Shown piece after piece: positions 1-46,583 of a DNA stretch of 46,583 nucleotides. The stretch's first letter is position 1, and each line of letters begins with the position of its first letter. Made by a program: the position numbers and the translations under genes. Origin of the DNA: a virus; IMG/VR virus record IMGVR_UViG_3300041955_000110, positions 1 through 46,583 of that record; one strand, written 5' to 3'. A model generated the notes under the pieces. The model worked only from the letters and a program-made list of their open reading frames with translations. It did no database searches and was not told the DNA's origin.

Positions 1-42
1 ATCCGGCGCCACCATGCAATGCGCCGCACCCTGGAGGACTAG
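1..42 (+). CDS. 3' end of the small protein gene that begins at 46304 (partial)
   Basis: This reads in frame as the last 13 residues, ending in RTLED, plus TAG of the 65-residue protein encoded at 46304-46501. It is the same DNA as 46460-46501 if the genome closes into a circle. Confidence 0.6.
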   Translation: MRRHHAMRRTLED

Positions 43-146
43 AGCCATGAAGATCATTCAATTAGATACTGGCAAAGTTTTATGGGAAGGTGTGAACCTG
101 ATCCGCGCGAGCCTGAGCGGCGCGAGCCTGACCCGCGCGAGCCTGA
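1..146. repeat. Direct repeat, left copy (circular closure / duplicated 5' region)
   Basis: Bases 1-124 are identical to 46460-46583, and bases 1-146 are identical to 44798-44943. The repeat holds the last 14 codons and stop of a small upstream gene (1-42), the GGAGG ribosome site, the start of a pentapeptide-repeat gene and its first repeat units. The match between the two window ends suggests a circular or circularly permuted genome. The internal third copy makes that closure ambiguous. Confidence 0.95.
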
Positions 147-706
147 GCGGCGCGAGCCTGAGCGGCGCGAGCCTGAGCGGCGCGAGCCTGACCTACGCGA
201 ACCTGAGCGGCGCGAACCTGACCTACGCGGACCTGAGCGGCGCGAGCCTGAGCGGCGCGAGCCTGAGCGGCGCGGACCTGACCCGCGCGGACCTGACCTA
301 CGCGGACCTGACCCGCGCGAGCCTGAGCGGCGCGAACCTGACCTGCGCGGACCTGAGCGGCGCGAGCCTGACCTACGCGAACCTGAGCGGCGCGAGCCTG
401 AGCGGCGCGAACCTGAGCGGCGCGAGCCTGAGCGGCGCGAACCTGACCCGCGCGAGCCTGAGCGGCGCGAACCTGACCTACGCGAACCTAATAGTTGGCG
501 GTCAACGATCAGATGGCTATCGCTTTTTGCTGTTCAAAACTCTAGAAGGATTGCGCGTTAGTGCGGGCTGTCGCTATTTTTCAATATCCGATGCTAAAAA
601 GCATTGGAGAACTACACGCAAGGGGACACAGTTAGGCAAGGAAAGCCTTGCGCTTGTGGCTCACCTCATAGCCATGGCAAAGATCGCCGGATGGGAGATT
701 AGGTAA
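47..706 (+). CDS. Pentapeptide-repeat protein A (219 aa)
   Basis: The ATG at 47 has GGAGG at 33-37; an in-frame ATG at 14 has no ribosome site and lies in the preceding gene's tail. A leader of 20 residues (MKIIQLDTGKVLWEGVNLIR) is followed by 25 perfect pentapeptides A(S/N/D)L(S/T)x, residues 21-145. A C-terminal domain of about 70 residues then follows, with SDGYRF, VAGCRYF-like and HW signatures known from other phage pentapeptide proteins. Such repeats fold into a right-handed quadrilateral beta-helix in which A and L are buried and the variable residues are exposed. The cellular target is unknown. Some family members bind gyrase, but this one is not strongly acidic, so DNA mimicry is not supported. 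It shares leader and array type with the protein at 44844. Confidence 0.9.
   Translation: MKIIQLDTGKVLWEGVNLIRASLSGASLTRASLSGASLSGASLSGASLTYANLSGANLTYADLSGASLSGASLSGADLTRADLTYADLTRASLSGANLTCADLSGASLTYANLSGASLSGANLSGASLSGANLTRASLSGANLTYANLIVGGQRSDGYRFLLFKTLEGLRVSAGCRYFSISDAKKHWRTTRKGTQLGKESLALVAHLIAMAKIAGWEIR
107..481 (+). repeat. 25 tandem 15-bp pentapeptide units (array A)
   Basis: Every unit is GCG-(AGC/AAC/GAC)-CTG-(AGC/ACC)-(GGC/CGC/TAC/TGC). There is not a single synonymous change among the 25 units. The array keeps all six frames largely open, which produces long spurious ORFs. Confidence 0.95.
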
Positions 707-903
707 TGTGGGCATATCGGCACAAGCTGCAAAACGAGGCGCATAATGTCGGCAAGACATTGCCTCTCGACCTGAGAACTTCGCTTCGTTTTGAAGCCGA
801 GTTCGAGCGGGCACTAGAGCAACGCGGCGCACAAGCTAAGAAAGCAATGGAGGACCGCGCGAATCGTCGTGGTCTAGGGGATGGTACTGAAATCCCCTTC
901 TAA
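706..903 (+). CDS. Small protein with an SSB-tip-like C-terminus (65 aa)
   Basis: The ATG overlaps the TAA of the pentapeptide gene by one base (TAATG), so translation is probably coupled; GGGAG lies just upstream. The protein is charged and probably helical, and it ends in GDGTEIPF. That ending resembles the acidic C-terminal tip of single-stranded-DNA-binding proteins, including DDEIPF of the protein at 10379-11059 in this same genome. No other domain is recognised. The resemblance may mean it engages the host or phage partners that read SSB tips, but this is inference from seven or eight residues. Confidence 0.75.
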   Translation: MWAYRHKLQNEAHNVGKTLPLDLRTSLRFEAEFERALEQRGAQAKKAMEDRANRRGLGDGTEIPF

Positions 904-919
904 CCTTGGAGGGCTGAAA

Positions 920-1222
920 ATGAAGCTTTACGAGATTTTGCTGCCAGTGACGAACGGCTATGCGCGGCACATGGAATTCCGCGAATATGTCTCTCAGGTC
1001 GTGGGTGGCTATACGCAATGCCCGACAGTGGATGGCTCATGGCTCAATCCATTCTCTAAGAAATATGAGCTTGACAAGCTTGTACCGTATCGCGTGGCGA
1101 CTACTGCAACGATGTGGCGCCTAATCGTGCGGAAGGCTTTTGAGCTTTTCCCGGAGGAGGATGCCATCATGCATTCCGAGCTTGGGAATGCTACCATCGA
1201 AAATCGCCGGAATGCCGCATGA
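920..1222 (+). CDS. Conserved-looking phage hypothetical protein (100 aa)
   Basis: The start at 920 is chosen because TTGGAGGG lies at 904-911, directly after the previous stop; the earlier in-frame ATG at 881 lies inside the preceding gene. The sequence has alternating beta-like stretches (KLYEILLPV, ATMWRLIVRKAFELF). Its form, a short N-terminal strand followed by a GGYTQCP/DGSW segment, is like small phage proteins of unknown role. No function is assigned. Confidence 0.75.
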   Translation: MKLYEILLPVTNGYARHMEFREYVSQVVGGYTQCPTVDGSWLNPFSKKYELDKLVPYRVATTATMWRLIVRKAFELFPEEDAIMHSELGNATIENRRNAA

Positions 1223-1314
1223 GGGATTATCGCGTGCGCTGGCGCCTCGTCGGTCTAGTTGCCTATATCACTGCGGTAGGGTTTATATCCTATTTACTCA
1301 TAGGAGTGCGCTGA
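1219..1314 (+). CDS. Single-pass membrane microprotein (31 aa)
   Basis: The ATG overlaps the previous TGA (ATGA), and the gene's own TGA overlaps the next ATG (TGATG). A basic N-terminus (MRDYRVRWR) precedes one hydrophobic segment of about 20 residues (LVGLVAYITAVGFISYLLIG). The basic start suggests the N-terminus stays in the cytoplasm. Its size and coupling fit a small inner-membrane modulator; no family is recognised. Confidence 0.6.
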   Translation: MRDYRVRWRLVGLVAYITAVGFISYLLIGVR

Positions 1315-1496
1315 TGGGCCAGATGACGGAAGCCGAGCGGATACGCCTAAGCAAAGCCGAGCATGACACGCGCATCAAGACGCCGCATGGGATTGCCTTG
1401 GTGCTCACTGATGTTTTCGTCTCTGGGCTCATTACTGGCGTAGCCTTGTGCGCGGCTTTCATCATCGGGCTTGAATATCTAGGCGTCATCCGATGA
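1314..1496 (+). CDS. Small membrane protein (60 aa)
   Basis: The start at 1314 (TGATG overlap, GGAG upstream) is preferred over in-frame upstream codons that lie within the neighbouring genes. A charged, probably helical cytoplasmic segment of 25 residues is followed by one transmembrane helix (about residues 28-55, rich in V, L, A, I and F). It is the second consecutive single-pass membrane protein in this block. Function unknown. Confidence 0.7.
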   Translation: MGQMTEAERIRLSKAEHDTRIKTPHGIALVLTDVFVSGLITGVALCAAFIIGLEYLGVIR

Positions 1497-1690
1497 TATG
1501 CCCGCACGATCATAGCGACAAGGAGGGGCTCCCGGAATTCCTTTGCCGCATCTGTCATCCTGATACTGCAGCCGAGCGGCGCCGCTTGGATCGAGAAATC
1601 CGGGAACTGGAAGCCGAGATCGAGCGGCGACCACGGCCAGAATTGTCGGCGCGGCTCCAGGAATTGCAGCTTGCGGAGTTGTGCCTGTGA
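1493..1690 (+). CDS. Small putative zinc-binding, coiled-coil protein (65 aa)
   Basis: ATGA overlap with the previous gene. The N-terminus carries CPHDH at residues 3-7 and CRICH at 18-22, a Cys/His arrangement able to bind one zinc ion. The remainder is a highly charged helix (residues 26-60, Arg/Glu heptads). No known family assigned. Confidence 0.65.
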   Translation: MICPHDHSDKEGLPEFLCRICHPDTAAERRRLDREIRELEAEIERRPRPELSARLQELQLAELCL

Positions 1691-1914
1691 AAATAATCCT
1701 AGCTTGCCTTCTCCTCTTGCATCTGGCCAATGGGCGCCTCCTATCTGTCAGGGGCGAACAGGTCGTGGCCTGGGCCGGCATCCGAGCGGAGGAGGGCGCC
1801 CATCCGAAAGCCAGGGCTGCGCTTTGGACGCTTGCGCCCACAATCTTCTATGTGATAGAAGAGCCCGCGGACATCACCAAGCAAATGGAGGCTTCATGCC
1901 CATCGACAAAGTAA
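1687..1914 (+). CDS. Putative exported or membrane-anchored small protein (75 aa)
   Basis: The GTG at 1687 overlaps the previous TGA (GTGA) and has GGAG at 1674-1677; a second GTG at 1681 is possible. The start MKIILACLLLLHLANG looks like a signal peptide or N-terminal anchor. The remainder is short and of no recognised family. It overlaps the next gene by 19 bases. Confidence 0.55.
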   Translation: MKIILACLLLLHLANGRLLSVRGEQVVAWAGIRAEEGAHPKARAALWTLAPTIFYVIEEPADITKQMEASCPSTK

Positions 1915-2306
1915 TAAAATTTGCGCCGGGCGAGAGCGCTATGGATCACTGGTTTGTCCGCTGTCTCCTGGACGCGAAGCGCCGGCAAGCTACTGCGCTC
2001 CTCTGCATTCTCACGTCTATGCATCGTCGTGTGCGGGATGATCTGAGCCCAATCCTCGACGGCATATTCCCGCGGTTCGGAGATGCTTGCAAGATCACGG
2101 CATCGGGACAAGTCCTAGCCAAGTTTCAGACGGCGCCTGGGGAGCCCATCCGCGAGCAGCTTGTGGGGACCACGAAGCAGATTGAAGGTGCCATGCGGCG
2201 CTGCGCTGATCGCTGCAAGCTGACAGACGATGAGCGCAAGGCTTTGTTTGCTTGGTTCAATGATTGGATACAGGAAGACAAGCGCGCAAAATCGGTGGAG
2301 GAATAA
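1896..2306 (+). CDS. Hypothetical protein (136 aa)
   Basis: ATG at 1896 with ATGGAGG eight bases upstream; earlier in-frame codons lie inside other genes. The sequence is mostly helical and charged with three Cys residues (CLLDAKRRQ, CADRCKL). Its TAA overlaps the following ATG. No domain recognised. Confidence 0.7.
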   Translation: MPIDKVIKFAPGESAMDHWFVRCLLDAKRRQATALLCILTSMHRRVRDDLSPILDGIFPRFGDACKITASGQVLAKFQTAPGEPIREQLVGTTKQIEGAMRRCADRCKLTDDERKALFAWFNDWIQEDKRAKSVEE

Positions 2307-2797
2307 TGTCTAGCGGTGACATCGACAACAATCTGATAGGGGAGGACCGATGGCTCCAGGTGCTCCGTGAGCATCCGTGGCTGCGCGATCTGCGGAAGCC
2401 GGCCGGGATGTCGCACGCCTATGACATCCCCTATCTCGGTGGCATCAGCACCAACATGGGGACAATCTATTACGATAGGCATATGCCCTTTGTGCTGCGG
2501 CTCTCTACCGGCCCCTGCAACATCACGGACTTCTGGTGGCGCCATGAACTATTCGAGGCCATGTTGGTCCTGCGCCTGGGCTTCAAATATGCTGACGCGC
2601 ATGAGTACGCTAATCGCGCCGAGTTCTATGGCGTCCGCGAGATGGGCCACAACTGGATCGAATACAATCGGGCAATCGACAAGCATGTCAAGACCATTGA
2701 GCACGAAAGCGTGCTGACGGTGCCGCCCGATCTGGCTCTCTATCCCTATCAGGATGATCCGAAGACGTTGGCAGCAATCATGAGGAGCATGCGATGA
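2306..2797 (+). CDS. Hypothetical protein with a HELFE / AHEYANRAE motif (163 aa)
   Basis: Start at 2306 (TAATG overlap, GGTGGAGG upstream). Residues around 74-98 read RHELFEAMLV..GFKYADAHEYANRAE. This helix pair has spaced His and Glu residues of a type I have seen in small phage proteins of unknown function, and it might bind a metal. It lacks the second His of a true HExxH protease, so protease activity is not claimed. Confidence 0.7.
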   Translation: MSSGDIDNNLIGEDRWLQVLREHPWLRDLRKPAGMSHAYDIPYLGGISTNMGTIYYDRHMPFVLRLSTGPCNITDFWWRHELFEAMLVLRLGFKYADAHEYANRAEFYGVREMGHNWIEYNRAIDKHVKTIEHESVLTVPPDLALYPYQDDPKTLAAIMRSMR

Positions 2798-3165
2798 CCC
2801 CTCTGGAGTGGGAAAAGACATGCGGCAAAGAGGTGCCGTGGCGCAAGGCTTATGCTGCAGTCGAGGCCGGCGCACGCACCTATTTGAGCCAACTATCGGA
2901 AACTGGCTATGTGACCACGACGCAGCTTGTCGAAGCGCTCTATCCTATCGGCGCAATCCGCGGTGAAGGCTCCTATGTCCGAGATCGGATATTCAAAGCC
3001 CTTCTGGCAAACGTCGATGGGAAGCCGGCAATCCTTCCCGAATGTCGTATGCGGGGGCCAGTGCGCCGCATTCGAGGAGGCATCAAAGCTGCGCCTTGGC
3101 TCTGGACACGGCCGAAGCCTAAGCTAGTTTGTTGTCCAAATTGTCAGCATGAGTTTGAGCTATGA
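2794..3165 (+). CDS. Hypothetical protein with a C-terminal zinc-ribbon half (123 aa)
   Basis: ATGA overlap with its upstream neighbour. The body contains a possible winged-helix-like segment (TTTQLVEALYP...YVRDRIFKALL). A basic stretch follows, and the last ten residues are CCPNCQHEFE-like, a CPxC knuckle. A nucleic-acid-binding role is plausible from the layout but not shown. Confidence 0.7.
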   Translation: MTPLEWEKTCGKEVPWRKAYAAVEAGARTYLSQLSETGYVTTTQLVEALYPIGAIRGEGSYVRDRIFKALLANVDGKPAILPECRMRGPVRRIRGGIKAAPWLWTRPKPKLVCCPNCQHEFEL

Positions 3166-3347
3166 GGGAGCTTTATGGTCGCAGTCCTATAGCAACGCTT
3201 CCGTTCTGGCACTGGTTTAATACTCTGCCGTGGGATAGCCCTGAGCGCCGCGCTTTTAATCGAATGTGGTTCAATCTAAGCCGTCAGGATCAGGGGCTAC
3301 CCCAGGAGGAAGACACCAGCGGAGATGCTTCCCTTCCCCGTAAGTGA
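3162..3347 (+). CDS. Small hypothetical protein (61 aa), convergent overlap with primase
   Basis: ATGA coupling to the preceding gene supports the start. The N-terminal 35 residues are aromatic-rich (FWHWFNTLPW). The last 25 codons overlap the 3' end of the minus-strand primase-helicase by 77 bases. The overlap and the low-complexity end make the C-terminal part less certain. Confidence 0.5.
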   Translation: MRELYGRSPIATLPFWHWFNTLPWDSPERRAFNRMWFNLSRQDQGLPQEEDTSGDASLPRK

Positions 3348-5205
3348 ATTTGTCGAGGGCTCCGCGCGCCAGCCGGCGCAGGCTTCGATCTGTTAGCTCC
3401 AGGCGCGCGTCATAGCGCTCTTGGCTCTCGCCCTCTTCTTGCGGCTGGAGCGACATTGCCAGTACGCGCGTCATGATCGCACATTGATCGTTGACGGCGC
3501 CGAGCCCTCTCAATGCCAAGGCAACTTTGCGGGGCTCATATGGGTTAGATGACATCTCTAGCGCACTGGTCTCTTCTGGAGTAAGCAGCGTGAACACCAA
3601 CGATCCAGCAACCGGGCGTCCCTCGAATTTGAAGGAGCCCTTTTTCTCAGGAGCATGCCGATGATGCACGACACGAAGATTGACTATGTTAGTGCCCTCC
3701 TCACGCGCTACTTCCAATACGGTATCAACGCCCGCTGGCAATGCACTGGTGCCGCGGGCACCCCGCTCCCGCTCTTTGCCAGTGTGGGCGAGCGCAAGCA
3801 CGGTACAACCAAATTGCTGTATAAGGCTGCGGCAATAGCGCACGAACCCATTTGCATCGTTCGGGTCATTCTCATCAAGACCGAGCATAGTCGCGGAGTA
3901 TGTGTCGAACACAATCAATTTGACCGGGCGGTTTTCGCGCTTGGATATAACGGCACACTCATCCGCGAAGCTGTCCATCTCACCATCAATAGCCTTGTGT
4001 GGTCCCTCCCTGGAGAGGTAAAACCCGGTCTCCGCATTCGGCTCAAGACCATGCACAATTTGCCAAGCCGGCCGATGAAGCTTGGCGATCTCGTGCGTGC
4101 TCTCGTGGTCTCCGTAGAAGACCAGCCCGCTGCTCGTCGGCATCGTGTCGAACGTCTCTTGGCCTGCAGCGATGGCCATGCACATCTCTAGCGCCATGAA
4201 GGTTTTGAATTGCCCTTTCGGCGCCACCAGGATCACGATCTTGCGCTCTGGGAGGACATCCTTGATGAGCCAGGAGGGTTCCGGGAGTTCGGCCTGTTCT
4301 TTCGCATTCATGAACCAACGCAAGGGAGGAGCCCCCTGAGTGGGTGCCGGGAGGTTGGCACCAGCGAACGCCACTTCAGGGGGCTCCACGGCATAGGCGC
4401 CCGGCTCATTCTGGCCATTGCGCGCTGCCGATAAGACACGCTCTCTCACGAAGTCTGGATCGTCGTTAGGGGTGCAATGAGGGTACCAGTGTTCCAGCAT
4501 CAACTCTAATGCAGTGTATGGGGAGAGGCCCAAATCTCGCACAAGTTCACAAGCGATTTCGTAACAAGTGTCATGTCCTCGATGTCCGATCTTTGCCAAG
4601 CGTTCTCCGCGGACGCAATCGCGTAAGCGAACAATTCCTCTTGCCACGTTTCCCGGTAGGTCGAGTTCAGCAACATCGCTGCTCTGGTGATCGCGCGCCT
4701 GCAGTCGAGCTTCAATTTCCACAGGGAGGGCAACGATGCTTCTATTTGCTCTGATCTCATAGCGCTTCCCATCTACGATGGAGGGGGGTAACAACGCATA
4801 GCTTCCTCGGCCACGAGTGTCGATATGTGGGCCAAGTCCCTTTTCAGGCTTATTCTCGTCACCCACGGTAGTCGGGGCGCTTCCAACAAAGTAATAATGC
4901 GTGCCTCCTCGCGGAGTAGAAACTTCATAAGTCTCAGGGAGGTGAAGTACATCGATGTTGCAGTTTTCATGATAGGTGTCTCCATCTATGATCGCATATC
5001 CCATGTCCTCTGGCTCAAAGGCCAGATTAGTTTCTGGATGCTGCGCGAACCAAGCATCCACCTTCTCTATAGTGTCGAGCTTCGAGTTGCGCCAGTCTTT
5101 CAGCATAGGCGTCTTGGCGCCGGGCACAATCGGAATGATCCGATACCCTTGTGCGACGTATTCTAGCGCTGCTTTGTGCAGTTCTGATGGGCTTGACAAA
5201 TCCAA
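3271..5205 (-). CDS. Primase-helicase: prim-pol domain fused to a RepA/DnaB-like ATPase (up to 644 aa)
   Basis: Residues 8-165 match the bifunctional primase/polymerase fold, with an AIIDGD metal motif (71-76), TPRGGTHYYF (97-106) and HIDTRGRGSYALLPPS (127-142). Residues 305-520 form a RecA-like ATPase with an unusual Walker A (APKGQFKT, 328-335), a Walker B-like LIVFDTYSA and an LALAHTGK segment. The protein would prime and unwind phage DNA. No ATG fits: in-frame TTG codons at 5205 or 5199 are the only options before the conserved start, and GAGAGG at 5206-5211 favours 5199. It is the only gene in the replication arm on the minus strand, and it is read from a divergent promoter near 5.25 kb. 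Confidence 0.9.
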   Translation of the reverse strand: MDLSSPSELHKAALEYVAQGYRIIPIVPGAKTPMLKDWRNSKLDTIEKVDAWFAQHPETNLAFEPEDMGYAIIDGDTYHENCNIDVLHLPETYEVSTPRGGTHYYFVGSAPTTVGDENKPEKGLGPHIDTRGRGSYALLPPSIVDGKRYEIRANRSIVALPVEIEARLQARDHQSSDVAELDLPGNVARGIVRLRDCVRGERLAKIGHRGHDTCYEIACELVRDLGLSPYTALELMLEHWYPHCTPNDDPDFVRERVLSAARNGQNEPGAYAVEPPEVAFAGANLPAPTQGAPPLRWFMNAKEQAELPEPSWLIKDVLPERKIVILVAPKGQFKTFMALEMCMAIAAGQETFDTMPTSSGLVFYGDHESTHEIAKLHRPAWQIVHGLEPNAETGFYLSREGPHKAIDGEMDSFADECAVISKRENRPVKLIVFDTYSATMLGLDENDPNDANGFVRYCRSLIQQFGCTVLALAHTGKERERGARGTSALPAGVDTVLEVAREEGTNIVNLRVVHHRHAPEKKGSFKFEGRPVAGSLVFTLLTPEETSALEMSSNPYEPRKVALALRGLGAVNDQCAIMTRVLAMSLQPQEEGESQERYDARLELTDRSLRRLARGALDKFTYGEGKHLRWCLPPGVAPDPDGLD

Positions 5206-5221
5206 CCTCTCGGATTACCAT
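5193..5221 (+). promoter_or_regulatory. Promoter towards the helicase-side genes
   Basis: TTGACA at 5193-5198, a 17-bp spacer and TACCAT at 5216-5221 (4/6 to TATAAT). The -35 box lies inside the first codons of the divergent primase gene. It would restart plus-strand transcription after the inverted primase. Confidence 0.5.
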
Positions 5222-5225
5222 AAGG

Positions 5226-5254
5226 TTTATGGGCGCTTCCCGGAGCTTTGTCAA
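5226..5254 (-). promoter_or_regulatory. Divergent promoter for the primase-helicase
   Basis: On the minus strand, TTGACA (5254-5249), a 17-bp spacer and CATAAA (5231-5226) lie 20 bases upstream of the TTG start. It is back-to-back with the plus-strand promoter at 5193. Confidence 0.55.
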
Positions 5255-5295
5255 GGTATGCGTAAATTTAGAGTACGAAAGAGCGGGAAGCGCCC
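5231..5295. promoter_or_regulatory. 11-bp perfect inverted repeat, candidate operator
   Basis: GGGCGCTTCCC at 5231-5241 and its exact complement GGGAAGCGCCC at 5285-5295 are separated by 43 bp. The left arm covers the last bases of the primase promoter -10 and its spacer. The spacing fits two half-sites for a looped or cooperative regulator, or a long RNA hairpin. No repressor gene is visible. Confidence 0.6.
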
Positions 5296-5428
5296 TCCTC
5301 ATACTCGACAAGGGACACTAGAAGAAGAGAGCCCTTTCGATGACCCGGAACTACAAGACTGGATGATTGGCAACCCTGGAGGGGAGCCAGCAAACAAATC
5401 TGGAGGACCAAATGAGCGCAACAGTTAA
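5258..5428 (+). CDS. Small basic hypothetical protein (56 aa)
   Basis: ATG at 5258, just after the plus-strand promoter, with a weak AAGG upstream. The protein begins MRKFRVRKSGKR and ends acidic and Gly-rich. It overlaps the next gene by 17 bases. Coding is supported only by position and the tight join to the following gene. Confidence 0.45.
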   Translation: MRKFRVRKSGKRPPHTRQGTLEEESPFDDPELQDWMIGNPGGEPANKSGGPNERNS

Positions 5429-5660
5429 TGTTGGTGATCGGCTTCGTAATTCTGATCCGCGGGCAAAGGGCAAGACGGTGACAGTGATTGCCATCACCTA
5501 TGCGCCCGACGATCCGGGAGCAATCGACAAGCGATACGCGCATTACTTCAGCGGGAGCCGGCATGCAAAAATCCGCTTCGACCGGATCGTGGAGAAGGGC
5601 GAGCCGACACACAATCATTTTTGGACCCGCTTGCCGGCCGAGAGTGCGGACCTTTCGTGA
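5412..5660 (+). CDS. Small hypothetical protein (82 aa)
   Basis: ATG at 5412 with GGAGG seven bases upstream; earlier in-frame codons lie in the previous gene. The sequence looks like a small beta-barrel (VNVGDRLRNSDPRAKGKTVTVIAI, then KIRFDRIV), recalling KOW- or SH3-like folds. That is a visual impression only. GTGA overlap with the helicase that follows. Confidence 0.65.
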   Translation: MSATVNVGDRLRNSDPRAKGKTVTVIAITYAPDDPGAIDKRYAHYFSGSRHAKIRFDRIVEKGEPTHNHFWTRLPAESADLS

Positions 5661-7300
5661 AACTCGACTATAACAGCAGGCGCGACACGTTTTTCTTGCG
5701 GGTCCCGCGAGATCGGCCTCTGCATGCTTTCATCAATGAGCATGGGCTTGATTTCTCAAATACTGCCTCCAGCGAAAAGGAGGCAGTCCTTTTCACCAAA
5801 GACCCTTTCGCTGCTGCAGCCTTTGAGGGGTGCGCCACCGATGCAGCGCTGCTGAAGCTGGCGCCGATCCTCTTCGAGATCAACGAAAGCTGGAGGGCTA
5901 CCTCGAATGCTCACATCGCTTGCCCCGCGGACAAGGAGCTTTGGCCGTTTCAGAAGGCAAACATTGAGTATGCCTTACGGCGCCGCAATACGCTTGTGGG
6001 AGATCAGCCTGGGTTGGGGAAGACTGAGACTGCGATTTGCTATGCGAATGAAATCCAGGCGAAGCGTATTCTCGTTATTTGCCCGGCGCAGATAAGGCTC
6101 CAGTGGCAGACGCGCATCCGGGAATGGTCAACGATGGCCCGGCCGATCATCTATCCGATCTTGAAGGGCGCCAATGGGGTCCACCCGCACGCGAACTGGA
6201 CTATCGTTTCCTACGATTTGGCGAGAACGCCCGCAATCGGGAAGGCTTTAGCACAAGGAGAGTACGATGTCGGCATCATCGATGAGCCGCACTATCTCAA
6301 AGAGAGCGACACACAGAGGACCCGCGCCATCTTCGGAGGAGGAAAATCTCCTGCATTTGTTCCGCTTGCTGAACGCTGCGAAAGCATCCTTGGTCTTACC
6401 GGCACTCCTCTCCCCAACCGTCCACGCGAAGCTTACACGCTTGCTCGCGGCTTGTGTTGGGACAGTATTGATTGGATGTCTGAAGAAAAATTTAGGGAGC
6501 GATTTAATCCTTCCGTACGATTTGAAGTTATCGATCATGAGGGCCGACGAAAATGGCATATTGACGAGCGCTCAGGAAGGCATGCAGAGCTTCAGAATAG
6601 GCTGAGAGCCAATTTCATGTGCCGGCATATGAAGCGCGGTCCCCGCGGGGTCATGAGCCAACTGAAGATGCCTGAGTTCGATCTGATCTATGTGGAGGAA
6701 ACCGATGCAATCAAGCAAGCAATCAAAGCTGAAAGCCTCCTCCAGATCGACCCGGATACAATCGAGGACAACATTGATACCTTCGGAGGAGAGATTGCAA
6801 CTGTCAGGCGTCTTATGGGGATCGCGCTTGCGCCCCAGGTCGCTGATTACATTCACATGCTCTTTGAACAGGGCGAAGAGAAGCTCGTAGTGTTCGCTTG
6901 GCATATCGAGGTGCTCGACATCCTCCAGCGCGAACTTCATGAACATGGCATCGTGCGGATCGACGGCAGGACCGGAGCGGCCAAGAAGGATGCCCTGGTG
7001 CAGAAATTTGTCCATGATCCGAATTGCCATCTGGCTATAGGCAACATTCTTTCGATGGGGACTGGCACCGATGGGCTTCAGGAAGTATGTAACCACGGCT
7101 TAATCGCGGAGCCGGATTGGGTGCCAGGGAATAATATCCAGGCGTTCGACCGGCTCGACCGGGGAGGGCAAAAGATGGCTGTGCAAGGTGACATCTTCGT
7201 AGCTCCTAATTCGATTGCCGCTAAGGTGTTGGGTTCTGCACTTCGCAAGAACCAGACGATCCATAAGAGCCTTGATTTCAGACAGGAGGATGCAGCATGA
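5657..7300 (+). CDS. SNF2-type superfamily 2 DNA helicase/translocase (547 aa)
   Basis: The GTG at 5657 overlaps the previous TGA. Motifs in order: a Q-like WPFQKANIEYAL (96-107), Walker A GDQPGLGKT (115-123), Ia ICPAQIRLQW, II DEPH (209-212, in place of DEAH), III LTGTPLPNRP, and near the C-terminus VVFAWH, RIDGRTG and DRLDRGGQ (motif VI). The short form without accessory domains is typical of phage-encoded SMARCAL1/HARP-like enzymes that remodel forks or anneal strands. An N-terminal domain of about 90 residues, not recognised, precedes the motor. It sits between the primase and the polymerase, consistent with replication or recombination. Confidence 0.9.
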   Translation: MKLDYNSRRDTFFLRVPRDRPLHAFINEHGLDFSNTASSEKEAVLFTKDPFAAAAFEGCATDAALLKLAPILFEINESWRATSNAHIACPADKELWPFQKANIEYALRRRNTLVGDQPGLGKTETAICYANEIQAKRILVICPAQIRLQWQTRIREWSTMARPIIYPILKGANGVHPHANWTIVSYDLARTPAIGKALAQGEYDVGIIDEPHYLKESDTQRTRAIFGGGKSPAFVPLAERCESILGLTGTPLPNRPREAYTLARGLCWDSIDWMSEEKFRERFNPSVRFEVIDHEGRRKWHIDERSGRHAELQNRLRANFMCRHMKRGPRGVMSQLKMPEFDLIYVEETDAIKQAIKAESLLQIDPDTIEDNIDTFGGEIATVRRLMGIALAPQVADYIHMLFEQGEEKLVVFAWHIEVLDILQRELHEHGIVRIDGRTGAAKKDALVQKFVHDPNCHLAIGNILSMGTGTDGLQEVCNHGLIAEPDWVPGNNIQAFDRLDRGGQKMAVQGDIFVAPNSIAAKVLGSALRKNQTIHKSLDFRQEDAA

Positions 7301-7425
7301 GATTACTTTTATGGGTTCCATGGGCAATTGTGTTTGCTGGAGGAAATGCAATCATGAAAGAAATTGATGCAATGCGCTGTCCTTGTGGGCTGCCGTTTAT
7401 TCTTTATCTAGGAGATGCAGTATGA
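7297..7425 (+). CDS. Microprotein with hydrophobic N-terminus (42 aa)
   Basis: ATGA overlaps at both ends couple it to the helicase and to the next gene. An N-terminal hydrophobic segment (LLLWVPWAIVFAGG) is followed by a CPCG pair. It may be a small membrane protein; no family known. Confidence 0.5.
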   Translation: MRLLLWVPWAIVFAGGNAIMKEIDAMRCPCGLPFILYLGDAV

Positions 7426-7634
7426 TCATCCCGAGCAGAAAGTTTGCCAGTGAAGGAGCTATCTCTGTGACCCCGACTGCCAGCGGGGCCAGATTGGAAA
7501 TCCGGGATGGCAATACCGGAGTGACCGCTGGCGGCTTTCTTGACAATGAGCAACTTTTGGCGTTTGGTAAGAAGTGCATCGAGACTGCGAACCGATCTAG
7601 TCCTAACAAGCTGATTATCCCTGGAGGCCGCTGA
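7422..7634 (+). CDS. Small hypothetical protein (70 aa)
   Basis: Start fixed by the ATGA overlap and the GGAG upstream. The pattern is beta-strand rich (SVTPTASGARLEIRDG, GVTAGGFLDN), then a helix with LLAFGKKCIETA. No family recognised. Confidence 0.6.
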   Translation: MIIPSRKFASEGAISVTPTASGARLEIRDGNTGVTAGGFLDNEQLLAFGKKCIETANRSSPNKLIIPGGR

Positions 7635-7774
7635 TGCAGCGTCAATGCTATCTAGTGAAGGTCGGGCAGACGACGGAGCCGCATAAGCGCGCAAAGCGCC
7701 CTGTTGTGGTGAAGCATTTCACTCACTTCAACAAGTCTCGACCTGGACGAAAGATACGAGAGAAACAGGCTTGA
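7634..7774 (+). CDS. Small basic protein (46 aa)
   Basis: TGATG overlap and a GGAGG ribosome site support it. It is strongly basic (HKRAKRPVVVK, RPGRKIREK), which suggests nucleic-acid contact. Its stop codon overlaps the -35 box of the promoter at 7771. Confidence 0.55.
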   Translation: MQRQCYLVKVGQTTEPHKRAKRPVVVKHFTHFNKSRPGRKIREKQA

Positions 7775-7799
7775 CATAGCTTTTGATCAGGGCTATGTC
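7771..7799 (+). promoter_or_regulatory. Promoter overlapped by an 8-bp inverted repeat
   Basis: TTGACA at 7771-7776, a 17-bp spacer and TATGTC at 7794-7799. GACATAGC (7773-7780) and GCTATGTC (7792-7799) are exact complements, so one dyad covers both promoter elements. This is a good candidate for a repressor-controlled promoter. It could also be an RNA hairpin of the upstream transcript. Confidence 0.5.
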
Positions 7800-7953
7800 A
7801 TGCGGGCTGACCCCATGAGGGGATACGGTGCGGTCTGGAGCGTACCCGGCATTACTAACCGGCAAACTCAGGATCGATAACATCGGACAAAACAGCAGAA
7901 AGCGCACTGCTGACTTGGTATAGTCCAAGCGGCTCGCTGAATTGGAGAGCAAG
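7800..7953 (+). other. Short leader region without a confident gene
   Basis: A 26-codon ORF at 7800-7880 (starting MRADPMRGYG) has no clear ribosome site. The region has small complementary runs and may be an untranslated leader for the genes at 7954 and 8031. Confidence 0.35.
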
Positions 7954-8028
7954 ATGGTTGCTGTCGTCTGCATTGGTCTTGCTCTATGGGCTCTAGTTTT
8001 GCTGGTACATCTTACAACGGAGGACTGA
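7954..8028 (+). CDS. Membrane microprotein (24 aa)
   Basis: ATG at 7954 with TTGGAGAG upstream. Nearly the whole product is one hydrophobic helix (VAVVCIGLALWALVLLVHL), ending in TTED. The last codons overlap the ribosome site (GGAGG) of the next gene. Its strong hydrophobicity and ribosome site argue for a real gene despite its size. Confidence 0.5.
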   Translation: MVAVVCIGLALWALVLLVHLTTED

Positions 8029-8030
8029 CA

Positions 8031-8651
8031 ATGGGACATATCACTGGAGGTAGTGTCACGTTCGGCCGCACAATTCAGCCGGCGCAATACGAGAGTAAGA
8101 AATCGGAGGTGACTGTCACCTTTGCGGTGGCCGAGAATGAGACCCGCGCCCAGGCTCAGGCCCTGCTCGACGGTGCCGCCAGCATGGCGCAGACGAAGGC
8201 TTTGGAGCTTGTCGGGCTCAAGCCGGCGAAGGTCGAGCCCAAGGTTGAGGAGCCCAAGGCTGATCCTCTCGCCAAGGTCGTGGACGAAGAGCGGCCGGGC
8301 TCCAAGCGCAGCCCAGGGCGCCCCCCGAAGGCCGCTGAGAAGCCCCCGGAGACCCCGGCCGAGGACCCGCTCGCGCTCGCAGAGAGCACTGCGGAAGCTG
8401 CCAACGAGGCGGCAGAGGCGGCGCAGCACAAGGATGCTGACGAAGACTTGCTTGCCGGCGCCGCGGCTCCGCAGCCGATTAGCGACAAGGAAATCCTCGA
8501 CGCCGTGACCAAGAAAATGGCCGAGATCAGCAACGGTCCCGCCATCAAGGCTGTCCGGGAGAAGTTCGTGCAGACGCCGAAGGGTGTCCGGGACATTCCA
8601 CAGGAGAAGCGCAAGGAGTTCCTGGAGGAGCTTGCGAAGCTGAAGAAGTGA
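8031..8651 (+). CDS. Hypothetical protein with Ala/Glu/Lys-rich linker (206 aa)
   Basis: Start at 8031 with GGAGG seven bases upstream. Residues 1-60 form a compact domain (GSVTFGRTIQPAQYESKKSEVTVTF) of a type common near phage single-strand-binding genes. A low-complexity linker follows with an AT-hook-like GRPPKA, and the C-terminus is a charged helix (ILDAVTKKMAEI...EFLEELAKLKK). It precedes the DUF2800 nuclease and the ssDNA-binding protein, so a recombination or replication accessory role is likely. A named function would be a guess. Confidence 0.75.
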   Translation: MGHITGGSVTFGRTIQPAQYESKKSEVTVTFAVAENETRAQAQALLDGAASMAQTKALELVGLKPAKVEPKVEEPKADPLAKVVDEERPGSKRSPGRPPKAAEKPPETPAEDPLALAESTAEAANEAAEAAQHKDADEDLLAGAAAPQPISDKEILDAVTKKMAEISNGPAIKAVREKFVQTPKGVRDIPQEKRKEFLEELAKLKK

Positions 8652-8740
8652 ATAACGAACGGGCGGTTTACGGAGAGGGATGCCGTGAGATCCGGCTAGA
8701 AAACCCACCGTTAGAGGTGACGCTCCAAACTATGATGTAG
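8648..8740 (+). CDS. Possible coupled small ORF (30 aa)
   Basis: The GTG overlaps the previous TGA (GTGA). The product reads like folded protein (REIRLENPPLEVTLQ), but it is short and has no independent support. Confidence 0.4.
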   Translation: MNNERAVYGEGCREIRLENPPLEVTLQTMM

Positions 8741-8778
8741 GTGGAACCTTTTAATTCCTGCGAACTCTGGAGGGTTCA

Positions 8779-9924
8779 ATGGCAACTGAGCAGAGACCAG
8801 CACATTCGCCTCTTGGCGCATCTGGCGCAGAGAGGTGGATGAATTGCGCCGGCAGTGTAGCCCTGCTGCGTGAACTGAAGTTCGATAGCACAGATGATCC
8901 TGACTATCGAACTCTCGGCACTGCGGCGCATGAAGCCGCTTGCAAAGCGCTCATGGAACATCTAGAGCCTTGGGAACTCGTCGGGCAGACATTCGGCTAC
9001 CATGTCTTCGATCAGAATATGCACGATGCCGTGCTGATGTATGTCAACGAGTGCCGGCAGATCAAAGAGGAGTTTCCAGATGGTCGAGAGTTCATCGAGC
9101 ATAAGATCGATGCCCCCGAGTTTCATCACGAATTTTATGGTACTACGGATTGGGGATACCTCGTTGGCCGACGCCTTTTTGTACGAGATTACAAGCATGG
9201 CGAAGGGATCGCGGTCGATGTCGAATGGAACCCTCAAATTATGTATTACGCTTGGGGCCTCCTCCGAAACCTCCCGGACGTTGATCGAGTTTCACTTGGC
9301 ATCGTCCAGCCTAGAGCGTTTCATGGGGATGGCCCGATCCGAGTGTGGGAACTGGACGCTGATCAAATACGCGCGTGGGCCATTGACACCCTCAAACCTG
9401 CTATGGATCGCACCGAGCTTGACCATGATCTTAATGCAGGGAAGTGGTGCCGCTTCTGTCCCGCGAAATTGGTCTGTCCTCTCATGCAAAGTCTATTCGG
9501 CGCCGCCATGCAAACCGACCCGAAGCAAGCGGGAAGCCTTTCTGATGAAGCTCTTGGACGCAGCTACCAATATATTCCAGCGGTGAAGATGTTCATCAAA
9601 GCGATGGAAGAGGAGACCTTCCGCAGATTGAATTCTGGCCACACAGTCCCCTTCACGAAGCTCGTGCAGCAGAAGGCCAATCGAGTGTGGAAGGAGGGCG
9701 CAGTAACCCGCCTTGTCTCAGCGCTAGGCCAGGATGCCTATACGAAGCCAGAGATCAAGTCGCCGCCGCAGATTGAGGCATTGGGACAGGTAGGCAAGGA
9801 ACTTGCAAAGGAGCTTGCCTATAAGCCTGATGCAGGCTTCACTGTCGCCGGCCTGGACGATAAGCGACATGCCGTAATCGTGAAGACGGTGCAGGAGACT
9901 TTTGCCGGCGCTGCGTCGGCCTAA
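8779..9924 (+). CDS. DUF2800 family PD-(D/E)XK nuclease, Cas4/RecB-like (381 aa)
   Basis: ATG at 8779 after GGAGGG. The nuclease core shows D124 in GTTDWGYLV and D137-Y-K139 in VRDYKHG. A lone N-terminal cysteine (C23, NCAGS) and a C-terminal cluster C224-C227-C233 (WCRFCPAKLVC) are laid out like the iron-sulphur site of Cas4/AddB-type nucleases. DUF2800 proteins are usually found next to phage ssDNA-binding proteins and DNA polymerases, as here. The expected activity is DNA end processing in recombination or replication; its exact substrate is unknown. Confidence 0.88.
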   Translation: MATEQRPAHSPLGASGAERWMNCAGSVALLRELKFDSTDDPDYRTLGTAAHEAACKALMEHLEPWELVGQTFGYHVFDQNMHDAVLMYVNECRQIKEEFPDGREFIEHKIDAPEFHHEFYGTTDWGYLVGRRLFVRDYKHGEGIAVDVEWNPQIMYYAWGLLRNLPDVDRVSLGIVQPRAFHGDGPIRVWELDADQIRAWAIDTLKPAMDRTELDHDLNAGKWCRFCPAKLVCPLMQSLFGAAMQTDPKQAGSLSDEALGRSYQYIPAVKMFIKAMEEETFRRLNSGHTVPFTKLVQQKANRVWKEGAVTRLVSALGQDAYTKPEIKSPPQIEALGQVGKELAKELAYKPDAGFTVAGLDDKRHAVIVKTVQETFAGAASA

Positions 9925-10062
9925 CTATGATCCATGCTTATCCGGTTGCCACACACAAACGCTGAGACCTACTAGATGTTGAAGAAAGGCCCGACCATCA
10001 TCCCACGTAACAACCCACAAGTCGCCGTCGCAATGCAACGCGCGGCGGAAAGGAGAAAGACC
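9925..10062 (+). other. Short non-coding gap
   Basis: In-frame codons from 9976 extend the next ORF upstream but lack a ribosome site. I see no convincing promoter or structure here. Confidence 0.4.
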
Positions 10063-10257
10063 ATGCAGCCACATCAGCAACGTGTTGTTGACGAGAAAAA
10101 GGAGTTGGACGAAAAACTCGACCGGCTCAAAGCCTTTATCGATACCAATCCGACCTTCAAAACGCTGCACGAAGATGAGCGCGGGCGCTTGAACCGTCAA
10201 TTCGACGTGATGGCGGAATATTCGAGCATCCTATCCCAGCGGATCACCGCGTTTTAG
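10063..10257 (+). CDS. crAss001_48-related small helical protein (64 aa)
   Basis: ATG at 10063 is chosen over 10 or more codons of upstream extension because AAGGAG sits at 10046-10051. The sequence (PHQQRVVDEKKELDEKLDRLKAFI...FKTL..DERGRLNRQFDVMAEYSSILSQRI) is the recognisable short two-helix family common in phages and linked to crAss001_48. Role unknown. Confidence 0.8.
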   Translation: MQPHQQRVVDEKKELDEKLDRLKAFIDTNPTFKTLHEDERGRLNRQFDVMAEYSSILSQRITAF

Positions 10258-10289
10258 CAACACAAGAGCTGGCGATGGATTTTTCGGTG

Positions 10290-10334
10290 GCTCTTGTCAA
10301 TGCTCTTGACAATGAGGACTACTGGCGCTAAATT
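10290..10334 (+). promoter_or_regulatory. Strong sigma-70-type promoter with repeat operators for ssb/polymerase genes
   Basis: TTGACA (10306-10311), a 17-bp spacer and TAAATT (10329-10334) give a near-consensus promoter 45 bases before the ssDNA-binding gene. Two 12-mers in tandem, GCTCTTGTCAAT (10290) and GCTCTTGACAAT (10302), differ at one base. TTGTCAA and TTGACAA also form a 7-bp inverted repeat around the -35 box. ACAAGAGC at 10262-10269 is a further inverted partner of the first 12-mer. Confidence 0.7.
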
Positions 10335-10378
10335 ATCCGCTTCTAACGTAAGTCCAACGCAAGCCAAAGGAGAGATCA

Positions 10379-11059
10379 ATGGCTGAGAATACGGAAGTCA
10401 GTGGCATCGTCCACATCATGATCCCTGTCGTCATCGGGGTCTGCAACCTCCACACTCCCAAGAAGTACGAAGGCAAAGGCGAGGAGAAGTACGGGGCGAC
10501 GTTCGTTATGCCCCCGGACCATCCAGACCTGAAGCCCATCAAGGATCGCATCGTCGCGTTGATCAAGGCCAAGTGGCCGACGCTCGACATCGGCGCCGCG
10601 ATCAAGGGTGGCAACCTCATGCTGCCGTACCAGACTGGCGAGCGCGCGGTTGCGAAGTATCTTGCGAACCTCGCCAAGAAGGGCAAGCAGCCGAATGATC
10701 GGCTGGACTGGCTCAAGGGCCAGATCGTGCTGAAGGCTTCGAGCAAATATCAGCCGCAGCTTTCGGTGATCCAGAACGGCAAAGTCTCGGCCGCGCTAGA
10801 AGGCGCCGCGATCACGGCATTCAAGGGCAAGTTCTTCACCGGGGCGGAAGCCTTGGTCGAACTCAACTTGAAAGCCTATGACGCAATCAATGATGGCTCG
10901 AAGCCGGGCATCACTGCCTATCTCTCGACCGTCGTTGTGACCGGCAAAGGCACCCGGCGTGGGGGTGGCGTCGATCCCTCGATTGCTTTCGCGTCCTATA
11001 AGGGCTCTGTAAGCAACGAGGACCCGACTGCCGGCATGGATGATGAAATTCCCTTCTGA
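10379..11059 (+). CDS. Single-stranded DNA-binding protein, Enc34/DUF2815 type (226 aa)
   Basis: ATG at 10379 with AAAGGAGAG upstream. An OB-fold-like body (residues about 8-200, with YGATFVMPPDHPDL and the KPGITAYLSTVVVTGKGTRRGGG segment) is typical of DUF2815 phage SSBs. The protein ends in an acidic tip, GMDDEIPF, the partner-binding tail of such proteins. It binds and protects single-stranded DNA during phage replication and would recruit polymerase or nuclease. It is followed by the DNA polymerase, after a hairpin. Confidence 0.88.
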   Translation: MAENTEVSGIVHIMIPVVIGVCNLHTPKKYEGKGEEKYGATFVMPPDHPDLKPIKDRIVALIKAKWPTLDIGAAIKGGNLMLPYQTGERAVAKYLANLAKKGKQPNDRLDWLKGQIVLKASSKYQPQLSVIQNGKVSAALEGAAITAFKGKFFTGAEALVELNLKAYDAINDGSKPGITAYLSTVVVTGKGTRRGGGVDPSIAFASYKGSVSNEDPTAGMDDEIPF

Positions 11060-11088
11060 GTTGCGACAGAGATCGATAGGAAGGGATA

Positions 11089-11135
11089 GGGGTCGAGGGG
11101 CAAAAACTTAGTGGCATAGTCCCTCCCTCGACCCC
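11089..11135 (+). promoter_or_regulatory. 11-bp perfect stem-loop between ssb and polymerase genes
   Basis: GGGGTCGAGGG (11089-11099) pairs exactly with CCCTCGACCCC (11125-11135) across a 25-base loop. There is no U-run after it, so it is more likely an attenuator, RNA-processing or stability element than a simple terminator. It could set the SSB-to-polymerase ratio. Confidence 0.6.
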
Positions 11136-11153
11136 GCACATCTTAGAGGCTAA

Positions 11154-13169
11154 ATGCTCTCATATCGCGTCGGAGACTTCGAGACGTTCTCGGCCGTCGA
11201 TGTTGCGGAAGTAGGAGCTTGGCGATATGCAGAAGACCCCACCACAGAAATCCTTAGCTTCGGATACGGAGCTTTCCTTACTGGACCCAGAACTATATGG
11301 CATCCAGGAGACCCCTTGGATGAACTTCGATCTCTGGCCCTTGACGCATCTATCATTTGGATCGCATTCAATTGTCAATTTGAGAAAGCTATATGGCGCC
11401 GGATCATGATGCCTGAGTTCGGGCTCCCAGACATTCCGAATAAGCGTTGGCACGACATCCAGGCGGTCGCCGCAATGAAGGTGCTGCCGCAGAACTTGGA
11501 GGACCTAGCTGCCCTCTTAAAACTGAAGAACCAAAAGGATATGGAGGGCAACAAGATCATGCGCTCCCTGTCTCACGCTAGAAAGGATGGAAGCTATGAC
11601 CGATCAGCCGCAACACTTCACGCATCCGACCGTTATTGCGATCAGGATGTTGCTACAGAGATCGAGGCTCACGAGAGGCTTGGATGGCTTCCTCCAGGCG
11701 AGAGGCTGGTTTGGCAACTCAATCAACGTGTCAATGAGCGCGGAATGCGGCTCGATCTCCCTTATATCCGAGCCTGCAAAGCAGTCGTGGATAAAGCGTC
11801 TCCTCCGCTATTACGAGAGTTTGCCGCATTAACCGGAGGGCTCAAGCCGGGGCAGGTCGCCAAGGTCCGAGTATGGCTAGATGAGCATGGCGTCTCCCTC
11901 CCCGATCTTCGCAAGGAGACTGTGAAGGAAGTTCTGGGCAAGAGCATCGATGGAGAGGAAGATGAAAGTCTTAGCGATTACGTTCCTGACACTGCTGACA
12001 GCCATATGCGCCATATTGGGCACGACTGCTTTCGTGCTCTGGAAATCAAGCAACTCGTCGGAGCCTCCTCAATCAAGAAGCTTGACCGGATGCTTCAATG
12101 TGTCTGTTCGGATGGGATCGTCCGCGGAACCCTCCAATATCATGGGACTGGACCGGGTAGGTCCGCTGGTCGTTTGCTTCAGCCCCATAACTTCCCGAAG
12201 CCGACGCTGAAGGCTGATGACGAACTGATCGATTACGAATTGATCGTCCGGGCGATCATGTCGGAAGACCCGGACTTCATCGCTGAGACAATCGGGCCGC
12301 CGATTGAGACGGTCGTAGGAGGGCTTCGTCATGCTCTTATTGCGCGCCCTGGATGCGAGTATGTTTCCGGGGACTACTCTGGCATACAAGCTCGTCTGGT
12401 GCTCGCGCTTGCCGGCCAACATGACAAGACAGCCCTCATGGCTTCCGGGGCCGATGTCTATTGCGACATGGCAGAACGAATTTTTAAGAGACCTATTGAC
12501 AAACACAAAGACCCTTGGGAACGCGGAATTGGGAAGAACTCCGTTCTCGGGCTTGGGTTCCAGATGGGGGCTAAAACCTTCTGGAGCAAATACAGCAAAG
12601 ACCAAACCCTAGAGTTCTGCGAGAATGTCGTTCGCACCTATCGCAAAGAATGGGCTCCGCAAGTTCCCTTCGTTTGGTATGGGCTCCAGGATGCTGCAGT
12701 CAATACAGTCTGGTCCGGGAAAGCACATGAAGCCTACGGAGTTCTCTATCAGATGGAAGACATTTGGCTCTCTGCACGCTTACCCTCTGGCCGAAAGATG
12801 TGGTATGCTTTTCCACAGAAGACACGCCGACCGATGCCTTGGGATGTGAATGACATTCGGCCAGGGTTTAGCTACTGCGCCACCAAGCAGGGCCGCTGGA
12901 TCAGGATCGACGCCTTCGGAGGGCAATTGACAGAGAACGTGATCATGGGTATGGAGCGGGACCTGATGACCGCGGCCATGATCAAGTGCGAGCAGAATGG
13001 GATGCCGATTGTGCTGGAGGTCCACGATGAGATCGTCACGGAACCCGAGATTAGCAAGGCCGATCCGAAGGCATTCAAACAGATAATGCTTGACGTGGAC
13101 CCCTGGGCTCGTGCTATACAAGTGCCGATCAACGTGGACATCTGGCAAGCGGAGCGGTATCGCAAATGA
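11154..13169 (+). CDS. Family A DNA polymerase with 3'-5' exonuclease (671 aa)
   Basis: TAGAGG lies upstream of the ATG. Exonuclease motifs: DFET (8-11), NCQFEKAIW, and YCDQDV with its Tyr-x3-Asp. Polymerase motif A is SGDYSGIQARL (D407), motif B is RGIGKNSVLGLGFQMG, and motif C is VHDE (H624-E626). It lacks a 5'-3' exonuclease domain. This is the replicative polymerase of the phage. The O-helix motif ends in FQMG where Pol I has a tyrosine-containing YG, which is usual in this group of phage enzymes but worth noting for nucleotide selectivity. ATGA overlap with the next gene. Confidence 0.95.
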   Translation: MLSYRVGDFETFSAVDVAEVGAWRYAEDPTTEILSFGYGAFLTGPRTIWHPGDPLDELRSLALDASIIWIAFNCQFEKAIWRRIMMPEFGLPDIPNKRWHDIQAVAAMKVLPQNLEDLAALLKLKNQKDMEGNKIMRSLSHARKDGSYDRSAATLHASDRYCDQDVATEIEAHERLGWLPPGERLVWQLNQRVNERGMRLDLPYIRACKAVVDKASPPLLREFAALTGGLKPGQVAKVRVWLDEHGVSLPDLRKETVKEVLGKSIDGEEDESLSDYVPDTADSHMRHIGHDCFRALEIKQLVGASSIKKLDRMLQCVCSDGIVRGTLQYHGTGPGRSAGRLLQPHNFPKPTLKADDELIDYELIVRAIMSEDPDFIAETIGPPIETVVGGLRHALIARPGCEYVSGDYSGIQARLVLALAGQHDKTALMASGADVYCDMAERIFKRPIDKHKDPWERGIGKNSVLGLGFQMGAKTFWSKYSKDQTLEFCENVVRTYRKEWAPQVPFVWYGLQDAAVNTVWSGKAHEAYGVLYQMEDIWLSARLPSGRKMWYAFPQKTRRPMPWDVNDIRPGFSYCATKQGRWIRIDAFGGQLTENVIMGMERDLMTAAMIKCEQNGMPIVLEVHDEIVTEPEISKADPKAFKQIMLDVDPWARAIQVPINVDIWQAERYRK

Positions 13170-13708
13170 TCTCGTTGGTCCGCATAGCTAAATCTGATCC
13201 CCAACTTAAACTATGGATGGCGGACCATTATTCTGCCCCGAAGGGATTTGTCGGGCGTCAATTGATCTACAAGATTTTTGTAGGAGAGAGATGTTATGGG
13301 GCTACAGCCGCTGGCTCTGCTACTCGATTTCTCCCCGGCCGCGAAGAATTTTTTGGGCACCAAATTCCACTCAATAATTTAGTCAACAACACCTTCTTTC
13401 ATTTAGTTCGGGAAGATAAGTATCCTTTCCGAAACTTTGCAACAAAAGTAGTTGCATTCTGGCGTCGGATGATGCAGGAAGAATGGTTGCTGGAATATGG
13501 TTCTCCCGTTGAGGGATTTGAGACCCTTGTAGAATTGCCTCGTACTGGAGAACTATATCGTCGTGATGGCTGGAGTGAGGTTGGGGTGACTAAAGGATAT
13601 ACTTGCAAGCGGGTTGCTGGAAAAGGCACTGATAGCTGGACAGGCAAGCGAGTTTGGGATACTGTCAATCTTCGTCCCAAGAAGGTATTCGTTCGAGGTG
13701 TAGAATGA
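13166..13708 (+). CDS. Mom / DUF4338 (DruA)-like GNAT-fold protein (180 aa)
   Basis: ATGA coupled to the polymerase. The pattern LNNLVNNTFFHL, then ATKVVAFWRR..EEWLLEYGSPVEGFETLVE, then GELYRRDGWSEVGVTKG resembles DUF4338/DruA proteins (VVNN.RF, YG, ETFV, YRAANW.xVG.T). It also resembles, more distantly, the phage Mu Mom family (YQASNW), which acts on adenine in DNA. These resemblances come from motif memory, not a search. A role in modifying phage DNA is plausible given its place directly after the polymerase. Confidence 0.6.
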   Translation: MISLVRIAKSDPQLKLWMADHYSAPKGFVGRQLIYKIFVGERCYGATAAGSATRFLPGREEFFGHQIPLNNLVNNTFFHLVREDKYPFRNFATKVVAFWRRMMQEEWLLEYGSPVEGFETLVELPRTGELYRRDGWSEVGVTKGYTCKRVAGKGTDSWTGKRVWDTVNLRPKKVFVRGVE

Positions 13709-14127
13709 AAAAGCGGAGGATCAATAGCCGTGACAAGGGATGTGTTGGAGAACGAGAATTTGCAGCCTATCTTACTGCTGCCGGTTTTGAAGCTCATCGC
13801 GGTCAACAACATGCAGGAGGCAATGATAGCCCAGATGTCCGATGCGATGCTTTGGCCGACATACATTTCGAGGTTAAACGAACTCAACGAGGAAATCCTT
13901 ATGACTGGCTGGCTCAATGCATCCGAGATGCTGGTCCGGGCAAGTTACACGTTGTTGCTCATAGGAGGAACAATCATGGATGGATGGCAATCCTCCCTAT
14001 GGAAGACTTGATCCGGCTTCTCATTCTGAGGGATATTTGGTATGGAGACCAAGGACACTCGTTACAACAAAAGCCCAAAGGGACGCGAGCGCTACCAGCG
14101 CGATCAAGGAACACCAAAGCGAGTTGA
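13705..14127 (+). CDS. Holliday-junction-resolvase-like PD-(D/E)XK nuclease (140 aa)
   Basis: ATGA overlap sets the start at 13705. The motif order fits archaeal-type resolvases and related phage endonucleases: GEREFAAYLTAAGF (E16/E18), then GNDSPDVR (D44), then FEVKRTQ (E56-V-K58). The N-terminus is basic. It would cut branched or recombining DNA. The last 30 residues are basic and overlap another frame (see 14042). Confidence 0.8.
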   Translation: MKKRRINSRDKGCVGEREFAAYLTAAGFEAHRGQQHAGGNDSPDVRCDALADIHFEVKRTQRGNPYDWLAQCIRDAGPGKLHVVAHRRNNHGWMAILPMEDLIRLLILRDIWYGDQGHSLQQKPKGTRALPARSRNTKAS

Positions 14128-14212
14128 ACGAGATCATTGTTACGCTACTTCCCCCAAAGGAATAGAAAGGGCTACTCGATGGCGCCGACGAAAACAGATA
14201 AAGACCGGCTGA
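14042..14212 (+). CDS. Overlapping small basic protein with two SPKG repeats (56 aa)
   Basis: ATG at 14042 with GAGGG ten bases upstream, in a different frame from the resolvase tail and the phosphoesterase start. The product holds two similar segments (YNKSPKGRERYQR and YATSPKGIERATR), a repeat style seen in small basic phage proteins. It overlaps both neighbours (86 and 34 bases). Confidence 0.45.
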   Translation: METKDTRYNKSPKGRERYQRDQGTPKRVERDHCYATSPKGIERATRWRRRKQIKTG

Positions 14213-15288
14213 GAGATGCCGAAGAAATCATTCGCCAGAAGCAGGCGCGGCTCACTCTGGTCGAGCGCGAGATCAAGCTTATTCAGCGTGACAATGATGC
14301 TGCTGCGAAGATACGCCGGGAAATTTATGATCTGAAAGAGACAACAGCCGAGCCTCCGGTTTGGATTAGTCGGCTCCGCGATCCTAAGTCTTCCGGCGTT
14401 CCCTGTGCGATCCTAAGCGATGTCCATATGGGCGAACGAGTTGATCGCAACCAAGTCGGCGGGGTTAACATCTTCAATCGCCCTGTCGGTAAGCGCCGAC
14501 TGCATTCCTGGGCGGAAGTCCTTCTCGACCTGTCCTACAATCACATGGTCAACACGGACTACCCCGGTCTCGTGCTCGCCTTCGGTGGCGACATGATCAC
14601 TGGCAATATCCACGACGAGCTTCGAGAGACCAATGATGGGCCAGTGCAGCTTGCCCTCCTCGAACTTCAGGAGCATTTGATTGCCGCGATCACCCTCCTT
14701 GCAGACAAGTTCGGCCGTGTCTTTCTTCCGTGCGTCGTCGGCAATCATGGCCGAGAGACGCTGAAGAAGCGAGCGAAGAACCGGGTCTATACGAGCTACG
14801 AGTGGAACCTCTATTGTCAACTCGAACTCTATTTCAAGAACGACAAACGGGTACAGTTCTTCATCCCGGAAGAGACTGATGCCTATTTCACTGTGCAGGG
14901 GCACCGCTATCTGCTCACGCATGGCGACGATCTGGGCGTCAAAGGCGGCGACGGCATCATCGGGGCTCTCGGGCCGATTGCCCGCGGTACCATGAAGGTG
15001 GGCAACCAGCAGAAGCAGATCGGCCGAGACTTCGACACGCTGCTCATTGGGCATTATCATACCTATCTGCCTCGCTCCGAGGCGGCGCATGTCATTGTCA
15101 ATGGCTGCGTCGTGGGCTACAACGAGTTCGCTCATATCACGCTGCGGGTTCCCTATAGCCGGCCGACGCAAGCGCTTTGGTTCACACATCCCCGGTATGG
15201 CGTCACTTGCCAATGGCCGATGTATCTCGACAAGCTGCCGCGGCCGAAGGCTACGGATTGGGTCACTTGGAACGATAGGAGGGACTGA
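14179..15288 (+). CDS. Calcineurin-like metallophosphoesterase (369 aa)
   Basis: ATG at 14179 with GAAAGGG upstream. An N-terminal coiled coil (residues 5-55) precedes a complete metallophosphoesterase site: D81-x-H83 (SDVHMGE), GGD138, GN189H190, H248 (THGDD) and GH292-x-H294. It probably acts as a DNA nuclease or phosphatase in DNA metabolism. The long insert between motifs and the coiled coil are typical of phage members. Confidence 0.9.
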   Translation: MAPTKTDKDRLRDAEEIIRQKQARLTLVEREIKLIQRDNDAAAKIRREIYDLKETTAEPPVWISRLRDPKSSGVPCAILSDVHMGERVDRNQVGGVNIFNRPVGKRRLHSWAEVLLDLSYNHMVNTDYPGLVLAFGGDMITGNIHDELRETNDGPVQLALLELQEHLIAAITLLADKFGRVFLPCVVGNHGRETLKKRAKNRVYTSYEWNLYCQLELYFKNDKRVQFFIPEETDAYFTVQGHRYLLTHGDDLGVKGGDGIIGALGPIARGTMKVGNQQKQIGRDFDTLLIGHYHTYLPRSEAAHVIVNGCVVGYNEFAHITLRVPYSRPTQALWFTHPRYGVTCQWPMYLDKLPRPKATDWVTWNDRRD

Positions 15289-15449
15289 TGAACGGAAAGC
15301 GGATCGAGGAGATCGAGAAGGAACTTGCCAAGGCTCCGCTAGATTGCACCAATTGCCGGCTCGTTTTCCAGAAGATGTTGGAGGAGATCAAGCAGGCATA
15401 TTACGAGATCGACCAATTGACCAGCTACATTCATGGGAGGGATCGATGA
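15288..15449 (+). CDS. Small coiled-coil protein with a CxxC pair (53 aa)
   Basis: TGATG overlap at its start and ATGA overlap at its end, with GGAGG upstream. The sequence is helical throughout, with DCTNCRL in the middle. Function unknown. Confidence 0.65.
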   Translation: MNGKRIEEIEKELAKAPLDCTNCRLVFQKMLEEIKQAYYEIDQLTSYIHGRDR

Positions 15450-15811
15450 AAATCTATCTTGCCGGACCAATGCGGGGAATTCCGCAGTTCAATTTCCCTG
15501 CGTTCGATTATGCTGCTGCCAAGCTCCGGGAGCAAGGCTTCAATGTTTTCTCGCCGGCCGAGCGCGACCGCTCGATCCATAGCACTCGCCTGGAGGACAA
15601 TCCAACGGGCGATGAGAAGATGGCAGAGCAAGATGTTGGCTTCTCTCTGCGGGAAGCCCTGGCCGCGGATACTCAGTACATAGCTCTGCACGCGGATGGC
15701 ATCGCCTTATTGCCAGGGTGGGAGCAATCGTCTGGAGCAAATGCGGAACTTGCGCTCGCGCGAGCTCTCAGGCTAAGTGTCATTCATCTGGGAGAGGAGT
15801 ATGTTCGATGA
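15446..15811 (+). CDS. DUF4406 nucleoside 2-deoxyribosyltransferase-like protein (121 aa)
   Basis: ATGA start at 15446. MKIYLAGPMRGIP..NFPAFDYAAAKLREQGFNVFSPAE is the hallmark N-terminus of DUF4406, related to nucleoside deoxyribosyltransferases. The segment ADGIALLPGWEQSSGANAELALARAL completes the Rossmann-like fold. It probably acts on a nucleoside or nucleotide. It lies next to a nucleotide pyrophosphohydrolase, suggesting control of the nucleotide pool. Confidence 0.88.
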   Translation: MKIYLAGPMRGIPQFNFPAFDYAAAKLREQGFNVFSPAERDRSIHSTRLEDNPTGDEKMAEQDVGFSLREALAADTQYIALHADGIALLPGWEQSSGANAELALARALRLSVIHLGEEYVR

Positions 15812-16221
15812 GCATGTATCTGGGCGAGGATGTTGAAGCAAGAACTGAATTTGGTAATCCCTTCGCTGATCCTCGTTTGCCTCTTCAGTCACTCCTCGAA
15901 GGCATGAGCAGCGCCAAGCGCAAGGAATATCCAATCACGACCGGCTGCTTCGATTATTTCCGGGATGCTCTATTGGCCGTCGCTCATGTCTCTTACTGCG
16001 GGAACAAGAAACACAATCCTGGTGAGCCACTGCATTGGGCTCGCAGCAAGAGCGCTGACGAGGAGGATGCTATTGGCCGGCATCTTCTGGAGCGCTTCGA
16101 GACCGACGACCTGACGAAAGAGACAGTGGCGGCGCAGCTTGCATGGCGGGCACTCGCGCACCTTCAGAAGGTGTTGGAGAAGAAATACAATATCCAGATG
16201 CCAAAGGGCTGTAAGCCTTAA
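15808..16221 (+). CDS. MazZ-like dATP/dGTP diphosphohydrolase domain protein (137 aa)
   Basis: ATGA start. The conserved part, KEYPITTGCFDYFRDALLAVA, then SYCGNKKHNPGEPLHWARSKS, then a DAIGRHLLE segment and a QLAWRALAHLQ segment, matches the family that includes MazZ, which hydrolyses purine dNTPs in some phages. It would shape purine dNTP pools. No PurZ or DatZ partner is visible, so full replacement of adenine is not supported. This is the last plus-strand gene, and its stop overlaps the end of the convergent late operon. Confidence 0.75.
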   Translation: MSMYLGEDVEARTEFGNPFADPRLPLQSLLEGMSSAKRKEYPITTGCFDYFRDALLAVAHVSYCGNKKHNPGEPLHWARSKSADEEDAIGRHLLERFETDDLTKETVAAQLAWRALAHLQKVLEKKYNIQMPKGCKP

Positions 16222-16511
16222 TGGGGTGAGAACGGCCAAACGTGGTAACTGATCCAGCCGGCGATTGTTCCTACGATAGCCGCGGCGCCGGCCAATTTCC
16301 CCTGATTGATTTCTAGGCGCCGCATGCGGGTATCCAAGTCTTTTCGGCTCCTCTCGCAATTCATATTGTCTTCTGTGATAGTTGCGAGAGTTGTCTTGAA
16401 CCCCTCCAGCAATCCCTCTAGGCGGCCACTCGTATTCTCCAAACGGGAGAGGGCTTGCCGGATGTCGGACATCTCGAAATTGGAGATCGGAACTGGAGCT
16501 TCACCGGGCAT
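16218..16511 (-). CDS. Coiled-coil protein with C-terminal membrane anchor (97 aa)
   Basis: This is the last gene of the late operon. Residues 15-70 form a heptad-like helix (LSRLENTSGRLEGLLEGF), and residues 72-92 a transmembrane helix (LAGAAAIVGTIAGWISYHVW). The layout resembles XhlA-type membrane proteins linked to lysis or virion entry. Its 3' end overlaps the plus-strand gene by four bases. Confidence 0.65.
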   Translation of the reverse strand: MPGEAPVPISNFEMSDIRQALSRLENTSGRLEGLLEGFKTTLATITEDNMNCERSRKDLDTRMRRLEINQGKLAGAAAIVGTIAGWISYHVWPFSPH

Positions 16512-16518
16512 AGCATCC

Positions 16519-19500
16519 TCATTTCTTCATCTGCTTCAGGATCGCGGCGCCTTGATCGGCTGTCCGTAAGACGCCGAAATAAAGCTGATCGATGAGTTGA
16601 CGTTTCTCATACGCTGCGACCTTCGGGTTCTGATCGATCCACCGGACCATCTTCAGTTGGTTAGAGAGAGATTTGTAGAGGCCATCGAGGGCTTCAAAGC
16701 GCTCATTCTCGCCACTCGCGGTTATCTCCTTAATGGCCTGGACGTTACCAGCATTCGCTTCGCCGTTCAAGGTGTCATGGTACGATTTCGCCTTGAAGTA
16801 GTCCGAGTAGAAATCCTCTACATTCTGGCTAGTGGCACCAGGATACCGCGCCACGAAGGCCCTCACGACTGGGACATCGGAGAGCTTCCATTCCGGCCGT
16901 TCGCCACTGCCCTGGACCCCTGCGGCCTCGTTTAGACCGCTCTTGCGGAGCCCATAATCAGCCGCCTGTAGGGCATATTCCCCAAGGTTGCCTGTCCAGG
17001 CCCGGATGTAATTGTCGATCAGGGCGGGGCTCGTAAGAGCATGCGCGACCCCTCCCATAAAGCCCCCACCCATAGCCGCCTTCTCCATCCCAGGGAAGGC
17101 CGACATCAGCCGGCCGACCGTCTTGGCGGTGTCAGAGGTGTAGGGGGTAAACTGGTACTCTGGGAGGAATTTCTCGGCGTAGCCAGGGATGAGGGTTCTG
17201 CCGGTGAAGGCATCCCGATTGTTCATCTGGCTCACGACGGGGCCGAAGGCGTTGGGAAGGAGGGTCTGACTGCCGGCCGCCGTCATAAGGCCTCCGATGA
17301 GCCCCTCCATCGCTTTCGGGTTATGCTGGTAGAACTGTTCAGCCAAGCGCTCTGGGATCGACCCGAAGACGACGCCGGCTTGGAAAGGCTTAGGCACCCG
17401 GAAGATGGTGCCATTGTTCACCATGAGCTTACCATCGATCACCCGGAATTGGTCCTGTGGCCGATCCGATTGGCCAGCGGTGATCTTCTGCATCTCGATC
17501 TGCGACGGCGCTTGCCAATGGTCTGTGGGGATGATCCAGAATGCATCTTTCTCCCAGGCCGGGAGCGCCTGATAGCGGCTATCGTCTTTGTTCATGGCCC
17601 AGAGAGCGAGCGACGGCAGCGTGATCGTTGCGCCGAGCATGGTGATTGTCTTGATCGGATTGGTGCCGAGAGCGCGCACGATGCGATCACTATCCTGGAG
17701 AGCGATGTTCGAGAAGGCGGCAATCGAATTCCAAGCATTCATCTTGGCGCCGATGCGTGCAGCATCGACGGCAGTGTTGCGGGAGACCCATCCTGCCTCG
17801 ATCAGTTGCCGTTTGCCAACGCTGTCAGTCTTGATTGCGTCTTTCAGATTGACGCCGGGCGCAAGCGCATATTCTCCTTTCGCCGGTAGCCCTGAAATCG
17901 GCGCCCCTTCTTCCGCTCCCAAATGTGCCGGAAGGTTTGGAGTGAACCGATTGTTCGAGAATTGACTGGCAGTGCTCTCACGAAGCTGCTGCCGCAGGGA
18001 ACGCTTGAATGCTCCCAGATGACTGGCAGAGGTGGCGATTTCGGTGCCAAGCTGGAGTGGATGAATGATGTAGCGGCTGATAGGCTGAAAGGGAAGTCCG
18101 AGCACTGCGCCGGCCTTCTGCAAATAGGACGCATTCGGATCAATGACGACATTCCAGCTTCGGGTAAAGAGCCCGGTCTGCCCTGTAAGGTCGCGGAGAT
18201 CGTTCTGGAGATAGTTGCGGTTCAAGGTCACGAATGACTGTTGACCGCCTCCAGCCTTGCGCCATTCCCAATACGACTTATCCTGCAGGAATGCGCTCAT
18301 CATTCCATCCGCCATATTGACTGGCGTAAAGACCCCCTTGGCTGTAGTGACGACTGCATAAATCAGATCACGGAACAGATGGCGCATCTGAAAGGCCGGA
18401 TCGAGCACGGCGCCGGCCCGAAGATAGGAAGCAAACTTGCTCATCGATTTGGTCATCCAAGTCGCCGTATCCTGGTCGAGCCCCTTCATCATCGAGGCCA
18501 GATCGTCACCGACGCGATAGGTGGTGCGGATGCCATTGCGATAGACGGAGATTGTATCTTTGCCGCCAAGCTGTGAGGCGCCGGCCAAGGCTTCGGTTAA
18601 ATCATCCATACCCTTCGGAGCCGCGAGGAGCTTCTGGGCGCCTTTCACATCGCCGGCCGGGAGAACTGTAGTGCCGATCTCTTTCTCCAGGGCACCGCCT
18701 TGCTCCAGCAGATTGATGAGCTTATTGCCAACTTCGTTCTTCGCAGCGAGCGCATGCAGAAGGTAAGTGTTCTTGACCACGCTCTCAACCGGATCGATGA
18801 TGCGGAGATCGGCGCCCTTGATGCTCTTGATCGGGTTCCAAGCCTGGAGATTGTTGCGGCCGATGCCGGCATGATCGAAGAAGTTGGGGTCTTCGAGAAC
18901 GCGATGGAAGGGCACATAGAGTTTGTTGGCCTCCAGCATTTGCCGGTAAGCCTTCTCGCTGAGAACCCCGCTGTCCCGCAGATAGGCGCTAAGATTGTTT
19001 TGATACTTGACCAAGTTCTCCATCACGGAACCGTACTTGCTGATGTATTGGCCATTGCCGAGATGCATCAGGATCGAAGTATCGAGGCCAGTATTGATGC
19101 CGCGCTTCTCCAGTTCGAGCGCGCGAGCAGCCACGACGAAATGTGTGAACCGCTCCAGATCGTCATTCACTGGCTTCAGGATCGTCTCCAAACTATCACC
19201 GATCTTGGCATAGGAGTGGAAACCAAATTGCTCGTTGCGAAGCCAGTTGTGTGCTTTGCCGGCCCAATCCGCAAAGAGGCGAAGCATCTTGTAGGGGTCT
19301 TCAGCCGCGAGCGACGGCTTGATTGCGGCGTCCTCAACCGCTTTGCGTGCTGGAGTGAACTTGTCCATGAAGTTGGTATAGAAGTCATTGAAGCTCCACC
19401 GCGGCGTCGGTGTGCTTTCGTTGCGGCTGATCTTCTCGCGCAGATAATCGTGTGCATCGGCCAAAGCAGGAGACTTATCCTCGATAGCTTTCCAAGGACG

Positions 19501-20979
19501 CGGCGGCTCCTCTCCGAAATGGGGCTCCCACCAGCGCGGAATATCTGGCGGCAACCCTCCACCACCTCCGATCCCTTTGAGCGAAGCAGGACCAGTCTTC
19601 GGAGCTTCTTCATGTGGAGGAACCCATTTGCCTTCCTTCATCGTCGGCAAAGTCTGGTTCACAATGTCCAGATAAGGATTGAGCTTCTTGCCGAATTGCT
19701 TGGTGAAGATCGGCATATCCTTCCTGATTTCAGGATTGGAGAGCCATGCACCGATAGCATCAGCCATCATCTCTTGAGGCTTCGCCTTATAGTCAGGATA
19801 TTTTTCTTTTAATTTTGGAGCCCAACGATTTTGAGCTTCTTGCATCTCCTCCCATAATTTCCCATCTAAATTCTTTTTTAGATCAATTGATGTTGAAAGA
19901 TAAGAACCTTTCCCTCCACCCAAAACAAACCAATCTAAAGCATGGCCGACCTCATGATAAAGAGTTTCAGACCGTCCTACTCCCACCCATTCTCGCATCT
20001 GATAGTCAGGATTATCAGATAAATAAACATGGGCCTCATGTCGTCCAGTAGAATAAAGAGTGGCATGAAAGGAAGGCCCTGCTTCTTTCCCTTCTTCTAT
20101 AGCTCGAAGAGAAGAAGCAGAAGGCCCGATCTGGAATTTGAAACCTGCCCGCCGCCCAAATTCTTCCAAATGAGAGCCAATCTCTCCTACCGCGGGGACA
20201 ACTTCTCCATTAGGAAGACGCCGAGTTGTAATGACATTCCGCGCTTCAGAAGTCCATCGCTCCCAATCTGGGATAGCTTGTTGTTGAGTAAGCCCAGAAT
20301 AATGTGTAGGAAGATCGGAGCCCTCTGAAAGCATCTCTTGCGCGAGCACAGGATTGTTGTGCATGTCGGTCGCCACTTCAGCCGGATGGATGCCATAGTC
20401 GTTCCAGAGGCGCCCTAGCTTGTCGAGCACCTGCGGAGGAAGGCGCGGCGTCCCATCCCTACTGGCTATGGCCAGGGTTGAATTGACAAACTCACGATCT
20501 CCAGGGATGCCTCCAACAGGGCGCTCGACCACACGCCCCATAAAAGCTCTGAGAGTTGTTGGCATATGCATACCAGTGAGAATGCCGGTGATCTGTCCTG
20601 CTTGATCAAGCTCATTAGCAGTCTTCTCGACATCCTGGGCGCGGGAAGTGGCGCCTGAGATAAAGCCGGCCGCGAGCCCTCCACCGGCCTGCAGGATATG
20701 ATTGACTGCATCGGCGCCCCAAGCTGCGGAGGAAGTGATCGTGTGAGGAACGGCACCGATGCCGAGAGGATAATGGCTCGTGAATTTCTCGACCGCAGCT
20801 TCGTTTTCGGGCGAGAAGCCCCACTCGGAGGGCTTACCGAAGTCTTTCATAGCCTGAGAGCCTGCAGCCTTCATGGCCTGATCGAGCGCTCGACCGAAGG
20901 CATCTCCATCCTTCAAGCGGTCGAGATACGCTTGAGGCACACCTCCCATATCGCTGAGATTGAGATCATCTTCAGCCAT
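16519..20979 (-). CDS. Giant internal virion (ejection) protein with a zincin domain (1486 aa)
   Basis: The ATG at 20979 overlaps the previous stop as TGATG, with GGAGGG upstream. Residues about 210-400 contain YHEVGHALD (HExxH at 342-346) and a downstream QEMMADAIGAW with a probable third ligand Glu at about 403. This is the pattern of ATLF-like gluzincin metallopeptidases. The segment KFASYLRAGAVLDPAFQMRHLFRD (about 860-885) resembles the large polyvalent-protein domain LPD38. Position after the nozzle and two smaller internal proteins fits the gp16-type protein that is ejected and spans the envelope. The zincin may process virion or host proteins on entry. The zincin-coding DNA is unusually AT-rich. 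Confidence 0.85.
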   Translation of the reverse strand: MAEDDLNLSDMGGVPQAYLDRLKDGDAFGRALDQAMKAAGSQAMKDFGKPSEWGFSPENEAAVEKFTSHYPLGIGAVPHTITSSAAWGADAVNHILQAGGGLAAGFISGATSRAQDVEKTANELDQAGQITGILTGMHMPTTLRAFMGRVVERPVGGIPGDREFVNSTLAIASRDGTPRLPPQVLDKLGRLWNDYGIHPAEVATDMHNNPVLAQEMLSEGSDLPTHYSGLTQQQAIPDWERWTSEARNVITTRRLPNGEVVPAVGEIGSHLEEFGRRAGFKFQIGPSASSLRAIEEGKEAGPSFHATLYSTGRHEAHVYLSDNPDYQMREWVGVGRSETLYHEVGHALDWFVLGGGKGSYLSTSIDLKKNLDGKLWEEMQEAQNRWAPKLKEKYPDYKAKPQEMMADAIGAWLSNPEIRKDMPIFTKQFGKKLNPYLDIVNQTLPTMKEGKWVPPHEEAPKTGPASLKGIGGGGGLPPDIPRWWEPHFGEEPPRPWKAIEDKSPALADAHDYLREKISRNESTPTPRWSFNDFYTNFMDKFTPARKAVEDAAIKPSLAAEDPYKMLRLFADWAGKAHNWLRNEQFGFHSYAKIGDSLETILKPVNDDLERFTHFVVAARALELEKRGINTGLDTSILMHLGNGQYISKYGSVMENLVKYQNNLSAYLRDSGVLSEKAYRQMLEANKLYVPFHRVLEDPNFFDHAGIGRNNLQAWNPIKSIKGADLRIIDPVESVVKNTYLLHALAAKNEVGNKLINLLEQGGALEKEIGTTVLPAGDVKGAQKLLAAPKGMDDLTEALAGASQLGGKDTISVYRNGIRTTYRVGDDLASMMKGLDQDTATWMTKSMSKFASYLRAGAVLDPAFQMRHLFRDLIYAVVTTAKGVFTPVNMADGMMSAFLQDKSYWEWRKAGGGQQSFVTLNRNYLQNDLRDLTGQTGLFTRSWNVVIDPNASYLQKAGAVLGLPFQPISRYIIHPLQLGTEIATSASHLGAFKRSLRQQLRESTASQFSNNRFTPNLPAHLGAEEGAPISGLPAKGEYALAPGVNLKDAIKTDSVGKRQLIEAGWVSRNTAVDAARIGAKMNAWNSIAAFSNIALQDSDRIVRALGTNPIKTITMLGATITLPSLALWAMNKDDSRYQALPAWEKDAFWIIPTDHWQAPSQIEMQKITAGQSDRPQDQFRVIDGKLMVNNGTIFRVPKPFQAGVVFGSIPERLAEQFYQHNPKAMEGLIGGLMTAAGSQTLLPNAFGPVVSQMNNRDAFTGRTLIPGYAEKFLPEYQFTPYTSDTAKTVGRLMSAFPGMEKAAMGGGFMGGVAHALTSPALIDNYIRAWTGNLGEYALQAADYGLRKSGLNEAAGVQGSGERPEWKLSDVPVVRAFVARYPGATSQNVEDFYSDYFKAKSYHDTLNGEANAGNVQAIKEITASGENERFEALDGLYKSLSNQLKMVRWIDQNPKVAAYEKRQLIDQLYFGVLRTADQGAAILKQMKK
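19790..20340. other. AT-rich segment covering the zincin domain
   Basis: Within an otherwise GC-rich gene, I counted 42 G or C in the 120 bases 19801-19920 (35%). Codon choice shifts to A/T-ending codons through about 20330. The segment coincides with the HEVGH domain, suggesting a domain gained from another genome. Confidence 0.6.
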
Positions 20980-22514
20980 CACTTCCCTCCAGGTCCATAC
21001 TGCGGGGCCCCGGTTAATCCCGTAGCGAAGCTATTGATCGATTGATCCATCGAAGTGAGGAAGGGCGCATAGAATTTCGGGTTGCCGATGTAGTCAGGCT
21101 TATTGGGATTGAACAGATCGGCCGGGTTCTTGCCAGGAGTGTTGCGGTATTCCTCCTCTGCCTGATGCACAGCATAGAGAAACTTGGCATAGTTCAAGTG
21201 CCCGGTCTGATCGAGATGGCCCATCATCGGGTTCGAGTGATCGATCAACGGCATCACACCTTTCACGGCTTCACCCCTTAGCCGGCTCAACTTTGTATCG
21301 CCCATCTGCGGATCAAAAATCCAATTGCGAAGTTCATTAAAGTCCGCATTGGTCAAACCTCCAGCTTCTCCAGGTTCCTTCGTCCGCGCCTTCATAAGAT
21401 CATCGATGGTCACGCTCTTTGGGTCCTGAATGATCTTGGTGCCGAGATCAGCAAATGTCGTCCGAGAAACTTTGGCCTCTGTCTCAGGCTTATTTTCCCG
21501 TTCGACAAGCGCATGCAAATTCTCTTTGCCTCGCCAGTCGCCGGCAAGTGCAGGATCATGCATCGCTTCTCGCAGATTGAAATTCTTCGGATCATCGAAG
21601 GCGGCAGTGATATGCTTATCCATCGCAGCATCACGCTGCTCCTGCCGAGCTTCCTTCTGCTGTTGCGCTTCCCATCTGGCATCGGCACGCGCAGCCCGCA
21701 ATTCGCTTGCTGCCACTTTGGCCAGGGTTTGCACTTCAGCACCCTTGATGTAGTCGGGATATTTGGCCGAGTATGCCTGAGCAGTCGCTTCAGGATCGCT
21801 CGATTGCTGGATGGCTCCAATGGCAGCAGCTTTAACATAACCCTCCTTCATCTTTTGCGGGAGCGTTATGCTGGCGGTCGCTAAGGCTTCTCCTTTCAGA
21901 TTAGGATAGGACGCTAGAATTGCTTTGGTTTGCTCATCAACGCTTCGCAGCAGGAAAGGCAGAGAACCTGGATCACGCATAAGGGTATTCGACCCTCGAT
22001 TAGATAACGTATCTAAATCAACTTCCGCCCCTTTTGCGGCGAGCCGGCCTAAACCATCTGCGGCCTTAGCTTGGAATTGATTGGTAAGTGCTTCCACACG
22101 ACGCTGAGCCCATTCTACTCCCCGTTCAGTCGTAAACCCTTTAGAGAATTTGTCCATCGTCTCTTGAAAAGGGCCTTGCATAAAGCGAGCTGCGACAGTG
22201 TGATCATGTGGGTCCGCGTTTTCAAGAGTGGTGTCTAGGGCATGGGATAATGTATCATAAGCGGTAGCCTCCGCTGCGACACCGCGGCTGAGTTCCTTAT
22301 GATACATGCTGTCTTCAACAGCTTGCCCCAGATCGCGGACCCCTCCACCGATCTCTCGCCCGGCCTGTGCTCCAGTGCGCTCGATGCTGGAACCGAGTTC
22401 TGTATAGATACGGTTGACCCGATTGGCCGCTTGTGACGTAGCTTCTATGCCGCGCTCATCAGGCCGTATCGTGCCCAGAGACGGATCATAAGTCGGGATA
22501 TTCCCTTGTGCCAT
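20979..22514 (-). CDS. Internal virion protein, gp15-like position (511 aa)
   Basis: The ATG at 22514 directly follows the previous stop (TAACATG), with GGGGA upstream; an earlier TTG is less likely. The sequence is almost wholly helical and charged, with no membrane segment and few Cys, and has a long coiled-coil part (ASELRAARADARWEAQQQ, residues about 275-295). It lies between a small Gly/Ala-rich protein and the giant zincin protein. That matches the gp14-gp15-gp16 order of ejection proteins in T7-like phages. Confidence 0.75.
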   Translation of the reverse strand: MAQGNIPTYDPSLGTIRPDERGIEATSQAANRVNRIYTELGSSIERTGAQAGREIGGGVRDLGQAVEDSMYHKELSRGVAAEATAYDTLSHALDTTLENADPHDHTVAARFMQGPFQETMDKFSKGFTTERGVEWAQRRVEALTNQFQAKAADGLGRLAAKGAEVDLDTLSNRGSNTLMRDPGSLPFLLRSVDEQTKAILASYPNLKGEALATASITLPQKMKEGYVKAAAIGAIQQSSDPEATAQAYSAKYPDYIKGAEVQTLAKVAASELRAARADARWEAQQQKEARQEQRDAAMDKHITAAFDDPKNFNLREAMHDPALAGDWRGKENLHALVERENKPETEAKVSRTTFADLGTKIIQDPKSVTIDDLMKARTKEPGEAGGLTNADFNELRNWIFDPQMGDTKLSRLRGEAVKGVMPLIDHSNPMMGHLDQTGHLNYAKFLYAVHQAEEEYRNTPGKNPADLFNPNKPDYIGNPKFYAPFLTSMDQSINSFATGLTGAPQYGPGGK

Positions 22515-22515
22515 G

Positions 22516-23061
22516 TTATTTCCCCGGTGCAAATATAGCAGCTACATTAAGCGCCGCTCCTGCAATTCCACCTATGAGCCCGATAGTTCCAAGCTCTTCT
22601 TCCGTCTTAGCTGCACTGGTTGCTGCTGCAGCCATATTCGTATAAGCGGTCTGCTGTTCCTGGAGCCCGGCGATCTGGTTCTCACCATTCACTTCCGCAA
22701 TGGCTTGGGTCGTGGCCCCTTGAGCAGCGTTCGCTTTGAGGATGTCGAGCGTCGATCCTCCTGTCGTGAAGCCGCCACCCGCGGCACCGGCCTCTGTCTG
22801 TCCTTGAACAATGGCGAGGTTCCGCTCTTCCTGATATTCCTGAACATGCATATTGGTTGTGACTGGATTGATCTGTTCGCCGGCAAGTGTAGCCGCCAGC
22901 GTATAATCCGTGGCTTCTGTCTCCAGCCCCTTAGCCTGCATTCCAGCGCTCAAATAGGAAGAGACACCTGAAAATAAATCAGAGGTCGCCGTACCGGCAT
23001 AGCCGAAACTTTTCGCGTTGAAGTAGCCGGGAGGGGCGGCTGCGCCTGCAAAGTATGACAT
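22516..23061 (-). CDS. Small internal virion protein, gp14-like (181 aa)
   Basis: TGATG overlap with the nozzle gene and a GGAGG site. The start is Gly/Ala-rich, with AT-type helices (LETEATDYTLAATLAGEQI, LQEQQTAYTNMAAAATSAA). It ends with a hydrophobic Gly-zipper-like helix (GLIGGIAGAALNVAAIF) that could insert in a membrane. Size, order and C-terminal hydrophobic helix fit a gp14-type pore-forming core protein. Confidence 0.7.
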   Translation of the reverse strand: MSYFAGAAAPPGYFNAKSFGYAGTATSDLFSGVSSYLSAGMQAKGLETEATDYTLAATLAGEQINPVTTNMHVQEYQEERNLAIVQGQTEAGAAGGGFTTGGSTLDILKANAAQGATTQAIAEVNGENQIAGLQEQQTAYTNMAAAATSAAKTEEELGTIGLIGGIAGAALNVAAIFAPGK

Positions 23062-26000
23062 CAATCACGTCCTCCGTTGATCTCGCCCTCGATGGCGCCG
23101 ATACACGCCGGCCAAGGACGAGAGATTTGCCAACAGATCATTCCATCGTAGCTCCAGCTATCGGCCAAGCTATCCCGGTATCCGACCCCGGTGAAGAGTT
23201 GGTTCGACGCATAGGGTATATTCCCATTCGACTTGAAAGTAAAGGCATGGAGATTGCTGAACGAAGTCCCGAAGGAGATACCCTGAGTATTCACCATATA
23301 AGCGGCAAAGCGCTTCACCGTCCGCCTCTGGCCGAGAGTAGGCCCGATAGGTGATCCAGTCTCTTGGGGCTCAATTGGACGATGCAATTGTCCTTGACTG
23401 GTATAGGTGAAGCCAACGATGATCGGCATCGCCCCACTGTAAGCCGAGACGAAAGCCTCGGTGAATGCCGTATTGGCTTGAGCGCTATTCGGATAGACCG
23501 GCACCGTCACGCTGCCATTCGACACCGGCCAATCTCCACAATCGAGAGTGCCAGCGAAGACTGTCACCGTCTTTCCATTCAGATGCCAGAGGCCGTTGAT
23601 GACCACGGCATTGGCACCTCCAAGAGTATAGCCGAGCGAATAGCTGGAGGGGACAATAGCGTTATCGAGGAACCAAGCTTGGCTGATTGTATCTGCATCC
23701 TCGAACATATCCGTCAAGGTCTCGACGTGATAGTAGGCGCCATCGAACGTCACCATGCTCAGAGCATCGAGAGTTCCCCCTTCACTCGGTCCAGTGCAAA
23801 TGCTGACTACAGAATTCCCGGACCCAAGCGGATGATGATGGGCTCCAATGAATGTGGGACCTTGGCTCGTCATCAAAGTATCCCGCTTATAGGTAGCCCC
23901 GATAAGGGCTCCAGCATTCGTGCGTGCCCAAATAATTGGAGCCAACTCTTGCTGATAGGCGATTTCCGCGATCCCGGAAACCGTGAGGTGATCCCACTTC
24001 TCCGAGAGATGCGGAGCAGTGAATTTTCCCGAGAAGACATCCGGGAAGAATTCCACAAGCGTTCGAGTATGGGTCTGCACGAAAGCAACCGTGTGCTCGC
24101 AACGGGCAGGAAGGATCGGAGCGCAGCGGATTTTAGTGACTCGCTTCTCTGCGATATTGTTTGGTGCAAAGCCTCCTGCAGCCGGCGCATAGACGAGATG
24201 CTCACCAGCTTGGGTGCCGCAGAGGATGCCTTGCTGATCTGGTTCCATCCAGAAGATCGGATTGGCGCCGGGAGTATTGAAGGTCTCTGAAATCGCGTTT
24301 GAGGCGAGCACATTTCCATAAGGGTCAGTCGGGGCCATATTGATTGTGACCCCGGAGCTATTGACTTCAATCCCGTTGGAACAACTCGTATCGAAGTGGT
24401 TGCCCAAGACACCAGCAAGCCAAATACGCCCATCGCTGTAGGTGCCACAGGTCGGATAGCCGGTTTCGCCTGAGAAGAGGCCGAGCCGCCAGGATCGAAT
24501 TTGTTGACTGTAGAGCAAATTCGGTCCCATCAATTCTATCGTCACTCCGTTGCCGGTGACACCGGAACCAGAGGCGAGAACAAGCTCCATCTGGCCAACA
24601 TAGAGATTGACAGTCATTATCTCATTAGCGGGGACGCGCCCTCCTGGACTACCTGTATTTACAATAAGGATCAACCGCACCCAGACATAGCCATAGGCCG
24701 TGGAAGTGTCCCCAGAAACGATAGTGGCTGGTGAGGTTCCCAAGTTATAATAATAAGTAGGCGTGATGCTGCCAGGGCCTAATGAGCCACTCTGAATAAC
24801 TGTTGAACCCAAAACAGTTCCCGCTGTCTCATTAGCTGGAGCAGAATTAGCTCCGTAGAGGACCGCGTAGAGTTCAAAGCTAAAATCGACATAAGCTGAA
24901 TTATGTGCTAGTTGAATAAAGCCTTGGTCAGATGACGGAGTAATGGTGACAGACGAAATCGCGTAATCCGCTGGCGAAGCCCCGGTATAATTCTGCCCAA
25001 CCCATCCAGTGAAATTGGCGCTAGAATTCCAGTTGATCGTAGTCAATGAACCGAGCTTCGCTGCTGAAGATGCCGCGTTCTGATCTGAGTTGCCATTGAA
25101 GGCTGCAGAGAGACCTCCATTGCTGCTCATATTCCCGATCTGGGCGATGCCAGAAGGCGCAGGCGGAACGGTCGTTTGCAGAGAGACAATCTGGCCCCAA
25201 GTCCAAATGAACGGAGCCGCAGAGCCGGTACCAGTCGCACCGGGAGGAATGAGTTGCCAATGAATAATATCGACGCCAGGGATGTTTCCGGTGTTGCTAC
25301 TGACCAGTGAAGTCCAGTAGGTCGTCTGACCAGGGAGATTGTTCGGATTGTAAGAAACTACTGCTCCTGTTGCGTAGGTGCTGCCAGCGGCCCAGAAAGC
25401 GGGCTCCGATTGTAGGCGGATCAAGCGGCCGATGTCTAAGGCCGTAAAGCCTGCCCCATCATTGATTGCTCCAGTTGCGATAGTGACTGCAGCCCAATCA
25501 CTCGGGGAAGACGAAGGAGTATTTCCCAAGTTGTTATTGACTAAACTGACATAGTTAACAGAACTTGCAGTGACGTATTCGTCTTCTTGATACGTCGTAG
25601 TCGAAGCATATTGCTGAAACTGAATAGTAAGTTGGATAGCCCCTGAAGTCGCATTCGGAACCAAATAGGTTCCGGGGGCCGCGGAAGGAACTGCAGTATT
25701 ACCGGGCGGATCGAGATAGGGGCCATCCAAGAACGTGACAGCATTGGAGGAAAACTGATTATATGGCCCGAGTGGATTAGCAACATACAATCCTTGCGGA
25801 GCCACTCCTGCTCCTAATAAAACTGCTGCTTCTTCCGTCTGCACACTTCGGACATTGTTGAACGTAGCCAAGGTGCCGATGATCGGCACCGGCACTTCCT
25901 GGATACGATTGAGTGTTCCTGAAACAAAAGAGCCAAGTGTTGATCCATCAATGGAAGCCCCAGTCAATTCATCTGTAAGGGTGCCATGTGTTCCATCCAC

Positions 26001-26495
26001 ATTTGTCCAGATAAAGGCCCGGTTCTGAAGGAGAGGATTGTTTCCACCGAGGCCGGAAAAGAAAACCGTACATCCAGTCGGCCATTCATGTGGGGGAGGA
26101 GAGCCAGCCGGGGCATCTCCAACAGGCTCATTTGCTAGAGTAACTTCAGCCGGGGTAGCCGTCGAGATCGCGGAGACATTTACACTATCATTCGTAGTGG
26201 CCCAGACAAGACCTTCCCCATTTGAGGCCCAGAACCGCAGATAGCCATTCGTCAATTCCACTGTGTATGGCGTAGCATCTTCAAACTCATAAGTGAAACC
26301 ACGTCCGGGGCCACCACGCCGGGTGAAGCCATCATGCATCGTTCCTTGCCGGCGCATCCAGGCGCCGGGAGTAATCGGATAGCCATTAACGGAAACAGAC
26401 AACGAAGTTTTGTACTTCGGGTCCATGAAGTTCCCGAGCGCGCTAGGGGACCATTCACCTCCACGGAAATCTGATTGGGCAAGATTGAAGCTCAT
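23061..26495 (-). CDS. Tail tubular protein B / tail nozzle (1144 aa)
   Basis: The N-terminus (MSFNLAQSDFRGGEWSPSALGN...YPITPGAWMRRQGT) and the YEFEDATPYTVELTNGYLRFW segment are typical of podovirus nozzle proteins. A central beta-rich insert (residues about 190-690, Ser/Thr/Gly-rich) enlarges it beyond T7 gp12. The C-terminal part has the usual GGTLDALSMVTFDGAYYHVETL region. It forms the tip of the short tail. ATGA overlap with the adaptor gene upstream. Confidence 0.88.
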   Translation of the reverse strand: MSFNLAQSDFRGGEWSPSALGNFMDPKYKTSLSVSVNGYPITPGAWMRRQGTMHDGFTRRGGPGRGFTYEFEDATPYTVELTNGYLRFWASNGEGLVWATTNDSVNVSAISTATPAEVTLANEPVGDAPAGSPPPHEWPTGCTVFFSGLGGNNPLLQNRAFIWTNVDGTHGTLTDELTGASIDGSTLGSFVSGTLNRIQEVPVPIIGTLATFNNVRSVQTEEAAVLLGAGVAPQGLYVANPLGPYNQFSSNAVTFLDGPYLDPPGNTAVPSAAPGTYLVPNATSGAIQLTIQFQQYASTTTYQEDEYVTASSVNYVSLVNNNLGNTPSSSPSDWAAVTIATGAINDGAGFTALDIGRLIRLQSEPAFWAAGSTYATGAVVSYNPNNLPGQTTYWTSLVSSNTGNIPGVDIIHWQLIPPGATGTGSAAPFIWTWGQIVSLQTTVPPAPSGIAQIGNMSSNGGLSAAFNGNSDQNAASSAAKLGSLTTINWNSSANFTGWVGQNYTGASPADYAISSVTITPSSDQGFIQLAHNSAYVDFSFELYAVLYGANSAPANETAGTVLGSTVIQSGSLGPGSITPTYYYNLGTSPATIVSGDTSTAYGYVWVRLILIVNTGSPGGRVPANEIMTVNLYVGQMELVLASGSGVTGNGVTIELMGPNLLYSQQIRSWRLGLFSGETGYPTCGTYSDGRIWLAGVLGNHFDTSCSNGIEVNSSGVTINMAPTDPYGNVLASNAISETFNTPGANPIFWMEPDQQGILCGTQAGEHLVYAPAAGGFAPNNIAEKRVTKIRCAPILPARCEHTVAFVQTHTRTLVEFFPDVFSGKFTAPHLSEKWDHLTVSGIAEIAYQQELAPIIWARTNAGALIGATYKRDTLMTSQGPTFIGAHHHPLGSGNSVVSICTGPSEGGTLDALSMVTFDGAYYHVETLTDMFEDADTISQAWFLDNAIVPSSYSLGYTLGGANAVVINGLWHLNGKTVTVFAGTLDCGDWPVSNGSVTVPVYPNSAQANTAFTEAFVSAYSGAMPIIVGFTYTSQGQLHRPIEPQETGSPIGPTLGQRRTVKRFAAYMVNTQGISFGTSFSNLHAFTFKSNGNIPYASNQLFTGVGYRDSLADSWSYDGMICWQISRPWPACIGAIEGEINGGRD

Positions 26496-27835
26496 AGGCG
26501 CGTCGATATGTAATCGTCAACTGGAGGCTCTTCTGCGCTCAATTCAATTGAGTTGACCCGGCGCGCATCAGCCATTGCCATGCTGTAGTTCTGCATTGCA
26601 AGTTTTTGCTTGTCTGTGCTTCCAGTGATCTTCTCGCACGTCTCATAAGCCAGCCGCGAAGCCAAGCCCTCACAGAAGAGATCATCCATATCACGGACCT
26701 TGATGATGTCACCAGCGAAGCGGAGCCCAATGGGACCAGGGTTCATAGTCGTCAGGAATTGCCCCTCGATCATCCAGTCATCTTCCATGTAGCCAGTTGG
26801 TGCCCCGAGGATCGAAACCTGTCCTCGTTTCGGGTCGGGATTGACACGGCGCAAGAAATTCGCCGGCAACCGATAGACGTAGCGGCCATAGACTTGGCCG
26901 CCTGTCGTCGGCCCTTGCCCGAGCGCATAAGGGATCACAGGCAGCTTCATGGTGCAGCCAATGATAGGAGCCCACTGAATATCCGATGGCCAGAGATTAG
27001 GCGAAGCCGTCCAGGCCCCAAGCGCGCCAGTATTCGTCCAGTAAGTTGGATTAAGCCCATTGGCTGGATTGAACCCGATGTTGCTGGAAGCAGAAGTCGC
27101 TTCATAAACGAAACCATCCGTAGCCATCACAGTGTTGGTAGAACTATAAGTGGTTGTAATGTCCCAAGGCTCCGGCGCCTGTGTCGGGGTATTGTTGAGG
27201 TTCAGCGGCAATAGGCTTTGCCAATAGCTCCCGCTGTAGGAAACAATCTGACCATCATAGAAGGTTGTGGTCGCATTCCACGCTGTTGCCGTCTGCGGCG
27301 TATCTGAATTGTTGTTCGTCAATGACATATAAATTTGATACATCGGCGGCGCTGAAGCGCTACCACCCGGTGCCTGCACATAGACAAGTTCACCCGCATA
27401 GTAGCTTATAGTCGAAGTGAAAGGCTCAACAGTCAAGGGGCCATAGTAGGCTTCCCAGAGTTCATTGTTACCCCCAGGGATGTTGTTGAGGTTCTCATCC
27501 GCGGTCGAGACCCAATAGATGCTGTTGAGGTCCTGGACGATGGCACCCGGCGTATATGTCTCAGTCGTGCTCCATTGCGGGGGCTGCAAGATCATGACCG
27601 GGTTCTGAGCCGGCGTAGTAGCCGACGCTGGTTGATAGGCCAGGATGGGGCGCAGGATGCAATTGCGGATCGAGAAGCGCCAAGTGTTGCGCCGAAGTTC
27701 AGGCCGGCGCAGCTTGTCATAGGCGAATGTCAACTCGACTTGGCGCGTGCTATCCTCAGTCGGGCTACTGATCTGTTCGCCCCCGAGGATTTGCACTGCG
27801 CGATTGGCGATGTCCAGGCTGTCGATGAAAGGCAT
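26492..27835 (-). CDS. Tail tubular protein A / head-tail adaptor (447 aa)
   Basis: The start MPFIDSLDIANRAVQILGGEQISSPTEDSTRQVELTFAYDKLRRPELR is the recognisable adaptor of the T7 gp11 family. The C-terminal helices (LFCEGLASRLAYETCEKITGS) complete it. Between them sits an insert (residues about 70-290) of repeated W-x-y-TT-Y carbohydrate-module-like segments (STISYYAGELVYV, ATTFYDGQIVSYSGSYWQSL). Such segments are often host-surface related. It precedes the nozzle gene as expected. Confidence 0.88.
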   Translation of the reverse strand: MPFIDSLDIANRAVQILGGEQISSPTEDSTRQVELTFAYDKLRRPELRRNTWRFSIRNCILRPILAYQPASATTPAQNPVMILQPPQWSTTETYTPGAIVQDLNSIYWVSTADENLNNIPGGNNELWEAYYGPLTVEPFTSTISYYAGELVYVQAPGGSASAPPMYQIYMSLTNNNSDTPQTATAWNATTTFYDGQIVSYSGSYWQSLLPLNLNNTPTQAPEPWDITTTYSSTNTVMATDGFVYEATSASSNIGFNPANGLNPTYWTNTGALGAWTASPNLWPSDIQWAPIIGCTMKLPVIPYALGQGPTTGGQVYGRYVYRLPANFLRRVNPDPKRGQVSILGAPTGYMEDDWMIEGQFLTTMNPGPIGLRFAGDIIKVRDMDDLFCEGLASRLAYETCEKITGSTDKQKLAMQNYSMAMADARRVNSIELSAEEPPVDDYISTRL

Positions 27836-27836
27836 A

Positions 27837-28175
27837 TCACTGATCCAAGACTGGAGGAAGCTGTCGAACTTTGCCTAGTTTTCCCATCAAATTACGGATG
27901 AATGGGATCGGAGGGGAAAAGTAATCCTGCAACATCTCTACTCCCACCAAGGTATAGGAAGCTACTCCCAAAGTCAAGGCAGTCCCGGCTTTAAGAAGTT
28001 TCCCGGTGATGCCATAAGACGCAAGAGCCGCACTCAATTTAAGAACCGCTTTTACAATAGTTGTTGAACCAGTAGCAGCGTAAGACCCCACCGCAGCGAC
28101 TAAGATCGCAATGATATTCGTGGCGGGGGCACCGCCGAGAGGAAGTCTTCCCTGTGCATCAAATCCGAGCATCAT
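27837..28175 (-). CDS. Small virion-associated repeat protein with SYxxTG motifs (112 aa)
   Basis: ATGA overlap with the tailspike gene. It carries GSYAATGS, ASYGITGK and ASYTLVGV at 20- to 25-residue spacing between hydrophobic stretches. It ends with EMLQDYF..PFIRNL, closely like the end of the protein at 29819. It is one of a family of paralogues in this operon. Role unknown, probably virion surface or fibre-associated. Confidence 0.65.
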   Translation of the reverse strand: MMLGFDAQGRLPLGGAPATNIIAILVAAVGSYAATGSTTIVKAVLKLSAALASYGITGKLLKAGTALTLGVASYTLVGVEMLQDYFSPPIPFIRNLMGKLGKVRQLPPVLDQ

Positions 28176-29572
28176 GTCACCGCATTGCTGGAGCCATCAT
28201 CTTTAACATTTGTGCCATTAGAAGCATAGACGTTAGCCCCCTTGATGTTCGATGTGCCGCTCTCTAACCAGACCCCATAAACCGTGAAACCCGCGATTAT
28301 GTTGGAAGCAATAACTCCCCCAACTGAACCCCCAGAGGTACAGATGATCCCATAGGTATCTGTTAAGGTATCGGGGGAAGCCCCGATGTTGTTCCCTATA
28401 ATGGCGAATAGCCCCGCATCGGCAAGAGCTATGCATTGCCCGTTGTTTGTGTTGGTAGCTAGAGCATTGTTTGCGATAAGTGTGTTCACCACATTAGCCT
28501 GACCGTAAATGCAGCAGACTACACAATTAAATTGTGAAGTAGAAACTGCGAGTTGATCAAGCCCTGTAGAAGAAGCAGATGTCGTAGTTACCCCATAGTT
28601 GCAAGCTGTAAAATTACACCCGGCAGAAATCGCCACCCCCTGAGTATAGCCGCCCATATAATATCCAATGTTCAAATTTTGGAATGTACAAGACTTGATA
28701 TTGAATTGCACTGGAACGTTAGCAGAGGTTCCACTCGTAGAAATTCCTGTGCCCGCAATTGAACTTGAACCATAAATAGAAACATCATCAAAAGTAAAAT
28801 TAGAGACGCTAATACAATTGATAGCGTTCGCCCAATAATCAGTTACTCCGTACCCATCTGCCCCTCTAAAACAAACATGCGAAAAATCTGAGGCCGCTGC
28901 AAGAGAAGAATTACCATACGCGCTTCCACCCCAATCGATATGAACTCCATCAGCAGAATTTGTTCCTCCAGTAAGATAAGACATATCTCGAACATGAACA
29001 GAATTTGTAAAGTCCGCAAAAGAGACGGTCACGCCTTTACCCGAGGCAAAACTTAATTGAGTTGTATCTTTGCCTGCGCCGAATAAAGATAATGATTGTC
29101 CTGTTGAAAGAGAAACTGAAAGGTTACTGCCAAAATAAAAAACTCCGGGGCCAAAGCGAACCCCAATTTGATTGGCATGAACCGCAGCAGCTATAGCCTT
29201 GGTAAACGCGGTCGTGTTATCTGTCGAGCCATCCCCTATGCCGCCAAAGGCTTCGATGCTAGGAAGGCCCGCAAAATCATTTGCCAGGGCGCAGATGATG
29301 ACTTGGGCAGTCCCCGAGAGATTGATCGCAGCATTGCTGTTGTTCGAGACGATTGGACCGCGTGTAAGCGTAGTGCCCGAAGTCGTATAGGTTCCAAGCC
29401 CGACTTCACAATTTGCTCCATCGAGGATGCCGTAGGAGACTAGGGCGCCATTTGGCACTCCAGCAGCCGCGAAGGACAAGTAGCCGCTCACCGCCGACCC
29501 GAGGGTAATCGTGCCAGTTCCGGTAGTGGCGGTTGTCATCCGCGCAAGATCATAAAGCGAAGCCATCGTCAT
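28172..29572 (-). CDS. Tailspike: fibre N-domain plus pectate-lyase-like beta-helix (466 aa)
   Basis: Residues 1-100 (SLYDLARMTTATTGTGTITLGSAV) match the N-terminus of the fibre at 30601 and likely attach it to the virion. EAFGGIGDGSTDNTTAF (about 107-123) is the standard start of a phage tailspike beta-helix (Pectate_lyase_3 type). The remainder is a Gly/Asn/Ser-rich solenoid. Such spikes bind and often cleave surface polysaccharide. The middle of the gene is AT-rich (19 G/C in 28741-28800), unlike its neighbours, as expected for an exchanged host-range module. Confidence 0.85.
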   Translation of the reverse strand: MTMASLYDLARMTTATTGTGTITLGSAVSGYLSFAAAGVPNGALVSYGILDGANCEVGLGTYTTSGTTLTRGPIVSNNSNAAINLSGTAQVIICALANDFAGLPSIEAFGGIGDGSTDNTTAFTKAIAAAVHANQIGVRFGPGVFYFGSNLSVSLSTGQSLSLFGAGKDTTQLSFASGKGVTVSFADFTNSVHVRDMSYLTGGTNSADGVHIDWGGSAYGNSSLAAASDFSHVCFRGADGYGVTDYWANAINCISVSNFTFDDVSIYGSSSIAGTGISTSGTSANVPVQFNIKSCTFQNLNIGYYMGGYTQGVAISAGCNFTACNYGVTTTSASSTGLDQLAVSTSQFNCVVCCIYGQANVVNTLIANNALATNTNNGQCIALADAGLFAIIGNNIGASPDTLTDTYGIICTSGGSVGGVIASNIIAGFTVYGVWLESGTSNIKGANVYASNGTNVKDDGSSNAVT

Positions 29573-29811
29573 TCATCCAAATGCGTTAAACCTGGGCCAG
29601 ATTGACGAACTTGTCCAAGTACCGGACCAGTCTGCCGGATACGATCTAAGGTCGGAGCCAGATTGCGGACAAATTGCTGCCCGGCTTTGAGGAAGAAAGA
29701 GAGAACTGCTCCAGCCCCGCTTGCTGCATAAGAGCCTGCTGTTGCCCTAATTTGGAACAGGCTTGTCTGTTCCTCTCCGAGCGCGAATTGACCGAGGGCG
29801 CCTGACCACAT
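29569..29811 (-). CDS. Small virion-associated paralogue (80 aa)
   Basis: ATG at 29811 with GAGGCGGTG upstream. It begins MWSGALGQFALGEE, nearly the same 14 residues as the next upstream gene. One GSYAASG motif follows, then a C-terminal tail with IRQTGPVLGQVRQSGPGL. It appears to be a shortened duplicate of the longer neighbour. Confidence 0.65.
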   Translation of the reverse strand: MWSGALGQFALGEEQTSLFQIRATAGSYAASGAGAVLSFFLKAGQQFVRNLAPTLDRIRQTGPVLGQVRQSGPGLTHLDE

Positions 29812-29818
29812 CACCGCC

Positions 29819-30433
29819 TCACTTATACAGTAGTGGAGCAATTTTGCGGATCAGTTGAGGAGCACGAGCAAAGTAATCCTGCACCATCTCGATGCCCGTA
29901 GTGGCATAGGAGCCTGCCGCGATAATCAAGTTGAATGCCCCTGTCAAAACTACAGCAGCGCCAGTCAATGCATATGCCCCGGCGCCGATGACTAATTGAA
30001 TAGCAATTTTAAGACTTGCTGCTACTCCAGTCAGTGCATAAGAGCCCGCTGCAAGCGTGATGAGCCCCGCGATTACGAAAGTGACTAATATCCCTGTGAT
30101 GGCATAAGAGCCCGCAGCCACAATCACAGTGATAAGTGCATCAATCAAATCCCCAGTAAGGGCATAAGAGCCCGCAGCCAAGCCAAGGAGGATCACGAGG
30201 ACTAATGAGACAGAGATACCAGTCAAAGCATAAGACCCGGCCGAAGCCAACAGGGTTATCAACCCATCGATGAGTTTTCCGGTAAAGGCATAGGTGCCCG
30301 TGGATGAGAGAAAAGTGAAAGTCGGAGTGATTGCATCTCCAGTCGAACTATAAGACCCCGTTGTTCCTGTAATAGAAAATGAGGGCACAAACTCTTGCCC
30401 AAGGGCGAATTGTCCTAATGCTCCTGACCACAT
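29819..30433 (-). CDS. Virion-associated protein with eight GSYALTG repeats (204 aa)
   Basis: It starts MWSGALGQFALGQE. Eight copies of (A)GSYA(L/I/T)TG-like motifs follow about every 22 residues, separated by short hydrophobic strands (DLIDALITVIVA). The end, GIEMVQDYF..APQLIRKIAPLL, matches the protein at 27837. The regular period suggests a stacked beta or solenoid fold. It lies between fibre genes, so it may be a fibre adaptor or decoration. No known function recognised. Confidence 0.7.
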   Translation of the reverse strand: MWSGALGQFALGQEFVPSFSITGTTGSYSSTGDAITPTFTFLSSTGTYAFTGKLIDGLITLLASAGSYALTGISVSLVLVILLGLAAGSYALTGDLIDALITVIVAAGSYAITGILVTFVIAGLITLAAGSYALTGVAASLKIAIQLVIGAGAYALTGAAVVLTGAFNLIIAAGSYATTGIEMVQDYFARAPQLIRKIAPLLYK

Positions 30434-30435
30434 GA

Positions 30436-30588
30436 TTATTCCTTTAGAGCTTCTTCTTGCTTATTCTGAGCCTGGACTTGTTGATTGAGATTATTAAGAA
30501 GCACAACTACTTCCTTAAAAGGCCGTTCGATCAACACTTGGTTGACATAGCCAATTTCTTCGATAGTCAATTCGATCTTGTATTTCAT
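30436..30588 (-). CDS. Small helical protein (50 aa)
   Basis: Very strong ribosome site (GGAGGAG) before the ATG at 30588. It begins MKYKIELTIEEIGYVNQVLIERPF, then a Gln/Asn-rich helix ending KQEEALKE. Its stop is two bases before the next gene. Small proteins of this shape are common among phage tail genes; function unknown. Confidence 0.7.
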   Translation of the reverse strand: MKYKIELTIEEIGYVNQVLIERPFKEVVVLLNNLNQQVQAQNKQEEALKE

Positions 30589-30600
30589 TTGCTCCTCCAT

Positions 30601-31503
30601 TTACCAAGCAGGAATATATCTCGTAATTCCATTATCATTAAACGGTATCCATTTGGTTGGATTACCGGCTGCGGGAGCGTTTAATAAAGTCCCGGCAGAG
30701 GAACCCGCGCCAGAAGTAACAGCAGATGAAGTGGTTAGAAGAGGCGATGTTCCTCCGGGCACAGTAACAGCGCCATAGAACGTCGCGTTGCCGTTACCCA
30801 ATATTTGGAGCAGCCCGTTGTTTCCGGTGTTGTGCGAGGCGGAGAAGGCCACGGAGCCGGAGGCGACGTTAGCACTTGCTCGAATATAAATCCCTCCACT
30901 CGGCTGGATGCCGTAGCTGACGTAGCTACCGGCGTTGTTGTAGATGTTGGCGATGCCATAATTGTCGCTGTGTGTCGCTATCAAGTTTGCTGCAAGTTCC
31001 GACGAAGTGGCCCCGGTGATGGAGGTTACTCCACTAACTGTCAACCCGGTCAACGTCCCCACGCTGGTCAGCGACGACGCCGTGACGCCAGAGGCGAGCG
31101 TGGTGCCAGTCAATGCGCTTGCTGGAAGCGTACAATTTGTCAGCGTACCAGATAACGGAGTGCCAAGCGCGCCCCCTTGGATAACGAGAGAAGAAGCAAG
31201 GGCTGTGAAACAAACCCGTGCCGATCCAGATAGACTTATTGCGCTATTAGAGTTGGTAGAGATAATCGGGGTCCTAGAAAGCGTCGTTCCAGAAGCGGTG
31301 TACGTTCCAGCGCCAGTTTCCGAGTTCCCGCCTGCAACGTCTATGATTGAATACCAGACAGCCGTTGTGCCGGAATTGAATGGCGACCCATAAGAGGCCG
31401 GCGTCATAAACGGAGCAACCGCCGACCCGACAGTGAGGGTGCCGGTGCCGGTAGTTGCAGTCGTAAAATGGATCAGATCATAGAGAGCAGTGGGGCTGGT
31501 CAT
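30601..31503 (-). CDS. Tail fibre protein (300 aa)
   Basis: The N-terminal 100 residues (ALYDLIHFTTATTGTGTLTVGSAV) are shared with the tailspike at 28172. The middle contains GTPLSGTLTNCTLPASAL, a common phage fibre repeat, and Ser/Thr/Gly-rich strands. It ends NPTKWIPFNDNGITRYIPAW. It is probably a receptor-binding or structural fibre attached by the shared N-domain. Confidence 0.82.
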   Translation of the reverse strand: MTSPTALYDLIHFTTATTGTGTLTVGSAVAPFMTPASYGSPFNSGTTAVWYSIIDVAGGNSETGAGTYTASGTTLSRTPIISTNSNSAISLSGSARVCFTALASSLVIQGGALGTPLSGTLTNCTLPASALTGTTLASGVTASSLTSVGTLTGLTVSGVTSITGATSSELAANLIATHSDNYGIANIYNNAGSYVSYGIQPSGGIYIRASANVASGSVAFSASHNTGNNGLLQILGNGNATFYGAVTVPGGTSPLLTTSSAVTSGAGSSAGTLLNAPAAGNPTKWIPFNDNGITRYIPAW

Positions 31504-31510
31504 CTCAGCC

Positions 31511-31945
31511 TCATGTCATCGTAAAGACGGTCCCCGTAGTGGCGCCACCGTTGAATTGCACAGTGAATGTGCTGCCATTGGAGAGAGTGAGCGCGGAACC
31601 ATAATTCCACCACGCGATCATGTTGTTCGTGGAAGGAGTGCTGTCGTACAGGAAGACATACTGGAAGGGGCCAATGCCAGCGCTCGTAGCTGTCCAGGTG
31701 ACGTTCGTGAGCACGAAAGTATCGGTGCCGCTCGTCTGCCCATTCGAGGAGACAGTAGCCGTTGCGCCGCCCTGCGTGTAGCCACCCGCAGTCGAAAGTT
31801 CCGTGAGGTTCACAGCCGAATACGTCACAATCGTCGCAGTCGGCAACGTATTGGTCAAGCCGACCTTGAAGGTATCGTTCGTGCAATCGATCCCTTTGTT
31901 CGTGACCGCTTGGACGAAGATGTTGAACTTGTTGTAAGACGCCAT
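31511..31945 (-). CDS. Conserved phage virion protein, beta-rich (144 aa)
   Basis: AAAGGAG upstream. The layout, SYNKFNIFVQAVTNKGID, then FKVGLTNTLPTAT, then GYTQGGATATV, then GPFQYVFLYDSTPSTNNMIAWWNYGS, is a familiar family found among phage head and tail genes. Its structural role is not known in detail. Confidence 0.75.
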   Translation of the reverse strand: MASYNKFNIFVQAVTNKGIDCTNDTFKVGLTNTLPTATIVTYSAVNLTELSTAGGYTQGGATATVSSNGQTSGTDTFVLTNVTWTATSAGIGPFQYVFLYDSTPSTNNMIAWWNYGSALTLSNGSTFTVQFNGGATTGTVFTMT

Positions 31946-31956
31946 CGGTCACTCCT

Positions 31957-32166
31957 TTATGTGTGCGCGAGAGTAGCTGCTGTTCCGGTCGTCGCGTAAG
32001 ATGCCGTCGCCAAAATCAAGTTAGCCGCAGCGGCAAGAAGTCCTGCATCTCCTGTCGTGGCGTAAGACCCGGCATTCGCCTCGATGTAATGCCGGTTGAA
32101 AACCGGATCAGAACTCGATCCTGTTCCATCAGGATCAGGAAACATCACCGCATAGTAGCCGCCCAT
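31957..32166 (-). CDS. Small SYATTG-repeat protein (69 aa)
   Basis: GGAGGG upstream. It contains AGSYATTGDAGLL and ATASYATTGTAATL, the same repeat as the proteins at 27837, 29569 and 29819. It begins MGGYYAVMFPDPDG. Probably another virion-surface paralogue. Confidence 0.6.
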   Translation of the reverse strand: MGGYYAVMFPDPDGTGSSSDPVFNRHYIEANAGSYATTGDAGLLAAAANLILATASYATTGTAATLAHT

Positions 32167-32175
32167 CTGCCCTCC

Positions 32176-32490
32176 TTAAATCGGGATACTCTGCAAGGAA
32201 GCATAGACCGCTGTAGCAGTAGCGACCGTGATCTGATATGAGCCCGCGGGTAGGGGGCCATTGATCTGCCCGTTCGCGCTCAACGTCAGCGCCGTATTGA
32301 TGAGCGTTGTCCCATCTGGCCCCACCATCTGAACCGTCACAGTCCCACTCGACCAAGTTGCCACAGCCGAAAAACAGTAGTAGCCTCCGAGAAGCGGAAA
32401 CACCGCCGAATTGGAACCGCTCAAATGGAAGGCGTTGACTAAGCCCCCTTGAGCCGTCCGTGATTGGGGTTGGATTTCGGTGACGTTCAC
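32176..32490 (-). CDS. Small beta-sandwich virion protein (104 aa)
   Basis: GTG start at 32490 with TGGTGGG upstream. LLGGYYCFSAVATWSSGTVTVQMVGPDG...LPAGSYQITVATATAVYASL is the pattern of a small phage structural protein often found near capsid genes. It is probably a decoration or adaptor protein. Confidence 0.65.
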   Translation of the reverse strand: MNVTEIQPQSRTAQGGLVNAFHLSGSNSAVFPLLGGYYCFSAVATWSSGTVTVQMVGPDGTTLINTALTLSANGQINGPLPAGSYQITVATATAVYASLQSIPI

Positions 32491-32493
32491 GGC

Positions 32494-32730
32494 TTATCCC
32501 ACCATCTCAGTCGTGAAGACATCATTGCTTTCGAGAACCCGCAAGATGTTCTTCAGCGCGATAATCGCATCGATACGCAGGATCGGATTGCTGTTGCCAT
32601 CCACAGCCGCATAGTAGAAGAAGAAATCCGTGGCGGGCGCAGAGCCAGTCTGGATCGTATAGTCGTTGCTGTCATTCCCGCCGCCCGCGGGATCATGATT
32701 GACGCCAATCCAGGTAGGAGCATTCGCCAT
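32494..32730 (-). CDS. Small hypothetical virion-region protein (78 aa)
   Basis: It follows its upstream neighbour in the late operon and ends four bases before the next gene. Gly/Asp/Asn-rich start, then FFFYYAAVDGNSNPILRIDAIIALKNIL. No family recognised. Confidence 0.6.
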   Translation of the reverse strand: MANAPTWIGVNHDPAGGGNDSNDYTIQTGSAPATDFFFYYAAVDGNSNPILRIDAIIALKNILRVLESNDVFTTEMVG

Positions 32731-32740
32731 AGCCGTCTCC

Positions 32741-33037
32741 TTACTTCAGGCCGATCTGGCCGAGCCAATCCCGCAACCGATGCAAGAGATCAGTCAACTG
32801 CGTAATCGCCGTGAGTTTCGTTGTATCGAAATCGAAAACGATGTCGCCACCCCAGGCGCCTGTAGCCGCCGTCACCGCAGTCTTGATCGCCGTGATGTCG
32901 GTCGTGCTGTCATAGGAGCCACCAGCGTTCCCGAGCGCCGTGGTGATCAACGCCTGGATAGCGGTGCCTTGGGCGGCGAGCGTTGTCCCTTCGACAACTG
33001 TGCCGCCCAAGGTAATTGAGATCAGGCGCCGGGCCAT
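32741..33037 (-). CDS. Small hypothetical virion-region protein (98 aa)
   Basis: ATG three bases after the previous gene. Thr/Ala-rich, ending in an amphipathic helix (ITQLTDLLHRLRDWLGQIGLK). No family recognised. Confidence 0.6.
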   Translation of the reverse strand: MARRLISITLGGTVVEGTTLAAQGTAIQALITTALGNAGGSYDSTTDITAIKTAVTAATGAWGGDIVFDFDTTKLTAITQLTDLLHRLRDWLGQIGLK

Positions 33038-33040
33038 CGG

Positions 33041-33775
33041 TTACACGTCCGTATAGGAAACCTTGCCGTACAGATTGTAACCGGCAGACGGCTCCGCATC
33101 ATAGGCGTGCGTGCAAACCACAAGCAGATCGAAGTAGCCCATGTTCTCGATTGCCTGTCCGCGGCCGTCGAGGAAGTTGAACAATTCGACCAGCGGGGTC
33201 TGCGTGAGCAAGATCGGCGTCAGACCGGAATAGGTCGCCGCCAACACCGCTCCGAAAGTGACGTTAAGCGGAGCAGCGCCGGTCGAAGGCCATGCGCCGG
33301 TCGTGGTGTTCGCCACGATGGAGCCGAAGATGTAGTTGCCGGCCGCTGTGCCGCCCGGCCAACCGGCCGCGAGCGTACCCGCAGTCGATCCAGTGCCCGG
33401 TGTCGTCGGAAGGATCGGCCACTGGTTCTGATAGGCAACCGGCGTCCCATCGATTGTGCTGTCCGAAAAGACAACGCCAACACCAAACGTAAGAGCCGTG
33501 CTGGAGGTGCCACTATCGACCAGAGACAAGTCAGTGAAAAGTTCCACACTCTTGACTTTGGCATTCGCCGGGAAGCGACAGAGGCGCCAGCTATTGCCCG
33601 CAGTACCAGCACCCGTTCGAGCGATAGCAACCTGATCCTCAACCGACTTCAGTTGAGCGGGGCCACCTTCGCCAGCCGAAAGCTGCGTAAGGGGCTGACC
33701 AGCGTAGCCGGTCGCCGGGACAGCATCAAGGATCGTGGTGTTGATGCCTGAACCTGCCTGAGTATAATTGGTCAT
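33041..33775 (-). CDS. Candidate capsid cement/decoration protein (244 aa)
   Basis: It lies directly downstream of the major capsid gene with a GGGAG ribosome site. The core, DQVAIARTGAGTAGNSWRLCRFPANAKVKSVELFTDLSL, followed by Gly/Thr-rich strands, recalls jelly-roll cement proteins encoded beside the capsid in BPP-1-like phages. This assignment rests on position and pattern. Confidence 0.6.
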   Translation of the reverse strand: MTNYTQAGSGINTTILDAVPATGYAGQPLTQLSAGEGGPAQLKSVEDQVAIARTGAGTAGNSWRLCRFPANAKVKSVELFTDLSLVDSGTSSTALTFGVGVVFSDSTIDGTPVAYQNQWPILPTTPGTGSTAGTLAAGWPGGTAAGNYIFGSIVANTTTGAWPSTGAAPLNVTFGAVLAATYSGLTPILLTQTPLVELFNFLDGRGQAIENMGYFDLLVVCTHAYDAEPSAGYNLYGKVSYTDV

Positions 33776-33790
33776 CTCAATCTCCCTCGA

Positions 33791-34720
33791 TTACGGGTTG
33801 ATGTCGGCGCCGGTCGTATCGGCGCAGAGAACTTGGAGCACTTTGCCAAGCTGCGTGCGGGTCGCCCCGTACATCGCCTGAGTGTAAATCTGCCAAGGCT
33901 CACCCGACAGATCGTTGCGCTGGCTGATGCGGTTCGTCAAATCCTTCCACATGCCGAGATACATGCCCGACTTGACGTAAGCGATACAGCCGCGAACTGA
34001 GCCCGCAGTCGTCTGCGGAACTCGCTCCATCCATTTGAAATTGATGCCCATGAAACGGTCGATCTTGCCAGAGACAAGCGGCTTCGCGTCGTTGTAGTCA
34101 CCCGACACGACCTGTTGCTGCTTCTGGAGATCAGTCTCTTGCTGTGAACCACCGATGAAGGTGATGCTGTCGCTATCGAGATCGTTGTGATAGTGACGGA
34201 AAATCTGCTTCATGTGCATAAGCTTCGAGACCGTCAAGCCCGTATTGCCCGAGGCGTTGTCGTTCACCGCGATCTGGAAGTTCGTGGTATTGAACGTCTC
34301 GGGACTCAGGTTGCCGGCGTCGTTGCCGGTGAAAGCCGTCCCAGTCGTAGCCGCGAGAATGCAGTCATCCCAAGCGCGGCCCATCGCGTAGGCCGCGGCC
34401 GTAGTGAGGCCCGCCTTCGGATCAACCAAGGTCTGCAGTTCATCGAAGCTGTCAACCAACTGGTTGATGTCCGAAGTCTGCGGGAAGACCCACCGACGAA
34501 CGTAGTTCGCCTGAGTGTTGTTCTTGGGCGCAAAGCGCTGCGCCGGCTGCTTGGCGACAATCGGGCCAACTTGGTTGACCGGAGACGCCATCTTGCCGAC
34601 ATGAAAACCCGTATCGACGGTCGAGCGCAACAGAGAACCCTTTTGCTGCAAGAGCAGATCAAGGTTCGTCGCGTACTGGACCGTAAAGAGAGGAACCAAG
34701 CCCTCGTCATAAGCCGCCAT
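33791..34720 (-). CDS. Major capsid protein (309 aa)
   Basis: ATG at 34720 (MAAYDEGLVPLF) with GAGGAG upstream; the longer ORF start lacks a ribosome site. The sequence FTVQYATNLDLLLQQKGSLLRSTVDTG, the QLVDSFDELQTLVDPKAGL segment and a C-terminal GATRTQLGKVLQV are typical of HK97-fold coat proteins of the BPP-1-type podovirus group. It is placed between scaffold and cement-like genes and has its own promoter upstream, as expected for the most abundant virion protein. Confidence 0.88.
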   Translation of the reverse strand: MAAYDEGLVPLFTVQYATNLDLLLQQKGSLLRSTVDTGFHVGKMASPVNQVGPIVAKQPAQRFAPKNNTQANYVRRWVFPQTSDINQLVDSFDELQTLVDPKAGLTTAAAYAMGRAWDDCILAATTGTAFTGNDAGNLSPETFNTTNFQIAVNDNASGNTGLTVSKLMHMKQIFRHYHNDLDSDSITFIGGSQQETDLQKQQQVVSGDYNDAKPLVSGKIDRFMGINFKWMERVPQTTAGSVRGCIAYVKSGMYLGMWKDLTNRISQRNDLSGEPWQIYTQAMYGATRTQLGKVLQVLCADTTGADINP

Positions 34721-34736
34721 CTCACACTCCTCTGAG

Positions 34737-34771
34737 TAAGGCCGAAACCGCAAAATTTGCTGGTGGCCTTA
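34737..34771 (-). promoter_or_regulatory. Hairpin in the capsid gene leader
   Basis: TAAGGCC (34737-34743) and GGCCTTA (34765-34771) form a perfect 7-bp stem. A nested GCAAATTTTGC palindrome sits in the loop. It lies just 5' of the capsid ribosome site and may stabilise the abundant message. Confidence 0.5.
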
Positions 34772-34832
34772 TCCAGTGAAGGGGGCCGGGACGAAGCTCT
34801 ATCCGCCAGATGGTTATGGAGAGCTTGGGGAT

Positions 34833-34861
34833 AAGATAATAGGACTAGAAACCCATGTCAA
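34833..34861 (-). promoter_or_regulatory. Internal late promoter for the capsid gene
   Basis: Minus strand TTGACA (34861-34856), a 17-bp spacer and TATCTT (34838-34833). The -35 box overlaps the stop of the gene at 34858. The 137-bp gap here is the longest within the structural operon, consistent with a promoter and leader. Confidence 0.6.
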
Positions 34862-35034
34862 GAGGAAACTTTGCGCTTCATTCGATGCTCTGGATAGTGG
34901 CCCCCATGAGCATCTTCCTTGCGCTTTTCACTCAACATGATCGCCACGGCCTGTTTCTGATTGGTCACTTTGTCTCCATTCCCGGAGCGTAAGCGACCAG
35001 TCTTCCATTTGTGGAGCACCGCAGAACTCGGCAT
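34858..35034 (-). CDS. DUF6496-like small basic protein (58 aa)
   Basis: AGGAGAG upstream of the ATG. The pattern MPSSAVLHKWKTGRLRSGNG, then QKQAVAIMLSEKRK, matches the small DUF6496 family found in phages and prophages. Function unknown. Confidence 0.7.
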   Translation of the reverse strand: MPSSAVLHKWKTGRLRSGNGDKVTNQKQAVAIMLSEKRKEDAHGGHYPEHRMKRKVSS

Positions 35035-35035
35035 T

Positions 35036-35335
35036 TCACTCTCCTAGCCCATCCGGGTCTTTCTCATGCTTCGCTGCCTGCCCGATCTGATAAGGCATCC
35101 AAGTCAAATAGCGTTCCGTCCGCGGAGGAATAGGATCATCGTCCTGGAGGAGCTTGATCTTGAACATAGGACACTGGACGCTCTCATGTGAAAGAACAAC
35201 CGCATTCACGGTGCGCTCATCGTGGACATACACGATAGTCGCATCGCACGGTTGATGCTCATCCAAACGGAAGCCCCGATCTTCTTGCTGGTTCGGATAG
35301 AACCAGACCTTTCGGCCGACTGTCGGTTTGATCAT
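35036..35335 (-). CDS. Conserved phage hypothetical protein (99 aa)
   Basis: ATGA overlap with the scaffold gene. It begins MIKPTVGRKVWFYPNQQ, with a DATIVYVHDERTVNAVVLSH segment that looks like a small beta-barrel. Proteins of this type are often found near phage coat genes. No function. Confidence 0.65.
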   Translation of the reverse strand: MIKPTVGRKVWFYPNQQEDRGFRLDEHQPCDATIVYVHDERTVNAVVLSHESVQCPMFKIKLLQDDDPIPPRTERYLTWMPYQIGQAAKHEKDPDGLGE

Positions 35336-36228
35336 TTGCGTGCTCCCACTTCAATGGCCAGAAGGTTGGTCATCTCCTGGAGCGCAACAGCATCGCCCAA
35401 GGTGTAGCGAGCAACCCAGGCCGCATCTGCCATGAGCGCTCCTTTGCGAGCAATGGCTTCCGTGCGGGTCATGTAGGCAGTGTTTGGCTTATCCCCACTG
35501 CCGGTGATGAACTCCGCTTCGCCGGTCGCAGCCCCGATCTTGCGAAACATCTGCATGACCTTGGCATAGCCGACGCCATCCATCTTCTCCAATGCCGCAA
35601 CCGCGGCCGGATCGATGCCGAGCTTCATCGCAGTCTGCCGGGCGACCCACATATTCGCGTCGAACTTGGGTGTTCCCGGAGGGCCGCCCCAATCCTTTTC
35701 CAGATCGGCCTTCTCAGCAGAGAGTTTGGTGGTGCTGGCGGCAGCTTCCTGCGCGTCATCACCATCCATCCGCTTCACCATATCCTGTGCAAGTTGCAGA
35801 GCATCTGCAGGACGCAGATGAAGTGAAGCTGCACGATCCTGGAGCCATTCTTGGAGACCAGCATCGAGTTCATCTCCGTTGGCGAACTTGATTGCCTTGA
35901 AGTCATAAGCCTTCTTGTCGGCCGGCACCCCAAGCTTGGCATAGAATGCCTGCCAGCCAGCAGCGTCGGTTGGATCAGGAATGCGAGCAAGTTTCTCGGC
36001 CGGGACACCTTGCAACTTCTGCAAGTTGAAATGCGACTTGGCAGCTTCGATAGCTGCTTCAGCCGGCGTCTTCTTGTCCCAACCATGCGCTTGTAGATGT
36101 CCAAGGGTCGCCTCGTCGGCGCCTTTGAACCAGGGATCACCTCCAGCATTTCCTTTGCTGGCGGCAGCGGCAGCAGCAGCCGCGGCAGCAGCCGCAGCGG
36201 CAGCGTCGTTGTTATCGCCTTCAGCCAT
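35332..36228 (-). CDS. Capsid scaffold / assembly protein (298 aa)
   Basis: ATG at 36228 (MAEGDNN) with GAGGAC upstream. A run of about 15 alanines (GCN repeats, 36165-36213) opens it. It is then acidic and helical throughout, without cysteines (LHLRPADALQLAQDMVKRM, KLSAEKADLEKDWGG). Its place between portal-side genes and the coat gene fits a scaffold that guides capsid assembly and is removed before packaging. Confidence 0.78.
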   Translation of the reverse strand: MAEGDNNDAAAAAAAAAAAAAAASKGNAGGDPWFKGADEATLGHLQAHGWDKKTPAEAAIEAAKSHFNLQKLQGVPAEKLARIPDPTDAAGWQAFYAKLGVPADKKAYDFKAIKFANGDELDAGLQEWLQDRAASLHLRPADALQLAQDMVKRMDGDDAQEAAASTTKLSAEKADLEKDWGGPPGTPKFDANMWVARQTAMKLGIDPAAVAALEKMDGVGYAKVMQMFRKIGAATGEAEFITGSGDKPNTAYMTRTEAIARKGALMADAAWVARYTLGDAVALQEMTNLLAIEVGARK

Positions 36229-36604
36229 TTTCGTCCTCACTGTCCTCCTGATCAAGAATAGGAACCGGCGAACTATTCAGGAGTGCCATCAGTTGCCGGG
36301 GCGTCATGACTTGGTGCTGAAGGATACGCAACACAACATCCTGTCGGCCACGCAATCTCTCAGCTAATCGATCATTCTCTACGAAGCTGGTATCACCCCA
36401 CTTCGAGAACGTAAGAAGGTCTTTCATCACCACTCGTGCATCGAGCTTCGATCTATCGAAGGTCCGACGATAAGCGGTGCTGCGATCCCGCAGAAAGACA
36501 AGAGTGTTGTCAATGACTTCCTGGACCGTAACGGAAGCCTTCATAGCCACTTCTGCGATATGCGCTCCAGCCCGCGTGCGGATCGTGCCTATGCTTCCCA
36601 TCAT
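36221..36604 (-). CDS. Bbp19-like phage protein (127 aa)
   Basis: ATGA overlap with the portal gene. The core, TAYRRTFDRSKLDARVVMKD, then LLTFSKWGDTSFVEND, then LRGRQDVVLRILQHQ, follows the Bbp19 family first named in Bordetella phage BPP-1. It is normally encoded between portal and coat genes, as here. Exact role unknown. Confidence 0.75.
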   Translation of the reverse strand: MMGSIGTIRTRAGAHIAEVAMKASVTVQEVIDNTLVFLRDRSTAYRRTFDRSKLDARVVMKDLLTFSKWGDTSFVENDRLAERLRGRQDVVLRILQHQVMTPRQLMALLNSSPVPILDQEDSEDENG

Positions 36605-38385
36605 CCAACCCCCATGTTCATCGTCCTAGCGCCCTGCGGTGGACCCATCATTCCAGGAGGACCTTGCTGCCCTTCAGGCGGAATGCCGGGCTCATTCTTC
36701 TTCACGACTGCCTGGGCCTTGAGCATCGCCGCCTGCGCCGGCAGCGCCTTGATCTGCTGATCCTGCGCCTGCGCCTGCGCGCGGTTCTTCCGCTTTGCAG
36801 TGATCATATCCGCCGTAGCCATCCAACTCGGCACGACACCTTGTATCTCGGCAATCGCCGGGATCGCAGTATCGAAATCGAACGGATCAAGCAATGAAGC
36901 ATCGCCGGTGATATTGACCAACTCCTTCACACTCTCAACCGTGCGGATGAAGCCAGCAGCTTCCTGTGCCCGCATAGCACGCGAGATCGGACCTGTATAG
37001 ACAACATGATGCCGGAAGTGGCCCTGTGCTTCGATCATCTCAGGCGGCATCTGCTCCAATAGCCCAAGCTGCATCAAGAGATCATATTCACGGGCAATCA
37101 TAGGGCCAAGATACTCGGAAGTCTGGCGGCCGACTGTCGGGGCCAGAAGGATGCCTTTCTCGTTGGTGCGCTCAATCACCTCCGTCGCCGTCATCTGCGG
37201 CGTCTCTTGCATGATCTGGAAAAGCTGGACAAGGAAGGCATCCCAGATGATGCCCTTCTCCATATCCATCATCTTCTCGTTGATGGCGATCTGGCCAGAG
37301 GGGAGAACACCGACGAGCGGCTTCCCATCGAGCGACATATAGCCTTTATTCATTGAGCCCGGCCGCAGATTGAAATCCCCGAGCCCATCGTCCGCAGTCA
37401 AGAGGATCGGATCGGCCGCGCGGTGTCCCTGCTTCAAGAAGGTTGTCTTCTGTGCATTGATGGTCTTCAGCGTCGGTAGCACCATGCACGCGGGACCGCG
37501 CCCATAGACTTCATTCGGCGCCTGAATGTAGCGCGACACTGGCATCGGGAAAGTATTGTAGCCCCCCTCTTCGAGCAGATAAGGCCCGAGCAGGAAGATG
37601 TAATAGGAGAACCAAGGCTTCCCCATCGCATCGATGCGGCGAGGATCGTAATCGAGCCGAGGCCCGACACGCTGAATAAACTCGAAGAGAGTTTGACTGT
37701 GCTGCTCCGCAGCCGCCTTCAAAGGCTCAGGGACTTTGCCCTTGAACTTCGTCATCGCCTGTTCGCCGGTCAAGCGAAAGTAACGGATGTAACTATCGAC
37801 TACGCCCTGGTGATTTTCCTTGATGAAAATCTCTCCGAGCGGGGGCGCCTTATACCGGAGCCCACGGATGCCAATGTGGCTATCGAGGGCATCGATGAAC
37901 ATTCCTCCGGTGCCATAGCAGCCGAGGTTGTGATAGACCATCTGGTTCTGACTGGCGAAGTTGGCCGTGTCGGCATAGCGATGCTTGAAGAGTGCATGCG
38001 TGGCATTCTCATACCAGAGCTTCACGCGCCGCTTCTTCATCAGATACTTGTTGTCAGCCTCCAGCCCATGCCAGAACATATTGCGAGGCGTCAGCAGGCT
38101 ATCCAAAATCGCCTTGAACTTATCGAGTGCAAGTTGACCATTGCTGTCAATTTGCCGCTCTTGCTTCTTCTGGCCGGGATAGTTGTAATTGCCGGGATAG
38201 AAAGTGTTCTTCGCATTGGTGTCGAGAATTTGCGCGATCTCTTCCCACATGCCGGCATGCGTCGAGCGCCAAGTCTGTGCCTGTCGCCAATCCGCCAAGC
38301 TCTCGGTGAGTATCTTTTTGGTACGTTCGTCTTGGACTGACGTTGCAGTGTCAGACACCATTTTCAACACTACAGCGTCAACCAT
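36601..38385 (-). CDS. Portal / head-to-tail connector protein (594 aa)
   Basis: The N-terminal half (WEEIAQILDTNAKNTF, then DSNGQLALDKFKAILDSLLTPRNMFWHGL) and YGTGGMFID are characteristic of the T7 gp8-like connector family. The middle has ETPQMTATEVIERTNEKG, another constant feature. The C-terminus is Gln/Ala/Pro-rich. It forms the ring through which DNA is packaged and released. AGGACAG lies before the ATG. Confidence 0.92.
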   Translation of the reverse strand: MVDAVVLKMVSDTATSVQDERTKKILTESLADWRQAQTWRSTHAGMWEEIAQILDTNAKNTFYPGNYNYPGQKKQERQIDSNGQLALDKFKAILDSLLTPRNMFWHGLEADNKYLMKKRRVKLWYENATHALFKHRYADTANFASQNQMVYHNLGCYGTGGMFIDALDSHIGIRGLRYKAPPLGEIFIKENHQGVVDSYIRYFRLTGEQAMTKFKGKVPEPLKAAAEQHSQTLFEFIQRVGPRLDYDPRRIDAMGKPWFSYYIFLLGPYLLEEGGYNTFPMPVSRYIQAPNEVYGRGPACMVLPTLKTINAQKTTFLKQGHRAADPILLTADDGLGDFNLRPGSMNKGYMSLDGKPLVGVLPSGQIAINEKMMDMEKGIIWDAFLVQLFQIMQETPQMTATEVIERTNEKGILLAPTVGRQTSEYLGPMIAREYDLLMQLGLLEQMPPEMIEAQGHFRHHVVYTGPISRAMRAQEAAGFIRTVESVKELVNITGDASLLDPFDFDTAIPAIAEIQGVVPSWMATADMITAKRKNRAQAQAQDQQIKALPAQAAMLKAQAVVKKNEPGIPPEGQQGPPGMMGPPQGARTMNMGVG

Positions 38386-38386
38386 G

Positions 38387-38578
38387 TTACTGTCCTAATC
38401 CAAGCATCGCCGCGGCCGATCCCGCCTGTGGATTGGTCAGCGCTTGTGCGGCCTTCTGTTTCCGCTTCTTCAGTTCTGCCTGAAGTTGCTCATTGAGTTG
38501 GTCGCCCATCCCACCAAGCCCGAGATCGGTCGAAGCCACTCCAGTCAATCCGTAGCCTCCTGAATTCATTGACGCCAT
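38387..38578 (-). CDS. Small Gly-rich protein (63 aa)
   Basis: It ends one base before the portal start. Gly-rich N-terminus (GGYGLTGVASTDLGLGG), then a basic helix (LNEQLQAELKKRKQKAAQ). No family recognised. Confidence 0.6.
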   Translation of the reverse strand: MASMNSGGYGLTGVASTDLGLGGMGDQLNEQLQAELKKRKQKAAQALTNPQAGSAAAMLGLGQ

Positions 38579-38580
38579 AC

Positions 38581-38871
38581 TTATCTCCTATACTGCGGGC
38601 ACCCCAAGCCCTGCCCTACCCGATTTCGTACCGCAAGATCAGGAGCCAGATGGTTGGCAGCATATCGCGGGCTCTTCGGGTTCTGCGACGAATATCGGAT
38701 TGGACCAACAAGTGCATCGCACACAGGTTCAATCCTTCCAATCTTGGTCCCAGGGGTCGCGCACCCCGTTAGGGTGCCAGCGGCTACGCTTAGGATGATG
38801 AGCGTTATGAACAACGGTGTCCACGCGCTGTCGGAGTTGAGCCTGTTGTAGAGCATTGCGATGTGCTTCAT
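38581..38871 (-). CDS. Outer-membrane spanin lipoprotein, Rz1-like (96 aa)
   Basis: ATG at 38871 with GGGAG seven bases upstream. A hydrophobic signal (PLFITLIILSVAAGTLTGC) ends in a lipobox LTG|C. The mature part of about 60 residues would hang from the outer membrane. The gene overlaps the inner-membrane spanin frame by 143 bases, the classic overlapping Rz/Rz1 layout. The spanin pair fuses the two membranes at lysis. Confidence 0.72.
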   Translation of the reverse strand: MKHIAMLYNRLNSDSAWTPLFITLIILSVAAGTLTGCATPGTKIGRIEPVCDALVGPIRYSSQNPKSPRYAANHLAPDLAVRNRVGQGLGCPQYRR

Positions 38872-39061
38872 TCTTTGCTCCCACGATATAGGCAACCATC
38901 GTTGCTAAGATGGTTGCCGCTAGGAATGCCAAAATCACTTTCGCCTTCAGCGAAGGTATAAGCCAAATCCCAACTCCGCACAAGAGGATCAATCCCGTAG
39001 CGACCCCAAGATGCGTAATAAACGAGCCTAACCCAAGAGACCAAAGATAAAGCGCCGTCAC
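38729..39061 (-). CDS. Inner-membrane spanin, Rz-like (110 aa)
   Basis: The GTG at 39061 overlaps the previous TGA (GTGA). Two hydrophobic stretches (ATGLILLCGVGIWLIP and VILAFLAATILATMVAYIVG) precede a charged periplasmic-type helix (KNEAHRNALQQAQLRQRVDTV). The overlapping downstream lipoprotein in another frame supports a spanin role. Having two hydrophobic stretches rather than one is unusual. Confidence 0.65.
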   Translation of the reverse strand: MTALYLWSLGLGSFITHLGVATGLILLCGVGIWLIPSLKAKVILAFLAATILATMVAYIVGAKNEAHRNALQQAQLRQRVDTVVHNAHHPKRSRWHPNGVRDPWDQDWKD

Positions 39062-39483
39062 AGTTCGTCGCCTTTCTCCAGCCGATGCTTCTCCTTCAAC
39101 TGCTCGATCTGCTTTGCCTCTTCCGAAGAAGCAATACATTCCGGTTGCTGCACTTCGACCTGGGAGCCATACTGCGCGTGCATGGCCCACATCCCCGGCA
39201 CCGCGACTGACCGGACGAACTCAGGGCTATTCAAGAGAACCTCGCAATCCTCTTTTGTCTTGAATTCGTTGGCTTGGTCATTCGGCCGAAATTCCCAGAT
39301 AACCACAGGTTGATCTTTGATCGTCCCAACAATACGGACAATGTAAGTGTCCTCTGCGCCTTCTGCTACCGAATTGAAAACCCAGACCAGCGCAATAAAC
39401 GCCGCGACCACCGCCAAGATGATCAGGACCGGAGCATACCACGGATCACGAGTGTCGTATTCAAAGCCATCATCATAGCGCAT
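39058..39483 (-). CDS. Membrane protein in the lysis cassette (141 aa)
   Basis: One transmembrane helix (about residues 17-38, PVLIILAVVAAFIALVWVFNSV) follows an acidic, tyrosine-rich start. The C-terminal half is soluble with two Cys and ends in a charged helix. It lies between lysozyme and spanins. It may be a lysis modulator; no family recognised. Confidence 0.65.
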   Translation of the reverse strand: MRYDDGFEYDTRDPWYAPVLIILAVVAAFIALVWVFNSVAEGAEDTYIVRIVGTIKDQPVVIWEFRPNDQANEFKTKEDCEVLLNSPEFVRSVAVPGMWAMHAQYGSQVEVQQPECIASSEEAKQIEQLKEKHRLEKGDEL

Positions 39484-39485
39484 GA

Positions 39486-39992
39486 TTACTTCTCCTCCAG
39501 ACAGAGTTTACGTTCAGCGGCTCGACGGTTAGAAAGACCTTTCAGAACTCGACCACCAGCATGGTTGTAGGCAAGAAAGTCATTGCAGGCGGCTTGCACT
39601 CGACCGGCATTGAGATCAACTACGATCCGCGACTTGCAGACTGCAGCGCCGCCGATGTTATAAGAGAGACTGATGAGCGCGACATGCCGCGGGATCGGCA
39701 ATGAATTGAAGACTTCCGGCTTGATGCAGCGCTGAAGCGGAGCATCATACTTCGGCAGATCGGTCTTCAGCATTTGCAGGCATTGCGCCTTGGTGTAGGT
39801 CTTGCTGAAGTCCGCATGATCCGCGGCCGTCTGCCCATAGCAGATTGTCTCGACCCCGACGCTATCCCGATAGGGGTGACTGAAGTATCCCTCCCAAGGT
39901 GAAATGAACAAGACTGCTGCCGTCGCCAAAGCCGCCGACATGCCGGCGTATTTGCCGCGATTGTTCGAGACGTGATCGACAACTGTGCTCAT
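39486..39992 (-). CDS. Signal-anchor endolysin, T4-type lysozyme GH24 (168 aa)
   Basis: Catalytic triad E34-D43-T49 is present in WEGYFSHPYRDSVGVETICYG. The N-terminal hydrophobic segment AGMSAALATAAVLFISPW, rich in Ala, Gly and Ser, is typical of a signal-anchor-release domain. The enzyme would then reach the periplasm through the host Sec system and stay inactive until released. It cleaves peptidoglycan. ATGA overlap with the holin candidate. Confidence 0.88.
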   Translation of the reverse strand: MSTVVDHVSNNRGKYAGMSAALATAAVLFISPWEGYFSHPYRDSVGVETICYGQTAADHADFSKTYTKAQCLQMLKTDLPKYDAPLQRCIKPEVFNSLPIPRHVALISLSYNIGGAAVCKSRIVVDLNAGRVQAACNDFLAYNHAGGRVLKGLSNRRAAERKLCLEEK

Positions 39993-40213
39993 TCAGGAAC
40001 ATCCTTCTGCTTGACCAGGGAGCAAAAGAAAACTGCCAGAGAGAAGCCGATACAGAGCAAGGCGAAGTGAGCAGGAGAAAAATGGTTCTGGAAAGCCGGC
40101 AGCGCGCAATAGAGCCCAGAGATAATTGCCCCTAGAAGCGCGATCCGCATGCTCCACATACGATGGATGAAGCGCGCATCGCGCGTCAATCGATTGGCGA
40201 TCCAATCATGCAC
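39989..40213 (-). CDS. Holin / pinholin candidate (about 74 aa)
   Basis: Two hydrophobic segments (MRIALLGAIISGLYCALPAF and FALLCIGFSLAVFFCSLV) follow a short start (VHDWIANRLTRDARFIHRMW). The VHDW start and the position directly before the endolysin fit a two-helix holin. The start is uncertain: GTG at 40213 overlaps the previous stop, and ATG at 40159 is also possible. Confidence 0.65.
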   Translation of the reverse strand: MHDWIANRLTRDARFIHRMWSMRIALLGAIISGLYCALPAFQNHFSPAHFALLCIGFSLAVFFCSLVKQKDVPE

Positions 40214-40427
40214 TTTTGGACACCACAGGCACCGGCTGTGCAGCCACAACTTTCTTCGCAGCTTCGAGAGCAGCAGCGTCGGCTTCTGCCTTGGCGACGA
40301 GCGCCTTCGCAGCCGCGACCGCTTTCGTCGCGGAGTGTGCTTTGAGTGCCGCTACTGCAACCGGAATGAAATGCCGGACTACGAAGCCGGCGACGAATGC
40401 GACTACGCTGGCGAAGGTCGTGAACAT
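40206..40427 (-). CDS. Membrane-anchored Ala-rich protein (73 aa)
   Basis: GGAGGG before the ATG at 40427. One hydrophobic segment (ASVVAFVAGFVVRHFIPVAVAAL) is followed by an Ala/Lys/Glu helix (KAVAAAKALVAKAEADAAALEAAKK). It may be a lysis-accessory or second holin-type protein. Confidence 0.6.
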   Translation of the reverse strand: MFTTFASVVAFVAGFVVRHFIPVAVAALKAHSATKAVAAAKALVAKAEADAAALEAAKKVVAAQPVPVVSKSA

Positions 40428-40717
40428 TATTTACCCTCCAAAATGTTTTCGAGTTCTTTCTCAGCCGCCTCTTCACCTCGTTCGAGCGCTGCCTTGATCC
40501 GCTGCGCCAGAGTTGGTTTAGCTACAGGGGCCGGAGCAGGAACCGGAGTGGGCGCAGGAACCGGAGCGGGTACAGGAACCGGAGCGGGTACAGGAACCGG
40601 AGCGGGTACAGGAGCCGGAGCGGGTGCAGGAGTTTCAGATGAAAACTTCGGATTGGGTTCAGGCTTATGCCGTTCCGCATGATCCCACCCTGTCTCGGTT
40701 TTGACTGCTGTTGCCAT
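40427..40717 (-). CDS. Pro/Ala/Val-repeat protein (96 aa)
   Basis: GGAGGAG lies upstream. A charged start of 28 residues precedes about 38 residues of PAPVPV-type repeats, which form an extended rod. A helix (LAQRIKAALERGEEAAEKELENILEG) follows. No membrane segment. The rod could act as a spacer; function unknown. Confidence 0.65.
   Translation of the reverse strand: MATAVKTETGWDHAERHKPEPNPKFSSETPAPAPAPVPAPVPVPAPVPVPAPVPAPTPVPAPAPVAKPTLAQRIKAALERGEEAAEKELENILEGK
40538..40627. repeat. Five tandem 18-bp repeats
   Basis: On the plus strand the unit is AGGAACCGGAGCGGGTAC, with a few substitutions in the first and last copies. It encodes the Pro/Ala/Val rod, and its copy number could vary between isolates. 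Confidence 0.85.
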
Positions 40718-40832
40718 CCGCTCCTCCTAAAATTCAGCCGCGTTGGGTTGGCCCTTCATCATCCTTCCCTTTCATGGGGACGCCTCACTGGAGGGATATT
40801 GGCGATCAACGCGACAGCTTGGGAATATAGAC
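40718..40832 (-). other. Non-coding leader between terminase and lysis genes
   Basis: It holds the transcript leader of the promoter at 40852 and a 13-codon ORF that I do not believe is a gene. Nothing else is recognised. Confidence 0.4.
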
Positions 40833-40852
40833 CTAGAACATATCAAAGTCAA
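40824..40852 (-). promoter_or_regulatory. Promoter for the lysis/structural genes
   Basis: Minus strand TTGACT (40852-40847), a 17-bp spacer and TATATT (40829-40824), each 5/6 to consensus. The -35 lies in the last codons of the large terminase gene. Confidence 0.65.
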
Positions 40853-42353
40853 CCCCGATACATCCCCCTTCAAAATCCGGCTTCTCACCCTTGCTTGAAC
40901 GCTGAATTCGCTTGTGCAATTTGTTGCCGAGCGGAGCGCTTCGTGCATAGCGCAGCATCATCAAACCCTTCTGCGTGGCACCCATCAAATCATCATCCAC
41001 ATGCGCGATGCCATGCGGCGGCTTCGCCTCACGGTGATACTGACGATACTCCTCAAACCATTGGGCCAGATGGGCAGAGACCTTCAGGCGCCCGGTGGAG
41101 ATGCGCTGATCCATATCCTTGACCGCGGCTTCGGTCGAGACCCCTCCCTCTGCCCACTGCGCGTGCATCGGCAACATTTTCAGATTGAAGCCGCGATAGA
41201 TTGCATGCAGATGTTTACCGACCGCGGTATCGCCGGCCACGCGCTGCGTCCCATCCTGCGGCCACGCAACCGGCACCTCCGAAGCGATATTCAAGATCGC
41301 CGTCGAGTGATGGATCGGTTGCTGATCCGCGAGCTTGATCGCATGCAGGATGTGAACGATGTCGGCTTCCCGGTCGAGCCCGAGCAGCACGGCGCCAAAC
41401 GCATGGTTCTTGCTGATACCGAAGTCGATCCCCCAGATGAAGGCCCAATGCCCTGGAATGTCACCGAAGGGGATTGTTGGTTCCTTGATCACTTCCTCAT
41501 CGATGGTGAAAACCCGCCCCGATCCCGACATTGGGAGACCATAGCGGCGCGTGTTGCGCTCGTGCTTTGGATACTGCTCCAGCATCGTCGCCTTCTGCTT
41601 CTCGGTGAAGTGAGTAACTTCATCGAGGCTGATGGTGACATATTGGCGCTGCGGGGTCGGAGTATCGCGGAAACGCTTATAGACATCAGTGAGGCCATTG
41701 AGCGCTGTGAAGGTGAGCATCATCTGGCCGATGCCTTCCAAGCGCGTCATGCACTCGGAATAGATGTCCATATCGGGTTCTTCGTCACACCAACAGAAGT
41801 CGAGAGCTTCACCCTGGAATTTCTCCCGCCCCTGATCGTATGATTTGAAGGAAGCGATGCTGATCCCATCCTCGACGCCATCGGTCTTGTGAATGACCTG
41901 AATGGTGTCGTAGGTGTCCCGCACCCCGGCCGCGAGCGAAGGCTTCGTCGCAAACCGATCCTTGGGAATGAAGCCAGTGCCGAAGGCTTCTGCTACACCA
42001 AATTGCCCGCAGAGTTTTGTTTGACCGACTTCGCGGTTCTTCTGCGCCGTCAGCCCGGCTACCCATCCCTTGACCGGATGATCGAAGCGAGCACCCTTCC
42101 AATCATCTGGGTAGTCGCCGGTCATATGCACCGCAACCTCGTAGGCGGCGCCTTCAGATTTCCCTGTCCGGTTTCCGGCCAGGATGCCACGCTCCAAAGC
42201 TTCGGCTCCCAGATCGAAGAATTTCCTTTGCTTGGCTTCCGGCTCGAAGTAGAGCATCTTGTTGAAACGCTTGTGCGTGTCCATGCTCTTCAGGAACGAG
42301 AGAACCTCGCGCAGTTCCGCCGCGGTAGGTTGATCAGGCTTTTTGAATTCCAT
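40833..42353 (-). CDS. terL: Terminase large subunit (506 aa)
   Basis: The ATG at 42353 overlaps the previous stop (TGATG). The ATPase half has a Walker A-type AGNRTGKS (59-66) and a Walker B DFCWCDEE (185-192). The nuclease half has D310 (WGIDFG), D375 (AGDTAVG) and D453-D455 (VDDDLMG), the three acidic positions of the RNase H-like fold. It cuts and pumps DNA into the capsid through the portal. It is encoded after the small subunit, with one small gene between. Confidence 0.93.
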   Translation of the reverse strand: MEFKKPDQPTAAELREVLSFLKSMDTHKRFNKMLYFEPEAKQRKFFDLGAEALERGILAGNRTGKSEGAAYEVAVHMTGDYPDDWKGARFDHPVKGWVAGLTAQKNREVGQTKLCGQFGVAEAFGTGFIPKDRFATKPSLAAGVRDTYDTIQVIHKTDGVEDGISIASFKSYDQGREKFQGEALDFCWCDEEPDMDIYSECMTRLEGIGQMMLTFTALNGLTDVYKRFRDTPTPQRQYVTISLDEVTHFTEKQKATMLEQYPKHERNTRRYGLPMSGSGRVFTIDEEVIKEPTIPFGDIPGHWAFIWGIDFGISKNHAFGAVLLGLDREADIVHILHAIKLADQQPIHHSTAILNIASEVPVAWPQDGTQRVAGDTAVGKHLHAIYRGFNLKMLPMHAQWAEGGVSTEAAVKDMDQRISTGRLKVSAHLAQWFEEYRQYHREAKPPHGIAHVDDDLMGATQKGLMMLRYARSAPLGNKLHKRIQRSSKGEKPDFEGGCIGVDFDMF

Positions 42354-42607
42354 CAAAGGGGCTTCCCATAGAAACAGATCACGCTATCCAAGACATACAT
42401 ATGCTGAACTGCTTCCACCTTACCAGCCTCATATGCTCTCTTGAAGGTCCTGCTCTCCAGAAGCTGTTTCTTCCAAGCTTCAGCATATTCAACAACTAAA
42501 AGTCGATTATTGAGAAGAGTGGTTGGTGAAGTCCACCTACTCCACCCGGTTTTCTTCTTGCCTTTGAAAGGGGCAACAGTGTTGGTAGGCATAGGTGCGT
42601 TTTTCAT
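42353..42607 (-). CDS. Small hypothetical protein between terminase genes (84 aa)
   Basis: Strong AGGAGGG ribosome site. Basic start (FKGKKKTGWSRW), then a helical part (LLVVEYAEAWKKQLLESRTFKRAYEAG). No family recognised. Confidence 0.65.
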   Translation of the reverse strand: MKNAPMPTNTVAPFKGKKKTGWSRWTSPTTLLNNRLLVVEYAEAWKKQLLESRTFKRAYEAGKVEAVQHMYVLDSVICFYGKPL

Positions 42608-42608
42608 T

Positions 42609-43196
42609 TTACCCTCCTAACAAATTTGCGTCTGGGTCTGTAGTGACTTCAGTGAACTCCGCATCGATAGCAGCTTCTTTCTTTGTTTGATCCGCGAGTA
42701 GCTTCTGGATCGGCAAAGGCAATTCATGGATCAGGTTGGGATTTTTTGCAAGCTGTGCCCGCACCTCTAAGATCATCTTCTCCGTGCTCGTCTCGGTCTT
42801 GTTGATGTTGACGGTGTGCTCCGTCTTTATTCCCAGGCCGATGCGGTCGAGCACTGCTAAGGCTGCTTTCAACTTGAGCGCTCCCTTGTTCTGCATCGGC
42901 GCTTCGAGCACGCTGAGCACTGCGGCAGTGGCTTCGTTCGCAATTGACTGCATCGTGTAGCCGCCGATCTCCACGAGTGCCGCGGTGATCTTCGGATTGT
43001 GCCCGAGATTGGAGCCAGTGACGGAGAGAACGTGATCGTCTCCCTGGTAGCCGGCGATCTTTGCCGCTCGAAGCCATCGGCCGCTGCCGACTTCCTTGAT
43101 GGCGAGGACGAACCGGCGCTGCAAAGGAGTAAGAGCCTTCATCGCGGGTCCACAATTTTCGTCTGTAATATCAATGACTTGCAAATCAGTGCCCAT
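42609..43196 (-). CDS. terS: Terminase small subunit (195 aa)
   Basis: LTPLQRRFVLAIKEVGSGRWLRAAKIAGYQGD and GSNLGHNPKITAAL form the DNA-binding helix-turn-helix typical of small terminases. An oligomerisation helix (ALKLKAALAVLDRIGL) follows. AGAGGAGGG is upstream. It is the first gene of the late operon and would recognise the packaging site, which may lie in the adjacent non-coding region. Confidence 0.85.
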   Translation of the reverse strand: MGTDLQVIDITDENCGPAMKALTPLQRRFVLAIKEVGSGRWLRAAKIAGYQGDDHVLSVTGSNLGHNPKITAALVEIGGYTMQSIANEATAAVLSVLEAPMQNKGALKLKAALAVLDRIGLGIKTEHTVNINKTETSTEKMILEVRAQLAKNPNLIHELPLPIQKLLADQTKKEAAIDAEFTEVTTDPDANLLGG

Positions 43197-43213
43197 CGGC
43201 CCTCCTCTGGATG

Positions 43214-43270
43214 GATTAAAATCCTACGCATCCTAGTCCTATACTAGCCAAATGTCAATCGATTTTAATC
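43214..43270. promoter_or_regulatory. 10-bp inverted repeat flanking the late promoter
   Basis: GATTAAAATC (43214-43223) and GATTTTAATC (43261-43270) are exact complements and bracket the -10 and -35 boxes. This is a candidate operator pair controlling late transcription. Confidence 0.6.
43230..43258 (-). promoter_or_regulatory. Late operon promoter before the small terminase gene
   Basis: Minus strand TTGACA (43258-43253), a 17-bp spacer and TAGGAT (43235-43230), 33 bases before the terS start. Confidence 0.6.
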
Positions 43271-43341
43271 TCGCCGAGATTTAGGACTGAAAAATTGGCT
43301 CCGAAAAAGCTACTTCGGCCCGATTGGCTCGCGGCGACCGG

Positions 43342-43377
43342 GACCGCGGGGGTGGCGGTGGTACACCCCGGTCTTTT
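43342..43377 (+). terminator. Terminator-like GC hairpin with T-run
   Basis: GACC-gcg-GGGGTG (43342-43354) pairs with CACCCC-GGTC (43364-43373), then TTTT. On the plus strand it looks like a rho-independent terminator, but no plus-strand gene precedes it closely. It could block antisense readthrough. Confidence 0.35.
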
Positions 43378-43395
43378 GGGACCCCGATCCTATGG

Positions 43396-43442
43396 TGCGC
43401 GATAGTTACAAGTGAAACTGTTGCGACTGCAACTATCGCGCA
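43396..43442. promoter_or_regulatory. Perfect 12-bp inverted repeat
   Basis: TGCGCGATAGTT (43396-43407) and AACTATCGCGCA (43431-43442) with a 23-base loop. It is the longest perfect dyad seen in the window. Candidate origin, packaging or repressor site. Confidence 0.65.
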
Positions 43443-43534
43443 TGGGCAGGCTCGGCGGCCGGATCATTGTCCTATTCGGTGGATTTGAGGCAATAGGATT
43501 AAATGCCAGTAACAAAATTGTGATTACAACCTAG

Positions 43535-43564
43535 TTGACAATCTATGCGCTTGTATGCTATGTA
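43535..43564 (+). promoter_or_regulatory. Early promoter for the right-arm genes
   Basis: TTGACA (43535-43540), an 18-bp spacer and TATGTA (43559-43564) preceded by TGC (extended -10). The following TATGCTATG repeats make the exact -10 uncertain. Confidence 0.5.
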
Positions 43565-43685
43565 TGCTATTGCGCGAGGGTAAGCCGCGCCGGGCGAGCC
43601 CAAGAGGGCATTCGCCCAGGGCCGCCGGCGGCTCCCGACACGCAAGAAGCATACACATACATGCGGCCAGATGGAGGGATAGTAA

Positions 43686-43865
43686 ATGGCACAGACCCGC
43701 TTCATTCTAGTGGCGACCCATCCAAGCACCAATGTCACCGTGTTGCGCGTATTCTATCGGATGGCAGCGGCGCACGAAGTCGAGGACTTCTTGACCGCGC
43801 GAGGCTTCCAGGTCCATGTCGCCAATGATACGCCCGGCGCGGATCAATACACTCCACAAAAATAA
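43686..43865 (+). CDS. Small early protein (59 aa)
   Basis: GGAGGG before the ATG. The alpha/beta pattern FILVATHPSTNVTVLRVFYRMAAAHEVEDFLTARGFQVHVA is compact and looks folded. First gene after the early promoter. No family recognised. Confidence 0.7.
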   Translation: MAQTRFILVATHPSTNVTVLRVFYRMAAAHEVEDFLTARGFQVHVANDTPGADQYTPQK

Positions 43866-43876
43866 ATTGGTTGCAG

Positions 43877-43931
43877 GCCCTCGACAATCCCGTTGAGGGC
43901 TTGACAAGCCCGCGCGAATGTGGGCTTGTCA
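43877..43931 (+). promoter_or_regulatory. Two consecutive hairpins after the first early gene
   Basis: GCCCTC (43877) pairs with GAGGGC (43895-43900). Then TGACAAGCCC (43902-43911) pairs perfectly with GGGCTTGTCA (43922-43931). There is no U-run, so this may be RNA processing, attenuation or an operator rather than a simple terminator. Confidence 0.5.
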
Positions 43932-43973
43932 GTGTCGGCAATCAAGCCGGTCTAGCTGGAAGGTAGAGACACA

Positions 43974-44330
43974 ATGAAGCCCACCTTAAATCAAGCCCAC
44001 CGAGCAATCGAGGCGCGGCGCAATGGTGTATGGGATGATCCAGACTTGCAAGCTCTCGGGCCACTCCTAAACAGTGTTGCGGCCGACGTGCGGGAGATCA
44101 AGCGTCTTTGCCTATTGGCCTATGGTTATGAAGTAGGCAAACGTAATCCCCAACTCAATACCGATTTCAAAGGGGCCTATATGGTCGCGGAAAGTTATGA
44201 AGATAGTGAATTGCCAACACGCGATGGCAGCAATGGGCCTTGGTGTATTGTCGGGGATGACCTTGACAATTTGATTGATCGAGCATTCGATGTGTTCGAC
44301 GGATTTGTGATTGAAAACGAATATCGCTGA
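43974..44330 (+). CDS. Hypothetical early protein (118 aa)
   Basis: GAAGGTAGAG upstream. The helical N-terminal half (DPDLQALGPLLNSVAADVREIKRLCLLAYGY) precedes an acidic C-terminus (GDDLDNLIDRAFDVFDGFVIENEY). No family recognised. Confidence 0.7.
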   Translation: MKPTLNQAHRAIEARRNGVWDDPDLQALGPLLNSVAADVREIKRLCLLAYGYEVGKRNPQLNTDFKGAYMVAESYEDSELPTRDGSNGPWCIVGDDLDNLIDRAFDVFDGFVIENEYR

Positions 44331-44338
44331 TTGCAGTC

Positions 44339-44390
44339 TCTAGGCCAGTCCCCTTGCAACGCAATCCGTTGAAGGGTATTCTGGCCTAGA
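44339..44390 (+). promoter_or_regulatory. Long two-stem hairpin between early genes
   Basis: TCTAGGCCAG (44339-44348) pairs perfectly with CTGGCCTAGA (44381-44390). Inside, CCCTTGCAAC faces GTTGAAGGG with one mismatch. This makes a stable structured intergenic RNA of about 52 bases. Possible terminator, processing site or small RNA. Confidence 0.55.
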
Positions 44391-44421
44391 AGCGGCAATC
44401 ATGCCGAGCGGAGCAACTACA

Positions 44422-44781
44422 ATGCACAATAGCCCACTAATGTCTGATATGCATCGGCGCGAGAGTGATGCAGTGCGCGAACGCGAGCTTGCGGATCAAA
44501 CAAAGCGCGCCAAGGCCAATGCGGCGGAATGGATCAAGCGCGGTCTAGTCGCCTATGGTGACGGCGAACTCGACAAGGCGTGGAACCTGCTGAAGCAAGC
44601 CGAGCTTGAACTTGCTCACACCAACGTGGACGTGCTGACAATCGAGGGATGCCGCGATCTCATGGGCAAGCTATCTGAAAAGCCCACACCTCACACCATA
44701 CTGGCACCGGGCCGACATAATCGCGGTTGGCCTAAAGGGTCCGTCGAGAGTGCTTTCGAGGAATGGTCTAAGACAATCTAG
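44422..44781 (+). CDS. Hypothetical early protein (119 aa)
   Basis: ATG at 44422 is preferred for its CGGAG site; ATG at 44401 is an alternative. Charged helices with AYGDGELDKAWNLLKQAELELAH resemble a single TPR-like helical pair. The C-terminus is Pro/Gly-rich. Function unknown. Confidence 0.65.
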   Translation: MHNSPLMSDMHRRESDAVRERELADQTKRAKANAAEWIKRGLVAYGDGELDKAWNLLKQAELELAHTNVDVLTIEGCRDLMGKLSEKPTPHTILAPGRHNRGWPKGSVESAFEEWSKTI

Positions 44782-44797
44782 TTTGCAGCTATTGCCC

Positions 44798-44943
44798 ATC
44801 CGGCGCCACCATGCAATGCGCCGCACCCTGGAGGACTAGAGCCATGAAGATCATTCAATTAGATACTGGCAAAGTTTTATGGGAAGGTGTGAACCTGATC
44901 CGCGCGAGCCTGAGCGGCGCGAGCCTGACCCGCGCGAGCCTGA
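44798..44943 (+). repeat. Internal copy of the 146-bp direct repeat
   Basis: Identical to bases 1-146. The first 42 bases are the orphaned end of the small gene found whole at 46304-46501, here without its body. This copy is therefore the one that moved, carrying the ribosome site and start of the pentapeptide gene. Confidence 0.9.
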
Positions 44944-45884
44944 CCTACGCGAGCCTGACCCGCGCGAACCTGACCCGCGCGGACCTGAGCGGCGCGGACC
45001 TGACCCGCGCGAGCCTGAGCGGCGCGAACCTGACCTGCGCGGACCTGACCTGCGCGGACCTGACCTACGCGGACCTGACCCGCGCGAGCCTGACCCGCGC
45101 GAACCTGACCCGCGCGAGCCTGAGCGGCGCGAACCTGTACGGCGCGGACCTGACCCACGCGAACCTGACCGACGCGAACCTGTACGGCGCGGACCTGACC
45201 TACGCGAGCCTGAGCGGCGCGAACCTGTACGGCGCGGACCTGAGCGGCGCGAACCTGACCCGCGCGAACCTGACCTACGCGGACCTGACCCGCGCGAGCC
45301 TGAGCGGCGCGAGCCTGTACGGCGCGGACCTGAGCGGCGCGAGCCTGACCTACGCGAACCTGAGCGGCGCGAGCCTGAGCGGCGCGAACCTGAGCGGCGC
45401 GGACCTGAGCGGCGCGAACCTGACCCGCGCGAACCTGACCGACGCGAACCTGACCTACGCGAACCTGACCTACGCGGACCTGACCCGCGCGAGCCTGAGC
45501 GGCGCGAACCTGACCTACGCGAGCCTGAGCGGCGCGAACCTGACCCGCGCGAACCTGAGCGGCGCGCAGGGTTTAGCTTATCAAATCCCACAAGAGGGTG
45601 CCTTGATTTGCTGGAAAAAATTAGAAGGTGGAATTATCGCCAAAGTTCAAATCCCTGCTAAGGCAAAGCGTACCGCCTCTATTGTCGGCCGCAAATGCCG
45701 CGCGGAGTATGTGAAGGTTTTGGAAGTTATCGGCGCTGAGATAGGCATATCACAGCATGATGGTGCAACGGAATATCGCCAAGGCAAGATTGTGCGTCCT
45801 GATAGCTATGACCCTGATCCCCGCGTTGAATGTTCGCATGGTATCCACTTCTTTTTGACGCGGGAGGAAGCGGAAGCTTATTGA
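44844..45884 (+). CDS. Pentapeptide-repeat protein B with DUF5758-like C-terminal domain (346 aa)
   Basis: ATG at 44844 with GGAGG upstream, as in protein A. The same 20-residue leader is followed by 44 perfect pentapeptides (residues 21-240). The C-terminal domain (ALICWKKLEGGIIAKVQIPAKAKRTASIVGRKCRAEYVKVLEV, then IVRPDSYDPDPRVECSHGIHFFLTREEA) matches DUF5758, often joined to pentapeptide repeats in phages. It differs entirely from the C-terminus of protein A. The long beta-helix would be a rod of about 11 coils. Target unknown. Confidence 0.9.
   Translation: MKIIQLDTGKVLWEGVNLIRASLSGASLTRASLTYASLTRANLTRADLSGADLTRASLSGANLTCADLTCADLTYADLTRASLTRANLTRASLSGANLYGADLTHANLTDANLYGADLTYASLSGANLYGADLSGANLTRANLTYADLTRASLSGASLYGADLSGASLTYANLSGASLSGANLSGADLSGANLTRANLTDANLTYANLTYADLTRASLSGANLTYASLSGANLTRANLSGAQGLAYQIPQEGALICWKKLEGGIIAKVQIPAKAKRTASIVGRKCRAEYVKVLEVIGAEIGISQHDGATEYRQGKIVRPDSYDPDPRVECSHGIHFFLTREEAEAY
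44904..45563 (+). repeat. 44 tandem 15-bp pentapeptide units (array B)
   Basis: Units are GCG-(AGC/AAC/GAC)-CTG-(AGC/ACC/TAC)-(GGC/CGC/TAC/TGC/CAC/GAC). As in array A there are no synonymous changes. Compared with A, unit types YG, TH and TD are new. Confidence 0.95.
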
Positions 45885-45887
45885 GCC

Positions 45888-46103
45888 ATGACGAACAGCG
45901 AAGTAACGTACATCTACCGCCGCGAGGTGGCGAAAGCCATCAAGACCTATGGCGCCGCTTTGCGCGCAATCCATCTGGCCTATGGTTCACCAATTCCACC
46001 AAGCATTGATTGTATGTCGGCAATGGGCAATGCTTGGGGGACGTGTCGCGTGGCTTTCAAGCTTGCCGACCTGAAACTGGAGCAACACCGCGCCAGTCTT
46101 TAA
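45888..46103 (+). CDS. Small hypothetical protein (71 aa)
   Basis: It starts three bases after the pentapeptide gene. Helical (EVAKAIKTYGAALRAIHLAYG) with two Cys. No family recognised. Confidence 0.65.
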   Translation: MTNSEVTYIYRREVAKAIKTYGAALRAIHLAYGSPIPPSIDCMSAMGNAWGTCRVAFKLADLKLEQHRASL

Positions 46104-46118
46104 CCTGGAGCTAAAACC

Positions 46119-46307
46119 ATGCCTAAATTCAGCAAGAGACATTACGAGGCGCTTGCGCTTGCAATCCAGTCTATCCCTGATAAGAATGGGAGAGAATGGG
46201 CGCGGCTTGCAATCGCTTCTACACTGGCCCGCGACAATGATCGTTTTGATAAAGAGCGATTTTCGCGCGCATGTTTGCCCGGCGCTAATGTGAGGGCGCG
46301 GACATGA
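46119..46307 (+). CDS. Small hypothetical protein (62 aa)
   Basis: CTGGAG upstream. The pattern KFSKRHYEALALAIQSI, then RLAIASTLARDNDRFDKERFSRAC, is that of a short, common phage helical protein of unknown role. ATGA overlap with the next gene. Confidence 0.7.
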   Translation: MPKFSKRHYEALALAIQSIPDKNGREWARLAIASTLARDNDRFDKERFSRACLPGANVRART

Positions 46308-46501
46308 GAACGCAACGCAAAGCGGCAAGCCCATATCAAAAATATGGAAAGACGCCGCACCGCTATTCGGCCGCTTATTACGCTTGGCGCCGCGAGACAT
46401 TGAAAGCCAATGGTTTGCGCGAAAGCCAAGCGGCGGCCGAAGCTGAGCGTGCATCTGCAATCCGGCGCCACCATGCAATGCGCCGCACCCTGGAGGACTA
46501 G
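46304..46501 (+). CDS. Small basic helical protein (65 aa)
   Basis: ATGA start. Basic and aromatic (PYQKYGKTPHRYSAAYYAWRR), ending in RRHHAMRRTLED. Its last 14 codons are the DNA found again at 44798-44839 and at 1-42, and contain the ribosome site of the pentapeptide gene that follows. Confidence 0.7.
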   Translation: MRTQRKAASPYQKYGKTPHRYSAAYYAWRRETLKANGLRESQAAAEAERASAIRRHHAMRRTLED

Positions 46502-46583
46502 AGCCATGAAGATCATTCAATTAGATACTGGCAAAGTTTTATGGGAAGGTGTGAACCTGATCCGCGCGAGCCTGAGCGGCGCG
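46460..46583. repeat. Terminal direct repeat, right copy
   Basis: Identical to bases 1-124. Probably the assembly overlap of a circular map; true terminal redundancy cannot be excluded. Confidence 0.95.
46506..46583 (+). CDS. 5' end of pentapeptide-repeat gene (partial)
   Basis: Same DNA as 47-124; the gene would continue at base 125 if the map is circular. Equally, the sequence matches the start of the gene at 44844, so the true continuation is not proven. Confidence 0.75.
   Translation, partial: MKIIQLDTGKVLWEGVNLIRASLSGA

Follow-up and report, generated by a model that had tools for sequence, protein, structure and literature searches.

Frozen buried codons and reshuffled surface words in phage pentapeptide-repeat arrays: probable homogenisation by recombination with diversifying selection on exposed residues

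Pentapeptide-repeat proteins are common in phages and usually annotated merely as repeats, and we know of no role for them. In the pentapeptide fold, Ala and Leu point inward, and positions 2, 4 and 5 face outward. The viral record analysed here (46,583 nucleotides in full, termed the window) carries two pentapeptide genes, each with a tandem array of 15-bp units whose DNA differs at the outward-facing positions alone. These arrays raise the question of which process keeps the codons of the buried residues identical while several residues persist at the exposed positions. The first-pass annotation had considered the arrays to be either newly expanded or constantly homogenised, with a few unit types reshuffled by recombination. 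We compared both arrays with phage and cellular homologues; the coordinates of the relevant features are collected in Table 1.

Table 1. Positions of the pentapeptide genes, their parts and associated features in the window
Feature	Position	Strand	Details
Gene 1, pentapeptide-repeat protein, 219 aa	47..706	+	Open frame, GGAGG upstream; PF00805 E 1.4e-46
Array 1, 25 frozen 15-bp units	107..481	+	Codon-by-codon reading
Edge unit and C-terminal domain of gene 1	482..706	+	..RSDGY..AGCR.F.. type, without Pfam name
Gene 2, pentapeptide-repeat protein, 346 aa	44844..45884	+	PF00805 E 4.8e-91
Array 2, 44 frozen 15-bp units	44904..45563	+	Codon-by-codon reading
DUF5758 domain, C-terminus of gene 2	45564..45884	+	PF19062 E 1.1e-20
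Leader copy A	1..146	+	46 bp upstream (preceding ORF tail, ribosome-binding site) plus 100 bp at the start of gene 1
Leader copy B	44798..44943	+	146 bp, exact copy of 1-146
ORF upstream of gene 1	46304..46501	+	Last codons fall within leader
80-bp block in array 1	345..424	+	Exact match to array 2; includes five whole units
80-bp block, copy in array 2	45322..45401	+	Exact match to 345..424
Contig terminal repeat	46460..46583 (= 1-124)	+	124 bp
Exonuclease, possible recombination machinery	8779..9924	+	phrog_69 E 6e-77
Gp2.5-like ssDNA-binding/annealing protein, possible recombination machinery	10379..11059	+	phrog_112 E 2e-15
Second exonuclease	14137..15288	+	phrog_284 E 2.7e-40

The two ends of the record are identical over the terminal repeat, so the record reads as a circle, in which gene 2 sits ~1.2 kb upstream of gene 1. 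The presence of head-tail connector, terminase, DNA polymerase and helicase families indicates a podovirus-like tailed phage. Genes 1 and 2 share the plus strand with the replication genes and lie ahead of the helicase (5621) and the DNA polymerase (11154). In such phages this position is usually held by early host-takeover genes, and by analogy both genes probably belong to the early region. Elsewhere, the window encodes a minus-strand protein of 1487 aa with an LPD38 domain (16519-20982), probably a large virion-associated protein, and contains a tandem repeat of 5.3 copies of 18 bp (CAGGAACCGGAGCGGGTA; 40537-40631). The same repeat is present in L009 (IMGVR_UViG_3300014638_000092), the only near-identical contig, with 100% identity over 7714 bp (window 37207-44920).

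Both products match PF00805 at 156 and 298 bits, respectively (cut-off 20.2), and differ in their C-terminal domains. The DUF5758 end of gene 2 (74 bits, cut-off 26.9) is absent from gene 1 and has 107 IMG/VR relatives; the C-terminal domain of gene 1 has four, at 49-73% identity. A relative of the latter domain, in L132 (3605-4189), follows an NAxV-type repeat similar to left-handed hexapeptide helices, an arrangement that would fit a swap of the head domain between solenoid kinds. The two genes begin with the same leader, whose identity ends sharply on both sides. At gene 1 the leader holds the in-frame end of the preceding ORF, whereas the leader of gene 2 is not continuous with an upstream ORF; gene 2 therefore probably acquired its copy from gene 1. 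The arrays themselves appear to have exchanged sequence, as they share an exact 80-bp block, and their longest common run of units exceeds that of shuffled arrays (p ~0.007).

Reading the arrays codon by codon, we found GCG at codon 1 and CTG at codon 3 in 69/69 units, and AGC, AAC or GAC at codon 2 throughout. Codons 4-5 comprise exactly seven words (AGCGGC, ACCCGC, ACCTAC, ACCTGC, ACCCAC, ACCGAC and TACGGC), which encode SG, TR, TY, TC, TH, TD and YG, respectively. Every amino acid has a single codon and synonymous differences are absent from the 69 units, all as first described. For array 2 the codon agreement is 1.000 (0/225 off), whereas 300 resamples drawn from the genome's codon usage average 0.41 and reach 0.48 at most. 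Deviant units occur solely at the array edges: both arrays are preceded by GTG AAC CTG ATC CGC, and array 1 is followed by a degenerate 26th unit, GCG AAC CTA ATA GTT (482-496), whose CTA is the only synonymous deviant.

The same freezing characterises phage homologues as a class. Five successive units of the form GCG-RRC-CTG-NNC-NNC occur in at least 119 IMG/VR stretches, and each array with this code has its own few surface words. A second, protein-ascertained sample was gathered through the C-terminal domains, which avoids selection by codon. Its 78 phage arrays, the two of the window included, have a median codon-freeze index of 0.94, and 75 of them exceed every resample of local codon usage. 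By contrast, for similar arrays from the genomes of bacteria and archaea the median is 0.589, near the background of 0.509 (Mann-Whitney p 2e-16), and the fourfold sites are close to saturation. The frozen exceptions in cellular genomes are mostly matches that reach the DUF5758 end (L234, L241, L242, L259, L300 and L310); some adjoin phage genes, namely ERF and YqaJ at L310 and an integrase at L300, and L276, likewise frozen, adjoins RecT. As a separate observation, phage annealing or recombinase genes are found at most a few kb away from the frozen pentapeptide genes of L310, L276 and L224 (Arf and Erf at the last).

Synonymous identity within arrays thus far exceeds what codon usage gives, and related arrays use array-specific codons, the two marks of concerted evolution. 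These results bear out constant homogenisation: synonymous noise is missing from the phage arrays and present in the cellular ones, and synonymous variation at normal rates, when checked for in the relatives, was not general. The unchanging core holds for the 69 window units but not as a rule, given the occasional CTG->ATG and Ala->Thr units in relatives. The idea of recent expansion fared worse, as neither array contains internal duplicated blocks. A simple, recent tandem duplication should show as an excess of recurring blocks or of identical adjacent units over shuffled arrays, but arrays 1 and 2 have neither, and a long internal repeat (p<0.05) was found in only 13 of 60 sampled arrays. 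A lag-4 signal, expected for a four-unit period of one helix turn, is also absent from the arrays. Arrays 1 and 2 look well mixed rather than freshly duplicated.

Comparison of close relatives supports the proposed shuffling: near-identical flanks enclose arrays of differing unit order and number, nearly always without synonymous change. Five pairs with similar flanks and scrambled arrays (L018/L022, L058/L059, L042/L082, L015/L088 and L197/L199) have 0 synonymous against 12-24 nonsynonymous codon differences over aligned units; the sixth pair, L045/L100, has 3 against 14. In L011/L046, identical over 800 bases of one flank, four codons differ in four units, and apart from the edge unit each change yields a word used elsewhere in the array, even where two base changes are needed (TTC->AGC); these changes look templated. 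Among Salmonella phages, ST104, Oslo and L differ at 1-3 of 345 bases in the gene ends, but their arrays vary in unit order and count 20, 16 and 13 units, respectively; the 49 units contain 0 synonymous differences. A search for the ST104 gene in complete E. coli genomes, intended as a long-read control, returned zero matches. Phages L and ST64T share >99.9% identity over 40 kb and differ by 16 bp at two sites, one of which is a 15-bp deletion that removes one pentapeptide unit (PMC8022706). Identical arrays in related phages are not general, yet nine pairs of loci with identical flanks did have identical arrays, although some of these represent a single contig entered as two loci (e.g. L039/L177, L097/L160 and L122/L182). 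Such cases, which include several pairs of near-identical metagenome contigs, imply that the shuffling is neither instantaneous nor very fast.

Recombination of this kind could act without positive selection. Tandem repeats in general undergo neutral concerted evolution, in which slippage and unequal exchange would homogenise the units, the Ala and Leu residues would be constrained and the surface residues merely free; the array-specific frozen codes are well accounted for in this way. However, the fourfold sites of the same units, at least as free as the surface sites, vary ~3.6-fold less: averaged over 73 arrays, bases 1-2 of codons 2, 4 and 5 have a heterozygosity of 0.29, compared to 0.077 for the third positions of the Ala and Leu codons. 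Surface variation exceeds fourfold variation in 69 of the 73, and fourfold variation is zero in 41. As the bases of one 15-bp unit largely share their history, this surface excess argues for diversifying selection. In cluster E mycobacteriophages, whose array is unfrozen, pN/pS still reaches 3.06 in the array, against 0.90 in the C-terminus (four genomes, few synonymous changes) and 0-0.28 in those neighbouring genes that have synonymous differences, a ratio suggestive of diversifying selection. Moreover, where near-identical relatives differ by apparently templated changes, every such change is nonsynonymous. Purely neutral turnover is therefore unlikely, and diversifying selection may well act on the exposed residues of the window phage itself. 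The cluster E pentapeptide gene (L138-L141) adjoins the immunity repressor, and its neighbours are near-identical.

Structure prediction for gene 1 yielded a regular repeat solenoid with one strand per five residues (pLDDT 86-98 over residues 21-140); the model of gene 2 is weaker, with a mean pLDDT of 58.5. The predicted fold is a right-handed quadrilateral β-helix. Foldseek matched the predicted rod to 2j8k, HetL and MfpA, and the closest folds are NP275-NP276 and designed pentapeptide solenoids, followed by HetL, MfpA and Qnr. Together with the sequence and fold matches to QnrB1, MfpA, AlbG and HetL, this likeness might indicate a DNA mimic or a gyrase-binding protein of the Qnr/MfpA type, in which unit turnover only alters the length of the rod. 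Such matches come from any regular pentapeptide rod, however, and the best are those to NP275-NP276 and the designed solenoids. In addition, true mimics are strongly acidic, whereas the window arrays carry 0.00 and -0.02 charges per unit, with a median of -0.10 in the sample. The strongly acidic, DNA-like surface of Qnr and MfpA is thus lacking at a net charge per unit of ~0, and this electrical neutrality speaks against DNA mimicry, leaving the gyrase-related reading rather improbable.

Most of the array data come from short-read assemblies, in which 15-bp repeats might be collapsed or scrambled. The leader and array do break such assemblies: both ends of the window contig fall in the shared leader. 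L009 likewise breaks off within it, and no variant of the window's own arrays was seen. The unit order in the window could therefore be partly wrong through assembly. The 116 records of Rheinheimera barba phage isolates include many length variants in 15-bp steps with identical flanks, and between 4A and 12A a 15-bp deletion within shared codons creates a chimeric unit (ADLSG ANLRG to ADLRG); as these isolates were assembled from 125-bp reads (PMC6715854), this set, the chimera included, serves as supporting evidence only. Some of the records break within the array. Several deposited barba genomes have their first or last base within the pentapeptide gene, or 1-bp indels in it, which suggests assembly trouble. 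Nevertheless, misassembly can neither erase synonymous variants nor create phage-specific codes, and the pattern also occurs in cultured phages (ST104, Oslo, L and KcrB) and in prophages of sequenced bacteria, making an assembly artefact a very improbable source of it.

Codon optimisation, or an mRNA or DNA constraint fixing GCG, CTG and NNC, would be in line with the window codons, which all end in G or C in the arrays, unlike the mixed codons in the rest of genes 1 and 2. That mixture in the same genes already argues against such a constraint. Across arrays, fourteen Ala/Leu codon pairs are frozen: GCC/CTG in 16, GCG/CTG in 12, GCC/TTG and GCA/CTC in 7 each, and ten others, such as GCG/CTT and GCT/CTG. 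Since the frozen pair differs from phage to phage, these array-specific codes refute optimisation as a general cause, and we regard it as scarcely credible for the window.

The surface words themselves retain a trace of how the units have been exchanged. Codons 4 and 5 are tightly linked, with a mutual information reached by 0/400 shuffles in either array; codon 2 has no significant linkage to codon 4 or 5 of the same unit. Linkage is also strongest between codons 4 and 5 across 72 arrays (median z of 2.25, compared to 0.52 and 0.07). In the unit, the invariant CTG separates codons 2 and 4 and the invariant GCG separates codon 5 from the next codon 2, whereas nothing lies between codons 4 and 5. 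Exchange that breaks within the identical codons would give precisely this pattern. Structural exclusion was considered as a source of the words and rejected: SR, SY and TG, absent here, are found in other arrays, which points to history, not structure, as the source of the linkage. Targeted mutagenesis of the diversity-generating-retroelement type would suit the NNC form of all variable codons, as adenine mutagenesis of AAC in an A-rich template would produce it, but is hardly conceivable here, given that neither a reverse transcriptase (RVT_1) nor a template repeat was found in the 46.6-kb record, that adenine mutagenesis should yield many more than three residues at codon 2 and seven linked words at codons 4-5, and that unit number also varies in relatives.

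Altogether, we favour the reading that these pentapeptide rods are homogenised and shuffled by recombination while their exposed residues are under diversifying selection, to which we assign a probability of roughly two in three. It draws on four patterns visible in the sequences themselves, namely the freezing, the array-specific codes, the scrambling among relatives and the excess variation at surface sites. Genes 1 and 2 would each encode an early-region quadrilateral β-helix rod that carries a C-terminal domain. The 15-bp units would recombine often and in phase, both inside each array and from one array to the other, by unequal exchange, deletion and gene conversion. Such concerted evolution would hold the Ala and Leu codons of an array uniform and put its limited set of surface words into new orders. 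With the breakpoints located in the unvarying GCG and CTG, codon 2 would be freed, and the adjacent codons 4-5 would move together. Diversifying selection on the exposed residues would retain several surface words despite homogenisation. We infer this recombination route from sequence; its most plausible form is short-homology annealing during phage replication, in view of the two exonucleases and the Gp2.5-like protein encoded here and of ERF, RecT and YqaJ near some homologues.

The rods might serve as a fast-changing binding surface against a host or competitor component encountered early in infection. In lambdoid phages the pentapeptide gene lies in the early operon, adjoining ral, sieB and kil, and by analogy this position suggests a role in host takeover, exclusion or counter-defence. 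More broadly, and tentatively, such rods may be a retroelement-free diversity generator of phages at large, in which the phage's own annealing and exonuclease proteins would use short homologies to re-sort a limited set of surface words time and again on a fixed scaffold, and so track changing host or competitor targets. Homogenised and reshuffled arrays that differ in this respect from their cellular homologues and vary at the exposed residues would mark arms-race proteins and natural combinatorial binding rods, and the arrays would constitute an evolutionary record of the surface words in use. This leads to a testable prediction, that unit order changes under passage in a target-dependent manner. 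A practical consequence is that pentapeptide loci break or scramble in short-read assemblies. The protein family is known and the one-unit difference between L and ST64T has been mentioned in passing; the general pattern of phage-wide freezing, reshuffling and surface diversification was not reported in the published open-access papers searched.

The window proteins share features with several known systems. With the PF00805 proteins NP275-NP276, HetL, MfpA and Qnr they have in common the A(N/D)LXX unit and the predicted quadrilateral β-helix; however, cellular-genome arrays of this family show normal synonymous noise, whereas the unit DNA of the window is frozen and reshuffled. Closer counterparts are orf19 of ST104, orf232 of phages L and ST64T, and gp46 of Oslo, which likewise hold a frozen array between a fixed N- and C-terminus and differ by one unit or by unit order between near-identical phages. 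Compared to the window, these are single genes with a GCC/CTG/NGT code and other end domains, instead of two genes with a shared leader. Diversity-generating retroelements resemble the arrays in the NNC pattern and in limiting variation to chosen surface codons, but the window has no reverse transcriptase or template and a small, linked vocabulary, and its relatives vary in unit number. Tandem-repeat surface proteins, such as the ankyrin and TALE repeats, vary by unit recombination, and their framework evolves in concert around recognition positions that differ. In comparison, the window unit is far shorter (15 bp) and belongs to a putative phage early protein without a known target code.
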